Shown in pieces: positions 1 through 64,000 of a stretch of DNA of 64,000 nt; the first letter of the stretch is position 1; the number at the start of each line of letters is the position of its first letter. The DNA lies in NCBI GenBank assembly GCA_951800685.1, contig CATOJY010000001.1, forward strand, positions 246,255 to 310,254, given 5' to 3'. The stretch comes from an uncultured Lachnospiraceae bacterium (lineage in GTDB: Bacteria; Bacillota; Clostridia; Lachnospirales; Lachnospiraceae). The position numbers and the translations under genes are program-made. A model generated the notes under the pieces. The model was given only the letters and a program-made list of their open reading frames with translations. It had not been told where the DNA came from and did not search any database.

Positions 1-565
1 GTACACAAAAAGAGTACACACGGATAAACGGTATAAAATACAAGAAGAGCTGTAACACCCTGAATACCGTAGTCTTGTTTGGCGCTTGATAAAACTCAGC
101 ACGTTTTCTGTATACGACAGATGAAACCTGGCACATTGCTATACCGCGCACCAGGCATTGCACAAGGTACACCAGTATGGCAGCCCAGATAAGGGAGTGC
201 GTAATATTAAACGCAGCGTGCATCCCGAGTATAGATTCGTATACACTATTTTCTATACAGCTCATTCCTAGAATAAGGGCGTCCAATAGCCAAATCACAA
301 GGGACACATTCGCCATCACCGGACTGTAAATAGCCAGCTCATTATAAATCGGAACATAAGCCTGAAACCCAAGGTCTGCGCCCATAATCTTGTAATACAT
401 CTTAGCGATGCGCGGCATTATAATAAATACCTGTACAATTACAGCAAAAATGCCAAGGTACAAGGGATTAATAAATTTTGCGCTATAACGCACCACTAAA
501 CAGATTGCAATCATCCCTAGAATGAAACCTAGAATATAAAAACTCTCCCGGTCTTTCTTGCTCAC
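1..565 (-). CDS. Multi-pass membrane protein, partial at window edge
   Basis: Open minus frame from a GTG at 565 (VSKKDRESFYILGFILGMIAICLVVRYSAKFINPLYLGIFAVIVQVFIIMPRIAKMYYKIMGADLGFQAYVPIYNELAIY...), AGGAGG RBS upstream, overlaps the stop of the 319-aa ORF. Missing from the ORF track because of the GTG start. Confidence 0.7.
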   Translation of the reverse strand, partial: MSKKDRESFYILGFILGMIAICLVVRYSAKFINPLYLGIFAVIVQVFIIMPRIAKMYYKIMGADLGFQAYVPIYNELAIYSPVMANVSLVIWLLDALILGMSCIENSVYESILGMHAAFNITHSLIWAAILVYLVQCLVRGIAMCQVSSVVYRKRAEFYQAPNKTTVFRVLQLFLYFIPFIRVYSFCV

Positions 566-1521
566 AGAATCACCTCCTCTATTAATGCGAGGATATCGTT
601 CAATAAATCGGAACCTGTATAGAAAACATCTTCCAGGTCTGCCCTATCAAGCGCCTTAAGCAGTGCGCTTTTTATAACATCAGCATCCGTATCCCCCAAC
701 TGGCTGCTTTCTGTTTTCTCGCCATCTTCTGTGGTATCAGAACGGTTCTGCAGAAGTGCAAGTGTGCTTTCTGTTATGCGTAAGAGCTTCTCAAGGTACT
801 CTTCGATTTTAGAATTACTGGCTCTATCCCCACTGTTACTTTCTTTATAAGATTTACATGGCTCAGTAGCAGTTTGAGCCGCAAATTCATTATCCTTATA
901 AGAATCTGTTGTACTGCAGTATTCCTGCCCTGCCGGCTGGTTATTGCTGCCTGTGCCAGCATCAGCGATGGCTTCCCCGTTATCGCTTTCCTCAGTGCTA
1001 TCGCATTCCCCATTATCGCACACATCCATGCTGCCACTCTTACCGGTACTGACATGCTCCACGCTAATACTTGCTTCATTTCCATGACAATCAGTTCCGT
1101 CCACACCCTCTTCGGTACCATGTGCCTCCCTGTTTTTTAAATACTCCATAAATTCCTCGTCAGCGACTGCGTTATCAGAATCATCCTCATCTAAAAATCG
1201 ATCGATTTCCCGAATGCCTTTCGCATACTCGAGAGTATTATCTAGTCCGCCAAGGCGTTGTACCACATACTCTGTATAACTCTTATAACCGAGCATGGTT
1301 AGTAACATCCCCATAATCACAGCGGGCTGCTTCTTAAAATTAGACTTGCAGTTTTCAGCCCTGCTTATATTAGAGTCAATATAATCATGCACAGAAGCAT
1401 AATCTTTTTCGCTCAGGTATACGTATATCCCGCGCAGCTGCCCGTACTGCCTGCCGCATTCTTCCAGTAAAACGCCTTCCCCTTTTTCTGTTGTTACAGT
1501 TAATAACTCAATAAACTCCAT
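562..1521 (-). CDS. Hypothetical protein with an acidic, low-complexity middle region
   Basis: 319-aa ORF in the co-directional train; no family recognised. Confidence 0.75.
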   Translation of the reverse strand: MEFIELLTVTTEKGEGVLLEECGRQYGQLRGIYVYLSEKDYASVHDYIDSNISRAENCKSNFKKQPAVIMGMLLTMLGYKSYTEYVVQRLGGLDNTLEYAKGIREIDRFLDEDDSDNAVADEEFMEYLKNREAHGTEEGVDGTDCHGNEASISVEHVSTGKSGSMDVCDNGECDSTEESDNGEAIADAGTGSNNQPAGQEYCSTTDSYKDNEFAAQTATEPCKSYKESNSGDRASNSKIEEYLEKLLRITESTLALLQNRSDTTEDGEKTESSQLGDTDADVIKSALLKALDRADLEDVFYTGSDLLNDILALIEEVIL

Positions 1522-1531
1522 GACAACCTCC

Positions 1532-2431
1532 TTACTTGCCTAACTTCAATAAGTAAATTAATTTATACAGGGAATACCTGTCTTTTTTGATGCTTTTAAC
1601 CTTTAGATAGACATACCACAGTTTTTCCATTGAAACAGACGAATAGCTATCAATCATCCGAAGGATTTGATAGCTATTCAAATCTTTTATCTCATTTATG
1701 CTAGCGCCCCGTTTAAATTCTGTGACATTCTCTGCACTTAGCAGCCCAAGTTCAATCTGTTCGTACACCAACACATACTGCATAAGTGTCTCAGACAAAT
1801 AAGTAAGTAAGTGCGCGCTGCCGTATCTGTAATTGTAAACAATATGGACTGCCTCATTATACGTAATGCGGGAATTGTACCCTATAAGGTAGCCAACAAG
1901 TTCATAAAGTGCTAGAGGGTTTGCTTCCGGGGAGTAGCGTTTGGCAATTTGCTTATCCACAAAGCTAAACTGTTTCAGCGTATTCACAGCTGCCACAATA
2001 TCCGGCAGATAACTGTGGTATTTCTTAATAAGATACCGTGCCGCGTCCTCCGCGATAGTTAGCTCATTGGAAATATACCCCATGATCTGCCCTTCAGGGG
2101 GGACACGGTTGTCCACCACCTTAAATGATAAATTTAACTGGTGCAGGAGCTCTTTCACCTTATCGAACTGCTTTATATTTGCGGCATTGATAATCACCAT
2201 ATTGCAATCAGGCAGGGTGCCTATCTTCCGCAGTTTATCTTTCCCAACGTCATAGTCTGTCTCTATAAGCCACCCTGGACATAATAATGGCTGTGTTTCC
2301 AATCTCCGTAACTGTGCGGTGTCCGTACGGGAAGTCACATACATCCTGGCGCTCATTGGGTATTTCTCGTACAGGACATTCTTTGCGGAACAGATGCCGT
2401 CCATTGTCTTTTCCAAGATAACAAGTATCAT
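1532..2431 (-). CDS. Hypothetical protein
   Basis: 299-aa ORF; 4-nt overlap with the upstream gene. Confidence 0.75.
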   Translation of the reverse strand: MILVILEKTMDGICSAKNVLYEKYPMSARMYVTSRTDTAQLRRLETQPLLCPGWLIETDYDVGKDKLRKIGTLPDCNMVIINAANIKQFDKVKELLHQLNLSFKVVDNRVPPEGQIMGYISNELTIAEDAARYLIKKYHSYLPDIVAAVNTLKQFSFVDKQIAKRYSPEANPLALYELVGYLIGYNSRITYNEAVHIVYNYRYGSAHLLTYLSETLMQYVLVYEQIELGLLSAENVTEFKRGASINEIKDLNSYQILRMIDSYSSVSMEKLWYVYLKVKSIKKDRYSLYKLIYLLKLGK

Positions 2432-5400
2432 AAGGCATCAAGCCTCCCCTGCAGCGCATCAATGAGCATATCGTAGGGAACATCAGAAATAACATCTAAA
2501 GTCCCTGTCTTTTTGTTAATGGCGTTCCTGATTGGTGCATTCAGCGATAACCTTTTTTCCAAATCCTCCTGGAAGCTGGAAATTATTTCTGACGCAATAA
2601 TACCAGCGCTGGAACGTATAGGTTTTGAAAGGTTTAGCATTTTGTTCCGGTAACTGTTATAGTATTCTTCTGTTAGGTAATCTAGCTCGTTACAGTATGG
2701 ATTGTTAAAGACTCTTTCCATTGTATAACCTGTGCTGCATTCAATCTCGGCATCGTAGGTATTCATATTCAATTTCCGCCCTATAGTACTATTGATTGCC
2801 AGCATTTGATTTGCTTCATTCTCCCGCATACAGTTCACACAAATATCAATCAATGCAATCATGAATGCCGCTAAAATGAAATTGTCATATCCTATGGTTG
2901 TTATACTCGCGACAGAGCTGACGATTATTAATGCTGCAGCGTGTTCCAAAAAAAGCGGCAGATAGTCTATGCACTCAGAACATTCTGTACCCGCCGGTCT
3001 TTGTAAGTACTCATCTATGGTTTCGCCCGGTTTCCTGATAGGCAGATACCTCTCAAATGCTAAATAGCTGGAACCCCTGTAATCTTCAATCTCCTTCTGG
3101 CTAAATCCTGCGAACTTGAGCGTGGTTTCAAACTCGTCTCCCTTGTATTCCTGGAATGCGGTATGCAGTTCATCAACTGCTTCTTTAAATGCCCCATTGA
3201 ATACATACCCGAATTGCTTGGAGTCAACGGACGTCAAGTCATCCAAGGCAGAGCCTACCAGGAATGGATTCAGCTTCTTCATGCCAATTTCTATGCCCCT
3301 TACGCGCTTAAACGGTTCAGTGGAAGGCCGCCCTGCAAGTTCAAAATAGTCATATGCTATTGAGTTTGAAGTCCCGCCAAAAGAAGGACCAGCCTTCATA
3401 AGGAACTTTGTGCAGGCATGTGTTGCACCTCCACTGTCTATTGCTTCGTCAAAGTCTTTGAGTGCGTTACTCGGTTTATCATTCAGAAGGCTCCATTTGT
3501 AATAAAACTTATTTGCAAAGTTACAAATAATCATTTGGTCAGCTATCGTATTTAGGTAGTCAAGCATTTCCTCATTGTTTATCACGACTGCAAGCTCGGA
3601 GAATTTCGCTGCACTTATATTCAGTATCTTCGTGAAACGTAATGCACGCATGCCCTCTTTCAGTGAGCTAAAGGCTGCCTTATACCTCTCATCCAGAGCT
3701 TCTAGTTCTTTCACCAGTACACCTTTCCTCTGCCGTAAGGATTCCAGCATACTGCGAACTTTCTCTTTGTCATGGTACAGATCTTCACTGCTCGTCGCTG
3801 TGTCCTTACTAAATTTATTGTATGAGATGCACATATCGGCGAAAAGTTCTTTGGGCAGTGTTGTTTCCGTATACTCTGTAAATAGTGCGAGCAAATCAAT
3901 CTCTTTTTCAATTTCCCATTTATGTTCTCCATTGAAAATATAGTTTAAAAGCCCATTCTCCTGAATTAGATAGATTAATGACAATAATGCCCTATTTTTG
4001 AACTCCACATAAGACAGCCCCAACGATTTACAGATAAATCGTGACACATAACCATAGCTTATTGTCCTGGCAGTGCCTCGCGCATAACCATAATCAGTAA
4101 CTTCGCCAACTGCTGTTTTCTTCGCAGCAGTCTTTGCTTTGTATCTTGGGTTTGTGCTCTTAAGTGAGCTATAGAAAATCCGCACTGCTTCCAGATACTC
4201 TAATTCGTCGCACAATTCCATTGTACACACATCACACGTTGTTTCGTCATTCCCGGCTTTTGGCTTTGCGTGTCCCAATTGCTCTGATTCGCACTCAATA
4301 AAAATCCCCAGGGGAAGTACGCGCCCTGCCGCACCATACACTTCGCTCGCACTCTGGATAGTATTGTGCAACTGCTTAGCTGTTATGGTGAAGTGGCTAA
4401 TTGGGGCTTCACTGCTCAGTGTTGCAGCAACTTCGTTATACTTGGCAATGCTTACGCCAAGCGCGTTCCCTAATGACTGTTTTATCCGGAATACATCCAA
4501 TCCACACAGCATAACAGCCTCTCCGCATGTACACCGGGACAAAGATGGCAGGAGCACTGTATTCACATCCTGCACCTTATCCCCTTGAAACAATAGAACA
4601 TTGAGGAGTACCCCAATAGGGATATTCCTTCCGCATACCGGGCAAATAGCATAATAATCATCCATATCATTTATGATCTGTAAGACATGGTGGAGTCTGC
4701 CATCGTTGATTGAACCCCCCATCTCCTCGAGTAATGCGTAATCTTTCCTTAGGAATAGCTGTACCTTGTTTCGCAGGTATTGATTCTCCGTCTGCTCAGT
4801 CATTGCGGCATTCTGCATAAAATTTGAGTATACCGTAACAATTGCCTTTATATACCCCAGCGTCTCCAAAGTATACGCGCCGTAAATACCTGCGTACTCA
4901 GGCCTGGCTTCTAAAAGCTCAGCGTATATTCCATCAATATTTGCATCCCCAGAAGTATCTGCAAGTCGCTGCCCTACGCTGCGTATGACGTATTCACAAG
5001 TGTCTTTCGGCAGTCCATCCGCCAGCTTAATGTTCTTTATTTGCGCTACAAGCGTATCGGAAGATGAGACATGCTTTACATTCTCTTCTTTCGTAATATG
5101 CTGCATAATTGTCATTTCTGCATCAGAAAGCATACATTTGTATACTTCTACATCTAGCCTGAGTATCTGCTCTTGGTTTGCCTTTAAATCCTCGCCATCC
5201 ATCTGGAAATCAGGGTTCTCGAATCTGCCACCCGCCAAATGTAAATACCTTGCGTGTTCACTTAGCATAATGCCGGACGCCCTGGAAGCCTGAAGCATAT
5301 TCCTGGAGTAATAAATACGCGCCAAGTATAGGGAAAAGTCATCTTTTGTATAAGGCCTGTCCAGTATACCGTTCTGCACCATAAACCTCTTGCCATCTGC

Positions 5401-5691
5401 ATCCTCCTCAAAATCCTCCTCAAGGTCAAGGCTTTTAAGAATATCCCCTTCCGCTATATCATCAATCCCCAACCCGACAGGGATCAGGGCGTCCTCAAGC
5501 CCATAAGAGGCAGCAGATACATTCATTACGTCATCCTGCAGCAGGGAATCTAAATCCAGCTCCGGTTCTGCGTCGTCCGACTCTTCTACGAGGATTGAGC
5601 TATCCATACTGTTAAAAAACTCGTCATCTAGAATGAGTTCATCATCGCTACTGTCTCCGCAGTGTAGCCCTTCTTCTCCGACTCCATACAT
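2428..5691 (-). CDS. Large hypothetical protein with internal zinc-ribbon-like Cys pairs and an acidic N-terminus
   Basis: 1087-aa ORF; CPVCGRNIPIG...RCTCGEAVMLC; N-terminal DSSDDELILDDEFFNSMDSS; AGGGGG RBS upstream of the ATG at 5691. Confidence 0.8.
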   Translation of the reverse strand: MYGVGEEGLHCGDSSDDELILDDEFFNSMDSSILVEESDDAEPELDLDSLLQDDVMNVSAASYGLEDALIPVGLGIDDIAEGDILKSLDLEEDFEEDADGKRFMVQNGILDRPYTKDDFSLYLARIYYSRNMLQASRASGIMLSEHARYLHLAGGRFENPDFQMDGEDLKANQEQILRLDVEVYKCMLSDAEMTIMQHITKEENVKHVSSSDTLVAQIKNIKLADGLPKDTCEYVIRSVGQRLADTSGDANIDGIYAELLEARPEYAGIYGAYTLETLGYIKAIVTVYSNFMQNAAMTEQTENQYLRNKVQLFLRKDYALLEEMGGSINDGRLHHVLQIINDMDDYYAICPVCGRNIPIGVLLNVLLFQGDKVQDVNTVLLPSLSRCTCGEAVMLCGLDVFRIKQSLGNALGVSIAKYNEVAATLSSEAPISHFTITAKQLHNTIQSASEVYGAAGRVLPLGIFIECESEQLGHAKPKAGNDETTCDVCTMELCDELEYLEAVRIFYSSLKSTNPRYKAKTAAKKTAVGEVTDYGYARGTARTISYGYVSRFICKSLGLSYVEFKNRALLSLIYLIQENGLLNYIFNGEHKWEIEKEIDLLALFTEYTETTLPKELFADMCISYNKFSKDTATSSEDLYHDKEKVRSMLESLRQRKGVLVKELEALDERYKAAFSSLKEGMRALRFTKILNISAAKFSELAVVINNEEMLDYLNTIADQMIICNFANKFYYKWSLLNDKPSNALKDFDEAIDSGGATHACTKFLMKAGPSFGGTSNSIAYDYFELAGRPSTEPFKRVRGIEIGMKKLNPFLVGSALDDLTSVDSKQFGYVFNGAFKEAVDELHTAFQEYKGDEFETTLKFAGFSQKEIEDYRGSSYLAFERYLPIRKPGETIDEYLQRPAGTECSECIDYLPLFLEHAAALIIVSSVASITTIGYDNFILAAFMIALIDICVNCMRENEANQMLAINSTIGRKLNMNTYDAEIECSTGYTMERVFNNPYCNELDYLTEEYYNSYRNKMLNLSKPIRSSAGIIASEIISSFQEDLEKRLSLNAPIRNAINKKTGTLDVISDVPYDMLIDALQGRLDAL

Positions 5692-6641
5692 TGCGTAATT
5701 ACCCCCTTTATCTTATTAACAAAATCATCAGCCGTAATCAAAACGCCGCGGGCTTTCCCGGCAAGGTACTTGCTGGAGTTACTTGGATAATCAGCAACCA
5801 CATAGGCGCATGACTCCTTTGCGCTTGTATTTTCTATCTCAAGAATCTGCACTCCATTATCGTACCTTGCAATGCTGTTACAATAATTAAGGAACGCTGT
5901 TCTTGTTAAATGCACGCCGTCAACACACACCATCCCTGTGATGCAGATTTTTATCCTGCGTATCCCTTCCTTCCTCAGATTGCTGAATATCTTTTCCGCC
6001 AGTAGTATATCGGTAAGAGAATTGTATAGCCAAAAAAGTTTCTCTGAATCATAAATCCCTCGCCGGCTACAAAAGCTTGCAACACCGCCGCATTCTTTAA
6101 TACGCTCAATAAGCTGGCTGGCATTATTAATCCCCCTAAACATAACCCCTGTACTTGTGCTTAACTCAGGCAATCCCAACATGCTTATCATTCCGCTAAA
6201 TGTCATCTGCTGTGTTCTTATCCTACTGCAGGTGTGGAACATTGTTTGGCCTGCAACCGTCCCGTATAATGACTGCGGATAATCCTCATAGCGAAGCGCA
6301 AGGACTTCTATATGTGACTTGTAACGCAGCCTGCTGTATACCCCGTTAATCATCTTTATGCATGTCTGGTCACCAATCCCTTTAGTGCCAAACCTTGAAA
6401 ACAACTCTGACAGCGCAAACCCAAGCTTAACCTTACAGCGTGGGTTACAGCAGGCAGCCCTCTTTAAATCCCGCGTTATAATATTTTCGCTTCCGCAGAC
6501 GCACTTATCAGGGAAGATGCCGTCTTCCGGGAAATCTGCATCTACATAACGCGCTGGTATCAAACCAATCTCTTTCGCTTCCCTCACAGTGACAAAATTA
6601 TCAAATGCACCATACGTATTTGTAAGCTCGCTAAACTTCAT
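5628..6641 (-). CDS. C-terminal half of a split NAD+-dependent DNA ligase (Zn finger, HhH, BRCT)
   Basis: Zn finger CVCGSENIITRDLKRAACCNPRCK, FGTKGIGDQTCIKMI, HhH-like segment, C-terminal BRCT (IKICITGMV...SSKYLAGKARGVLITADDFVNKIK). Start trimmed to MKFSELTNTYGAFDNF, which has a GGAGG RBS. Confidence 0.82.
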   Translation of the reverse strand: MKFSELTNTYGAFDNFVTVREAKEIGLIPARYVDADFPEDGIFPDKCVCGSENIITRDLKRAACCNPRCKVKLGFALSELFSRFGTKGIGDQTCIKMINGVYSRLRYKSHIEVLALRYEDYPQSLYGTVAGQTMFHTCSRIRTQQMTFSGMISMLGLPELSTSTGVMFRGINNASQLIERIKECGGVASFCSRRGIYDSEKLFWLYNSLTDILLAEKIFSNLRKEGIRRIKICITGMVCVDGVHLTRTAFLNYCNSIARYDNGVQILEIENTSAKESCAYVVADYPSNSSKYLAGKARGVLITADDFVNKIKGVITQCMESEKKGYTAETVAMMNSF

Positions 6642-6684
6642 CGTATCTTCATTCCTCCATGACATGATTGTGAGCAGATTACAA

Positions 6685-7368
6685 TTAATCCTCGATGCTG
6701 TCAGTAACAGCCATATAAGAAATAACCTTCTCGCCACCCTCTAATGAGAGCACTTCTATCTTCACGATACAGATTCCCTCATCATTCATTGCCTTGTATC
6801 GCCAGAAGGGCACTGTACATCTGTAATGCAGCCCATTATAAGTAATTTCAAGCCAATAAAGCTCCATTCCATCATCCATGGAGGCCCTTCGCTTTTCATA
6901 GTTTGCGTAATCACACACATAATCCATGGACTTGACATTATAGGAAACCGGAATATCTACACCGTTCAGGTCCCTTAAGAAATCTGCCGCAGAGTCCAGT
7001 CTTTCGGGTGTTTTCATTTCCCCGTCCTCATAGTCAACTATTCCCGGTGAGAACCGTGTTTCTGCTTCGGTCTCCGACTCTTCCGTGGAATCCCCTACAC
7101 CCTGCTGCGCTTTTTCTGACTGATGCTGGCGCTGTGCGGATTCTGTGCCTGTGCTCTGTCCTGGCTGTTCCGGATTTGTGCTCACTTTCCGAAGCAGTAT
7201 AAATGCTGCTGCAACAACAACGACCACAATAGCGCCTATTATGATAAACTGTGGATTCACCTTATTGCCCTTAGCTTTCACGTCATCCATGTCATCAAAC
7301 TCAAGTTCAGCAATATTATCGCTGTCCTGCTCACTCTTCTTTCTATTGCTATCTAATCCTAACCCCAT
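6685..7368 (-). CDS. Single-pass membrane protein
   Basis: 227-aa ORF; TM helix FIIIGAIVVVVVAAAFILL after an acidic cytoplasmic N-terminus. Confidence 0.7.
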   Translation of the reverse strand: MGLGLDSNRKKSEQDSDNIAELEFDDMDDVKAKGNKVNPQFIIIGAIVVVVVAAAFILLRKVSTNPEQPGQSTGTESAQRQHQSEKAQQGVGDSTEESETEAETRFSPGIVDYEDGEMKTPERLDSAADFLRDLNGVDIPVSYNVKSMDYVCDYANYEKRRASMDDGMELYWLEITYNGLHYRCTVPFWRYKAMNDEGICIVKIEVLSLEGGEKVISYMAVTDSIED

Positions 7369-10300
7369 TATTGCCTCCTTCTTTCTTGTGCTGTTTACAT
7401 TTAGTAATTATAGAATCTATCTCGTGAAGGTCTACATCATCCTTAACGTGAATCCAGCGCAGGCTCCTAATGGAGGTCTTGAAAAGTATGCTTTTCCCGG
7501 CATTCTCAGCAGTGACGTATTTTATGAGCGCTTTTTTATAAAGCTCGACTAAACGGGAGTCTTCCACCCTTATAATAATCTGGTTAGGCGTCAGCATTAA
7601 ATTGTCATACTCTTCTTCTTTGACAATGACATCCGCTACTGTCTTTGCTCCCTTACATTCCAGGTCAAGTCTTAATGCATCTAGTGCTTCATCGCCATCG
7701 TAGCTGGCATTAAGGCTCCCGTCATCATCGTCATCATCCCCGGTTGCATCAAAGGACCAATAAGAGTTATCTGCATTGTGCTCATCATCAAATAACTCAG
7801 TATAGTCAATTTCCTCAGCAGCATCCTCAACATCAGCCGCCCCACGCTCCACGGTGTACACACTGCCGTCCTGCCCGCGTATCTTCCTTCCGGTCCCATA
7901 CACATCAAGAAGCCATGATTCGAGTTTGCTTATAAATACCTCATTTGAACGGTATTCTTCATCTTCCTTCGTAGCCCCGCTTGGCAATGGCGCTATCTTG
8001 CGGTTTTCTTTATAGCAATCCCCCACATAAGACCGCACCGTGTAATTGTCCATCTTTTCAAGTATAGTATTGGCATCGATGATGCATGTGTCCAGATCTG
8101 GGATTATACGGCGCAGTACCTCACCTATGCGATCTTCGATATACTTCGCCCGATAAGGCTTCACATATTCCCAGGCATCATCAATCCAAGTTTCCTTAAA
8201 CTCTCCACGGTCATAACGGTCGATCATCCTCTTTACGAAGTATACAGGCGCTTCCCGGGCATCATCCTTTACCTCTCCCCAGGTATTGCCAACATTGATT
8301 CCTACAAAATAGTTTGTATGTCCTTTTATGCGAATCATACATGCTTTCATTACTAGCTTATAAATAAGAAATGGGTGTACGCTTTTGTGCACTGAGCACA
8401 GCAGCTCGTCGTGTATAAGCATATGCCATTTAATTTTATCCTGTATTCCATACTCCTCACAGATCTCATAAAACCGGATAAGTATTTTCCTAAAGAGCTC
8501 TGCTGCGTAAGACTGGATTGGATAATTCCCTGCCTTCCTCCTGATGCTGCTCTCCTTGCGATTGTCCATATTCTCCAGGTCAAATGTCCGGTAAAACCCA
8601 TAACGGTTCGCTATGCGCCCAACCTTAGCCGGCACCTTATTGCCATGCGCGTCCAGGACATACTCATTTGAAATTATCTTTCCTTTTACATCCTTGACAA
8701 CCTCCCGCTTATAGGCATCCATGAACTCCCGCAGGTTATCCGGCAGCTTCCACTCAAGAAGAGCCTTATCCCTCTGCCCCTCCAGGAAATCCATGATAGG
8801 CTTATTGCTTGCTTCCCATTTAAGCAGCAATTTCTGAGTCTCAAAAATAGTATCATCATTGGCTGCGCCAAATAATGTCTCAGCAAGGGACATTACTGAC
8901 AACCCGTATGGTACGCCGAACCCAACGCTCTTTGTCTGTTTCCGCAGTTTTTTATCGACCTTATAAGGGGGTATGCGCCACACAATAGCAGCAGTTTCAA
9001 TATGATAGTCCTTTTCAGGATCCATCATCTTATGGATAATTTCTGTGTGCTCAGCTAATGATGCCATAATCCTGTACTCTACCTGCGCCATATCAAAATC
9101 AAGCAGATAATAGTCATCGGAGTAAGGTTTTATCAATGCCTTTAACGTACCTTTCATAGTCTGCCCAGGGTTCATAATGCGCCTCGTCTCAATGCGTGCC
9201 AGGGAAAAGTTCTTAAAAATCTTCCCCTCCATATTCGTGTCCAGGATAGGCTTGAAATAAGAAGTGTACTCTTTATTCAATACTGCATACTTGGATAGCA
9301 CGATTGCCAGCGGATACCGACAGCTATTGAACTCGTCAGCATTTACTAAAACCATATCCGACAGCCTCTTGGAATGTTTTTCTTTCGCATCCTCGTATTC
9401 AGCGTAGTCGACGCCGCTGGCTAATACATCATGCTGTAATTTCCATTCATGTCCGGAATCCCTTGCATCCTGTGGAATTTTACAGGACGCGAGTTTTTTC
9501 ATAACAAACTTGTCTGTTTTTGGTACTTTATTATTTCCATTTGAATCGCCTTCTGTGTAGCCAAAAACCTTGTACCCAAGGATGCCGTAGATGACGTCGC
9601 GTATGCTGGATGCCTTTATCTCAAATTCAAACCGGCAATCCATCCCCTCTAGTGAGATATTCTGTACTTGCTCACTGTACTCACTTTTGGTCAAAATCCC
9701 AGAGTCAAGCTTAGCCTTTAATTTGCGCTGCTCATTCCTCGTGGCTACGACACGCCCAACATAGTCATACATAAAATTCCTCAGGATTTCCAGATTTTGC
9801 TGGGAATGCTGAGCCATTTCGAAAAGGGCTTTCTGGTCAGAGTTCATCCCATTGTACTCGGCTTCGTATAGTATATTAAGCATGGGGACATCCTGTTTCC
9901 TATACTGGCTGTATAGCTCGTCGCTCATAATGTCACGTAGCGCTTTAAAAACTAACCGCGTAAAGTCTGCATCCGCGCATCCATAAATCTCAGCTACTAA
10001 CTTTTCAGTTAAGTAACGGTATTTGTCTTCATTCCCTTTTCCTAAAATATCCTCTAGTTCCGGCGTTTCACATTTCAAGAGTTTCCGCGTAAGCATCTTC
10101 AGCTTTTTAGAACCGCGTATTAATTTTGGGCTTAAAACAAAAGCCATCTGCTGTGTGTCATCGTCAAACCAGGGGCGCACGTCATAATCAAAGAAAACAC
10201 GGCCATCAAAAGTGACATTATGCCCTACCAGGTTGATTGCGCTCCTCCTGAAGCTGACGACTCTATCTTTCTCTAAAGCTTCGGTTGCTTCCGCATCGCT

Positions 10301-11374
10301 ATTTTTCTGCCCTGTGCTAAATACATCCATCTCTTTAAGCTCAGGCTCTTTTGTTACTTTCCGAAATAATTGGATGCTCCGTATCTCCTCTTCCGTCCCT
10401 GTGCTGGTCTTGTTATACCTCGCCTTGGTAATGAAAGGTGCAAGCCTCTCCATGGCATACCTATTTGGTATAGAGTCAAAATGCTCCATATCTGTGAAAA
10501 TAACGAAAGCCTTATTGTCCTCCCATGCAATAGGTATGGCGACGCAGTGTGACTTGTCCGGGTTGCCCTCACTCAGATTATAGACATTCAAGCCTGTCGT
10601 CTCGGTATCTATAGATAGCAGGAGCTTATCGCCAGTACCATCGATAAACTGCACGGCTTTGGCAAGCGGGGCTATAATCAGCGACTCAAAATCCTCAACC
10701 GTCGTAATGGCTTTATAATCCTTCTTGCGGACGCCGTCTTCTTCAAACCAGCTCATATCAAGCACATCGCAAAGTGTCTGGTATGTGACTGTCTTCAACG
10801 TTGAGACAATGACATGCTCTGCGGACTCGCGCGCAATCTGCACCATCTCAATATCGCCAAGCTTGACAGACATATCGCTTCCCTGCATATCAATTTTCAC
10901 ATCTTTGTAATTTATTGAGAAACTTTGGAATTCATTATTTTTCTTTTCATAGGCAAAAGTTAAATTCCTATCCGAGGCTGAAAATGTACTGAGCTTATCG
11001 ATGCCCACATTTCTCTCGCTATGTCCCAGTATATTATTTGCTGAAAAGCTATACATCGTTGCGAACCGTACTACATCTAAAAACCTTTCTATCTCGGAGA
11101 TAGTCAATGCATTGCTGGCAGTCACCACCCCGGTCGTACGCATACGTTTCATATGACATCGCAAATAACGTGCATCTGCATACTTCTCAAAAGCCCCCCT
11201 GCTTTTAAGCACAATATCCTGCGGGGTCTCACCCATAACATGTCTGTAAGAGTCGGATTTCGTAAACCTGTTAAAAATTGTATAGGTCACATACGACTTC
11301 GTCTCATTCATAAGGACGAAGTATAATTGCGACCCTATCGAGAATGTTCCTGATAATTTCACTGAATAAATCAC
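7349..11374 (-). CDS. Family A DNA polymerase with DEDD 3'-5' exonuclease domain and long acidic C-terminal extension
   Basis: Exo I LLLSIDTETTGLN, Exo II NLVGHNVTFDGR, Exo III YGCADADFTRLV; Pol A DFDMAQVEYRIMASLAEH; motif B RKQTKSVGFGVPYGLS; motif C WHMLIHDELLCSV. Confidence 0.93.
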   Translation of the reverse strand: MIYSVKLSGTFSIGSQLYFVLMNETKSYVTYTIFNRFTKSDSYRHVMGETPQDIVLKSRGAFEKYADARYLRCHMKRMRTTGVVTASNALTISEIERFLDVVRFATMYSFSANNILGHSERNVGIDKLSTFSASDRNLTFAYEKKNNEFQSFSINYKDVKIDMQGSDMSVKLGDIEMVQIARESAEHVIVSTLKTVTYQTLCDVLDMSWFEEDGVRKKDYKAITTVEDFESLIIAPLAKAVQFIDGTGDKLLLSIDTETTGLNVYNLSEGNPDKSHCVAIPIAWEDNKAFVIFTDMEHFDSIPNRYAMERLAPFITKARYNKTSTGTEEEIRSIQLFRKVTKEPELKEMDVFSTGQKNSDAEATEALEKDRVVSFRRSAINLVGHNVTFDGRVFFDYDVRPWFDDDTQQMAFVLSPKLIRGSKKLKMLTRKLLKCETPELEDILGKGNEDKYRYLTEKLVAEIYGCADADFTRLVFKALRDIMSDELYSQYRKQDVPMLNILYEAEYNGMNSDQKALFEMAQHSQQNLEILRNFMYDYVGRVVATRNEQRKLKAKLDSGILTKSEYSEQVQNISLEGMDCRFEFEIKASSIRDVIYGILGYKVFGYTEGDSNGNNKVPKTDKFVMKKLASCKIPQDARDSGHEWKLQHDVLASGVDYAEYEDAKEKHSKRLSDMVLVNADEFNSCRYPLAIVLSKYAVLNKEYTSYFKPILDTNMEGKIFKNFSLARIETRRIMNPGQTMKGTLKALIKPYSDDYYLLDFDMAQVEYRIMASLAEHTEIIHKMMDPEKDYHIETAAIVWRIPPYKVDKKLRKQTKSVGFGVPYGLSVMSLAETLFGAANDDTIFETQKLLLKWEASNKPIMDFLEGQRDKALLEWKLPDNLREFMDAYKREVVKDVKGKIISNEYVLDAHGNKVPAKVGRIANRYGFYRTFDLENMDNRKESSIRRKAGNYPIQSYAAELFRKILIRFYEICEEYGIQDKIKWHMLIHDELLCSVHKSVHPFLIYKLVMKACMIRIKGHTNYFVGINVGNTWGEVKDDAREAPVYFVKRMIDRYDRGEFKETWIDDAWEYVKPYRAKYIEDRIGEVLRRIIPDLDTCIIDANTILEKMDNYTVRSYVGDCYKENRKIAPLPSGATKEDEEYRSNEVFISKLESWLLDVYGTGRKIRGQDGSVYTVERGAADVEDAAEEIDYTELFDDEHNADNSYWSFDATGDDDDDDGSLNASYDGDEALDALRLDLECKGAKTVADVIVKEEEYDNLMLTPNQIIIRVEDSRLVELYKKALIKYVTAENAGKSILFKTSIRSLRWIHVKDDVDLHEIDSIITKCKQHKKEGGNNGVRIR

Positions 11375-12165
11375 CCCCCGGATAATTTTTTAGCATATTC
11401 ATACATCCTGTAACTCTGCGGGGATAGCACTGTATCGCCATGCTCCCCCTTAAGCAGGATTTCTTCGGTTACAGGTATATTCGATGACAGTATGATAGTG
11501 CTTAAAGTTTTGCTCCTGTAAACAGATTGCGTACGCGGCATCTCTATGCTGATTGCGCGTGCTACGTAATTTTGCACGTCTTGCAGGAACTGCGTCACCT
11601 GGCCATAAAAATCCGTGAGGACAGAGTATGTCGTCTCACGGATTGATAATGTCTTCAGCTCTTCGCTGTGTTGTTTAATGATGCTTGTAATAAACAAATC
11701 CAGGTATGGGTCCAGTCCCATGAATTTATTAAAATTTATATTGCCGACCTTATCGAAATTGTAATTAAGCAATGCTTCTGAAACAGTATCATAATCTGGC
11801 ATACTGCGTATGCTGCTCTGCCTGCACATGGTGAGTTCTGATAAAATGAAGTCCAATGCTCTGCTAAAGTCAATTGTGACCGTGAACGATTTTGAGTATT
11901 CACCTATCCCGAGCAGTTCTATTTCAGCGTAACTATCAGATTTCAAATTGCCAACTTGTATCATGCATTTTGGCCTCTTCAGCAGGCTGCGGACCCGATC
12001 CCTGTAGGCCAGGAACTCCGCAACATCGCTTTCTATTGCATCCAATGGCTCCAATGAGTGCCCTATCTTATATTTCCTTGAAAAAATCTGCCCGCCAATA
12101 CGGTTGCAGTCCTGTTTTACAGCCTCATTTTTAAATAAATCTATTTGCAAACTTGTCCACCTCAC
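11371..12165 (-). CDS. Hypothetical protein
   Basis: 264-aa ORF overlapping the polymerase start by 4 nt. Confidence 0.7.
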   Translation of the reverse strand: MRWTSLQIDLFKNEAVKQDCNRIGGQIFSRKYKIGHSLEPLDAIESDVAEFLAYRDRVRSLLKRPKCMIQVGNLKSDSYAEIELLGIGEYSKSFTVTIDFSRALDFILSELTMCRQSSIRSMPDYDTVSEALLNYNFDKVGNINFNKFMGLDPYLDLFITSIIKQHSEELKTLSIRETTYSVLTDFYGQVTQFLQDVQNYVARAISIEMPRTQSVYRSKTLSTIILSSNIPVTEEILLKGEHGDTVLSPQSYRMYEYAKKLSGG

Positions 12166-12397
12166 TCATAGCAGGTTCTTCACGGTACACATCAACTGAT
12201 ACTGCGTCGTATCTAAACTTCACGTATCGTTGCCGCCGCAAATCATAAAAACAATCCTTAATGAACACAACCTTGAATGCCTCTAAAATGTCGGCGTCCA
12301 AAGTTGTGCATACCACAAATTTAGAATTGTCACAGAATGTAAAAACAATAAAGCAGATCTCCTGCTTTAGAGCTGTTATTGCTTCTTCCACACACAT
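12131..12397 (-). CDS. Small hypothetical protein
   Basis: 88-aa ORF; stop and start share a base (TAATG) with the flanking gene. Confidence 0.6.
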   Translation of the reverse strand: MCVEEAITALKQEICFIVFTFCDNSKFVVCTTLDADILEAFKVVFIKDCFYDLRRQRYVKFRYDAVSVDVYREEPAMSEVDKFANRFI

Positions 12398-15300
12398 TAT
12401 TTTAGTATCCCTTTCAAATGGTCATAATCAATTTTCCCTATAGGCGTCAAAGAAAATTTGTTTCCTTTCACGCGAACCCAGAAACCTGAATTATGGACAT
12501 AGTTCAGGCTATCGGCTGTGTCCACGGAATACCTCTTATTGAATAGCATAAGGTATCCATCCTTATCGCACACAGCTGTGTGCAGCATCGCGCTAATCTT
12601 TCCAGTGAGGCTGTTTCCGAATCTTTTAATGAAATCCTTAGTTTCACGTAAAGAGCGTGCAGCTTCCTCGAGTACCCCACACTCCGCGTCAGTACCTGCA
12701 TTAAAGGCTGCGTGCTCAAGCCCTGGCCTTATCTGTATGCTTATTTGCTCATCGAGTATACGGAAGTACTCAAAAATATCTGGGTATCTGTTTATGAACT
12801 TATTGACAGTATCCACAATCACGGTATTCCCATGCTTCCCTGCATTTGCATAGAAAGCGTCATTCTCTACGACACTGTATGTATCTATCTCCCATAGGAA
12901 TGGAATATCGTTAATAGACATAATAGGTTTATTCAACTTGTACAGGTTAGAGAATGCTGTAGAACGCACTAATGCCCCAAATGCCCCGTCATTCATAAAT
13001 TTGCGGTATTCATTCATGCTGTGGAGTTTTTTATCCAATTCTGCATCTGTAAGAAACTCTCTCTTTGCATTACAAATGGTAACTAGTGCATTCAGCAAAT
13101 TCAGCCACAGCTTCTCATAAACCGAAACTGAGATAAACAAATCCCTTAATTTCTCCCAGTCGTTCCTTGCCGGGTGGGCAAGCAATGCATCTGCACAGAA
13201 AGAAATTGCAAACTCCCGGTACTTAATCTCCCGGAGTGCAGACTTTTCTTTCTCCTCAGTGTCGCACCCTTCCAATAAATACGAGAACTGGTCGGCTATG
13301 CTCCTGCCCCGTATGGCATAAAGATGGTTCCTCTTAACCGGATGCCCTTCTTTCTCCATTAACGCTTCTAGCAAGTGCACGTAACATCTGCTTAACTTCA
13401 TCCTTACACGCTCTTTATTCTCTGTGAGATTCTTGTAAGAGTCAAAGTTATAAATTGCTAGCATAAAATAAAAATGAAGCCCACGCAGGGTTCCCAAACT
13501 CTGCTGCTCAAACGTCCCTGTGTTTATGATTGAAGCTTCTACCCAATTAAGGCAGTTCCGGTACTTACCTATAAAATCTTTCCTTGCTTCCGCGCTGTCC
13601 AGGCCTACGCTAAATGGGTCAGTGTAACTGACATAATCCTCAGCCCCAGGATAAAACGGGAATTTATAAATCCTGTATGCATCACCGTGGGACTTCTGTA
13701 TTGAATCTGACCGCTGTTTAAATGCGTCCATTTCCTCCTGCCTGTCGAGGAGAGTCACTGACCGCTTACCAGCAGCCTTATCCCCAATAACACCTATCAT
13801 AAAATAGGACATTTCAGGCTTATACTTCTCGTACAGCACAAAAGCCTGCTGGTCGAAAGCCGCACATTTCTTTCGACGCTCCACATTATCGATTGCCGTT
13901 TTAATATCCCCAAGTGTGCAGGAATTTCTTAGGAAGTTCTGTATAGTCGCGGCTTCACCTGAAAGCTGTAAGGATATCGAATCAAACAAAGCATCATTAT
14001 TCCACATCCCGTTTACAACCTGTTTGGATCGTTCAGCATCCCTGTCCACGTCTTGCACTAGCTGGGCTACTGTACTTCCAAGCTTTAAATACTCATCCAA
14101 TGAATAAAAGCGTCTGGGAAGTTTTATATTCCTAAAGATCTCTGTCGGAATGCTAAACAGCGATATATCCCTTGAATTAAGGTATCTGATGAAATTCGCC
14201 AGCGCAACATAGCCCTTGTAAAGAATCTCAAACCGTTCACCGTTCCTCATCTTCGAACGCACGCTCACATCCTTGGAGTCGAACAGGCGCATCCCATCCT
14301 TAATGGTACCCTCTCTGTTCAGGTGTATATTCTCATTAACCTGTAATACTTTCTTATAAAGTTTAGAGACCTCAGACACCGCAATTGGGTTGTCCACAAG
14401 CATCTCCATTACCTTTGCAATATTATCCCTGCTGTTCTTTTTGTTATTGACATGGCTTGCGCCGACTATTACAGGATCCCATCTGTTCACTATACTATAA
14501 AGGGATGCCTTGGTCCCCAGGCTGCGGAAGATGGCCTCGCGCACCTCATTGGCTTTTTTATTGACATAATGCGTATAAATATCGGAGTAAGCCTCTGTAT
14601 TGTTTTTATGGACATAAAGTAGCTGAGAGGCAAGGGCAATATCACTTACAACAGACGGGAAATCAATATTAATCTTTTCTTTCCTATTCTCCATAGCGAC
14701 CAGTTCCATCTGGGTAGATCCCCTATCGCTCCCAATAATCTGGTCCTGATTTCTCTCGTTTGCCCTGTTTGTGTAAAATGTCCTGTTCTTGCTAAAGAAC
14801 TCCAGCGCCTTAATCAGCCACCCTACCGGATTATCATGGTTAGAGGAAAACACGTAGTCGCTGCTATACCTGTTAATCTGCTTATCCTTCAGATCGTTGA
14901 AGATTGCATTCAATTTGGCGGGGGTAGGGTTGACGTCCCCTGTGAATGCCACGTAATTGTTTTTTATGGCTTTCAGCACTTTCTCCTTTGCATAAGGTGA
15001 ATCCGCAAACAAAGACAGGCAGCGCTCATTACTGTAATCACGGAGTACACGCATTACCGCCTTATACAGTTCCTCTTCTGATATACACAAAGAGCTGCGA
15101 GTATTGCCGTACCTGCCATACTCGTAAATATTACACTGCCTCCTGCCCTGGCTGATGACTGGCTGTGTAGCCACGCATTCAATCACGGTCCGCACAATAT
15201 CAACATTCCCCTTGGTCTGCTTCTGTTTCTCTTCAACATAGTATCTCAGCGTAGAAGTACTAATCTTTAATGCCTCTCCCTCTAACGCTGCGCCAGCTTT

Positions 15301-15423
15301 ATCACCTATAATGATTGCGAGAACAAATTGCACTTTCCCTATAGGCAATGTGTCTTTTCTTAACTCACTTAGTAGCATAGCAACCTCCAGTCTGCTAATT
15401 GTCTTTCCGCTCGAAAGGGGCAT
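12397..15423 (-). CDS. Large hypothetical protein directly downstream of the RNA polymerase gene
   Basis: 1008-aa ORF, no recognised motif; 28-nt gap from the RNAP stop. Confidence 0.8.
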   Translation of the reverse strand: MPLSSGKTISRLEVAMLLSELRKDTLPIGKVQFVLAIIIGDKAGAALEGEALKISTSTLRYYVEEKQKQTKGNVDIVRTVIECVATQPVISQGRRQCNIYEYGRYGNTRSSLCISEEELYKAVMRVLRDYSNERCLSLFADSPYAKEKVLKAIKNNYVAFTGDVNPTPAKLNAIFNDLKDKQINRYSSDYVFSSNHDNPVGWLIKALEFFSKNRTFYTNRANERNQDQIIGSDRGSTQMELVAMENRKEKINIDFPSVVSDIALASQLLYVHKNNTEAYSDIYTHYVNKKANEVREAIFRSLGTKASLYSIVNRWDPVIVGASHVNNKKNSRDNIAKVMEMLVDNPIAVSEVSKLYKKVLQVNENIHLNREGTIKDGMRLFDSKDVSVRSKMRNGERFEILYKGYVALANFIRYLNSRDISLFSIPTEIFRNIKLPRRFYSLDEYLKLGSTVAQLVQDVDRDAERSKQVVNGMWNNDALFDSISLQLSGEAATIQNFLRNSCTLGDIKTAIDNVERRKKCAAFDQQAFVLYEKYKPEMSYFMIGVIGDKAAGKRSVTLLDRQEEMDAFKQRSDSIQKSHGDAYRIYKFPFYPGAEDYVSYTDPFSVGLDSAEARKDFIGKYRNCLNWVEASIINTGTFEQQSLGTLRGLHFYFMLAIYNFDSYKNLTENKERVRMKLSRCYVHLLEALMEKEGHPVKRNHLYAIRGRSIADQFSYLLEGCDTEEKEKSALREIKYREFAISFCADALLAHPARNDWEKLRDLFISVSVYEKLWLNLLNALVTICNAKREFLTDAELDKKLHSMNEYRKFMNDGAFGALVRSTAFSNLYKLNKPIMSINDIPFLWEIDTYSVVENDAFYANAGKHGNTVIVDTVNKFINRYPDIFEYFRILDEQISIQIRPGLEHAAFNAGTDAECGVLEEAARSLRETKDFIKRFGNSLTGKISAMLHTAVCDKDGYLMLFNKRYSVDTADSLNYVHNSGFWVRVKGNKFSLTPIGKIDYDHLKGILK

Positions 15424-15451
15424 TCATTACGATTGCCCCTTTTCGCCATTA

Positions 15452-18400
15452 TTAAAAGAATGAAAGATCTTCAAGCTGTACATCATCCTCATCATGCGGC
15501 GCATCCGCGGAGTCTGAATCTGTAAAGAGACTGTCGATCAGATCCACACCCCCGAATGTATCCACATCCTCCACAACACCCATATCATCAATAGTATCCT
15601 TAGCTGCATCCACGGCATCCGCTGTGTCCAGGCAGGGCTCCTGCGTATCGCTGTCAAGATTGTCAGCCGCGCCCGGCTCCTCATCGGTGGCGCTAGTACC
15701 AAAGGCATTACTGTCATCCAGCATTGTATCAAGCCCAGTAAAGTCTAATTCCCCTAAATCCAGACTTGTGTCCTCAAGCCCATGCACCACTTCGATAGCC
15801 TCACTCTCCTGGTTGAAATCCTCATCGGAATCAAAGAAAGGATTATCCTCAAACGCCCGGTTCACAATGACTGGCTGTTTTAGTGTTTTCTTCTCATCCA
15901 GAATCAAATTATTCCCAACAAAGGAACTGCCAATTAACGACGTTGTGGATGAGCTGTATACGCTATTCGCAAATACGGCGGCCTGCTCTGCCACATTCTC
16001 AAATGTAAGCATTGCCATAGGACCGCTGAAATGTGTGACGACCTCATACTTATCAGAAGTCGCCATATAATACTGCGTACTTGCTAAATCCTCCGGCAGG
16101 TAATTGCGCATAAGCTCAGAGAACTCGTAAGTCTTCCCGACCTCTAAATTCGTGTTGCCTTTGTCAACGATAGTAACCAGCAAATTCTGGCACCTCGCCA
16201 AGATCTCAAAGTGCCGGGCATTAATATCAATCCCATTGCTGCGGAATGTATCGAAGTATGCCATCATCCACACAATCTGCTTTTTCCGCAAAACTTCCTC
16301 ATCCGAATACCCCTGGCACCTTACTATTGAATTTGGCATTACATAGCCATCTGTGATAGACTCCCCATGCTTTACGTATTGGCCGTCTTTCACTATGATT
16401 GTTGTGCTGTCTAACTTCTGTTGCAGCTTACATGCGGCATTTCCATAAAGCCCGCTATCAATTGGGCACCCTGCATTCTCTGTGCGGCATTTAGCGCACA
16501 TCGTACAGTCCTGCTTCTCCGGAATAACAAAGCCAATATCCTTAGAGTCAAGCTTGATCAGCTTTACGTACCCATTATGCGGGGCTACCGTGGCAGTCTC
16601 TGAATTAGAACCACCAGGCTTTGAGCCACTCAGCAGATGCGAAAGTATTTCTACGCCACCGGCAATGCTGGTTCCTGCAGCGCCACCTGTATGGAACAGT
16701 GACATGGTAAGCTGTGCACTTGGCTCCCCAAGTGACTGCGCCGCTTCAATGCCAACATTTGAACCTACTTTGGGGATTGTCCCATCTGTGTACCTTCGCC
16801 CATAACAATGTGCGCACACACCCCCTACCGAGTGGCAGTCTAATAAGAGCCTTGCCGGAATCCTCTCGAGCCTGTTCTCCTCCACATAATCAAGGGTCTT
16901 GCGGGTAATGCACGTTATCGTTTTCCCTGATTGGTCATTACAGTCAGCTACCTCTTCGAGGTATGGCAAACCAGGGAGTCCATCCAATTCCGTGGCAGAT
17001 GCTTCCCTGCCTAGCAACAGACTTTCAACTACCGGGTTAAGACTGTAATACAGCTCATACACGCCATCATTGGTTTGCACACGTTTTAATTTTTCTGCCA
17101 CAATAATCCCAAGGCACTCATTCGTAATCTTTCTCCCTTTCAGGTAGTTTTTTAACGCCCGTAAGCTGTCCTCGTCATCCTCGCTTACCTTCGCGCCTTT
17201 CATGCTATCAATGGAAATATCAACATAATGCCGTTCTTTATCCGGTCCTGCTAGCACTAATGTGGAGAACCCTTTTTGCCTTAAATACTGAAGCACATTG
17301 TCAGTAATCTCGCCGTCCGGGGTAATCTCACTGAATTCTTTAAAGGTTTCCCTGTCAGAGAAATCCAGTCTCTTCCCGCCCAAATGCCGCTCTATAAATG
17401 CATCTGACGGCCTCAGCCTTACAACATTCTTAAAATCTCCCCATTGTACGTCGTACCACCAATTCTTCTTCCCGCAGTCGTCCTCTACAACATCAATACC
17501 ATCCAGCATATAAACAGCCGTCCTGGTTGCATGCCCGGCATTCTGCGTTTCATTCTGCGTGGATGCGACGCCGGTACGTGCAGAGAAAGATGTAATATAA
17601 GTGTCAAAGGAACTTATTCCCTCTGCATAATTTCCGGTGACTGGCATTTCCATGTTCTCAGATTTTGTCTTCTGAAGGATTCCTATGGCGCCGGTAGTCT
17701 GCATAATCTGCCCTATATTCCCGCGTGCCCCAGAGTCATAGATAATGAACAAATTATTATTCCTATCCATAGAAGCAGGGAGTGCGCTTTTTATCTTTCC
17801 AAGGGTTCCCTTATACAGATTCTGTATTCCCTTCTTCCTATCCTCCTCATGCACTATCCCCAACTGGTAGGCATTTTCCAACTGCTCTTTTTTCCTGTCC
17901 GCATCCGCAAGCAAGGAATGTTTCAAATCGTTACAACTGGCAGCATTAATATCCCCGGCAAGCGCTTCTTCCAGATTGGAATTTAACTCTTTGCTTAGCC
18001 TAAAGTATTCGCTCTCGCTGAGAATGCCCTTATCTCTTTCTTCAGCGAGGAGGTCTTTTTTACGCTGCCCCCTCTGTTGTAACTCATCTGGGATAATGCT
18101 GACGTTAATATCGTCTAATGAGAGAGTCACAGAATTAAGGTCGCTCGCGTGGAAGCCAAACTTTGTAATAGCCTGGTATATGTCTATACAATCCTCCGGG
18201 CGCTCGGTTACGAACTTTTCACATATCTTACTCAGCTTGCAGTATACAACATCCTTGCGTGTTCCTCCCTTGCCGGCAATGATGCCGTCATATTCCAAGT
18301 CGCATAAGTTATGCGTATCCCTGAATGCTGCATTGCACGGGATAGGGAGATGCAGGACGTTGCTAAATGGCCTGTCGGTGAACCCGCCTGGGATTAAGCT

Positions 18401-21400
18401 ATTAAATAAGATTCTGCCGGCAGTTGCATAATAATAATTGCCGTTCTGGCTGATAACAACGAGCGTGTAGTATTCAGCAATCCCCAGGTCTATATCGCTT
18501 GCCAGCGACTCTGTATCCGAGTAATACCTTATATCGCCAAGCACCTCAGGCGTCTCATAAACATCTGACACATTATTCTTTAGCATTGTCGCGCAATACA
18601 ACCCAAGCGCAATATCCTGTGCCGGCATTAATACAAGGGAACTATCCTTTGGGTTCCTGAACACGGACGCCGGTGACATCTTCTCCAGCGCTTCTTTTTT
18701 CGCAGTCGCAGAAAGGATTGCTTTTACCCAAACAGTATCGCCATCGAAATCAGCGTTGTATCCGCCACACACAAGCGGATGAATCTGTATGGCTTTAGTG
18801 TCGACAGCTTTGACGCGGTATGCCTTTATGCTAAATTGGTGCAGGGATGGCTGCCTGCCAAGCTCGACAACGCCTTCCTCTTCAACATACTGAATGACCA
18901 ATTTCCTTACCAGGTCATATGCTTCCCTTGCTTTCAAATTCTCTTTCGTTTCACTGTATGGGTCTATTGCTTTACTTGCAAACTTTGAATCCCACACCTC
19001 CATAAACTTCTGTGGCTGCCTTCCGCCTACAGCATTGAATAAAGCGCGCCACACATTCTTCGAAATAAACTTCCCATGTTTCTGCATACTGAATGCTTCA
19101 CACAAATATCCAATTAAAGGCTGTTTATATAACTTGACCAGCATGGACAGCGGGATACCTACCTCAGTAGGCTTCATATCAGGAAGCCCTGTTGGAATAA
19201 TAACAGACCGTCCAGAACAGAACATCTTCTTGCTTAATGTGTTTTCCCTGATTTTCCCATGGTGCTTTGAATTACTCTCGTCCCCGCTCCCGGTGAACCA
19301 GCGTATCAGGTTTGTCCTGTCCTTGTCTGAAGAAATATTGCGTTTTGCAAGTTTCTCGAAACCAAGGAACTGCTCTATATCCTGTAAAAGCGCCAGTGTA
19401 TTCGCTTCTGTAACACCCTGCGTGATACTGCGCACGTCCGCTAAAATCTGTTTATACGACTTGTCAAAATCAGACGTCCTGCTCTGTGCCCCGCCTTTCA
19501 TCAAAGGCCTAAATGTCTGTGGCATAACAGGCAGAGCGCTGATTACATAATCTGATGGGACAATGCCGGCATCAATATTATTTTTTAAACTGTTATAAGA
19601 CTTTAGCATACGAAGCAGTTCTTTATTGCTTGCCTGTTCTTCCGGTGTTATACTGCTCTTCTTCTTCGCTATCTCCGCCTCATACACAGAGACTGTTGAA
19701 TTAAAGTCATAGTTCTTAAAAACATAAATAACCGCCTCGTTCCCTGTTATAACATCCAATGGCATATCGGGGATGCCAGGCTTATAAATAGTCGGATACC
19801 CACAGGCGCTTATCGTCTTTCCTACAAACGTTTCTCCCCGAAGGAGTGAATAGAATAAGCCGCTTTGTGCAATCGTAGGTGCGGAAATTTTATGGCTTCC
19901 ATCACTGGCGCAGGTAACGACACGCACTGCTATTAACCGGTTCAGGATGCCCTTATTAAACCAAAATGGAGACACGATTTCTGTATGCAAATCAATATAA
20001 CTCCATTTTTCTTTCCCATCCATCTTGTCCCTGGGGGTCGCATCACTGCCGAATATCGCAGGATTGTGTAAGTCGTTCTCGTCATTAACAGAGTACACAT
20101 TAAGCGAGCGTATCTTAGTATCGCTGAGCGGCCTCAATGTGTAAAGGCCGTCCCTTAAATCAACATCAATGCCTAAACACCTTGTGAAGGTCTGCATGAC
20201 TAAATCGTTCTTGTTCTCCCCTATAACATCTACGTCCAGCTCACCGTTACATAGCCTCTCTTCCAGCTCAAGCTTCTTATCTATATCATCCGACTCTGTG
20301 CTGTACGTAGTCTGCAATACGCCTGTTGCCCCGATTCCCTGCAAACACCAGGACTCCATCTCACCGAACGACTGCCCGCCCTCATTTTTCTGCCCTTTCA
20401 AAGGCTGCTGGAAAATAGGGTCGATTGGCTCTTCAAGTGAAATGGCATTAACCTTCTTCTTCACCATATGGACCAGCTTAAACATATAATGCACGCCGAC
20501 ATTCACGGGCCGCTTAAAAAATTCTCCCGTCCTGCCATCGCAAAGCATCATTGGCTTAACACCTTGCCTGTCCGTCTGCTCCCGCACATAATCAATACTG
20601 CCTTTATAGTATGGAGCGATATTTACATACTCATTCTGCCGGTTCATGGCAAGCGCTAACGCACAATCCAGTAGCTGCGTAATATTCATACGTGAAGGTA
20701 TTCCAAGCGGATTGAGGATTACATCCAGCGTAAGACCGGTTTCCGGGTCATAAGGCATTTCTTCTTCAGGTATAATTTTACTTACCACACCCTTATTACC
20801 ACACCTTCCGGACATCTTGTCACCGCACTCAATATCACTCCTGGCGGCGATAATGATTTCTGCATAAACCTTATTGTCCTTCGTCTTTATATCTGACGAT
20901 ATAACCTGCCCACAGGAGTATTCATCCAGGAACTTATACTGGACCGTTACCTTGTCGCTGGAACTTACGATGACGCAGGCATAGGCGTCACCCGGGTTCA
21001 ACATTGCACCTACTGCGGCCAGACCCCTGTAATCCAGTTTATATTTCTTAAAATCGTGTTCCCTCGGCAGTCCAAAAGATTCAGTCTTATCTGAACGCTG
21101 TCTTAGCTCAACGGTCTTAGACACCATGGTGATTGAAGTCAATGTCTCGTCGTATACCAGCTTTGAGGAAATGCAGATAGCATCATCTATGGTAGACGTT
21201 TCGTATGTCTTATACCCAACTACGAGATTGACGCCTGGGCCGTATGACTGCTCTGCGCTGCCCTTATCCATCTCCAGACCGCCATAGTCCCCAACTGTAT
21301 TCACTTTCCTGTCCGCTAAAGGGTAGAAAGAAATATCAGAAGCAATTATAGCATCCCCACGGTACACTCCGTCTTTTGCAGGATGTATCCTAAAGGAGAA

Positions 21401-23710
21401 TACTGATTTTTCAGAGGTTTTCTGCATGAATGGGATACTGATTGTAGTCGTGTAATCACACTGAATCTTCCCATTCTGTGCCAGTTGTTTTGCTTCGTTC
21501 ACAATCAATTTTACATGCCGGGTTTTCTCCTGCTCCTGTATCCCATCCTTATCTATGGACAGACTGCCATTAAGAATAACATCCTTATACTCCTTTATTC
21601 CTGGGTAAATGCTGGCAGTAGATTCATAATAATCTTGCAGCACGCTGGTTGCTCTGTAATTCCCAAGTGGCAACATCGCCTCGCACCCAGTGCCGACAAC
21701 TGGCCTTTGTGCTTTAATTACAGGAACCGCCTGCTTTTGGTGGTTACAGGCCATTAGAAGCCTTTTTGCATTAGAGTTCCCCATAAATGGAATCGTTGAA
21801 CGTGCAGGCGACATATTCTGTATCTGCGTGTACTCCTTTAATGTCACTCGCTTTGTCTCTATGGTAACAACGCTCCCATTATACCTTGCTTTAATGCGTG
21901 GCTTTAGCACACGTGAACCAGATTCATCCTCCTGGAAAAACTCTTCATCCCATTCAGCAATATAATTCCCAATTTCCTCCTGGGCGCTTAAATAAACTGG
22001 CTGCTTATCCATAACGATGCCATCCTTCACGCGGAGGTATGGCACGGTTAAATAGCCCTCATCAGTCTCCTTTGCTAAAAGGGTTCTCTGGTGCACTAAA
22101 CCAATCTTATTGGATTCCGGTGAATCAATGGAATCCGTCCTGCCAAGCTGCAAGTCCTGCACCCTGCGCAGTTTCTCTGTCGCCTCAGATGACCTCACAT
22201 CCGTAGTCACCTTATAGCATTTGCTAATATAATGCAGCCCATTATTAAGGTCCGACATTTGTGCTTCAGAATCTTCAGGGTTCGCAGCTTCTTTAATAAA
22301 TTCATCGAGCTGGAAGGTTGTCTTTGCAATCTTCGCATAAAGAAATTCGTCTTCACTAAGTTTCTTCAGGTTCCTATCCAGGAGGCCAATATACTTAATC
22401 AAATTGCGCTCAATTATCTCGACTATCTTTTTATTAAATGGGGTCACTACCCTATTCGTCAATTCATAGGGATTATCATAAACGTCATACCCATTCAGGA
22501 GGTTGGCATAAAGGTTAAATACTGTATACAGATCCTCCATTGCCAGTACCCTGGGCCGCACACGCCGCCTAACTATCCTGGTATTGCCTGAGCCATCCAG
22601 CACCTTCACGGTGTCTAACTCGGACTGGTTCAGTATTACCAAATCTGATAGTGTTAATTTCTTTCCAGGCTGGATTCCGCAGTATTCTTCTGAAAGTGAG
22701 TAACCAAGCACACGGAATGTGAAGCTTGAAAATTTCCTTAAATAAAAGATCTTTCCTTTGGATTTAACCGCTATCTGATTTATAGGACGGTTATCCAGTT
22801 CAACCAGCTTATCGCTTGACAGAATCGTTCCTTGCGGAAGCAGGACACTCCCTTCTAAAACGACGTCCTCTGCCAGCTCTTTCCCCTCAGCATTCAGCAG
22901 GAAAGACATGGAACGCTGTAACCTGTCACTGTAATTTCTACCGAGGTTTAAATACTTTTGGTTAAAGTATACATCCTGAATCGCCTGCTGTTTTACAGAA
23001 GTATTCTTTATAACATCAGACTGCTTCGAGTCACCGCGCAGTATATTATACACAAAATCAATACATTCAGTCCGGCTGTGGTTATCCGCAATCCTCCCAG
23101 TACTAGACTTGCTGGATAATAAAGCATCCACAATAAATGGATTCTCAATTCCAAACATTTCAATAAGTTCATCCCCGGACACATTCGATAGCGCCCTAAA
23201 GAATGTCTTGACAGGCACAGCTTTGTTCTTAACCCTTACGATAATACCACCGGTCTTCTGATAACAAAATTTTATTGAGGATTTTCCCACAGCAACTAAA
23301 GATGCTGTCCGCTTATCAAAATCTTGCTTTTTATCATCATTCACGCCATCAGAATAATCACTGGAAAAACTCCAACCAGTAGTACGGCTGTATAAATCCA
23401 GAATCTGCATATAATTATTCTTAATCTTAAAGCCTGCTTCCGTGTAGACAGGAACATCCAACAAATCAATATTGAAGCAATGACTCTCTCCTGTTGCTTT
23501 TCTGGTAACGGTACAAGCAGCCCTCACTGTAGCGCATAATGTGCCATTTTTCTCAATGGCGTCACGTGACGAAAAAGGGAACATCTCAAAATCAATGCGG
23601 AAGTCCCCTAAATCTGTGCCGGAATAGTCACTTAGCAATTGTGGAAGCTGCTGGGTAATCATATTGTTAAATAGGCTCTTCTGCCTGTTCGCCATAATAT
23701 CACTTCCCAT
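15452..23710 (-). CDS. Single-polypeptide DNA-directed RNA polymerase, beta-beta' fusion
   Basis: Beta: [112 protein letters not shown]...[25 protein letters not shown]. Beta': [11 protein letters not shown] (about 18737-18760), bridge-helix-like [78 protein letters not shown]. Start may be M1 (23710) or M6 (23695). Confidence 0.97.
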   Translation of the reverse strand: [2752 protein letters not shown]

Positions 23711-23948
23711 ATTTCTCCTCCATCCTCTCTATAAAATCAGCGCCATAGAGGTCTGACATGCCACTTCGCAGTAACCTGTAATCCTCCCCATAATCCCCAT
23801 GAAGAAGCATCCACTTATAGGCAGCTGCTACTTTCTCGATTGGAAGTTCATACATCTTACCTACACGGCATAGCAGTATTAACTGCTCATCAGGCTTCTG
23901 CTGGGTGGTGTTCTGAAATACACTAGCCAGATCATCAAATTTTTGCAT
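23700..23948 (-). CDS. Small hypothetical protein
   Basis: ORF trimmed to MQKFDDLASVFQ (GGGGG upstream). Confidence 0.6.
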   Translation of the reverse strand: MQKFDDLASVFQNTTQQKPDEQLILLCRVGKMYELPIEKVAAAYKWMLLHGDYGEDYRLLRSGMSDLYGADFIERMEEKYGK

Positions 23949-24216
23949 AAAAACCAAGCCCCCTATTTTCACCATATTCCATCGCCAACTCCTCGTTTTC
24001 CATAGGAATGTAATTATCATAAACACCGTTTGCTACTTCGTTTCCTAAATTCTCGATGATGACAGCTGGCTTCCCCAGCCTCTCCAGAATACAACGCACA
24101 ACGGCCGGGGAGTTTACTATGCGCTGGAAATCAGTATCCTTAACATAAATATCAGGCTCTCCCTCTACCCTGTATGTAGCGCCATTACTATTAAGTAACA
24201 CGGTCATTATCACCAC
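23935..24216 (-). CDS. Small hypothetical protein
   Basis: 93-aa ORF in the train. Confidence 0.6.
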   Translation of the reverse strand: MVIMTVLLNSNGATYRVEGEPDIYVKDTDFQRIVNSPAVVRCILERLGKPAVIIENLGNEVANGVYDNYIPMENEELAMEYGENRGLGFYAKI

Positions 24217-24391
24217 CCCCGAACAAATTCATAGTACCAATCTCTGCACAGTCTCCATGGCTATCACCCATACCGTGCTCTCTATCACCTTCCCTTGTCA
24301 ACGTGCTAAATATCTGAATGCTCTCAACCTCGTCAATCTGGGTGATTGGGATTTCACGTTTATCCTTTCTCCTCACTCGTAACATGCCCAT
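24191..24391 (-). CDS. Small hypothetical protein
   Basis: 66-aa ORF in the train, overlapping both neighbours. Confidence 0.5.
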   Translation of the reverse strand: MGMLRVRRKDKREIPITQIDEVESIQIFSTLTREGDREHGMGDSHGDCAEIGTMNLFGGGDNDRVT

Positions 24392-25481
24392 TCATACCCC
24401 TCCTCTTTTTTAAAACACTGTCAACCCTGGCAATAATAGTCTCAAGGCTCTCCGCAAATACTTCATCGCCGCCCAGGCATTTCCGGAAAATATCAGCAGT
24501 ATTGCCACCTGTCTCCATAACCTGGCCGTGCACATAATTCATTACGAAAGACTGTAGTGCTTCATCACTCACAGCCTTTAGCGTATTATAAAGGAAAAAC
24601 CTTATCCTGTTTTTTGTCTGCGCCGGGAGATACTCTATTACACGCTCATCATTATAAATGCAATTTACAAGATGCACATTATTCTCTGGTAACTCCATCC
24701 CATGTACATAGGACATGAAATTAATAATGACATTGTCCCTCCCGTCTGCCCTGATTCGCAATGGGTTGTCTTCCGAATAAATCTTTTCCATAAAGCTATT
24801 AACGGCCGCTGTCATTGGGTTGCCAGTAACAAAGCAGTACAAGGCTTTTAACTTCTCAACATCAAGCTGGTCATAAATAACAACATTATCACCAAAGCAC
24901 TTCATGAGGTCTTGATCTATGCTATTGAACATTTCGCATTTAAACTTGATTGCAAGCTTTTTTAGCTGTATGAATCTTGACAGCTCATTCTTGCATACAT
25001 CCATCTGCAGTAACCCGCACCGCTTAGCCTCACTTACGAAAATAGTGAGATAAAAGTTATCGTCCCAAAACTTCTGGTTGTCGCAAGCAAGTCCATTTAT
25101 TGCCTGGAGCTTCTCTGCTAGAAACTTACGGACTGTTTCAGGTGTGTCCATCTCTTCTACATACAATTTCTTGTAAGCAATGCACAGCTGCTTGCGGCAC
25201 TCGAAGTACTCATTCAGTGGCAAGTCTAATGAGGAAGCAGATTCCGAGTACTGCCGGATTACACGGTTCACAATATCTATCACAGAAAATTTCAGATCTT
25301 TGTATTTATTCCTGTGATACATAAGGATTTTACGGTAGTAGCTAGCCCTTGCGTTCTTGGACTCAGACTCCTGCCGCAGTAAGCTTATCAAAGTATTAAT
25401 CTTAAGCAAGTATAATGGATTATGTACAGAAAGCCCATTCAATTCAGCAATCAAATTATCAATCTGCTCCATAGCGCTCAC
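24360..25481 (-). CDS. Hypothetical protein
   Basis: 373-aa ORF; 4-nt overlap with the upstream ligase gene. Confidence 0.75.
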   Translation of the reverse strand: MSAMEQIDNLIAELNGLSVHNPLYLLKINTLISLLRQESESKNARASYYRKILMYHRNKYKDLKFSVIDIVNRVIRQYSESASSLDLPLNEYFECRKQLCIAYKKLYVEEMDTPETVRKFLAEKLQAINGLACDNQKFWDDNFYLTIFVSEAKRCGLLQMDVCKNELSRFIQLKKLAIKFKCEMFNSIDQDLMKCFGDNVVIYDQLDVEKLKALYCFVTGNPMTAAVNSFMEKIYSEDNPLRIRADGRDNVIINFMSYVHGMELPENNVHLVNCIYNDERVIEYLPAQTKNRIRFFLYNTLKAVSDEALQSFVMNYVHGQVMETGGNTADIFRKCLGGDEVFAESLETIIARVDSVLKKRRGMNGHVTSEEKG

Positions 25482-26722
25482 CTCCCAAGCAGTCTGTCCA
25501 ATTCCACCCCATACACTAGAACATTCACCGCGCCGCTGTTCCTTACATAGTACACTTCACTCCCTTTATCCAGTCCTTCATTGACAACAATTGAAAAATT
25601 GAATGCATTAATCCAGTTTGCTGAGCACCCGTCATCGGTACGCATCGGTTTTATCCGTATACGGCAGGATGCTAAAACTCGTTTCTGCTCCCAGATAATA
25701 TCCTCTATAATCCCCTTGTACACCTTAAAGGCCCATTGTTCAAACTTTAAAGCTAACTGCCTGCTCGAATACTGCCCTGCGGTTATCCCTGTATAAGTTT
25801 TATCATTTACTTCGACAACAATCCCATCACTTGGGACGCCATCTGTCTTTTGCTCAAAATAATCAAAGACCTCCCGCTTCAGCCATTCCCGGAACTGTGT
25901 TTTATCCACTGGAATATCCTCCCATGGCACAAGTTTATGCTCGACTACGCTAAATCCTTTCTGCTCGGCTTCCTGGAAATCCTCAGAAACACTGCTTCCA
26001 AGGCCGTCTATTCCATGTACTATGATACGCAGATGCTCATAGTCCTCCTTGGAATGCTGTACCCTCAGCAGGGAGATAGCTGCAGATTTGCAAGTTTTAT
26101 ACCCATTGGGGTTGTATTTTCTACGGAGAGTCTCCAAGTAATCCTCTTCCACGTATGCTTCTGCATAGATGCGCAATTCATGCGGTACGCTCATGATGCT
26201 ATTGGGGAACACACGTTTAACCGTATCCGTAAAGTCAAAGGAAATTCCCGCATTACGCCCGCGTGAAAGTGAAAGCTCAAGATTCCCGTCCAGGTATAAA
26301 GTTTTCACATTATCCCCATCCATCTTCAGAGAAACCATCAGGTCTTTCTTCTCTTCCCGGTACTTGCTAAAGAAAGTATAAGCCTCCCCATAAGAAGTTA
26401 CTGAATCGATGCTTAGTGACTTCTCTGAGTTTAAATACTGGAACAGCCTTTCCCGGCTGTCATCGTGCTTAATGCTTATCGGCTCCACGCCAATCTCATT
26501 CAGCAGCTTTAATGGTATCGGGTCATCATCATAAGTCCTGTCCAGATAATCAGATATCTGCTGGCTGCAGCACTTCCTTACATTAAGCAATAACTCTTCG
26601 TATTCATAATCATCCATAATTGGCTCGCCAATACGGTAAAAGTATCTGGCGAGTATAAAAAGGTCGGCATACCTATCAGATGCCCTCATATCTTCTAGTG
26701 TCATAAATTTACTCCTATTCAC
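25478..26722 (-). CDS. N-terminal half of a split NAD+-dependent DNA ligase (Ia, adenylation and OB regions)
   Basis: LigA-like Ia region (ARYFYRIGEPIMDDYEYEELL), adenylation motif LKMDG (KxDG), LSRGRNAG, RQLALKFEQWAFKV followed by an OB-like segment; ends before any Zn finger, HhH or BRCT. Confidence 0.85.
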   Translation of the reverse strand: MNRSKFMTLEDMRASDRYADLFILARYFYRIGEPIMDDYEYEELLLNVRKCCSQQISDYLDRTYDDDPIPLKLLNEIGVEPISIKHDDSRERLFQYLNSEKSLSIDSVTSYGEAYTFFSKYREEKKDLMVSLKMDGDNVKTLYLDGNLELSLSRGRNAGISFDFTDTVKRVFPNSIMSVPHELRIYAEAYVEEDYLETLRRKYNPNGYKTCKSAAISLLRVQHSKEDYEHLRIIVHGIDGLGSSVSEDFQEAEQKGFSVVEHKLVPWEDIPVDKTQFREWLKREVFDYFEQKTDGVPSDGIVVEVNDKTYTGITAGQYSSRQLALKFEQWAFKVYKGIIEDIIWEQKRVLASCRIRIKPMRTDDGCSANWINAFNFSIVVNEGLDKGSEVYYVRNSGAVNVLVYGVELDRLLGR

Positions 26723-27575
26723 TTAATTTATAAGCGCAGACTAGCAGGTGCGCTTCCGAATACTCATAAGAGCATGTGTTCAAAATAATAATATCATCAG
26801 CCTCAGCATCATAATCAAGGTTAAAGAGCGACCGGTTGCTAAGAGTCCTTAAAAAATCCTGGTACTTCTGTCCTTCCTTTTCTTCGCTAAAAGATACTGG
26901 CTCGTTCCGCGCATCTGCCAGGAAAACTGAGAATACCCTATACAGCCCTACCTCGCCTTTGCGCGCAAGCACAACATCCCTGTGAGCCGTACAATAATCC
27001 TCATCCTTAAACTTATCCAGCGGTCCAAACATCTTGCCTGATTTCATATTATGCCCGTTCACTAAATTGACCTTGCCCCAGTTACCCTGATTGCCGCTAA
27101 GGTAGATGGCGCCATTACTGTCCTCTTCTTTATCAGAATTATGGTTTAGATAGAAGTCGTTTTCTGCATACATAACAGGGTAATCAATACTCGTATTGCT
27201 GATGCTAAGCCATCCCACAGTATCGGCATTTGCCTTTTTCTTCTGTTTATACTTTTTATAGTAACCGTTGGAGTCTAAAGCTTTCCTCTGCTTCTTCCTT
27301 ATCTCCTTAAGCTTCCTTTCCTTGCTCTCCGCTGAATCCTGCTCCTTTTTCTTTTGCTCCCTGATTCCCTGCAGTTCTGCTTCAATCCGCATGTCGCGTA
27401 TCGCTACGTCCTTTACAAAACGGTCCACCGTCTGCTCTGCCACAGAAGCTTTATCAGCATAAACATTAAATTTATTCTGCAGCAAGCTACACGTATCCCC
27501 AGAATCAAGGAAACTAGCGGCGCCAATACACACCACAACACCCGTAGCTGCTACTCTTGGCATTCGATAACGCAT
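26715..27575 (-). CDS. Class B-like sortase
   Basis: N-terminal hydrophobic segment; TVGWLSISNTSIDYPVMYAENDFYLNH, LVNGHNMKSGKMFGPLDKF (His), ILNTCSYEYSEAHLLVCAYK (Cys). Confidence 0.9.
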   Translation of the reverse strand: MRYRMPRVAATGVVVCIGAASFLDSGDTCSLLQNKFNVYADKASVAEQTVDRFVKDVAIRDMRIEAELQGIREQKKKEQDSAESKERKLKEIRKKQRKALDSNGYYKKYKQKKKANADTVGWLSISNTSIDYPVMYAENDFYLNHNSDKEEDSNGAIYLSGNQGNWGKVNLVNGHNMKSGKMFGPLDKFKDEDYCTAHRDVVLARKGEVGLYRVFSVFLADARNEPVSFSEEKEGQKYQDFLRTLSNRSLFNLDYDAEADDIIILNTCSYEYSEAHLLVCAYKLSE

Positions 27576-27589
27576 AACATGCCCTCCTA

Positions 27590-28015
27590 TTAACTGTGAT
27601 AATAATTATCGCAAATGTCATCTGGTATGCCATATTCCCCGGGGGCGTACAGATACCGGGCCTCTTCACGTACAAAACTATCATAGGCGTCGGATGCATC
27701 CTCGCCCTTGCTGAACGTCTGTACTCCTGCGTATTTTACCATTGCTATTGTGTCCCCGCCCACACGGTAAGTCAGTGCGGCATACAAGTCAGTCGGGCAA
27801 AGCCGTAAGAATAATGCAGAAGGCAAACCCTTAGAATCGGTTATAATGCGCATGGCGGAGGCTTTACCTCTAGACGCCAGGCTTTCCATCTTTATTGTCC
27901 ATTCAATCATAGCGCTTGAGCAAATACGGCTGACAGCGAGTTCCAGCTCTTCTAAACTATACGCATTCCCAGTGACAACATAAATAAATTTACATCCATT
28001 CCGTTGATAAAACAT
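27590..28015 (-). CDS. Hypothetical protein
   Basis: 141-aa ORF in the train. Confidence 0.65.
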   Translation of the reverse strand: MFYQRNGCKFIYVVTGNAYSLEELELAVSRICSSAMIEWTIKMESLASRGKASAMRIITDSKGLPSALFLRLCPTDLYAALTYRVGGDTIAMVKYAGVQTFSKGEDASDAYDSFVREEARYLYAPGEYGIPDDICDNYYHS

Positions 28016-28071
28016 AGCTTTACCTCACATAAAAAAATGCATCTGCGCTTTGACACACAAATGCACTACAA

Positions 28072-28860
28072 TTATAATTTAATCATTCCTATACACCTGT
28101 CACAGTTGGCAGTCCCATCCGTTGTTGCCTGCCATTCGAAAATAACGTGGAGTATCCCGTCATCCCCAATGCATGGCATCTTAGTAGGCGTGAGCCTGTT
28201 GTCCCATTCCCAGCCATACGCCTCCACGCTTGCCCCATGCGGAACCTTTAGCTTTACGCCAGTATTCACTTCAATTACATCGCCTTTGCTAAATGGTACA
28301 TCCTTTCCTTTCCCTATAACAGTCCCATTAACCGCAACCTGGTAAGGGAATACCTTTGCCTCCCCTGCATCATTAAAATCAATCGACTGCACATCGGCGG
28401 AAACATAACGTATCTGGAGGAAATCATCGGAATCCTCAAACTCAGGTTCCTCCGGCGCTTCATCGGAATCCTCAAACTCAGGCTCCTCCGGCGCTTCATC
28501 GGATGCCTCTACAGTCTCCTCTATACCCGCCCCTATACTCATCTCTTCACTAATCCCATCAGCGTCACCATCCTGTTCAACACTGCTGCCTACACTCAAT
28601 GACCCATCTGATAGCTCCCTTACGTATGCCCTCTTCTCTTCCAGTTCCCATTCTATATCATCTTTAGCCAGAGCCACTTTCAGTCTCTTCAAGCCATTTT
28701 CCGAAAGACTCCCGTCCTCCTTAACCACTTTATTTCTCTGCCTGTAGGTGCTAAATGCAGAAACCACAAGCATAGCAAGAAACAAATAAAACACGCACGA
28801 GATAATAAAATAGTCCTCATGAAACACGGCAACTTTGTATACAGTTTTCAACAAATCCAT
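28072..28860 (-). CDS. Membrane protein with an acidic tandem repeat
   Basis: TM near N-terminus; repeated DEAPEEPEFEDS. Confidence 0.7.
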   Translation of the reverse strand: MDLLKTVYKVAVFHEDYFIISCVFYLFLAMLVVSAFSTYRQRNKVVKEDGSLSENGLKRLKVALAKDDIEWELEEKRAYVRELSDGSLSVGSSVEQDGDADGISEEMSIGAGIEETVEASDEAPEEPEFEDSDEAPEEPEFEDSDDFLQIRYVSADVQSIDFNDAGEAKVFPYQVAVNGTVIGKGKDVPFSKGDVIEVNTGVKLKVPHGASVEAYGWEWDNRLTPTKMPCIGDDGILHVIFEWQATTDGTANCDRCIGMIKL

Positions 28861-28871
28861 AATAACCTCCT

Positions 28872-29654
28872 CTATCTACACACACGGAATTGATACTGTT
28901 CTGCAAGGGTGTGCCCATAGTTCTCCTTATCGGTGACAAGGAAAAACTCTCCTGTGTCCGCCCATGCCGTAAAGTCTAAATTCCTCCATTTCCTTTCTTT
29001 CAATACCTGTACCCAGCCGTGCGGGCTGCTACGGTAGTATCCAGCCGCAATCCTGCATTTCACGCCAATCCTCCTTAGTATCTTGTAAATCAAAATACTA
29101 ATCGACTGACATGTAAACTTTTTCTCTTCTAGTAGCCGATACACTGTGTCACACTCCAGGCTGCTATCGTAGCTGTAATTATCTTTTAAGTATTCGCAAA
29201 TTTTCTGTACCTTTGTACTATCATCATTCGAAGATAAAATGCCAGCGTCCTTAATAATCACAGGAATTGCATTATCTACAAATAATTCCTGTGCATCATT
29301 CTCCTTATAAGAAACAGTAACGCAGTATGCATCCTGGCCACGCAGTTTCTCAATCTCAATATCTGAATAAATCCACTGGATTAAGTCTGTGTCACCGTTG
29401 TCATCAAGCAGCTGCCCTAGCATACTGTCGATGCTCTGATTGAGCATACTCAGCTGTGTCACTGCCATCGTCCTCTTCTCCTTAAGCATATCTCCGAGGA
29501 ACTCCGCCTCTGCCGTGATAATACGGTCATCCCTCTCATAAGAATTGCTCGTTCTCCCATGGTAAAAAAATACAAGGAGAACTGCGCCAATCATTACAGC
29601 AAAAGATACACTCAGCCTTACGCTATCTCTAATCATCAAAACAGCCCTCCTCAC
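28872..29654 (-). CDS. Membrane-anchored transglutaminase-like protein
   Basis: N-terminal TM; KICEYLKDNYSYDSS...KKFTCQSISILIYKILRRIGVKCRIAAGYYRSSPHGWVQVLKERKWRNLDFTAWAD, consistent with Cys, His and Asp of a transglutaminase core. Confidence 0.75.
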   Translation of the reverse strand: MRRAVLMIRDSVRLSVSFAVMIGAVLLVFFYHGRTSNSYERDDRIITAEAEFLGDMLKEKRTMAVTQLSMLNQSIDSMLGQLLDDNGDTDLIQWIYSDIEIEKLRGQDAYCVTVSYKENDAQELFVDNAIPVIIKDAGILSSNDDSTKVQKICEYLKDNYSYDSSLECDTVYRLLEEKKFTCQSISILIYKILRRIGVKCRIAAGYYRSSPHGWVQVLKERKWRNLDFTAWADTGEFFLVTDKENYGHTLAEQYQFRVCR

Positions 29655-30330
29655 AATAAACGCAATTTGCTACACACTGCTTCCCTTTCCCGCCTATGAC
29701 ACGGTATGGGAGACTCCCTCTCTCGTCTGTTATTATCCCGCTGGAGCGGATTCCAATCACATGCAGGTCCTTTATACTCACTACAGGTACTCTTTGTTCC
29801 CCATACGTTGGTTCGAAGGTGTAAATGCTAAAGTCCTCAAGAACCCTATGCAACTCTTCCGACGCCCTATCCTGGTTCATCTCAATTAGCGGTACTCTCC
29901 TGAACCTCTGGCGGAATCTTTCTTCCTTATCGGCATCCATCCTGAGCATACTGTACCGGACACGCATAATCCCTGTATCCTGGAAGCTGTCAAGCGTCCG
30001 CCTAACCCACTCCCAGCCCTTACTGTTCATAAGTATCGGGGCTAAACACAGTACAACATGGTACGGTGAGAACCCAGCGTCCACTAATGCCTCTACCGTC
30101 GCAATTGTCTCACCCATCGGCGGGATGCCCGGCTCAAACGCAGTTCCGCCAAGGCCTGAACACAGCACATGCAAAACGGTAGAACCTCTGTGTTCTAGAA
30201 TGAAATTTAAAAGCTTTTTATTTTCCCTGCATAGTCTCCGGGTCTTTATTACATTTAATACCCCAAGCGGCTCATTCCCTGTTAAATCTACTGCATCGCA
30301 ATATTTGTTATACGCAAACATAAACATCAC
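29629..30330 (-). CDS. DUF1848-like protein with C-terminal CX3CX2C cluster motif
   Basis: TVLHVLCSGLGGTAFEPGIPPMGETIATVEALVDAGFSPYHVVLCLAPIL and C-terminal CVANCVYC. Confidence 0.55.
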   Translation of the reverse strand: MMFMFAYNKYCDAVDLTGNEPLGVLNVIKTRRLCRENKKLLNFILEHRGSTVLHVLCSGLGGTAFEPGIPPMGETIATVEALVDAGFSPYHVVLCLAPILMNSKGWEWVRRTLDSFQDTGIMRVRYSMLRMDADKEERFRQRFRRVPLIEMNQDRASEELHRVLEDFSIYTFEPTYGEQRVPVVSIKDLHVIGIRSSGIITDERGSLPYRVIGGKGKQCVANCVYCEEGCFDD

Positions 30331-30965
30331 CTATACAGGAGTGCTAACAGAGTTACAAGTACCAGAATAATAAGGTTCACTATGCACATTGCCAACACTG
30401 TGGCAAACTCATAAGGCTGCCCATAAAGAAAAGAATCTGCAAGCATAACCAAGCCTAATGCAGTCAAACACACTATAAGCAGCATAGTCCTGCGCTTAGC
30501 CCTGCATTCTTCAATAATCGCCAGGACTGGCAAAATTGCCATTCCCAGTGACAGGCATGACACAGTTACCCCATAATTCTTTAAGAATTTCTGGAAAAAG
30601 ACAGCATTTATAACAAACAGGCAAAGCTTCCACCCAGAACACACAGCCCTTCCATCAGAGCCACAGTATCTATTTATCACCAGGTATACTACGGATGCTG
30701 CATACAGAAGCAGTGGGAAACAATTACTCACAAAAGAGTTTATTACATCACCTTTAAGTAAGTACCTTACTGCACGCGTACCTCCGCATCCAACACAATC
30801 ATAACCGGTAGTACTCAAAAATCCGCATGGTTCCCTGCTAAAGGATACCGCGAATGGGTGTAACTGATAGACAATAAATAACACTACAGGGATAAATACT
30901 ATCAGGATTGCTAGATTAGCAGATACACCTGCCACGAAATCCAGGAGTGTTTTTTTAATCTTCAA
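30327..30965 (-). CDS. DUF2752-family membrane protein
   Basis: CGFLSTTGYDCVGCGGTRAVRYLLKGDVINSF plus several TM helices. Confidence 0.8.
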   Translation of the reverse strand: MKIKKTLLDFVAGVSANLAILIVFIPVVLFIVYQLHPFAVSFSREPCGFLSTTGYDCVGCGGTRAVRYLLKGDVINSFVSNCFPLLLYAASVVYLVINRYCGSDGRAVCSGWKLCLFVINAVFFQKFLKNYGVTVSCLSLGMAILPVLAIIEECRAKRRTMLLIVCLTALGLVMLADSFLYGQPYEFATVLAMCIVNLIILVLVTLLALLYR

Positions 30966-31455
30966 TGTCGAGACCTCCTTCCGCCATTCTAATGGAATTG
31001 TATAACCCTATAACTTCACCGCTATCATCACCATCTGCACAGTATGCGACAGCAATTATCTGCTTATCGCTATTGGTTAAAATCTTCATCCGGTACTCTC
31101 CATGCATACTGCCATGTCTGTAGTAAAACACAGATTGGTATAATACTGGGTTCCCGGCTCTGTACTGTATCCGGAAATCATCAATTTCGCCCACTTTATC
31201 AAGAGCATCCCTCGCATTCTTTAAGTATGCCTCTGCATCATGAATACTGCTCTGCTTTATCTCCAAGAAAGAGCATCCGCTTTCCACGGTAAGCTTTCCG
31301 CCGTCATGCATACCATCCTCTAGCTGTGTAGTATCCTTGACTTCCATGCTCACAATTCCATTATCATAAATTGTGGTTTTCTTCTTGAGCATTGTGGTAG
31401 CGGCTAGCCCTAAAGCTAATGCCACTGCCACAACTATCACACGCCTCCGCATCAT
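30955..31455 (-). CDS. Membrane-anchored exported hypothetical protein
   Basis: 166 aa; N-terminal TM VIVVAVALALGLAATTML. Confidence 0.65.
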   Translation of the reverse strand: MMRRRVIVVAVALALGLAATTMLKKKTTIYDNGIVSMEVKDTTQLEDGMHDGGKLTVESGCSFLEIKQSSIHDAEAYLKNARDALDKVGEIDDFRIQYRAGNPVLYQSVFYYRHGSMHGEYRMKILTNSDKQIIAVAYCADGDDSGEVIGLYNSIRMAEGGLDIED

Positions 31456-31802
31456 TTCCCATAAAAGAGATTACTGAGGAACGTCTTCACCCTCTCGAAG
31501 AAAGAAAAATCTCCTGTCTTTGGGAGCGTTGCAGTCTCCGCGCCAGCCGCCTCACTGATGTTCTTCTCACTTCCATCTTCTGTTGCAGAAATAGTCGCTT
31601 TAGGCGACACTGTAATATTCATAATCCGGACGTCAGCCACCTCAGTCTCACCACCAAGGTATACATCAGTGTCCATAGACTCTGCCATGCTGCTTATAAC
31701 AGAATCCTCACTAAAAACAGTTTCCCCGCTTGCCGATACCGGCATAGCCATAAGGCAAAATGCCGCTGTCACTGTTACTGCTGTTACTACTTTTCTTTTC
31801 AT
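31452..31802 (-). CDS. Small secreted protein with LPKTGD sorting motif
   Basis: Signal peptide MKRKVVTAVTVTAAFCLMAMPVSASG; C-terminal LPKTGDFSFFERVKTFLSNLFYGK. Confidence 0.75.
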   Translation of the reverse strand: MKRKVVTAVTVTAAFCLMAMPVSASGETVFSEDSVISSMAESMDTDVYLGGETEVADVRIMNITVSPKATISATEDGSEKNISEAAGAETATLPKTGDFSFFERVKTFLSNLFYGK

Positions 31803-31809
31803 GGTATCC

Positions 31810-32847
31810 TCACTTTCCGAATGCTCTGCACTCTATTACATTATTGTATTTATCATAGCTCTCCTCACTTGGAGGACGTCTATCATAACCCACTTTTCCG
31901 AGCAAATGCTCCATATCCCATCCCGCAATAATCCGGTCGATTCCGTCATAATCTGCGCCTTTGCTCTCCCACACGGCCTGCTTAAACATCTTCCGCGCGT
32001 TCTTCACATACCAGTCGCTTCCGCCACTCTCCAGATACTCCATATCAGGGTAAAGCTCACCTAGATACAGTATCAAGTTCTCTAACTCGCGTTCTGAAAG
32101 ATTTTTCTTAAAATGGAGTACAGCTTTCTCCCCATTAAAAAGGACGAGATTCATTCCCATTCCGTCCTGCGTCCTAAAGGCCTTTGTTACGTAATTGCGT
32201 GGAATCACATAACCGTTCACCCTTGAGAATAGAGTATTGTATTCTATCTGGTCGTCGATAATATGCTCTAACCTGAACCGATAAAAGTCTTTAAACTTAT
32301 CTGCATTAACGAGCTGCCGTACTCTCTGCATATCTGCCAGATTGTATACTGTCCTGTCCAGCAGCATCTGGAAGTATGCGTACTCCCTGTCCACTGTCCT
32401 TGTTTTGCTAGTGCCCTCGCTGCACACAACCCTGTCCGTTGCCCGCATTCTCTCTGCCTCAGGCTGCCTCACCATCGCTGGCTGGCTCAACCCCTCAGTC
32501 TGTCTCCTTGGCGCTATTACATAGTCGGCAACAGTATCATTCCTATGCGCCCTATTAGTGTACTGTGGCTTGTGTCTGTATGCGACAGTCCTATTCCTGC
32601 CGTACTGGCGTCCACAGTATGCACTCTGCTTCCGTCGCTGCCATGCAGATAAAGGGCGCCTCCTCCCACGCTTCAGCGCTAAATTACCAATGAGGAATAC
32701 CCCTGTTACAATAATAAGTATCCCAAGGAACGCAACCGCCTTCGAGCCAAGCAGGTTTGCAGCTAGCATAAAAAGAGCCCCAAGCATAAAAAGCGCAATG
32801 GGGTTACTATAACTGAATTTTCTATAAAAAGAGCCAGACTGTCTCAT
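31810..32847 (-). CDS. Membrane protein, unknown
   Basis: 345 aa; two N-terminal TM segments, Arg-rich linker, unknown C-terminal domain. Confidence 0.7.
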   Translation of the reverse strand: MRQSGSFYRKFSYSNPIALFMLGALFMLAANLLGSKAVAFLGILIIVTGVFLIGNLALKRGRRRPLSAWQRRKQSAYCGRQYGRNRTVAYRHKPQYTNRAHRNDTVADYVIAPRRQTEGLSQPAMVRQPEAERMRATDRVVCSEGTSKTRTVDREYAYFQMLLDRTVYNLADMQRVRQLVNADKFKDFYRFRLEHIIDDQIEYNTLFSRVNGYVIPRNYVTKAFRTQDGMGMNLVLFNGEKAVLHFKKNLSERELENLILYLGELYPDMEYLESGGSDWYVKNARKMFKQAVWESKGADYDGIDRIIAGWDMEHLLGKVGYDRRPPSEESYDKYNNVIECRAFGK

Positions 32848-33488
32848 CCCATCTCACCGAATGCCTTGCATTCCACGAGCCTTTCAAAGGGAGGATTCAT
32901 AAACTTACTAAATGTCTCCTCTATGCGCTCTACTGTGCACCCAGGGTCCACATGCATCACATCATAAGATGCGTATGAAGCGCCATCCGAAATTGTAAAT
33001 TCACAGCTCCCTGGTATCCTTAAGCACACTAAATCTTCACACTCCAGAAAGCTTCCTTCCTCAATTGACCTGCAACTGTTAAATGTTAACACAGGCCCCA
33101 GCTTCACACACCCGTAGAATGACATTGCACCCAGCTTTTCTACCCGGTCTATTCCTTCCAGGCTCTCAAGCAAAATACAGCCGTGAAATGCAGCATACCC
33201 AATCTTCTGAATCCCTTGCTTTGCACTAAACTTTCTTAGTCCAACGCAGCCTTTGAATGCTTCTACGCCTATGGAGCTGCATTCCCCCTCTATAACAACC
33301 TCTTTCAGATTCCTGCATCCATGAAAGGCTCCCATCCCTATCTCGATACACGGGCTTTTAATAACAACCTTTTCAATCCAGCCTGCATCTGCGAACATTC
33401 CTCTCTCGATTCTAGTTTCGTTTTCTCTGATAATAAGGCGTGTACCATTCTGCTGGTAACCGGCCCCATAAGTATTCTGAATCAACAT
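32844..33488 (-). CDS. Leucine-rich repeat (LRR_5/BspA-like) protein
   Basis: Repeats IGMGAFHGCRNLKEVVIEG / IGVEAFKGCVGLRKF / IGYAAFHGCILLESL; AAAGGAG RBS. Confidence 0.8.
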   Translation of the reverse strand: MLIQNTYGAGYQQNGTRLIIRENETRIERGMFADAGWIEKVVIKSPCIEIGMGAFHGCRNLKEVVIEGECSSIGVEAFKGCVGLRKFSAKQGIQKIGYAAFHGCILLESLEGIDRVEKLGAMSFYGCVKLGPVLTFNSCRSIEEGSFLECEDLVCLRIPGSCEFTISDGASYASYDVMHVDPGCTVERIEETFSKFMNPPFERLVECKAFGEMG

Positions 33489-33715
33489 AATTATCTCCTT
33501 TTCCTAAAAATAAAGAACACTAGCAAGATAAGGAGACAGCTTTCCACTGTCCCCTCCGCGTGCTGCTGTACAGTCTTCGTATTTAAACGATGAAAGAATG
33601 CTAACTCATTGCACGTTAGCTGTGTCCTCACAAGGTACATCTGCGCTAAACTGGCAGATTACCTAAACCCAGTGGGGAGCTGTTAACACCCAACCAGGTA
33701 CTTATTTATAAAAAC
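33489..33715 (-). promoter_or_regulatory. Long structured leader/intergenic region upstream of the 33-kb gene train
   Basis: Three hairpin-capable inverted repeats: 33639-33644/33654-33659 (ATCTGC/GCAGAT), 33600-33605/33615-33620 (GCTAAC/GTTAGC), 33532-33539/33547-33554 (GGAGACAG/CTGTCCCC). Confidence 0.4.
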
Positions 33716-33752
33716 ATCCCCGGAGCACAATGGTTCGCAGGTCACCGGGGAA
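33716..33752 (-). terminator. Rho-independent-like terminator after the MinD-like gene
   Basis: Minus strand CCCCGGTGACC...CTCCGGGGATGTTTTTATAA. Confidence 0.6.
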
Positions 33753-34542
33753 ACCACTTTTTTCCATTGAACAAAGAGAATTTCCCCTTTGCGTTGACAG
33801 CAGCATTATTGTCTGTCCTTAGCGGGACATCATTGCCTGTAATTCTCCGTGCCGTGTCCAGTATCGTACCGCCCAGCCACCCCTTATCAAGCAGCTCGCC
33901 TTTCCCTAAAGCCAGCGCTGCGCTGTAGTCGTCCGGTATCACTCCCAGCAAGGGGAGGCCCAGTGACTTTGACACATCGTTTCCGCTAAACATGATGCCT
34001 TCCTTAACATACTGATAATTAATACGGTTTACCACCAATGACAGGTCACGCTTGCCGGACTTCCGCAAAAGTTTCGCCACGCGGTCGGCGTCCCGCACAG
34101 CAGTAATCTCAGGAAGTGTAACAATAATTATCTTCTCAGCGCAGGCTGCCGCATCTGAAAAACCATTTTCAATCCCTGCGGGGCAGTCTATAAGCACATA
34201 GTCAAATACTTTTGCCAGCTTTGCAGTTATCCTCTGGAATCCCCCATCACGCAGGTTTGTGCAGTTTTTCTGCTGTGGGGCTGGCAACACATACAAATTA
34301 GAATAGCGGCTGTCCCGGATTAAAGCATGTTTCAGTTTAACTTTCCCCTCAGCCACATCCGCTGATGTGTACTTAACCCTGGACTCCATTCCCATTACCA
34401 GGTCAAGGTTACGTAAACCTATATCCGCATCCACCAGCGCCACACTCTTTTTTAAAGACGCCAATGCTGCCCCGGCATTCGCGGTAAACAGAGTCTTCCC
34501 AACGCCGCCTTTTCCGGAAGCGATGGCTATAACATCTCCCAT
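33742..34542 (-). CDS. MinD/ParA-family P-loop ATPase
   Basis: MGDVIAIASGKGGVGKTLFTANAGAALASLKKSVALVDADIGLRNLDLVMG; YVLIDCPAGIENGF. Start trimmed to MGDVIAI. Confidence 0.9.
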   Translation of the reverse strand: MGDVIAIASGKGGVGKTLFTANAGAALASLKKSVALVDADIGLRNLDLVMGMESRVKYTSADVAEGKVKLKHALIRDSRYSNLYVLPAPQQKNCTNLRDGGFQRITAKLAKVFDYVLIDCPAGIENGFSDAAACAEKIIIVTLPEITAVRDADRVAKLLRKSGKRDLSLVVNRINYQYVKEGIMFSGNDVSKSLGLPLLGVIPDDYSAALALGKGELLDKGWLGGTILDTARRITGNDVPLRTDNNAAVNAKGKFSLFNGKKWFPR

Positions 34543-34583
34543 AAAGAAAACACCTCCCACTAGAACTATTATTATCCATCTAA

Positions 34584-34616
34584 AAGAGTGTGCAGGATTC
34601 TCACCTGCACACTCTT
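34584..34616 (-). terminator. Hairpin between the adhesin gene and the MinD-like gene
   Basis: AAGAGTGTGCAGG-attctca-CCTGCACACTCTT, 13-bp perfect arms. Confidence 0.65.
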
Positions 34617-34632
34617 GATTACTCACTCTTCA

Positions 34633-37600
34633 TCACAGCCATTTACCCAAACTCCTGGTAGCACGCCAGCACACAATAAGAAGCACTAATGCAAAAAGTA
34701 TAGACGCCAAATGCTCTACTATACCCGTTTCATCACCAGTCTTTGGCGATATCGTCTGTACTACACTTGTCGGGACAGTCACTGTCTGTGCCTTATCCCT
34801 TAAATCCTTATGCGCTGCAATAAGCTTGTCCTTGCTGTCATACAGCTCCTCAAACACTACAAGCGTCTTTCCTGCCAGCTCCCTGGTATCCAGGCTAAAG
34901 GTTACCTCGGCTGTGCCCTTTGCGGACTTCGCCCTGAATGAGCTTTCAGCCGTTACGCCTTTCCCGCCAATCTCCAGCGGCTTACCTGTCTCCTTATCAT
35001 ACAAAGTGCCTTTCAGGCGGTACTTCTTCCCTTTGGACAATCCATTGTAGGATACAGTGTCCACCACCGTTACTTTCTCACCAATCGTCAGCGTACCACT
35101 CTTTGTGCTGCCGTCTTTCGCTTCGGTCTTAATCTTTAAGACATTCACACTCTGGTCTTTGTCCTCTAAGTTCTCATGCACTCCGACTAGCTTCCCGTCA
35201 CGGTACAAATCTTCAAACACAACCAATGTCTTTCCTTCCAATACAGACGAATCAAAAGTGAACTCAAGCGTAATCTCCCCATCCGCTTTCTTTGGCGTAA
35301 ATTTCTTCTCGGCTGCTGCACCGTCCACACCCAGTGGCTTCTTCGTGGACTTATCCATAAGGACACCTTTCATCACATACTCCTTGCCGGGCGTTAAGCC
35401 GCTGTACTTCACTACATCAACAATCGTGGCTTTCTTATCCGCAAGCTGCTCATGCGTCCCGGTAATCTTATCCGTGGCTGTTGTCTTCAGGCCTGGATAA
35501 TGAACTGTCTGCCCCTCATCCTCAATATCCGTGTGCACAGCAACCTCTTTACCCTCTCGGTACAGGCGCTCAAATACTACCACTTCCTTGCCCTTCAGTT
35601 CTGAGGAATCAAATACGAACTCCAGGTCAATAGTCCCGGAAGTCCTGTCCTCTTTGGAAGCAGGGACAGTGAAATTCAGTTCCGAAGTTACTGCCTTACC
35701 ATTATTGAAAAACTCTCTCCCGCTGGCTTTATCCATCAGGACGCCCTTCAAGCTGTAGGATGCCCCCGGCTCCAGATTGCTATAAGCAACTGTGTCGACA
35801 ATTACAGTCTTCTTCCCGGCGGCGCCCTCATTAAGCCCGCTCTCTTTATCAATTGCCTTTGTCCCAACCTTGGGGAAATAAACAGTCTGTTCTTTCGATT
35901 CTAAATCTGTGTGGGTTCCGACCAACTTGCCGTCCTGGTGTAGGTCTTCGAAAGCAACAACTGTCTTGCCTGCCAGCGCCGATGCGTTAAAGACAAATTC
36001 CAGCTCGACGGACACATCCTTCGCTTCCGCAACAAACTCTTTCTCTGCGGTTACTTTCTCGCCATCTGCAATCAGCGGCTCCCCTGTTTCCTTATCCATC
36101 AGCGTCCCGCTCACCACGTACGTCTTCCCGACGGTAAGGTTCTTAAGGGCTACCCGGTCGGTGATAGTCACCTTCTCTTTTGCTAAAGCATCATGAAGCC
36201 CTGTGTCCTTATCAACTGCGTTTGTCTTTACATCTGGGTAATGGATAGTCTGTCCCTCGTCGCTTACATCTGCATGGGAGGCAATCTCTGTGTCGCCGTA
36301 GTACAGTGTCTCGAAGACTACTAAACTCCTGCCTGCGAGGCCGCTTGCATCAAATGCAAACTCTACATCCACGGCGCCGTTCTTTTCATCAGCTACGAAT
36401 GTTTTCTCAGCGGTAACAGGCTTGCCGTCAACCTCTACTGGGCTGCCAGTCTCCTTGTCTATAAGTGTTCCACGGACGGTAACCTCAATCCCAGGCTTCA
36501 GGTCTACGTACTCCACTGTATCCACAATTACTGCTTCCTTGCCCGCAAACCCTTCGTTCGTCCCTGTCGTCCCATCCTTCGCCGTAGTCCTAATGGATGG
36601 GAATGAAACTGTCTGTCCCTCATCTTCGGGGTCGGAATGGTCGGCAATCTCTACCTCGCCATAGTACAGCTTCTCAAAGGCTACAAGCTCAGCGCCCGCA
36701 ATGCTCTCTGCCTGGATCTCAAATACCAGCTCCAGAGTACCGCTTGCTTTATCCGGGGTGAATACCTGCTCGACACTCTCCCCTACTAAACTCCCTGTAC
36801 TCTTATCATAGATAGAACCCCTTATTACCGCTTCCTTGCCCGGAATCAGTCCCTCATACGCTACAGTATCCTTAATCACAATCTTCCCATCACGGATAAC
36901 GCCGATGCCATTTCCTGTCTCCTCGCACACGGCTGTTGTCTGCAGCCCTGGGAAAATAACCCTCTGCTCCTCATCATCAATATCCGTGTGCTCACACACC
37001 TTTACATCGCCCTTATAAAGCTCCTCGTAGACTACGCCTACGGATCCTGCGTATTCCGTGGCGTCGAAGGCAAGCTCTACCTCCACATCCATACTGGCCG
37101 CTGTGGCAGTAAACTCTTTCTCAGCCCTCACAAAACGCCCATCCACCTTAAAGGCAGAACCCTCGTCCTCATAATCTCGGATGCTTGCCCTGAGGCGGTA
37201 TACGCTCCCTTTATCAAGCCCGGTGCAGTGGACGGTGTCAATAACCACGGTGTCCTTCCCTGCCTTGGCAATGCCTTTGCCTGTGCCCTTACCGGATGCC
37301 GTCGTAGTGATAGCCGGGTTATTATGGTCTGTGATAGTACCTAAATCAATGACTGCGTGCGCGTCACTGTAATCATTCGCCCTGCGTCCGCCTACCCAGA
37401 AGGAAATCGTCTGCAGGTCGAAGCCATCATTGTCCTCGCACCGCAGTTCCCTTAACTCATAGAAGCCGTATGGGAGCGCCCTCAGCCTGTCGTCAGCTGG
37501 GGCGATACTTTCGTCCTCCGCAAGCCCAAACCATACGCCGGCAGTTGCATCCATCTCATCTGCGGTGATTACATGGTCAGTGTCCTCGTACTCCAGCAAT

Positions 37601-40600
37601 GCGTCATTTGCATTCGTCCTAAAGGAGTGTTTGTTTCTTGATGAGGAAGAATCGAATACACCGTTCTTATCCGTAACTATAGCGTGCTTCTCACCAGTCA
37701 CCGTATTCTCAAGCGCCCATGCAGTCTGGAGCCTGCGGCTGCTTAAATTTGCAATCTTATTAAACAGAAGGTCCTCACGGATTACATAGTTCCCGAATAC
37801 CAGATTCTCGCCATCGCCGTCTGCTTTCACAATGCTGCCGTCCTCCCGTATCGCAAAGGTTTTTGCCAAGCCGTCAGTCAACAGGTATGTCTCGTTCGTG
37901 GTGACTTCCTGGATGCTGTACGTCCCGTACGGGAGCGCTTTCCCGGTTGTCTCTGCGGTGTATGCGTTCTCTTCCGGATTCCAGTGGGTAGTGATTGTCA
38001 TACACAGATTATCGCCCGGCTCGTTAGATACACGCTGCTCAGGGTCGCCGTATAAGAAGATTGGCTTTTGGGACACATTCCGTATCTCAAAAGAAATCCC
38101 CTCCAGGTTCGGAACGTCTGGGACTATGCCGTGGTCTTTTCCGGCAATGGCTTCACTCTTATGCAGCTCCTTGTCAAACTTCTGAATCTGCACATCCCCG
38201 CGTTTCACATCCTCTTCACACAAAAGCGTACCCTGCTCCTCCCCTGCCTCGCCGTATACATAGTCCTCAATATCCGGCAGCTTAACCGTTTCGTCAAAGC
38301 CATCATTCACCTTCATGCCGGTAGATGGGTCAATCTCAACAACGCGGTAACTGCTGTCCGACTGGAGAACCTGCTTTGTCTTAATCCCCTCTTGTACTAC
38401 TGGAGTCCGTGCAACTCCGAACTCATCAGTCTCAATCCTGACTACCTCTGCACCAGGACCAAAAGACGGGCAGTCTTCCGCCCCATCCTCCTTCCTCACC
38501 ACATCATAATCATTCGCGTTATAAACCGCAAACACTGCGCCCTCTAGTGATGCGTCTCCCTGAGGCTCTGCGCCGCCCTCTGGGATACTATTCCCGCCGA
38601 ATGCGTATACACACTTATCCACTTTATGCACGGCAAGCCCTGCGAATTTCACATCATTCGGAACATCCAGTTCGCACTCAAAACCAGTCGTCCCATTCAG
38701 GGTAATCACAGCGCTCTGGCTCGTATTGCCCTCCGGAACTGTAATGGTTCCTGTCAGTACCTGGTCGGTCTTCTTAAATCCCGGCGCGGCAGTCTCCTCA
38801 CTAATCCGGATACTCCCAAGAGGGATAACAGTCCTCCCATTGTATACAAACAATGCATCACCGTGATCGAACCATGGTGCATCAAATCTGACAAAAGAAA
38901 GAGACGGGTCGCTCGAGTCCCTAAGTGTCTGACTCTTAAAATACCACACCCTTGCAGGAGTCCCTGTACACGCATAATTCGCGAAGTACTCGACCTTGAA
39001 AATACACCCCTGTGTACTCTTACCAGTCTTTGAGCGAGTCTCTGTTACCTTTTTCTTAATTGTTACATTCAGCCCCGGCAGGCTCTGAATAGGTTCCTGG
39101 CTCTCGATAGTCAAATCCAGCGTGTCCTTGCCCATATTAAACTCGTGCACTGTGGCGTCTAAAGCCAGCCCGGGCGGGGAAGAAATCTCCTTCACATAAT
39201 AAGTCCCGTATCCGCCCGGTCTGCGCTTTTGTACATCCTTGGAATCGCTCAGCCATACCCAGTCGCTGTACCCACTGTCTTTCAGAGTAAACGTAACAGG
39301 ATTCTTACCATCAGCCCCCATGCCTACAGCATCCGTACACGCGGCGTCCCAGTACAAGCCGTACACTGCCTGGCTGTAATCAACACCGCCTGGGATAAGC
39401 TCAGGATTCGAAATAGACTTATGGACCCGGATTGGGACACAGGTAGGCTCCTTACACTGGCCGGACGAATCAAACAGCGTAGTTATCTCCCCCTCTCTGA
39501 TTACAACCTTTTTTATTTCGTCGCTGACAAAAAATCCCTGGCCGGAAGTACTTATCTCACGCAGCCAGTAATTGCCAGGTTCCAGGGCTACCTTATTGCT
39601 AAAACCGTCGGGTTTCGTGCGCAGGATAGTAACACGTTTGTCCTTATCCTTGGACTTTGCCGCATCTTGCGTCTCATAAACACCGTATACGGCAGAACGG
39701 TCGTATGCATCAGCGCCATACTTCTCAATCTTCGCTGAGTTATCAGATACTTTTTTAATCTTCAGCTTGCCCATTCCTTCAGCTATACGGACTTTCACCA
39801 GGCCTACGCCAGTCTGGTCGTTCATCTTAGTCGTTACAACACCAAGCAATGCATAAGGCTCAGAACCCTCACGATTGACATACAAAACCCGGACAGCAAT
39901 TCCTGCATTCCTGCGATAGTCGCCACCGGCTGGAAGGTTACTTCCCTCAGGCATACTGCTGTAATCATGAATCATCGTCCCGGAACCTGCAACAAGAGTA
40001 GTTCCTACATGCGCACACTTCAAGGCTACCCTCGTATCTTCCGGCAATTTACCAAAAGACAGTTTATCCTCATTAGCCCCGCTTAATTCAATCGAGCTAA
40101 GGAAAACCCAGAAGAACTCAAGCCCATCGTTCGCTTTGTATAGTTCAGTATCCCTAGTCAGTCCATCTGTACCGCTAATAATGCGGTTTGCCAGCGCTAA
40201 TAGACCTGCTTCTGTCGGCACGCTCTCCAACAAGTACGAGTCCCCCAGGCCTGCACCACTGCCAGTAGGAGAATAGAAAATATCAGAAGTCCCCTGCATA
40301 ACGGAACCAACCCCAACCCCGTCAGCCAGTTCAACGACAGCAGAACCTGTACTGGATGCTGCGGTCGATGGTTTTGCTGCCGCTACCTTAAAGGGGCTAA
40401 AGAACTTCTTTATCTTTGTAAAGAAAGTTTCCTCTTCTGCCTGGATGGAAACAGTACCGACTGACGCCGAGGAACGCAAAATATCCAGCTCCCCGCTCTC
40501 ACTGTCATAGCAGTATTCTTCTTCACTGATAGGCACTCCATTGACAGCTATTTCCATCGTGTCCGTGTCTAAATCCTCGCCCACCTGTACCGTTGTGGTA

Positions 40601-41862
40601 AAGTCAAAAATCCCATCTGCTTCACTGCAAACGGAATTTTCATCCTCCACCGTGCTGTTAGAGACAGCCACCGATTCTACATTCTCTCCGCTCTCATAAT
40701 CCATAAGCTGAAGGAGTTGCAACTGTACATACCCAACAAGGACAGCGCCATCCTCCCTCATAGTAAGCTTCTTCGGCACGTATGCAATACCAGTGCTCCT
40801 GTCGTAAACACACCCATCCAGACCCACACCGCTGTTATTATTCTCTGCAAACGCCCAGTCGCTTACACTAGCCCCTGCATCGTACAGCATTGTATTTGCA
40901 TACCCTACATAATAATCGCTGCTGTCCGAAAGGTCATAAAGGGCAACCGCAAAGTCAAACTGTGTAATCAATTTCTCGACCTTATCAGTGCTCAGCATTA
41001 CACTTTCAATAGTAGCATTATCTCCAGTAACCGCCCTGTCAGCAAGTGTCTGCTTCACTACCATCCCGGAAGCGAGTTCCATCTTGTCAATACTCGGTAC
41101 AAACTTCCCGCTTACATTCTCCTTTAAGTAAGTCTCAGCCACTACATCTGTAACGGCTTCCCGGGCATCCTCCGGTGAAATATCACTAATATTCGTCTCC
41201 GGGATAGCAGCCGGTTCCGTCTCCTTGAGGGTCTCTTCGGAAGCAGTTTCCTCGAGAGACTCCTTGATAGTCTCTTGGATAGTCTCTCTGACAGTCTCCT
41301 CGGGAATAGTCTCCTCCTCCGCGGGAGTAATCTCCCGGTCAATAGTCTCAGTAGCAGTCTCAGCCTCGCTACTGAGACTCTCCTCAGTCTCAGACTCAGC
41401 CTTCTCCTTGAAGGAAACTTCAATAAACTGCGTACCCTTCACAACACTAAACTCTTTCCGCATCCTGGAAAGCCCCGCACCATTCTGGCTATCCATAGCC
41501 CCTTGACCGGATGCACTTCTTCTGAAACTCCCAACTGTGTACCCCTTATCCGCTAAAGCTATGACCTTGATGCTGCTTCCAACTGCTGCTTTCACACTCT
41601 CAGATGAACCACTGCCTGCCTTCACAAGCGTAGAGCCATCTTCACCTTTCACACTTACACTCCCGCCATCCCCAGCGGTAATAATGACCGTTCCCTGCTC
41701 CGCGCGCTCTTCTGTCTCCGTCCCAAACTCCGTGTCTCCATCAACAGAATCAATGGCTATAGCAGGTGCGGACGCGCTCACATGGACAATACAGGAAGCG
41801 ACGGCTATCACCGCCGCAAGGGACATAGCGGCCATACTCTTAAATAACTTAAACATATACAC
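34633..41862 (-). CDS. Giant VaFE/SpaA-type surface-anchored adhesin
   Basis: 2409 aa; signal peptide; SpaA-like prealbumin domains; seven C-terminal VaFE-type repeats (for example VVFETLYYGDTEIASHADVSDEGQTIHYP); anchor SPKTGDETGIVEHLASILFALVLLIVCWRATRSLGKWL. Confidence 0.93.
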   Translation of the reverse strand: MYMFKLFKSMAAMSLAAVIAVASCIVHVSASAPAIAIDSVDGDTEFGTETEERAEQGTVIITAGDGGSVSVKGEDGSTLVKAGSGSSESVKAAVGSSIKVIALADKGYTVGSFRRSASGQGAMDSQNGAGLSRMRKEFSVVKGTQFIEVSFKEKAESETEESLSSEAETATETIDREITPAEEETIPEETVRETIQETIKESLEETASEETLKETEPAAIPETNISDISPEDAREAVTDVVAETYLKENVSGKFVPSIDKMELASGMVVKQTLADRAVTGDNATIESVMLSTDKVEKLITQFDFAVALYDLSDSSDYYVGYANTMLYDAGASVSDWAFAENNNSGVGLDGCVYDRSTGIAYVPKKLTMREDGAVLVGYVQLQLLQLMDYESGENVESVAVSNSTVEDENSVCSEADGIFDFTTTVQVGEDLDTDTMEIAVNGVPISEEEYCYDSESGELDILRSSASVGTVSIQAEEETFFTKIKKFFSPFKVAAAKPSTAASSTGSAVVELADGVGVGSVMQGTSDIFYSPTGSGAGLGDSYLLESVPTEAGLLALANRIISGTDGLTRDTELYKANDGLEFFWVFLSSIELSGANEDKLSFGKLPEDTRVALKCAHVGTTLVAGSGTMIHDYSSMPEGSNLPAGGDYRRNAGIAVRVLYVNREGSEPYALLGVVTTKMNDQTGVGLVKVRIAEGMGKLKIKKVSDNSAKIEKYGADAYDRSAVYGVYETQDAAKSKDKDKRVTILRTKPDGFSNKVALEPGNYWLREISTSGQGFFVSDEIKKVVIREGEITTLFDSSGQCKEPTCVPIRVHKSISNPELIPGGVDYSQAVYGLYWDAACTDAVGMGADGKNPVTFTLKDSGYSDWVWLSDSKDVQKRRPGGYGTYYVKEISSPPGLALDATVHEFNMGKDTLDLTIESQEPIQSLPGLNVTIKKKVTETRSKTGKSTQGCIFKVEYFANYACTGTPARVWYFKSQTLRDSSDPSLSFVRFDAPWFDHGDALFVYNGRTVIPLGSIRISEETAAPGFKKTDQVLTGTITVPEGNTSQSAVITLNGTTGFECELDVPNDVKFAGLAVHKVDKCVYAFGGNSIPEGGAEPQGDASLEGAVFAVYNANDYDVVRKEDGAEDCPSFGPGAEVVRIETDEFGVARTPVVQEGIKTKQVLQSDSSYRVVEIDPSTGMKVNDGFDETVKLPDIEDYVYGEAGEEQGTLLCEEDVKRGDVQIQKFDKELHKSEAIAGKDHGIVPDVPNLEGISFEIRNVSQKPIFLYGDPEQRVSNEPGDNLCMTITTHWNPEENAYTAETTGKALPYGTYSIQEVTTNETYLLTDGLAKTFAIREDGSIVKADGDGENLVFGNYVIREDLLFNKIANLSSRRLQTAWALENTVTGEKHAIVTDKNGVFDSSSSRNKHSFRTNANDALLEYEDTDHVITADEMDATAGVWFGLAEDESIAPADDRLRALPYGFYELRELRCEDNDGFDLQTISFWVGGRRANDYSDAHAVIDLGTITDHNNPAITTTASGKGTGKGIAKAGKDTVVIDTVHCTGLDKGSVYRLRASIRDYEDEGSAFKVDGRFVRAEKEFTATAASMDVEVELAFDATEYAGSVGVVYEELYKGDVKVCEHTDIDDEEQRVIFPGLQTTAVCEETGNGIGVIRDGKIVIKDTVAYEGLIPGKEAVIRGSIYDKSTGSLVGESVEQVFTPDKASGTLELVFEIQAESIAGAELVAFEKLYYGEVEIADHSDPEDEGQTVSFPSIRTTAKDGTTGTNEGFAGKEAVIVDTVEYVDLKPGIEVTVRGTLIDKETGSPVEVDGKPVTAEKTFVADEKNGAVDVEFAFDASGLAGRSLVVFETLYYGDTEIASHADVSDEGQTIHYPDVKTNAVDKDTGLHDALAKEKVTITDRVALKNLTVGKTYVVSGTLMDKETGEPLIADGEKVTAEKEFVAEAKDVSVELEFVFNASALAGKTVVAFEDLHQDGKLVGTHTDLESKEQTVYFPKVGTKAIDKESGLNEGAAGKKTVIVDTVAYSNLEPGASYSLKGVLMDKASGREFFNNGKAVTSELNFTVPASKEDRTSGTIDLEFVFDSSELKGKEVVVFERLYREGKEVAVHTDIEDEGQTVHYPGLKTTATDKITGTHEQLADKKATIVDVVKYSGLTPGKEYVMKGVLMDKSTKKPLGVDGAAAEKKFTPKKADGEITLEFTFDSSVLEGKTLVVFEDLYRDGKLVGVHENLEDKDQSVNVLKIKTEAKDGSTKSGTLTIGEKVTVVDTVSYNGLSKGKKYRLKGTLYDKETGKPLEIGGKGVTAESSFRAKSAKGTAEVTFSLDTRELAGKTLVVFEELYDSKDKLIAAHKDLRDKAQTVTVPTSVVQTISPKTGDETGIVEHLASILFALVLLIVCWRATRSLGKWL
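34745..37320 (-). repeat. Seven divergent tandem VaFE domain repeats (about 120 aa each)
   Basis: Recurring [TK]xDKxTG...VDTVxYxxLxPGxxY.(L/V).GxLxDKxTG...LVVFExLYxxxxxVxxHxDxxDxxQTVxxP units in the adhesin C-terminal half. Confidence 0.85.
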
Positions 41863-42012
41863 TTTCCTCCCGTTAATTGTGTCTCATTATCCTCAACCAA
41901 TCAACAGCAGGCGGTGCATTAGGTCTACCGCTACACCCATCCTCTCGCATAGGCATTCCCCCTCTCTTCTCCACTGAAACTTGCCATACCAAAAGTATGT
42001 TTGCGTAAGAAA

Positions 42013-42040
42013 ACGAGCCTGGGACACACCCAAGCTCGCT
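42013..42040 (-). terminator. Rho-independent terminator
   Basis: Minus strand AGCGAGCTTGGGTGTGTCCCAGGCTCGTTTTCTT. Confidence 0.75.
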
Positions 42041-42199
42041 ACTACTCATTCTTATCAATTATGTATAAAATTTTACACAAACTCCTTTGGTTTACTTATT
42101 CTAAGTTTCATGCTGCGATAACCCACCATCTGCACCTGCAGAACAGCTATTACAGCAAAATACCTGTACGCCCCTCTTCGAAACGTACAGGTAGTAAGG

Positions 42200-43705
42200 T
42201 TATGAATTAAGATCTATTATAGGATATCCATCTTTATCTATACCTATGACATTGTATGGTACCCCAAATTCTCTCCATTTAAAAACACACCGATCGTAAA
42301 TTTTAACAATATTCTCTTTTTTATAGTAAGCGCCTCCGCTAAACCCTCTCCCTGGACTGCTTCCGCTTCCACCAGCATCAAATTCGCAATAAACATCGCC
42401 GACAACAGCACTAGTGGCTATATGCCCAATCTGGTTATTCACACCACGCACCAGCGTCTCCCATCCCGTGTGTCCCAGCACAGTCGCTGCATCCGCAATA
42501 ACCTGGTTGAGGTCACCACAGTCGCCACCTTTACAGCTGTCTCTATAGAAATGTGCAGGGTCATCCCCCATAGGACCGGTGCCCGTATGAATCTTATGGT
42601 CAGCAATCCATGCGCCAACATTCATCAGTGTCTCGACATCATCAGCTCCCTGAGCGCCGTCTACACGAATATTCTCATCATTAATAGTAACATACTTAGT
42701 CGTGCCAACAGGTGTATGGGTCATCTCCTCAAGCCAGCCATAGTACTTTTGGTACTCTGGTTTGACATAACGGTTATCCACATGCACTGTTACAGAGTAA
42801 AGAACATTGCCGTTATCGTCCTTTGCGCTTACAGTAAGATTGGCTGTCCCTTCGCGTAAGCCAAAGCATTGTACTGCTGGATGGCCATCTTGAAAATCTT
42901 CGAACGCCCGTATGACAAATGCCGGCTCACCATCAGCAGTCTTATTATTCGTAATTTCCCAAGAAATTTGTTCAACAGATACACCCTCAGGAAACATTAC
43001 TTCGCTTCTACGATAATAAGCGGGATCATCGTAGTCATCTAGTGGAGACTCATAGTTGAGCAAAGTATCGCCATTATGCAATTTCTTGCCGTCAATACCA
43101 GTAATCAGTTCCGTCGGGTTTCCGTCTCCAGTCAGTATAACACCGTTCTCGTAATACTCTTTCGCTTCCTCTGTTGTTACGGTATAGCCGAAGTAATATT
43201 TATCATCCTTCCCTGGATAATCGAGTGTACCATTACCGATAACAACCTCTTCCCTAATTCCAGCCTCTATGCCACCGGTCGATGGTTTATTAGGAGTATT
43301 CGGATTACTCGGCTGACTTGGCTTTACAGGATTATCAGAAGGCTTGCTAGGAGTAGTCGGTGTCTCAGATGGTTTCACAGACTTTTTTGCTTTCACAGTC
43401 ACCTTACAGGTGAGTTTCTTCCCTCCCACAGTAGCGGTAACCTTAGCTGTTCCTTTTTTCTTTGCTACGAGTTTCACAGTACCAGATTTCCTCGTCCTTT
43501 TAACCTGAACCACTTTCTTATTGGAGGTTTTCCATTTTATTTTTTTCTTATTGCTTCCCTTCACATTAAGAGTAGTGCTCTTTTTCACGGTTAAAGTAAT
43601 CTTTTTCTTGCTCAATTTAGGAGCTGCCTCTGTTCTAAGTGGAAGAGCCAGCATAATCGCGATGGTTATCATGACTACAGGCATAAATCTTTTCATCTTC
43701 TTCAT
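42200..43705 (-). CDS. Secreted protein with N-terminal BIG2-like domain and C-terminal transglutaminase-like domain
   Basis: Signal peptide; KLSKKKITLTVKKSTTLNVKGSNKKKIKWKTSNKKVVQVK...KKKGTAKVTATVGGKKLTCKVTV; DSCKGGDCGDLNQVIADAATVLG...TSAVVGDVYCEFDAG. Confidence 0.8.
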   Translation of the reverse strand: MKKMKRFMPVVMITIAIMLALPLRTEAAPKLSKKKITLTVKKSTTLNVKGSNKKKIKWKTSNKKVVQVKRTRKSGTVKLVAKKKGTAKVTATVGGKKLTCKVTVKAKKSVKPSETPTTPSKPSDNPVKPSQPSNPNTPNKPSTGGIEAGIREEVVIGNGTLDYPGKDDKYYFGYTVTTEEAKEYYENGVILTGDGNPTELITGIDGKKLHNGDTLLNYESPLDDYDDPAYYRRSEVMFPEGVSVEQISWEITNNKTADGEPAFVIRAFEDFQDGHPAVQCFGLREGTANLTVSAKDDNGNVLYSVTVHVDNRYVKPEYQKYYGWLEEMTHTPVGTTKYVTINDENIRVDGAQGADDVETLMNVGAWIADHKIHTGTGPMGDDPAHFYRDSCKGGDCGDLNQVIADAATVLGHTGWETLVRGVNNQIGHIATSAVVGDVYCEFDAGGSGSSPGRGFSGGAYYKKENIVKIYDRCVFKWREFGVPYNVIGIDKDGYPIIDLNS

Positions 43706-43831
43706 AACTTATCACTCCTTGTCTTATTATTGTTTTATTACTTATGTATAAACCCCTATGGCACGTAAAAACGTTTTAAGTAATTTTTCAATACTATTAT
43801 AACAGACTGGTAAGATAGCGCAAGAGGGAAT

Positions 43832-43899
43832 TAGTAAAGGATAATTAGGAGTTATCCTTTGGGAAGGGATTAAAATCAATGGATAATGAATGATTAACA
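43832..43899 (+). repeat. 68-bp inverted repeat, left arm, with promoter/operator
   Basis: Perfect reverse complement of 47318-47385; contains AAAGGATAA-N7-TTATCCTTT and TTGGGA-N17-GATAAT. Confidence 0.95.
43859..43887 (+). promoter_or_regulatory. Sigma70-like promoter
   Basis: TTGGGA (43859-43864), 17-nt spacer, GATAAT (43882-43887), 24 nt before the ATG at 43912. Confidence 0.6.
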
Positions 43900-43911
43900 G
43901 GTGGTGGAAAG

Positions 43912-44865
43912 ATGAAATTAATAGTAATATTAAATGTAAACCCCAATGAAAACATTAATACAAAAATTTGTAATAACAGAGAATACACCCACTCTGAGTT
44001 AAAAGCAATTTTGTTAGACAATTTTACTGGATTTGCTGAAAAAATTATTTTTTACGATAATTTTGAAAAATTCAAAGAAAATGTAAGTAATCACTTAGAT
44101 GACTTTGTATTGAATTTCGATTTTGGATATAAAAGCAGAACCAGAAATATGAATGTGCCTGCTTTTTGTGAAAATTACAATATTAAGTATTTTAATGCAA
44201 ATCCATATGTTCAAGTTCTCTGCCAAGATAAATTTATAACAAATAAATTTGCTGAAAATTTTGGGATAAAAACTCCTCAAAGTTTGCTCGTATTTCCACA
44301 TTCTTACAGCATAGAACTTCTAACTGATTTCAATTATCCAGTAATTATTAAGCCTAATTATGAGTCTGAATCAATTGGCATTACACAAAACTCTATTGTT
44401 TCCAATATAGTTCAAGCAGACTATCTTGTTCATCAATTATTTAAAGACTTTGATGGCATCCTTATAGAAGAATATATCGAGGGTAATGAGATTGCCATTA
44501 CGATATTTGGGAATAATGATAATTTATTTTTTGAAGAAGTGGAACTTTGTTTCCCAAGTAGAGAAAATTTTGCATATAAGGCTTATACTTCTGAAATAAA
44601 ACAAAATATTTCAATTGAGTTCAAAAAAAGTAGGTATTTAACTGAAAAAGATACTAATCACATCAAACAACTTTATTATAGTTTATCACCTAACAAACTG
44701 ATTAGGGTTGACGGCAGGGTAAAAAACTCTAATTTTTATTTAATTGAAATTAATGCAAATCCTGGACTATATCCAGACTCAGTTGTTCCTAGAACATTTA
44801 AAATTAACGGTTATAGTTACAAGGATATGTTAGACAAACTGTTTATGTGTGTAAAAAATATATAG
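43912..44865 (+). CDS. ATP-grasp protein, D-Ala-D-Ala ligase-like
   Basis: FNANPYVQVLCQDKFITNKFAENFGIKTPQSLLVF...YPVIIKPNYESESIGI...GILIEEYIEGNEIAITIF...FYLIEINANPGLYPDSVVP. Confidence 0.88.
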   Translation: MKLIVILNVNPNENINTKICNNREYTHSELKAILLDNFTGFAEKIIFYDNFEKFKENVSNHLDDFVLNFDFGYKSRTRNMNVPAFCENYNIKYFNANPYVQVLCQDKFITNKFAENFGIKTPQSLLVFPHSYSIELLTDFNYPVIIKPNYESESIGITQNSIVSNIVQADYLVHQLFKDFDGILIEEYIEGNEIAITIFGNNDNLFFEEVELCFPSRENFAYKAYTSEIKQNISIEFKKSRYLTEKDTNHIKQLYYSLSPNKLIRVDGRVKNSNFYLIEINANPGLYPDSVVPRTFKINGYSYKDMLDKLFMCVKNI

Positions 44866-44875
44866 CCACGGATTT

Positions 44876-44921
44876 CTATGATATTAAGAGAACTGTAATA
44901 TTCAGCATCTTAATATCATAG
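44876..44921. terminator. Bidirectional hairpin between convergent genes
   Basis: CTATGATATTAAGA (44876-44889) / TCTTAATATCATAG (44908-44921), 14-bp perfect arms. Confidence 0.6.
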
Positions 44922-44950
44922 GAATTTTAATATATGCAAGGTCTCATATC

Positions 44951-47245
44951 TTATTTGTCTGGATATTTTATGTTAATAGGCAATTTCCAAGAAGTTTCAT
45001 ATAATAATTTATATTTATAAGTGTCATCAGATTTGAGGTTTTCTTGGGATAACTTTGTTTTATAGCACTCACTTTTTTCATAATTAAACATATTTATATA
45101 ATAATGATACAGGTTATAATAGATTTTATCAACAAATCGTTTGAATTTTGTACGCTTAAGCATCTCCTCCAATTCTATGACTATTTCTTGGCATTCTAAC
45201 TTTGAAATATCTTTTCTTATAATATAATAGACAAGCAGATTATTATTAATAGCAAACCGATCGTATTCGTCATATGCGGTTATCTTGGCATTGTTTAGTA
45301 GTGCTGGGATATCTTCGTCAATCTTACAAGTATGAAACTTAATCGTAGCCTCATTATGAAGAATCATATGATTATATATTAAATTATTTCCAAAGAAGCC
45401 TCTAGCTTCTAAAAGGGACTTTTCTGCTTGTTCTGGTTGCCCTGTTAATGAGTATAAGTATGCAAGATATATAGCATGAAGACCAGAAAATTCATCTTTA
45501 GCGTTATAAAAATCTTTTGTTACGGATTCAACCACTTTTAAACGCTCCTTAAAATCACTATAAAACACATTAGATAATCTAACTAGATAAGGGTAAAGCC
45601 GTTCCTGTGTATATGACTTCAGGTCATTAAAAATACTTGCAGCCGTAGCTCGTTTATTTAATTGAATTAAATTCATCATAAGCACTAAAGATAAATTAAA
45701 ATAGATTGAAGATTGTTTATCTAATTCCTCTAGTTTTGAGCTTATATAATCTTTTGAACCAATAAAATCTTCACACCGATTTAAAACCAAAGCTTGTATA
45801 AAAACAGTATCATCATCCTCGTTATTTGATAATTCAATAAAATCTCTAGATTCGCAATAAAGATTTGCATCATATGCGATTTTAGCAAAAATTATTGAAA
45901 ATTCCTTGCTAATTTCGCATAGTTCATGGCGAATTGCGTGGAATTTTTGAAAATAATCAATACGCTCAGCCTGCATGTTAAATTTCCGCAATCTTTGACC
46001 AATCTGAGAGGACAATGATTTCAACTGATTAAATTGTTTGTTGTTTAAATAATATTCAACTAGAACATCGACATATCGATTGTTATAATTTTGTTTCAAT
46101 TTCAGATTTAAATCTTGGATAAGAGCAGAGGCAACCACATATTTAAATAATTGCATATAATCTTTTATATTAAATATTTCATAAGCAAAAGGAGTGAGCG
46201 AAATATAATCTTTATTTTGTTCTACTATTTTTTCATCTAATTTTAACTTGATGTCTGACTCACTAAGTGGGGTGCCTAATTTCTCTAGTATGCCGCCTAA
46301 TTCGGTGCAGTTTAATTTTCCATTTGCGTAACCAATTAAAACCAGCAAAATCTTTTGTTTATCTGATAGATTTTGGAGAATTTCTTTCGTACTTCTCATT
46401 TTAGTCGAAGTATCTTTTTGCAATCTGTCACTAAAATCTTTTAAGATACTTAAAATTTCTGTGAGATTTCCTTTTTCAATACTTTTCTCAAGGATACTTA
46501 AATCTAAGTGAGCCGATTCCAATTTTAAATCAGATGATAATTGCTGAATATATTTTTCTATACAATCATCTGATAATTTTCCTAATTGGTATCTTTCTAG
46601 AATTATATTGCGATTATTTTGCAGATATCGTTCTATTTTTGAACTATTTTCATCGTTATTGCTTTCGAATATAAAAACACTCCCTTTTGTGTTTCCAATT
46701 AGTTTACTTAGTAAATCAAGAGAACCAGAGTCAATGCTGAAAGCATGCTGAAAAACGATATGCAAATGTACTGTAGTTAAAACATAGGTGGAATACTCAA
46801 ATAAATTTTCTATTTGAGCATCTAATATGAATTTTTCAGACTGGATAGGGTTGTCGATTAATGAAGTAAGTTCTATATCAAAACCTTTGTTTTTGGCCAA
46901 CGCCTGCCCAAAAATTGCAGTAATCTTTAATAATATCTGAATGGCTTTAGTGTTATTGGCTTTTTTTCTATAAAATGTTTTAAAATCATCATATCTGTAT
47001 TCAACACTTGTTTTATCTAATTCCAGAACCATTCTCCTGAATGTCGAAAGTTCATCATCCTCATCAGAACGAAAAATCTCCAATAGGGGGTATGAAAAAT
47101 CTTTTAATACTTCTCTAATAAATTCTGATTTTCCTATTCCATGATTTGCTTCAATAATATAAACTTGATTTTTATTATTTTGTATCGCTCTTTCATAATG
47201 GTTTTTGAAAATTTCACGTTCAGATTCTCGATTGATAAAAAACAT
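44951..47245 (-). CDS. STAND-like ATPase with helical-repeat C-terminus
   Basis: INRESEREIFKNHYERAIQNNKNQVYIIEANHGIGKSEFIREVL (Walker A). Start trimmed to MFFINRESER, preceded by GGGGAAG. Confidence 0.7.
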   Translation of the reverse strand: MFFINRESEREIFKNHYERAIQNNKNQVYIIEANHGIGKSEFIREVLKDFSYPLLEIFRSDEDDELSTFRRMVLELDKTSVEYRYDDFKTFYRKKANNTKAIQILLKITAIFGQALAKNKGFDIELTSLIDNPIQSEKFILDAQIENLFEYSTYVLTTVHLHIVFQHAFSIDSGSLDLLSKLIGNTKGSVFIFESNNDENSSKIERYLQNNRNIILERYQLGKLSDDCIEKYIQQLSSDLKLESAHLDLSILEKSIEKGNLTEILSILKDFSDRLQKDTSTKMRSTKEILQNLSDKQKILLVLIGYANGKLNCTELGGILEKLGTPLSESDIKLKLDEKIVEQNKDYISLTPFAYEIFNIKDYMQLFKYVVASALIQDLNLKLKQNYNNRYVDVLVEYYLNNKQFNQLKSLSSQIGQRLRKFNMQAERIDYFQKFHAIRHELCEISKEFSIIFAKIAYDANLYCESRDFIELSNNEDDDTVFIQALVLNRCEDFIGSKDYISSKLEELDKQSSIYFNLSLVLMMNLIQLNKRATAASIFNDLKSYTQERLYPYLVRLSNVFYSDFKERLKVVESVTKDFYNAKDEFSGLHAIYLAYLYSLTGQPEQAEKSLLEARGFFGNNLIYNHMILHNEATIKFHTCKIDEDIPALLNNAKITAYDEYDRFAINNNLLVYYIIRKDISKLECQEIVIELEEMLKRTKFKRFVDKIYYNLYHYYINMFNYEKSECYKTKLSQENLKSDDTYKYKLLYETSWKLPINIKYPDK

Positions 47246-47317
47246 ATTTTCTTCCCCTATTGCTAGTATATTCATTTCTACAGTTTACTTCATTCTCCTA
47301 TCATAACGGAGGATTGA

Positions 47318-47385
47318 TGTTAATCATTCATTATCCATTGATTTTAATCCCTTCCCAAAGGATAACTCCTAATTATCCTTTACTA
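47318..47385 (-). repeat. 68-bp inverted repeat, right arm, with promoter/operator
   Basis: Perfect reverse complement of 43832-43899. Confidence 0.95.
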
Positions 47386-47521
47386 CGACATCATTGTACC
47401 ATATAACCTATTTTTTGACAAGAGACTTTTGTAATTCGAAGTCATTCTTCATGATTTATATTTCCTTCCAGTTATCTATAGTCTTATCCTATAATGCTTA
47501 CACCCCTCTCCACAAACTGTA

Positions 47522-48436
47522 CTACCCCTGTACCTGCATTATTCTCATCTTGTTCCTTGGGTGCTTTTCTTTCAATATCTCAGCCTGCTTCTTTGCCGCC
47601 ACATGGATATAAATCTGAGTGGTATTGATGGAGCTATGTCCGAGTATCCTCTGTACACAGCTAACGTCTACATCATCTTCGATTAAATACGTAGCGAATG
47701 AATGCCGGAACATATGTGGCGTAATATTCCTCTCAATTCCAGCTAATGCTGTATACCGTTTAAGCATGTACCGCATGTCCTGCTCTGTAAATCTATTGCC
47801 ATAACGGTTTACAAAGAAATATCCGCATTCTTTAATGGCTGCTTGATTTCCCTCATAGTATTTTCTGAGTATAGAAAGAACATCTGGGTCGCTGACCTGC
47901 ACATATCGTTCTTTTCTTCCCTTTCCCATAAATCGAATCAGACCGCTGTCTAGATTAATGCTCTCTTCTCTGATACTGGATATCTCGTATACTCTTGCCC
48001 CTGTGGCAAACATCAATTCTACGGCAGCCACATCACGAAGCCTGCACCTGTACGCGCAGCCAACACTGGAATTAAGCTCCCGGTAAATGCAGTTTAAAAG
48101 CGTCTCTATCTCCTCCCGTGGTATAATTCGCGGAAGAGTCTCCGTTTCCTTGAACTTAACCTTAATCCTCCTGAATGGGTTCTCTTCAATCAGCATCTCA
48201 TCCTCTAAATAATTGTAATAGGACTTTATGGATGCTATTTTGCGTTTCACGGTTTTCTGCCTATAATTCTTATGTAGCTCTGTTATATATGCTTCAATCA
48301 CTGTTCTGTCTAAAGTGTCACGTTCGACCGCTTCTGAAAACTGACGCAGATCAATTCGGTATGCCTTTATAGTCTTATCATCCAATTCTTTTCGATATTT
48401 ACAGTAGTCCAAGTATTTTTCCATTCTTTCTGTCAT
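47522..48436 (-). CDS. Tyrosine recombinase/integrase (XerC/D-like)
   Basis: LMFATGARVYEISSI, ITPHMFRHSFATYLIEDDVDVSCVQRILGHSSINTTQIYIHV. Confidence 0.93.
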   Translation of the reverse strand: MTERMEKYLDYCKYRKELDDKTIKAYRIDLRQFSEAVERDTLDRTVIEAYITELHKNYRQKTVKRKIASIKSYYNYLEDEMLIEENPFRRIKVKFKETETLPRIIPREEIETLLNCIYRELNSSVGCAYRCRLRDVAAVELMFATGARVYEISSIREESINLDSGLIRFMGKGRKERYVQVSDPDVLSILRKYYEGNQAAIKECGYFFVNRYGNRFTEQDMRYMLKRYTALAGIERNITPHMFRHSFATYLIEDDVDVSCVQRILGHSSINTTQIYIHVAAKKQAEILKEKHPRNKMRIMQVQG

Positions 48437-48532
48437 TGCGATTTCTCCTCCTTCTTTACATTGTTACTATTATAATGCAATACTGCAAAAGACACACATT
48501 AGCGCTCTATAAACTGCCTGCATGTAACTGTT

Positions 48533-48576
48533 GAGTGCAAAAAGGAGTCTGTTTTGACAGACTCCTTTTTGCACTC
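48533..48576. terminator. Strong bidirectional terminator
   Basis: GAGTGCAAAAAGGAGTCTGT-tttg-ACAGACTCCTTTTTGCACTC, 20-bp perfect arms. Confidence 0.8.
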
Positions 48577-48917
48577 GTGAATGGCCATACTATCTACTGC
48601 TTATCATATTTTGCATATTTACATAACATTATATAAATATTTCATCTACTTCTACAAGCAGTATTTCTGTACTCTTCATTATCAGTCATTTCCCTGCATT
48701 TACATTGTATAATCTTTAAATGTAAGCATACCTTATTATATCACATAATGAGGTGGAAATGGAGAACGGTGTGGTAACCGTTCTCTATTTTTTTGCAAAA
48801 AGAGGGTAATCCCTCAAGTCACTTCATGACTTTTGGGACACCCTCTACTGTCTTGCAAGCCTGCCCTGACCAGTCATACTGTCTGCCGGATAAGTATCAC
48901 ATACTGCGTATAACCAA

Positions 48918-49304
48918 TTACGCAAATAAATACAATCGCAAACAATGCTGTGCAACAATCAGCCGTACATACCAATCCAGTTGAATATCCCTAATGAGCG
49001 CAGCAATGTCAGCTACCGCGGCAACAGAAGCTACGGTTGGATACAGGAAATTAATATTGCTTAATCTTTTCTTCTCGAAATTCATATTTCCTAAAACCAG
49101 TGCTGACCTAAATTTTCCTCTAATCTGCTCGACATAATAGATTGAGTAATAAGCAAGCACCCGAATCACCATAAGTGTGATCTGATACGATGTAAACAAC
49201 GGAAACTTATTCGCAGACAACCTATTCATGGCCTGCCCTATCTCCATTATGATTACTGTAATTGTACTAAGTACGAGACCGTTTCTTTTTGTTATGTCCG
49301 ACAC
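48918..49304 (-). CDS. Small membrane protein
   Basis: 128-aa ORF with hydrophobic segments; terminator-like AGAGGGTGTCCC...TTACCCTCTTTTT follows on the minus strand. Confidence 0.5.
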   Translation of the reverse strand: MSDITKRNGLVLSTITVIIMEIGQAMNRLSANKFPLFTSYQITLMVIRVLAYYSIYYVEQIRGKFRSALVLGNMNFEKKRLSNINFLYPTVASVAAVADIAALIRDIQLDWYVRLIVAQHCLRLYLFA

Positions 49305-49320
49305 ACTGCCTAGTTAATAA

Positions 49321-50892
49321 TTAAAACAGATTGCAACTGTCTAAATTGACGGTGGAACATCTTTGAAATAATCCGTAAAATTCTGGAGTACCTATCCCAA
49401 CTTTGCTATTATGACTGCCATGCCGTTCATAAAACTCCTCTGCATAAGCAAGTGGTTTTCCAGTACTCTTTAGTGTTAAAATTATCAGTGTTTTATCCTC
49501 ATAAGTGATAACCTGAAAATTTCTCAAAATCTGACTGGAAACTTCCGAAAGTACAGGCTCATTCTCAATTGCCCGCTTTATGAAGTTACAATATTCCTCT
49601 TTGCTTTTCCAATACGTTCGAATTTCTTCATCAATACCTGTCACATAGCACTCAGCAACCTGAACCCAATTTGCTCCATAGTAGTTTCTAAACTGCCTTG
49701 CGTGCTCTAAATCATTTGCGATTCCGATCAAGACAGTAGCTTCTTCATTTGGCTTTGTGTTTGCCATTGCTGTGAGAGTTTTTACGATTTTAGAAACACA
49801 TTCCCTGTTTCTCTGGCCAGTTTGCAAAGTAGTTAGACCCAACTTAAAGTCAAACATCTGTGACTCAACACCGGAGGCTGCAGACAAAAGTGTTTCCAGC
49901 TTTAGTCCCCACTCATTGTTCTCTGCTAGCTTGATATTTTTAGTCATTAACGGCTGTATGATACTAGTAATTCTTCGAATTGCTGTGTTGCGGACTTCGA
50001 TATTCCACTCCTCATCATTTGTTATCTCCTTAAATTCTTTATCACCTATATATTTAATAGCGTTTGCAATTTTACGAAAATCTGAAATATCAAATTGCGA
50101 CTTTCGCAAATTGTACAATGCTAAAAATAAGGCTTGGAACACTTTCGCCCTTCCCTTGGCATCCTCACCCCGGAATAACCATGCTGAGAAGTTAGAATCA
50201 ACACTCCTGAATATTTTATTAAAGTCAGAATACACTTTTGAGAAATTATCCATCATTTCAAGTAATCCGTAATTTTCAATATATGTATTCAGCTCTGTAT
50301 TCTGTCGTGAGTCGCTATCATACATCTTATTTAAGGAGTTAGAAGATGGAGATACTTTATTGCCTAGAATCATATAACTATACAGACGAGCAATAATCTC
50401 TTCGTCCCGGGAAAGCCTTAAATTCTTTTCAGTTAGAATTCTGTTCTTCATCCAGAATGTATCATACAAATTTATAGCATAATTCAATTTTCTATGACTT
50501 AGACTTAAAGACGGCATCTTCGATAAGGACACCACATCTTTCTCAGTTATATCTCCTCTGATATAGCAGGCAGTTTTTCTAACCAAGTCTGAAAACAATC
50601 CTACTGCCCCTGCCTGCCTAAGATCCTGCGCCGAAAGTTTTCTACCAGTGGAATTGATTCTGATAAAAATATCTTCTATCTCTGTATCACTTACCTCAGT
50701 CGTTGTTATCGGTAGCTGGTAGTTCAGAAATTTTCTGCAAACGCCGAGTTCCAGCTTATTCTCTTCTTGGGTTAGAATTCCGTCTGCAAGCATTTGCTCA
50801 GCCCCCGCCAGCGCAGAAACGTTGAAATAGTAAAAATTACCATCTTGCCACTTAACAGAAAACTCATTTTTTATGAATGAAAAAAATAGCAT
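49321..50892 (-). CDS. DUF262-family remainder fused to an AlbA_2/Schlafen-like domain (downstream frame of a frameshifted gene)
   Basis: IEDIFIRINSTGRKLSAQDLRQA (DUF262); ESQMFDFKLGLTTLQTGQRNRECVSKIVKTLTAMANTKPNEEATVLIGIAND (AlbA_2-like). Confidence 0.75.
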   Translation of the reverse strand: MLFFSFIKNEFSVKWQDGNFYYFNVSALAGAEQMLADGILTQEENKLELGVCRKFLNYQLPITTTEVSDTEIEDIFIRINSTGRKLSAQDLRQAGAVGLFSDLVRKTACYIRGDITEKDVVSLSKMPSLSLSHRKLNYAINLYDTFWMKNRILTEKNLRLSRDEEIIARLYSYMILGNKVSPSSNSLNKMYDSDSRQNTELNTYIENYGLLEMMDNFSKVYSDFNKIFRSVDSNFSAWLFRGEDAKGRAKVFQALFLALYNLRKSQFDISDFRKIANAIKYIGDKEFKEITNDEEWNIEVRNTAIRRITSIIQPLMTKNIKLAENNEWGLKLETLLSAASGVESQMFDFKLGLTTLQTGQRNRECVSKIVKTLTAMANTKPNEEATVLIGIANDLEHARQFRNYYGANWVQVAECYVTGIDEEIRTYWKSKEEYCNFIKRAIENEPVLSEVSSQILRNFQVITYEDKTLIILTLKSTGKPLAYAEEFYERHGSHNSKVGIGTPEFYGLFQRCSTVNLDSCNLF

Positions 50893-51172
50893 TCAACCGC
50901 TGGAGACCATCAATAATTTCTTTTCGATAGCTATCTTCGCCGTCTAATTTGTATTTTGCTAAAAGGAAAATCGGTACTGGATAATTGTGTAAAATAGTAT
51001 CAATGAATTTTTGTTTCTCCTCCAAAGTCCATACTAATTTCCGCTGATATCGCCTATTTACCCAGTACACATCTTCTAAATAGTCATTGAAAGTATCCAA
51101 TATATAGGTGCCCCTTACATTTAATTCATCAGCCACTGTCCGTCTCCTCCTATTCATAATACTTTCCTCCAT
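50864..51172 (-). CDS. DUF262 N-terminal portion (upstream frame of the same gene)
   Basis: NRRYQRKLVWTLEEKQKFIDTILHNYPVPIFLL...EIIDGLQRLNAI. Confidence 0.75.
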   Translation of the reverse strand: MEESIMNRRRRTVADELNVRGTYILDTFNDYLEDVYWVNRRYQRKLVWTLEEKQKFIDTILHNYPVPIFLLAKYKLDGEDSYRKEIIDGLQRLNAIFFIHKK

Positions 51173-51328
51173 TCTATACTACAAAATGTTTATTTGCAAT
51201 ATATACTATAATATTGTTTTTATTGCTAACCAAAAAAGAAGCCTGCCAGAATAGACTCCCTCTCTCAAGGTTTACTACATGCAAGCGTACCCCTATAATG
51301 ATAATCACAACACTTGTTCTTAATATGA

Positions 51329-51594
51329 TCACCATCCGAATATAGCATACCCATCCATCAATCCATATTCTGGGCAGTTTTTAATTACATAGCTGATACT
51401 TTGCAAAAAATATCTACCAGTATAACCCACATCTTGTTTCCACTCCCGTAAGATGAATGTATCCCCAATTTCATAATTCCTATCACTTTTCCGCAGTTCA
51501 AATCTTTTTTACCGGATATGACCCCTTCAAAATACTCCGGCAATATCTTTAAATCATGCTTTACATATTTTAGTATACATTTATCAACATGCAT
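51329..51594 (-). pseudogene. DUF3850-like gene with 1-nt frameshift
   Basis: Frame 1 KHDLKILPEYFEGVISGKK; second frame FELRKSDRNYEIGDTFILREWKQDVGYTGRYFLQSISYVIKNCPEYGLMDGYAIFGW-stop; break at the A6 run (51505-51510). Confidence 0.75.
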
Positions 51595-51693
51595 TAAACT
51601 ACCTCCCTAGTTTACTGATTTCATTCAATCCTTTATAACTCTTCCGACTACTCTGTCACTTTATATTCATCACTAAAACATTCCATTCTTCTT

Positions 51694-52506
51694 TTATTCA
51701 AACAATACCTCGCCCATCTCCTCGGTATAGTAATTCTTCGTTTCCTCCCTTATCTGTTTTCTGTCCTCATCAGCCATCACATTTTGGTTCGTGCCAATTG
51801 TCCCTAATGTGCTTTCATCGCTCCAAGCCTGATATATCCAATACGCTACATAACGAAGCTGCTGGTAGCCATAGGCAACATAATAATCTGAAATCATAGA
51901 ACGCTCCGCCAGATACCGAATCCAACTCTCCGTAGTCACCGGTATCTTTCCCTCGTCCGTCTTGCGCTTTACATATTCCAAAAACTCCACAAAAAAATAT
52001 CTTACAGGAATCAATAGAAAAATTGCAAAGATATCTGCCACAACTTCCTCTATATCTTCAGGACACATAGGCATAGTACAATAAGCCTCATAATAATCTC
52101 TGTCGCTATAATGTATAATATAATGCACCAGTTCATGTGCAATAGCATACCTTTGTGAAGAAGGAGGAGCTTTCTTGTCAACAAAAATAGCCCTTACTTT
52201 TCTACTGCTGAAAGAATTCTCACCAATTTCTAACTGACCTATTTTTCGATTCATACATTTCCAACTCGAAAACTCATTCAGATCTTCTTCTTCTACTTGA
52301 GCTCCCAGTTTTTTTGCAAGCTGTTCTACATCAACAGGAAATCTCCCCTCTTCACCCAATACCTTCCGGATCAGTTTATCTGCTCTGCAACTTGCTTCCC
52401 AATAATATTTTATCAAAGATTGTGGTTTGCTGATATTTTCTTTTAACTCCCCTATCAAGAAGGACTTGATTTCTTGGAGCAAATCACTTATTTCTTCTTT
52501 TATCAT
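51694..52506 (-). CDS. ImmA/IrrE-type metallopeptidase
   Basis: RYAIAHELVHYIIHYSD (HExxH); FPVDVEQLAKKLGAQVE. Confidence 0.82.
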   Translation of the reverse strand: MIKEEISDLLQEIKSFLIGELKENISKPQSLIKYYWEASCRADKLIRKVLGEEGRFPVDVEQLAKKLGAQVEEEDLNEFSSWKCMNRKIGQLEIGENSFSSRKVRAIFVDKKAPPSSQRYAIAHELVHYIIHYSDRDYYEAYCTMPMCPEDIEEVVADIFAIFLLIPVRYFFVEFLEYVKRKTDEGKIPVTTESWIRYLAERSMISDYYVAYGYQQLRYVAYWIYQAWSDESTLGTIGTNQNVMADEDRKQIREETKNYYTEEMGEVLFE

Positions 52507-52603
52507 TTACCCTCCATCAAATATTTTCCTTTTCTACACTGCGAAATGTTTATTCGTTAAACTGCGCTAACTTTTCTTCATCCGATTGCATTGTTTTCTT
52601 GCA

Positions 52604-52708
52604 TCACCTACTGCATACTGCACTGTAAACATACGCGTTGTAATTCAAGACAATTTTCACACACCCGCAGAATGGGCAAGGGGCTAGCTCTCTATTATCA
52701 TCCATCAT
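52604..52708 (-). pseudogene. Truncated Lar-like zinc-finger gene remnant
   Basis: Near-identical to the start of the 59867-60070 ORF (MMDDNRELAPCPFCGCVKIVLNYNAYVYSAVCSR) then truncated. Confidence 0.7.
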
Positions 52709-53160
52709 CCTATAATCCTCCTCAAAACTTCTCCTGCGATAACAGCGGTATCTACCTGTAAATCAGATAACTGTTCCTTTAAGGAACTTTCAATGCTTGC
52801 CAGGAAGCCGTTGTACAGATCCCCTCCCTGAAGTAATTCAGCTCTTAATAAAGCAATAGGCATTTCCATAAAATCAACTGTTTCATTTTGTAAACAAGCA
52901 GGCCCACCAACCTCCCTGACCGTTAACTTAGTGCTCAGCTGAAGTTTTGTGTTATCCGGATAACCTAAATAATCTTCAATCTCTTTTTCAGTACTAAATG
53001 GTGACACCATAAAATTCGTTCCTATATTAAAATAAAGTGTTTTTGTATACATAGCTATTGGGCAGTCTCCGTCAAATTCCTCAATTACCACCTTACTGTA
53101 TGGAATTGTACCATCGTACTTAACTCCTGCAAAATCAACATTGTATTTTCCCACTTTCAT
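52705..53160 (-). CDS. Hypothetical protein
   Basis: ORF trimmed to MKVGKYNVDFAGVKYDGT with GGAGATAGG RBS. Confidence 0.6.
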   Translation of the reverse strand: MKVGKYNVDFAGVKYDGTIPYSKVVIEEFDGDCPIAMYTKTLYFNIGTNFMVSPFSTEKEIEDYLGYPDNTKLQLSTKLTVREVGGPACLQNETVDFMEMPIALLRAELLQGGDLYNGFLASIESSLKEQLSDLQVDTAVIAGEVLRRIIG

Positions 53161-53309
53161 AATCCTATCTCCTCCGTTGAATAATTTCATGATTGCAATG
53201 GTGACTCTATCTACCACTATCGTAACCGTTGGTAATAACGGTTCAATTTAATTCACCAATAGCTAGTCTATAACTACTGGTGACTGATTCCCAACTATAA
53301 CACATGCCT

Positions 53310-54296
53310 TTACTGTGAATCCTTTTCAGTGCAAACCCTTTCAAGATTCGTCTTAAATATCTCAGACAGCCTGCGGTTAGCATGATAATACATTTTTGCA
53401 ATTTCTGCCACGTCATCCGACAGGCGCATTCTAACAATATTCCCATGTAGCATATCAATTTCATTCTGTAAATCCTTCATAATAGAACCCCTTTCAAAAA
53501 CACCCATAAAAGGTAAATTAGTCCATCTGCTGCTCTTATCATCAATATAAATATCCGCATATATCTTCCTACTGTCATTATTATGCCGTTTGCGCATTTC
53601 AGGAAGATTTTGGTTGACCGCATCAAAATATAACCCGTGCTCTCTACAAAATTGGACGGCTTCCACTAAAGGTTCACCGGCGCGGCATGTCCAAAGAATA
53701 AGCTTGGCGCCCTGTTCACGCTGCTCTTTCAGGTACTCCATAAGTTCTATATTTGGTTCCCCAATATCAGGCCACATAGCCTTGCACAGAGTGCCGTCGA
53801 AATCAACTGCGATGATTGTAAAATCCCTATCTCGCTGCTGCGGCTCTTTTTGCGTGTCCTGCGAACTCATCCCGAAGAAGCTTGCGCCAGAAAGTTCCGC
53901 TGCACTATGGTATTCAGTGTCGACTTTACTATTCTGCTTTGCCTCTCCCTTTGCTTCTTCCTTTTCTTCTCCTTCGGGTATAATGCACCCCCTAATCTCT
54001 GCCAGAAGAGAGGCCTTTAGACTAGCAATATCATGCTCCATTAACTGTATTTGCTGTTGCTTCTCCAGTATTTTGCTGACTATACTGGCCTCCTCCAGTA
54101 TGCCAGCGCTTCGGTACTCATCTATAACTTTCAAGTATTTTCTACCATCCTCGCATCCAAGGCATGCAAAACCATTATGACACTTTTCACATGGATTCTT
54201 GGGAATACAAGGATTCCTTAGTATTTTAATATCTTCCTCTGTGTACTCGTAAATTACTCTCTTCTTCACTGCAATCATCCTCCACTTGGCCCACAC
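53310..54296 (-). CDS. Protein with HAD-like phosphatase domain
   Basis: FTIIAVDFDGTLCKAMWPDIGEPN...GAKLILWTCRAGEPLVEAVQFCREHGLYFDAVN...YADIYIDDKS. Confidence 0.75.
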   Translation of the reverse strand: MWAKWRMIAVKKRVIYEYTEEDIKILRNPCIPKNPCEKCHNGFACLGCEDGRKYLKVIDEYRSAGILEEASIVSKILEKQQQIQLMEHDIASLKASLLAEIRGCIIPEGEEKEEAKGEAKQNSKVDTEYHSAAELSGASFFGMSSQDTQKEPQQRDRDFTIIAVDFDGTLCKAMWPDIGEPNIELMEYLKEQREQGAKLILWTCRAGEPLVEAVQFCREHGLYFDAVNQNLPEMRKRHNNDSRKIYADIYIDDKSSRWTNLPFMGVFERGSIMKDLQNEIDMLHGNIVRMRLSDDVAEIAKMYYHANRRLSEIFKTNLERVCTEKDSQ

Positions 54297-54388
54297 TCTT
54301 CTCGTGATGGCACCTTAATAAATTCTAATTTCATCTGCTCCAAAATTCCACTGCACTTGCACAGCAGTAGTGTAAATTACTAAAAATA

Positions 54389-54718
54389 TCAAAAAAATAC
54401 TGATATCTCCAAAATCGCTTTAGCGCTGCCAATCGACCCTTGTTGCTTGTAATAAAGTCTTGCCAAACCTGCCACATGTGCATAAAACTCCTGTAACACG
54501 CATCCCCCAGGCAAGCGCTCTGGCCGCTCAATCAAGTCGTTAATATTCCTCACATAAGCTTCATCTGAAAACAGAAGACTTCCGTTCTTATCCTTAAAGA
54601 ATGTAAGATAGACTCCAAATACACCAACTGTAATCACTTCCTCAGTAGAAGTAACGTAAGCGTCTCCTGCTATTGTAGCCCTGCCTGCAACAGCCTTTCC
54701 TAATGCCACCCATCCCAC
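54389..54718 (-). pseudogene. Truncated copy of the 60256-61137 hexapeptide-repeat gene (C-terminal part)
   Basis: Shares a perfect 255-bp block with 60301-60555; different N-terminus and lacks most of the repeats. Confidence 0.65.
54437..54691 (+). repeat. 255-bp perfect direct repeat, copy 1
   Basis: Base-for-base identical to 60301-60555. Confidence 0.95.
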
Positions 54719-54721
54719 CTA

Positions 54722-55144
54722 CTAAAATTCGAACCCCATATTATCTTCAATATTACTAATTGCATCAGGAATATACTTCCGGTAAATCTCCTCATTATTG
54801 CTGAACCAGCACGATGTACCGATACAGTTACAGTACCAACTCATATCTTCCCAAGGATTCAAGCTCTCCAGTTCATCAATCTCTTCCTGGAGCCGGTCGT
54901 ATTCTACCTCGCCTTCCTCCATATTATCCTTCTGATTCTTCCTCTCATCGATGGCATCCCTTACAGCGCCAGTCAACTCTAACTGGCCTTTCCGGAAAAT
55001 CTCTCCGGTAATGATATTAAGCGTCGGCTTTATGCCATCTGTCTGCAATTCCTCTACAATTTCTCCCAGGTCATATCCAACATCATCCAATATCCGAAGA
55101 TCCAGGCTGCCACATTCCAGCAGAACCAGCAATATATCTTCCAT
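54722..55144 (-). CDS. Hypothetical protein
   Basis: 140-aa ORF. Confidence 0.55.
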   Translation of the reverse strand: MEDILLVLLECGSLDLRILDDVGYDLGEIVEELQTDGIKPTLNIITGEIFRKGQLELTGAVRDAIDERKNQKDNMEEGEVEYDRLQEEIDELESLNPWEDMSWYCNCIGTSCWFSNNEEIYRKYIPDAISNIEDNMGFEF

Positions 55145-55808
55145 CTTATCATCTCCGTCCGATCTTTGATTTCTATTGCAACTGCTACCGGTTTTCTCCT
55201 GAAGTATCCGTGACTGTCCGGATGCTTACTCTGGTACGCACTCATCAGACCATAAACGCTTTCTACTGCCATTATGCCCACTCCTCCTTTGCAACTTCTT
55301 GATTCTTCTTTCCAAATACTGTTTAGCTTTTTCAATACCCTGTATTTCTTTCTGTTTATTCCCCATACAGGCAGAAGGTTTTCTGTCTGCATGAGAGACA
55401 TATTCTGCGGGGCTTAGCGTCCACTGCTTCCAAGCTCTCTTTGCCTGGAAGCAGTGGTTTGTACGTAGCTTAACAGTGACTCTAAACTGCGACTACGCCT
55501 TACACATCAGCTCATCTATTCCCCACAGTTACTTTTATATAGAAGACGCCACTGCTTAAAAAAGTTTAAAGAAATTCAAACTGCAAACATACACTATTGC
55601 GTGAAAAAGGAAGGTATCTGTCATGACATGACTAAATACCTTCCTTCTTCTAATACCTTGTATCTAAATACATGAATACTATTGTTTACTTATATTGCTT
55701 TCTCGATTAATGCTAACCTGTCACTCCCTACATTACGCAACCAGATTAAAACCATACTTGTCTGCATTCTTTGCACTTCCCATACAAACACCGAACAATA
55801 GCCGCGCC

Positions 55809-56198
55809 TTAAAACACACTCATATCATCAAGTCGGTTTTGAAATAATGGCTTTATGAGTTCGAACCCTTTCTCCACATTTCTTTTCTCAAGAAAATAAT
55901 TTTTTATATATCGGGTTTTAGACTCCCACGTTGTTATCGTGCCTGCAAACAATTGTAACTTCTCTCCCAATAAATCATCGGCAGAATTTAATAAATTTAC
56001 GAGTGTTGGCAAATCATGTGTATGCGGATACTTCACTCCATTGATTTCAAGATGGTGTTTTATAAATAACTCCAGGGACTGTTCCAGCAGATATCCTGAT
56101 AGGTTAATAAAGAAATCATCTTCACCTATAAGCTTCCAATTCGCTTCTGCAGCCTTAAAATTTGAAAAGGCCCTATCTAGCAGTGTCTCATTTCTCAT
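55809..56198 (-). CDS. HEPN-domain protein
   Basis: LLDRAFSNFKAAEANWKL...LEQSLELFIKHHLEINGVKYPHTHDLPTLVNLL; paired with an MNT gene. Confidence 0.78.
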   Translation of the reverse strand: MRNETLLDRAFSNFKAAEANWKLIGEDDFFINLSGYLLEQSLELFIKHHLEINGVKYPHTHDLPTLVNLLNSADDLLGEKLQLFAGTITTWESKTRYIKNYFLEKRNVEKGFELIKPLFQNRLDDMSVF

Positions 56199-56520
56199 AA
56201 ACACAAACACCTTTCTTATTAATTTCCTCCATCAACGCACCATCCGCTGTAAAATTAGTCCAGCGATCTACCGGGTTTTCCAGATCCTCAAAGGTTATTT
56301 CTGGAAACTCTGCTTCTTGCTCCAGGTATACATCTATATCGCTCCATGGATTACATTGAGCGGTAACCGAACTACCGAAAATCACAACCTTTTTTATGTT
56401 CGCACAAGCTGTAGCTTTCTTTACAATCTTCAGCACGTCCTGCTGCTGCGTTGGAAAAATGTACTCTTGGTTATAGTAGCATTCCTCCGTTATTTTTTTC
56501 CAACTGTCCATATCATCCAA
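56188..56520 (-). CDS. Minimal nucleotidyltransferase (MNT)
   Basis: KKVVIFGSSVTAQCNPWSDIDVYLE (GSx10DxD-type motif). Confidence 0.82.
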   Translation of the reverse strand: MDDMDSWKKITEECYYNQEYIFPTQQQDVLKIVKKATACANIKKVVIFGSSVTAQCNPWSDIDVYLEQEAEFPEITFEDLENPVDRWTNFTADGALMEEINKKGVCVYEK

Positions 56521-57030
56521 AACAAAACCCTCCTGAAATACAATAACACCTCACAGCTGTGTAGTACATTACTTATCAAATTCAATAATGCCTTCCACCT
56601 CATCTTATTCTGTAACTTTCCATTCATTCTAGCACATAGAATATTTCAATGCAATAGTCCCGATTGTTGTAATCTGATTATTTCCAGTTGCAACATTATT
56701 CCTGATTATTTTTTATTAGCTGGCGCCAGTAATACAATCATGTTTCCTATGCTCCCCGTGTATTTCACTGGTTCCTACCGAAAACTATCCATCCACCCAA
56801 ATCTTCCCTTTCATGCCACTGGAAACGGAAAGTGATTTAATTCTGTGTGGTACCATATCTCTTTTTCCTGTTATCATGACTTCGTTTCCACTATTAATTC
56901 ATATTTCTTCCCTGCACTAGATTACTTTCTGCTACCCTTAACTGTATATCCATGTTCAAACCTCCTCAGATTGCCACCCACACAGCAGACACTATCCGCA
57001 AGATTTCCAGAATGTAAAATTGTGGAAAAA

Positions 57031-57468
57031 TCAAAACAGTATAATTCCTACAATCGCAGCCACCATAGCCAACAAAAAAATCCCTGCTCCTACTACAGAA
57101 AAAATCCTGCCCAATTGTTCCTCTTTTTCCTCCGAGCAGTAATATTGCTCTATGTTGTCAGGATTTACATATAAGCATACCTTCTGCCCCAGTTTGAATC
57201 TTGGTTTGGAACTGCCTGTCTGGTCGCGTTTCCGTACCTCTTTCCCATTTACGGTGTATTCATAGACAGAATACCAGGAATACCGGACTTCGCCGCATAC
57301 GTATTCCTGCTCCTTCCTTACTTCTGCGACTTTAGCAGTAACTTTCTGTGTACAGCATGTCTTTCTCTTTTTCACGCCTGCGCAGACAGCTCTCCCCGCA
57401 ACGATAAATCCCATGCCCATGATGGCAAATAATATCCCTAACAGACGCAGCGTCCACATATCATCCAT
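57031..57468 (-). CDS. DUF3592-like membrane protein
   Basis: Two TM segments flanking VTAKVAEVRKEQEYVCGEVRYSWYSVYEYTVNGKEVRKRDQTGSSKPRFKLGQKVCLYVNPDN. Confidence 0.7.
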   Translation of the reverse strand: MDDMWTLRLLGILFAIMGMGFIVAGRAVCAGVKKRKTCCTQKVTAKVAEVRKEQEYVCGEVRYSWYSVYEYTVNGKEVRKRDQTGSSKPRFKLGQKVCLYVNPDNIEQYYCSEEKEEQLGRIFSVVGAGIFLLAMVAAIVGIILF

Positions 57469-57913
57469 GTTCTATTCCTCCTATCTTGCGTAATAAATTT
57501 ATAGCTAGTCAGAACAGGCTATAGTCTTATCCTGTTCTGGTATAGATGCAGGATGATTTCTAAAGGTATTCCCTCTCCATCCTTTCCCCCTCTATACGAT
57601 TAATAGTTGCCTGTCTCATTTCTTTCTATTAGATGTAAGGAGTTTCTGATGGGAGTCTGTGAGGGTTCCCCCTTTCCCGCAATGCTGGTTATCCTTTTCC
57701 ATCTATACGTTACTTATTACTTTTCCAAAGTCTCACGGTACTATAATGGTTCCTAGCGGAACCTGGGCTAAAGTACTGCTTCATTCCTCATACAAAGCAT
57801 CTTGCTCAGAAAGCACGCAGCCCATATCACTGTACCTTGACTGCTTACACAAATGCTACACCGCCAGGTCTACTCTCTAACTGGGTATTCCTCTTGGAGC
57901 GGTACTGCCAACC

Positions 57914-58900
57914 CTACTCAAACAAGTATTTGAACCGTGGCCATACAGAATAAAGTGCATCCTCATTCTGCTCCACAGCTGCCTTACACAATTCAGGAGT
58001 CTGTTCTTCGACATACCTAAGTGTATACCAATTCTGCTGAACAGCTGCCATACACAGCTCAGGTGTCTGATTCTTCACAAACATAAGTGCTCTCGCATCC
58101 TGCTCCACAGCTGCCCTACATAACTCAGGTGTTTGCTCTTCAACAAATTGAAGCGCTTCCCCACTCTGCTTTACAGCCGCCATACACAATTTCAGTGTCT
58201 GATTCTCTATAAATCGAAGCGATGTCCCATCCTGCTGAACTGCCGCCATACACAACTCTGGAGTCGGTTTTTCGACATCCTTAAGTGCATACCCATTCTG
58301 TTTCACAGCAGCCATACACAATTCAGGTGTTTGATTCTTGACCCACTCAAGTGCAAACCCATTCTCCTGAACAGCCGCCATACACAACTCAGGTGTCTGA
58401 TTCTTCACAAGCATAAGTGCTCTTCCATCCTGCTGAACTGCCGCCATACACAACTCAGGTGTCTGCTCTTTGACATACTCAAGTGCCCACCCATTCTGCT
58501 GGACGGCTGCCATACACAATTCCGGAGTCTGCTCTTTGACATACTCAAGTGCCCACCCATCCTGTTTCACAGCAGCCATACACAATTCAGGTGTTTGATT
58601 CTTGACCCACTCAAGTGCAAACCCATCCTGCTTCATTGCTGCCATGCACAATTCAGGGGTCTGATTCTCTACAGACTTAAGTGCTAATCCCTGCTGCTTC
58701 ACTGCTGCCATGCACAACTCTGGGGTCTGCTCTTCAACAAATTGAAGTGCCCACCCATTCTGCTGGACTGCTGCCATACACAACTCAGGTGTCTGCTCCT
58801 TCACAAATTGAAGTGCGTATCCATCCTGCTTAACCATTTCTAAATCTTTCTGATACTGCTCATCCTCATTAACTGTTCCAAATAAATTCATGTCTTGCAT
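57914..58900 (-). CDS. DUF4116 repeat protein
   Basis: Many 22-aa units (ELCMAAVQQNGWALQFVEEQTP); start trimmed to MQDMNLFGT with AGGAGGATTTTATT leader. Confidence 0.85.
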   Translation of the reverse strand: MQDMNLFGTVNEDEQYQKDLEMVKQDGYALQFVKEQTPELCMAAVQQNGWALQFVEEQTPELCMAAVKQQGLALKSVENQTPELCMAAMKQDGFALEWVKNQTPELCMAAVKQDGWALEYVKEQTPELCMAAVQQNGWALEYVKEQTPELCMAAVQQDGRALMLVKNQTPELCMAAVQENGFALEWVKNQTPELCMAAVKQNGYALKDVEKPTPELCMAAVQQDGTSLRFIENQTLKLCMAAVKQSGEALQFVEEQTPELCRAAVEQDARALMFVKNQTPELCMAAVQQNWYTLRYVEEQTPELCKAAVEQNEDALYSVWPRFKYLFE

Positions 58901-58981
58901 AATAAAATCCTCCTCTGCTTGATTAATAAAAAGGGAAGGCGTCACCCTCCCCTTACTCACTATTTTCTCTATGCAACCCTC

Positions 58982-59165
58982 CTACTCAAACAAGTATCTG
59001 AACTCTGGTCGGATACACTCAAGTACATACTCATTCTGCTTCACTGCTGCCATACACAACTCTGGGATCTGCTCCTCTACAAACGCAAGTGCGTATCCAT
59101 TCCGCCTCACTCTTTCTAATCTGTTCGCTCCTGTTATCTGTTCTAAATAAATTCATATCCTGCAT
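58982..59165 (-). pseudogene. Degenerate, shortened DUF4116 gene
   Basis: Same leader and MQDMNLF start, then frameshift; other frame reads VRRNGYALAFVEEQIPELCMAAVKQNEYVLECIRPEFRYLFE-stop. Confidence 0.7.
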
Positions 59166-59866
59166 AATAAAATCCTCCTAAAACACTCCTACAGCTTCCT
59201 AAACCCTATTGCATCCGCGTAGCAGATATTTACTCCTTTTCACCAGCCAGATACTACGCTAGTCTGAGTGTTCTGCCACTGTAAGCTGTTCATAGCAACT
59301 AACATCTTCCCCATCTGGAATTTCCACATTAACCCAGTACTCAGATGGGGAACCACGCGCTCATCAAAATCATCTGCATCCAGAATGATCTCGGAACGCC
59401 AGATAGCATCTTCTACTCTTTCTATTGCCTCCTTCTTGTTTTTTGCTTCCACGATAATAGTTTTTTCAAAATCTCTTTTACACTTATTCCGTATCTTGGC
59501 ATACTATTCTCTCCTGTTCTTACAGTTATTAATTTCTATTTGCAAGCTATGATCGCTCTTCTTGACAGCTATTTATATACCTGTTTTTAATAGGCGTGAG
59601 AACCTGCTTGGGAATAACATCGTAACCTTTTCCATTAACAAAGCATCTTCCCCTACCCTGATAATTTCTTTTGACAGTAAAACTCCCAAACTGCTTAACA
59701 TACTTTCTTACAGCTTCAATTGGTGATTTTGCTTCTATATCCACCGCTCGCGTTATTATCGCTGAATAAAAACTTCCTGCCTATAGATCATGAACTCTAT
59801 ACGCTTTCACTCATTCTCCTTATCTTATCCGCTAGACTGCGCCAGTTTGCTTTTCATCAGATTGCA

Positions 59867-60070
59867 TTATTTCCTTGCATCACCCGACGATGCGTCCTGT
59901 GTACGGTGATTCCATGCATTAAGGGCTTTATCCCCATGAAATGCATAGCTAGGACCGGATGCCCCACACCTACTGCATACTGCACTGTAAACATACGCGT
60001 TGTAATTCAAGACAATTTTCACACACCCGCAGAATGGGCAAGGGGCTAGCTCTCTATTATCATCCATCAT
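59867..60070 (-). CDS. Lar-like (restriction alleviation) zinc-finger protein
   Basis: ELAPCPFCGCVKIVLNYNAYVYSAVCSRCGASGPSYAFHGDKALNAWNHR. Confidence 0.75.
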   Translation of the reverse strand: MMDDNRELAPCPFCGCVKIVLNYNAYVYSAVCSRCGASGPSYAFHGDKALNAWNHRTQDASSGDARK

Positions 60071-60255
60071 CCTATAATCCTCCTATCTCAAAGCTTCTTC
60101 TGCAACAGTATGAATATTTATCTGCAAAGTAGGCAGTTGCTCTCTTAATGAACTTTCAATACTTGTTAAGAAGCCGTTGTACAGATCCCCTCCCTGAAGT
60201 AATTCGTAAGCGCCAAATATTAATGCGGTCAGATACAAAATTACCCCAGCCATAA

Positions 60256-61137
60256 TCAAAATGTCATCAACTTAGGAAGTGATTCACTCTGCTCGCTATT
60301 CCCTTGTTGCTTGTAATAAAGTCTTGCCAAACCTGCCACATGTGCATAAAACTCCTGTAACACGCATCCCCCAGGCAAGCGCTCTGGCCGCTCAATCAAG
60401 TCGTTAATATTCCTCACATAAGCTTCATCTGAAAACAGAAGACTTCCGTTCTTATCCTTAAAGAATGTAAGATAGACTCCAAATACACCAACTGTAATCA
60501 CTTCCTCAGTAGAAGTAACGTAAGCGTCTCCTGCTATTGTAGCCCTGCCTGCAACTTCTGCACCGCCGCAAAGGAAAGCATTGTCTGTTACTCTAACTCC
60601 AACATCCACCACAGCATCACCGTACACTTTAGTATTCTCAAGTATCATAGCTGAATTTATCTTTGCGCATCCGTACACTTCTGCGTTATCCTCAATTGTA
60701 GAAGTACCTGTCACAAATGCGTTCCCATGTACCTTAGCTGAATCAGAAATATTTGATAATCCGCCTATGATGCACTCTCCGTATACTGTAGCGTTGCCTC
60801 TTATAACTGCTTTTCCTCCAATACGTACATAACCTGCAATTCTTGCACTATCTTTTATGGAAGAATCCTCTTTAATAATTGCCCTTCCGCATACAGTTGC
60901 ATCATTCTGTACTATAGCATTATCCACTATCATAGCACCACCGTAAATGCATGCATCTCCATAAACCCAGCAGTTTCCATAGTGCGCAAGATTCTTCTCT
61001 TTCTCTACCCAGCCACCCAAATCACCTTTTTTCACGTCATTAAAATTAGAAAGCGACCTAATCCTGTGCAGTACTATATTACATTCTTCAGTCTTTATAA
61101 TCTTTGTTTCGTCAGTCAATTCATATTTCTTTTCCAT
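60256..61137 (-). CDS. Hexapeptide-repeat (left-handed beta-helix) protein
   Basis: Repeats such as GDACIYGGAMIVDNAIVQNDATVCGRAIIKEDSSIKDSARIAGYVRIGGKAVIRGNATVYGECIIGG. Confidence 0.78.
   Translation of the reverse strand: MEKKYELTDETKIIKTEECNIVLHRIRSLSNFNDVKKGDLGGWVEKEKNLAHYGNCWVYGDACIYGGAMIVDNAIVQNDATVCGRAIIKEDSSIKDSARIAGYVRIGGKAVIRGNATVYGECIIGGLSNISDSAKVHGNAFVTGTSTIEDNAEVYGCAKINSAMILENTKVYGDAVVDVGVRVTDNAFLCGGAEVAGRATIAGDAYVTSTEEVITVGVFGVYLTFFKDKNGSLLFSDEAYVRNINDLIERPERLPGGCVLQEFYAHVAGLARLYYKQQGNSEQSESLPKLMTF
60301..60555 (+). repeat. 255-bp perfect direct repeat, copy 2
   Basis: Base-for-base identical to 54437-54691. Confidence 0.95.
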
Positions 61138-61181
61138 GCTAACCTTCCTTTCTGCTAACTTTAACGCAGACGCTCTATTCC

Positions 61182-61573
61182 CTAGAACGTCCTAATAACT
61201 CTTCCAGATACTGACTCTATCCCAACTGAACCAAACTCGGAAAATAAATTATTGTCTGCATTGACAACAAAAGCAATTGGTGTTCCATTCTCCAAATCCC
61301 TACGCTCCAGTTCCCACTCTTCCTCATGTTTTGAAACATACAGAAAAGTAAGTAATTCTCCGATACAGCTATAATTGTGTATCACATAATAAACTACCCT
61401 TTGGTACTCTGATTCAAAGTTACGTACCGTTTGTTCGTATTTCTCGTCCAGAGTGCGAAGGTGTGCACCTTCTGTGCAATACAATTTGCTTTTTCAGAAA
61501 ATTCATTAATTACAGTAGAAGGAAGATTCAGCATCTCCATTCGCTTAACTGCCTCTTTCCTACATTTGCTCAT
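61182..61573 (-). pseudogene. Frameshifted small hypothetical gene
   Basis: MSKCRKEAVKRMEMLNLPSTVINEFSEKA in one frame continues as LYCTEGAHLRTLDEKYEQTVRNFESEYQRVVYYVIHNY...SGRVIRTF in another; break near 61490. Confidence 0.6.
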
Positions 61574-61794
61574 GTTCCAATTCTCCTTAGTTAGATACTT
61601 TTTTTATAAAATGTTCTGACTGGAAAAACAGTCGACAGATACACCGACTGGATGAAATAAAAACAAGCAGTGCTACACATGAAGAAAATAAAGTGCTTTT
61701 AAGAGCATTTGTTACAAGACACAATTAACTTTTAAAAGCACTTTCACCTTAATTCATAAGTACAAAATATCCCAACACAAAGCCATCACTATAC

Positions 61795-62598
61795 TCAAAA
61801 TGCATTCATATCAGTTAAAGAATTTTTAGTTGCTTCATCCTTAGTATTGGAATCTCCCATGTTACTAGAGGGTGTAGCCATGTTCTCCCCAAATGTTGCC
61901 ATATTCCTCTCATTACTTTCAACAAAAAATGAAAGAGCCTGTTTCGTCCCTTTATCCTCTTGTGAATTAAGAAGTACTCTTGTCAGCATAGGATAATCGG
62001 AAAAATTCTCCCTGGAATATATTCCTGGTTTATTAAGCAGTTGTGTGGGATTAATCAGCACACCTTGGAAATCATTGGAATGGGATAATAACTGTTTCGC
62101 GGTTATTGTAACTATAAGGCCGGAGTTGTATGGTGCGATTCGTGTTAATGATTTTATACTAGAGGATGCTCTCACATACCATTGAGAAATTGCGGATTGT
62201 TTACCGAAAAGAAAAATATTGATTAGCCTTCCTGCTATTGGCAAAGACATTGGTGCCAATACTGTTCCTACCAAAAGTTCCGAATGCTTCTTCTGTAATG
62301 CTACATGCTCCTCTAACAATATCACGTCATTGCTAAAGTAGGTTTCCAAATCGGTACAGTTTTTAACTACTTTCGCCGCTTTGCCCATAGCTTTAATCTC
62401 TTCCTCGTTGTAAAATACTTCATAGGTATCTTTTTCATGATTCCAAGTGAAGTACTGCATTTCACCTAACTTACAATACACTGAAAATTGATGTTCATTA
62501 ACAAACTGAGCACGGCTACTCTTTGTACTAATAATCAGGTATCCAACGCGATTGCCGCTGTTATTTATTACACATGCTACTTCGTGATAGTGTTTCAT
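61795..62598 (-). CDS. Hypothetical protein
   Basis: 267-aa ORF. Confidence 0.6.
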   Translation of the reverse strand: MKHYHEVACVINNSGNRVGYLIISTKSSRAQFVNEHQFSVYCKLGEMQYFTWNHEKDTYEVFYNEEEIKAMGKAAKVVKNCTDLETYFSNDVILLEEHVALQKKHSELLVGTVLAPMSLPIAGRLINIFLFGKQSAISQWYVRASSSIKSLTRIAPYNSGLIVTITAKQLLSHSNDFQGVLINPTQLLNKPGIYSRENFSDYPMLTRVLLNSQEDKGTKQALSFFVESNERNMATFGENMATPSSNMGDSNTKDEATKNSLTDMNAF

Positions 62599-62612
62599 TT
62601 AATCCATCCCTC

Positions 62613-63335
62613 CTATTCGAATAAATGTCTGAACCTTAGTTCTACATACTCAAGGGCATATCCATTCTGCTTTACTGCCGCCATACACAACTCAGGTGTC
62701 TGCTCTTTGACATACTCAAGTGCCCACCCATCCTGTTGGACGGCTGCCATACACAATTCCGGAGTCTGCTCTTTGACATACTCAAGTGCCCACCCATCCT
62801 GTTGGACGGCTGCCATGCATAATTCATGGGTCTGCTTCTTCACAAATTGAAGTGCTCGCCCATCCTGCTGAACAGCCGCCATGCACAATGCTGGGGTCTG
62901 ATTCTCTACGAACTCAAGTGCCCACCCATCCTGTTGGACTGCTGCCATACACAACTCAGGTGTCTGCTCCTTCACAAGTTGAAGTGCGTATCCATTCTGC
63001 TGGACTGCTGCCATACACAACTCAGGTGTCTGCTCCTTCACAAGTCGAAGTGCTCGCCCATCCTGCTGAACAGCCGCCATGCATACTTCTGGTGTTTGTT
63101 CCTTGACAAACGCAAGTGCCCTCCAATTCTGTCGAACAGCTACCATACATAACTCTGGTGTCTGATTCTCTACGAACTCAAGCGCCATACCATCACTCTC
63201 AACAGCAGCCATGCACAATTCAGGTGTCTGATTCTTCACAAGTTCAAGCATAGCACCACACCGTTTAACCATTTCTAAAACTTTCTGATACTGCTCATCC
63301 CTATTATCTGTTCCAAATAAATTCATATCCTGCAT
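62613..63335 (-). CDS. DUF4116 repeat protein
   Basis: MQDMNLFGTDNRDEQYQKVLEMVK then 22-aa units; same leader as 57914-58900. Confidence 0.85.
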   Translation of the reverse strand: MQDMNLFGTDNRDEQYQKVLEMVKRCGAMLELVKNQTPELCMAAVESDGMALEFVENQTPELCMVAVRQNWRALAFVKEQTPEVCMAAVQQDGRALRLVKEQTPELCMAAVQQNGYALQLVKEQTPELCMAAVQQDGWALEFVENQTPALCMAAVQQDGRALQFVKKQTHELCMAAVQQDGWALEYVKEQTPELCMAAVQQDGWALEYVKEQTPELCMAAVKQNGYALEYVELRFRHLFE

Positions 63336-63399
63336 AATAAAATCCTCCTATAATTAAAAAGGCAAGGGCATCACCTCCCTTTGCCCACTGTTTTCCCTC

Positions 63400-64000
63400 C
63401 TATTCAAACAAGTATTTAAACTCTGGTCGGACATACTCAAGGGCATATCCATTCTGCTTTACTGCCGCCATACACAACTCAGGTGTCTGCTCTTTGACAT
63501 ACTGAAGTGCCCACCCATCCTGTTGGACGGCTGCCATGCATAATTCATGGGTCTGGTCGGACATACTCAAGTGCCCACCCATCCTGCTGGACTGCTGCCA
63601 TACACAATTCCGGAGTCTGCTTCTTCACAAACTGAAGTGCCCACCCATTCTGCTGGACTGCTGCCATACACAATTCCGGAGTCTGCTTCTTCACAAATTG
63701 AAGTGCGTATCCATTCTGCTGGACTGCTGCCATGCATAATTCCGGAGTCTGCTTCTTTACAAATATAAGTGCTCGCCCATCCTGCTGGACTGCTGCCATA
63801 CACAATTCAGGTGTCTGCTCCTTCACATACTCAAGTGCTTTCGCATTCTGCTGAACTGCTGCCATACACAACTCAGGTGTCTGCTCCTTCACATACTCAA
63901 GTGCCCACCCATCCTGTTGGACGGCTGCCATGCATAATTCATGGGTCTGCTCTTTGACATACTCAAGTGCCCACCCATTCTGCTTTACTGCCGCCATACA
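63400..64000 (-). CDS. DUF4116 repeat gene, partial at window edge, frameshifted at a repeat junction
   Basis: Two ORFs (63545-63997 and 63400-63582) of the same repeat family; reading frame lost near 63545-63565. Confidence 0.7.

Follow-up and report, generated by a model that had tools for sequence, protein, structure and literature searches.

A single-chain beta-beta' RNA polymerase on a large integrated element of a Lachnospiraceae genome, most likely dedicated to that element

An uncultured Lachnospiraceae bacterium encodes the beta and beta' parts of an RNA polymerase (RNAP) in a single gene, and this locus raises the question of whether the enzyme serves the cell or a mobile element. 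Fusions of beta and beta' occur in Helicobacter and Wolbachia, and the known bacterial-type RNAPs of mobile elements are mostly those of phages, the well-described ones being split into several subunits. To our knowledge, a dedicated RNAP of a mobile element outside the viruses is almost unheard of. The DNA that we analyzed (the window; 64,000 nucleotides) is the right end (C1:246255-310254) of a 310,254-bp contig (C1) of a 3.88-Mb metagenome-assembled genome (MAG).

The polymerase, P0001, is encoded by a single ORF (2,752 aa) with no interruption, and a chance origin of this ORF is excluded. The gene and its recognizable sites are located in the window as follows.

15452 to 23710, minus strand: single-chain RNA polymerase (beta, approximately aa 1 to 1190; beta', approximately aa 1190 to 2540; then a D/E-rich C-terminal tail)
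20789 to 20824, minus strand: beta double-psi barrel motif GDKMSGRCGNKG, with the catalytic-site lysines K965 and K973
18737 to 18757, minus strand: beta' catalytic triad NADFDGD (D1654, D1656, and D1658; the next residue is T)
16799 to 16837, minus strand: second beta' zinc site C-X6-CAHCYG, kept (from the alignment)
16682 to 16744, minus strand: beta' trigger loop AAQSLGEPSAQLTMSLFHTGG (histidine retained; cellular TMRTF changed to TMSLF)
16466 to 16510, minus strand: additional cysteine cluster DCTMCAKCRTENAGC in the beta' jaw region, not in the aligned cellular RpoC

Pfam searches identified four Rpb2 domains (3, 45, 6, and 7) and then five Rpb1 domains (1 to 5), in order, with the best scores for Rpb2_6 (4.6e-57), Rpb1_5 (2.8e-22), and Rpb1_2 (3e-21). 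In MAFFT alignments with the RpoB and RpoC sequences of a congener (genome G060), a Subdoligranulum record, and two megaplasmids, the beta part was collinear with cellular RpoB (27 to 29% identity) and the beta' part with cellular RpoC (26 to 28% identity), with hardly any linker at the joint (approximately aa 1176 to 1200). The beta hallmarks are VVGTGCE (residues 671 to 677), the barrel motif (963 to 974), LNPLGIPSRMN (999 to 1009), and GGQSFGEME (1111 to 1119), and those of beta' are NADFDGD (1652 to 1658), CAHCYG (within 2292 to 2304), and the trigger loop (2323 to 2343). The alignment also indicated that the N-terminal beta' zinc ribbon of cellular RpoC is missing and that the beta' coiled-coil has a tip seven residues shorter than that of cellular enzymes. 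An AlphaFold2 model of aa 815 to 1990, built with 23 single-ORF sequences, was of modest confidence (pLDDT, 69; pTM, 0.65), and its top PDB matches were bacterial beta' subunits (among them Bacillus subtilis 6wvj_D; E value, 1.6e-28). The features that define a two-barrel RNAP (i.e., the barrel lysines, the DxDGD triad, the trigger loop, and the nine Pfam domains) are all found in P0001. Judged by its sequence, P0001 is a complete bacterial-style RNAP core with intact catalytic residues, and it is probably catalytically active.

The genes that surround the polymerase gene in the window are the following.

5628 to 6737, minus strand: NAD-dependent DNA ligase, C-terminal part (zinc finger/HhH/BRCT-like, recognized by eye; without a Pfam match)
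7349 to 11374 (C1:253603-257628), minus strand: family-A DNA polymerase, 1,341 aa (family search)
12397 to 15423, minus strand: 1,008-aa protein of no known family, directly downstream of the polymerase gene
25478 to 26722, minus strand: NAD-dependent DNA ligase, adenylation domain (family search)
26715 to 27575, minus strand: sortase (family search)
33742 to 34626, minus strand: ParA/MinD-type ATPase (44% identity to a chromosomal MinD homologue of G060)
34633 to 41862, minus strand: giant adhesin of the cell surface, containing T-Q ester-bond and SpaA domains (family search)

The two ligase halves are approximately 19 kb apart, one on each side of the polymerase gene. Elsewhere in the window, a GmrSD-type restriction protein spans two overlapping ORFs (49321 to 51172), possibly owing to a frameshift. 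The initial annotation had described an uninterrupted 2,752-aa ORF, without giving its strand, together with beta and beta' hallmarks, all of which we recovered in P0001; the profile search that it recommended returned both sets of domains in order, and the neighbors that it named (i.e., a DNA polymerase, a split ligase, and a sortase) were identified as the family-A polymerase, the two ligase halves (the C-terminal one by eye), and the sortase listed above.

One reading, that P0001 is the ordinary divergent rpoBC of its host, draws on the MAG itself, in which neither rpoB nor rpoC is present apart from P0001. The MAG also lacks rpsL and a genuine fusA (98% identical between the congeners G060 and G370), and the rpsG-fusA-tuf stretch of G060, used as a DNA query, matched nothing in it. 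We know of no bacterium without rpsL and fusA; since these universal genes are missing too, the rpoBC locus was evidently left unbinned, and its contig is absent from the MAG. The host rpoA is located on another contig (C10). The congener G060 carries normal separate rpoB (1,293 aa) and rpoC (1,248 aa) genes, and the neighbors of P0001 are the DNA polymerase, ligase, sortase, and unknown genes rather than the rplJL-rpoB-rpoC-rpsLG-fusA surroundings. Apparent open frames of 2,500 to 2,690 aa for rpoB in relatives were rejected as fusions: wherever both genes were complete in the inspected loci, rpoB and rpoC were separate.

The phylogeny (LG+C20 PMSF; 30 taxa; 1,003 columns) placed P0001 outside the clade of cellular and megaplasmid RNAPs (support, 100/100) and joined it to fused phage RNAPs (support, 94/89). 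A grouping of P0001 with Clostridial rpoBC was rejected by the AU test (p = 7.7e-5) and again when the test was repeated without the long branch of separate-subunit phage RNAPs (p = 4e-5). A grouping with the megaplasmid RNAPs of Pontibacillus and Priestia was likewise rejected (p = 7.8e-4), while one with the separate-subunit phage RNAPs remains admissible (p = 0.106). The branch of P0001 is long (2.2), and its exact sister group is therefore only loosely placed; its position beside the fused beta-beta' RNAPs of large phages is weakly indicated. We give practically no credence to P0001 being the ordinary host enzyme: the phylogeny, the separate genes of the congener, and the location in an integrated element (see below) show that it is a non-housekeeping polymerase. 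This agrees with the initial annotation, which had attributed the gene to a non-housekeeping element and had named placement as the host's rpoBC as an outcome that would speak against it. The other such outcome that it named, a host lacking separate rpoB and rpoC, seems at first to apply, but these genes are absent from the MAG together with rpsL and fusA, as an unbinned locus would be, and they are normal in the congener.

The polymerase gene lies in a long insertion. The first 143 kb of C1 is ordinary chromosome (i.e., flagellar, his, and cell-wall genes), partly syntenic with G060. At C1:142980 (L010:2980), a gene for a small acid-soluble spore protein (SASP; named from its sequence, without a family search) is broken after ...GSVGGYMVKK. 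A serine recombinase gene (C1:143087-144769, to L010:4769) spans the break with its 3' end, and its last approximately 20 codons are antisense SASP sequence. This arrangement, with the recombinase beside its broken target, is the signature of site-specific integration and shows that the element is inserted in the SASP gene. It is conceivable that insertion in such a gene makes excision subject to sporulation control. From approximately 143 kb to at least 288 kb of C1, nearly all genes are on one strand. Neither a direct repeat marking attR nor the 3' half of the SASP gene was found on C1; with the latter absent, the right end of the element is not seen on C1, and its length is at least 145 kb. 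The contig end (window positions 54389 to 64000) contains duplicated fragments of a hexapeptide-repeat protein and three DUF4116 repeat genes, and these repeats are possibly why the assembly ends there.

A binning or assembly artefact, in which an extrachromosomal replicon was wrongly joined to the chromosomal part of C1, would be compatible with a MAG in 111 contigs with 5.3% contamination and with a right end and SASP 3' half that are not seen on C1. The junction, however, falls inside the SASP gene, exactly beside the element's own serine recombinase, and base composition agrees with the flanks: GC3 is 0.46 in the element and 0.475 in the host part of C1, and the GC skew matches that of the flanks as well. 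The skew switches near 105 kb, from where the genes are on the minus strand. We consider such an artefact very improbable.

The element encodes further components of transcription. A sigma-70-family protein (202 aa; C1:163916-164524) contains regions 2 and 4 (TIGR02937, 2.5e-19; phrog_351, 4.9e-24), a GreA-like protein is encoded at C1:180597-181100 (TIGR01462, 1.3e-22; PDB 1grj, 3.8e-9), and an SNF2/DEAD helicase lies near C1:176047. The RNAP, sigma, and GreA genes are scattered over the element, with no common operon. No alpha-subunit gene was detected on the element, the sole PF01000 match being on contig C10. Replication and repair are represented by a flap exonuclease, UvrD, RecJ, a clamp loader, DnaG parts, a DnaB-like helicase, and a RuvC-like resolvase. 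A second family-A DNA polymerase is located at C1:229471-231255, and one of the element's two such enzymes apparently consists of a palm domain only. Segregation is represented by TubZ, encoded at C1:155777-156892, and by the ParA/MinD-type ATPase. The protein at C1:154666-155676 (L010:14666-15676) has a metallo-beta-lactamase fold; among the Pfam matches tallied for its set is one to anti-Pycsar Apyc1 (2e-8), so that the protein may act in counter-defence or resemble tRNase Z.

Genes of a kind expected for transfer and for the cell surface are also present. An FtsK-type ATPase (C1:231279-233456; PF01580, 7.6e-23) belongs to a family that also has roles other than coupling. A VirB4-like ATPase (C1:184901-186880) was recognized weakly, by comparison with 835-aa ORFs of other Clostridia (1.9e-7) and with no Pfam or PDB match. 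The element further encodes a T2SSE-like (GspE/PilB-like) ATPase, NlpC/P60, signal peptidases (including S26), and Hsp70, and it carries giant adhesins, the sortase, and fibre-like surface proteins. The Pfam families listed for the element (the best 25; proteins left unassigned were rescanned with Pfam, and every match was listed) include no relaxase, though a divergent relaxase would escape this search.

These genes bear on a second reading, in which an integrated large phage or phage-plasmid has structural genes that were not recognized and P0001 is its phage-type late polymerase. Fused phage RNAPs are the nearest to P0001 in the tree, numerous replication genes match PHROGs, and real phages have fused RNAPs beside structural genes, with a terminase adjoining the fused RNAP at locus L066 and a portal at L054 (two loci tested). 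The listed Pfam and PHROG families of the element, in contrast, include no terminase, portal, or capsid (for PHROGs, among the best 25 of 40 families, from a scan that took in little of the window part of the element); the VirB4-like, FtsK, T2SSE, NlpC/P60, sortase, signal peptidase, and giant adhesin genes are present instead. Besides the RNAP itself, the element has no gene in common with the DNA within 10 kb of the RNAP at 80 phage loci. A phage origin of this kind is unlikely, although it deserves to be kept in view.

The element is known from one copy, no second one being detected in the collections searched. Single-protein scans found no close relatives of P0001 in IMG/VR or GTDB genomes and none of either family-A polymerase in IMG/VR. 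Only weak matches were obtained with the VirB4 query in 397 genomes of the family and 392 of the class, and among 392 genomes of the order, only the present genome matched the NADFDGDT codon pattern. Scans of approximately 30 intergenic gaps for an element-specific promoter (k-mer, dyad, and sigA-like) gave results near chance level.

An active accessory RNAP that acts mainly on host or cargo genes (e.g., those for surface adhesins), not on the whole element, would fit this near-chance density of sigma-like promoters, and the adhesin, sortase, and fibre-like protein genes do adjoin the transcription genes. Against such a role, the replisome of the element is broad and an elongation factor accompanies it, both of which suit an autonomous replicon, and nothing points to host promoters; we regard it as improbable.

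We therefore favor, with a probability of roughly 70%, the reading that P0001 is the RNAP core of a giant integrated conjugative-like element, which it would transcribe, as the initial annotation had also proposed, together with the element's own sigma factor and GreA. The enzyme is most likely an element-dedicated, sigma-dependent RNAP. Synthesis of beta and beta' as one chain would allow the cis assembly of both double-psi barrels. The 202-aa sigma factor, the presumed partner of P0001, would dock on the beta' coiled-coil and the flap, which are retained, and choose the promoters, and the GreA-like protein would rescue backtracked complexes. Upon excision or during transfer, P0001 would transcribe the long same-strand arrays of replication, transfer, and surface genes, and the element, which presumably moves by conjugation, would thereby be independent of the host RNAP. 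The odds are even, in our judgment, for the broader proposition that giant conjugative elements which integrate into chromosomes form a non-viral, self-transcribing lineage, with a near-complete replisome and a dedicated single-chain bacterial-type RNAP that has its own sigma and Gre factors and descends from a deep, non-cellular branch shared with phages.

If the favored reading is true, an integrated element that is not a phage has a natural minimal transcription system in its complete one-chain core, sigma factor, GreA, and replisome, and some conjugative elements are able to escape host transcription control. The finding also bears on the movement of deep-branching RNAPs among phages, plasmids, and cells. 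In the literature searched (subscription papers being outside its scope), we found no report of an integrative element that encodes a bacterial-type RNAP for itself.

The known fusions named in the initial annotation turned out to be an incomplete list, since large phage contigs commonly encode a beta-beta' RNAP in a single ORF. When IMG/VR was searched with the beta' alignment, 488 loci were confirmed, and in the best 80 (L049 to L128), a fused beta-to-beta' ORF (1,865 to 2,674 aa) was scored in 42 and separate beta' and beta genes in 37. That about half of these 80 loci have beta and beta' as a single gene is a useful side result. Several OR84xxxx "phage" records with high scores and the PLSDB "plasmid" OY725880 (with rpsL-like and EF-Tu-like neighbors) appear to be chromosomal rpoBC contigs and were set aside. 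Single-ORF rpoB-rpoC genes also occur in six GTDB MAGs (L132, L133, L140, L167, L196, and L210; Vermiphilus, Omnitrophota, and others), three of which (L132, L133, and L167) fall among cellular bacteria at two positions in the tree; the cellular fusions are independent of that in P0001. In the Bacillaceae, two megaplasmids (NZ_CP062975, 413773 to 435623, L042; pFDU301A, 614131 to 636161, L043) share a matching RNase J-beta-beta'-alpha operon, close to which greA is located in Pontibacillus NZ_CP062975. These RNAPs are a second non-chromosomal lineage, unrelated to P0001.

Among named systems, the fused RNAPs of large Caudoviricetes-like contigs in IMG/VR (e.g., L066, L088, and L054) share the layout of P0001, being one polypeptide with beta followed by beta' and bacterial-type domains. 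Most of them have NADFDGDT, as P0001 does; the T is not exclusive to them, and NADFDGDT was ruled out as a hallmark of phage fusions since many cellular phyla have it. Identity to P0001 is approximately 23 to 25% over the main aligned blocks. These shorter proteins are encoded in phage genomes, whereas P0001 is on an integrated element without recognized structural genes, which, unlike the fused phage RNAP loci, carries a sigma-70-family factor and GreA. The cultured partial analogues are gp206 of Salmonella phage Arash (L247), which comprises beta and the N-terminal part of beta', and the RNAP of Vibrio phage D181 (L044), which is divided into beta-N, a beta-C/beta'-N fusion, and beta'-C, the genes of the first and second pieces being separated by one for a homing endonuclease.

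The phage RNAPs with beta and beta' reported by Weinheimer and Aylward in 2020, who also mentioned the crAss fusion (PMC7481178), are like P0001 mobile-element-encoded and deep-branching, with full beta and beta'. The separate-subunit phage loci, which we presume without accession matching to be that lineage, have two genes with beta' upstream and Q after NADFDGD, whereas P0001 is one chain with T. The nvRNAP and vRNAP of phiKZ and AR9 are, like P0001, element-encoded two-barrel enzymes without alpha; these jumbo-phage RNAPs, with split subunits, function in the absence of alpha (PMC7598289) and have four or five polypeptides and no recognizable sigma homologue, in contrast to one chain and a sigma-70-family protein. 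The Bacillaceae megaplasmid RNAPs (Pontibacillus NZ_CP062975 and Priestia pFDU301A) are non-chromosomal and bacterial-type, like P0001, but have beta, beta', and alpha as separate genes and are placed inside cellular bacteria. The fused cellular rpoBC genes (Vermiphilus and the other MAGs L132, L133, and L167) are single ORFs with a cellular placement. K2ORF6p of the yeast linear virus-like elements is an element-encoded beta-beta' fusion in which splitting, in the study cited, was not tolerated and destroyed function (PMC6211774); unlike P0001, it has a partial beta' completed by K2ORF7p and belongs to a eukaryotic cytoplasmic element. Finally, in the crAss and YonO-like single-chain RNAPs, the latter discussed with mobile-element RNAPs by Iyer et al. 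(PMC7824862), only the barrel regions are recognizable and most bacterial beta and beta' domains are missing, whereas P0001 has bacterial domains throughout.
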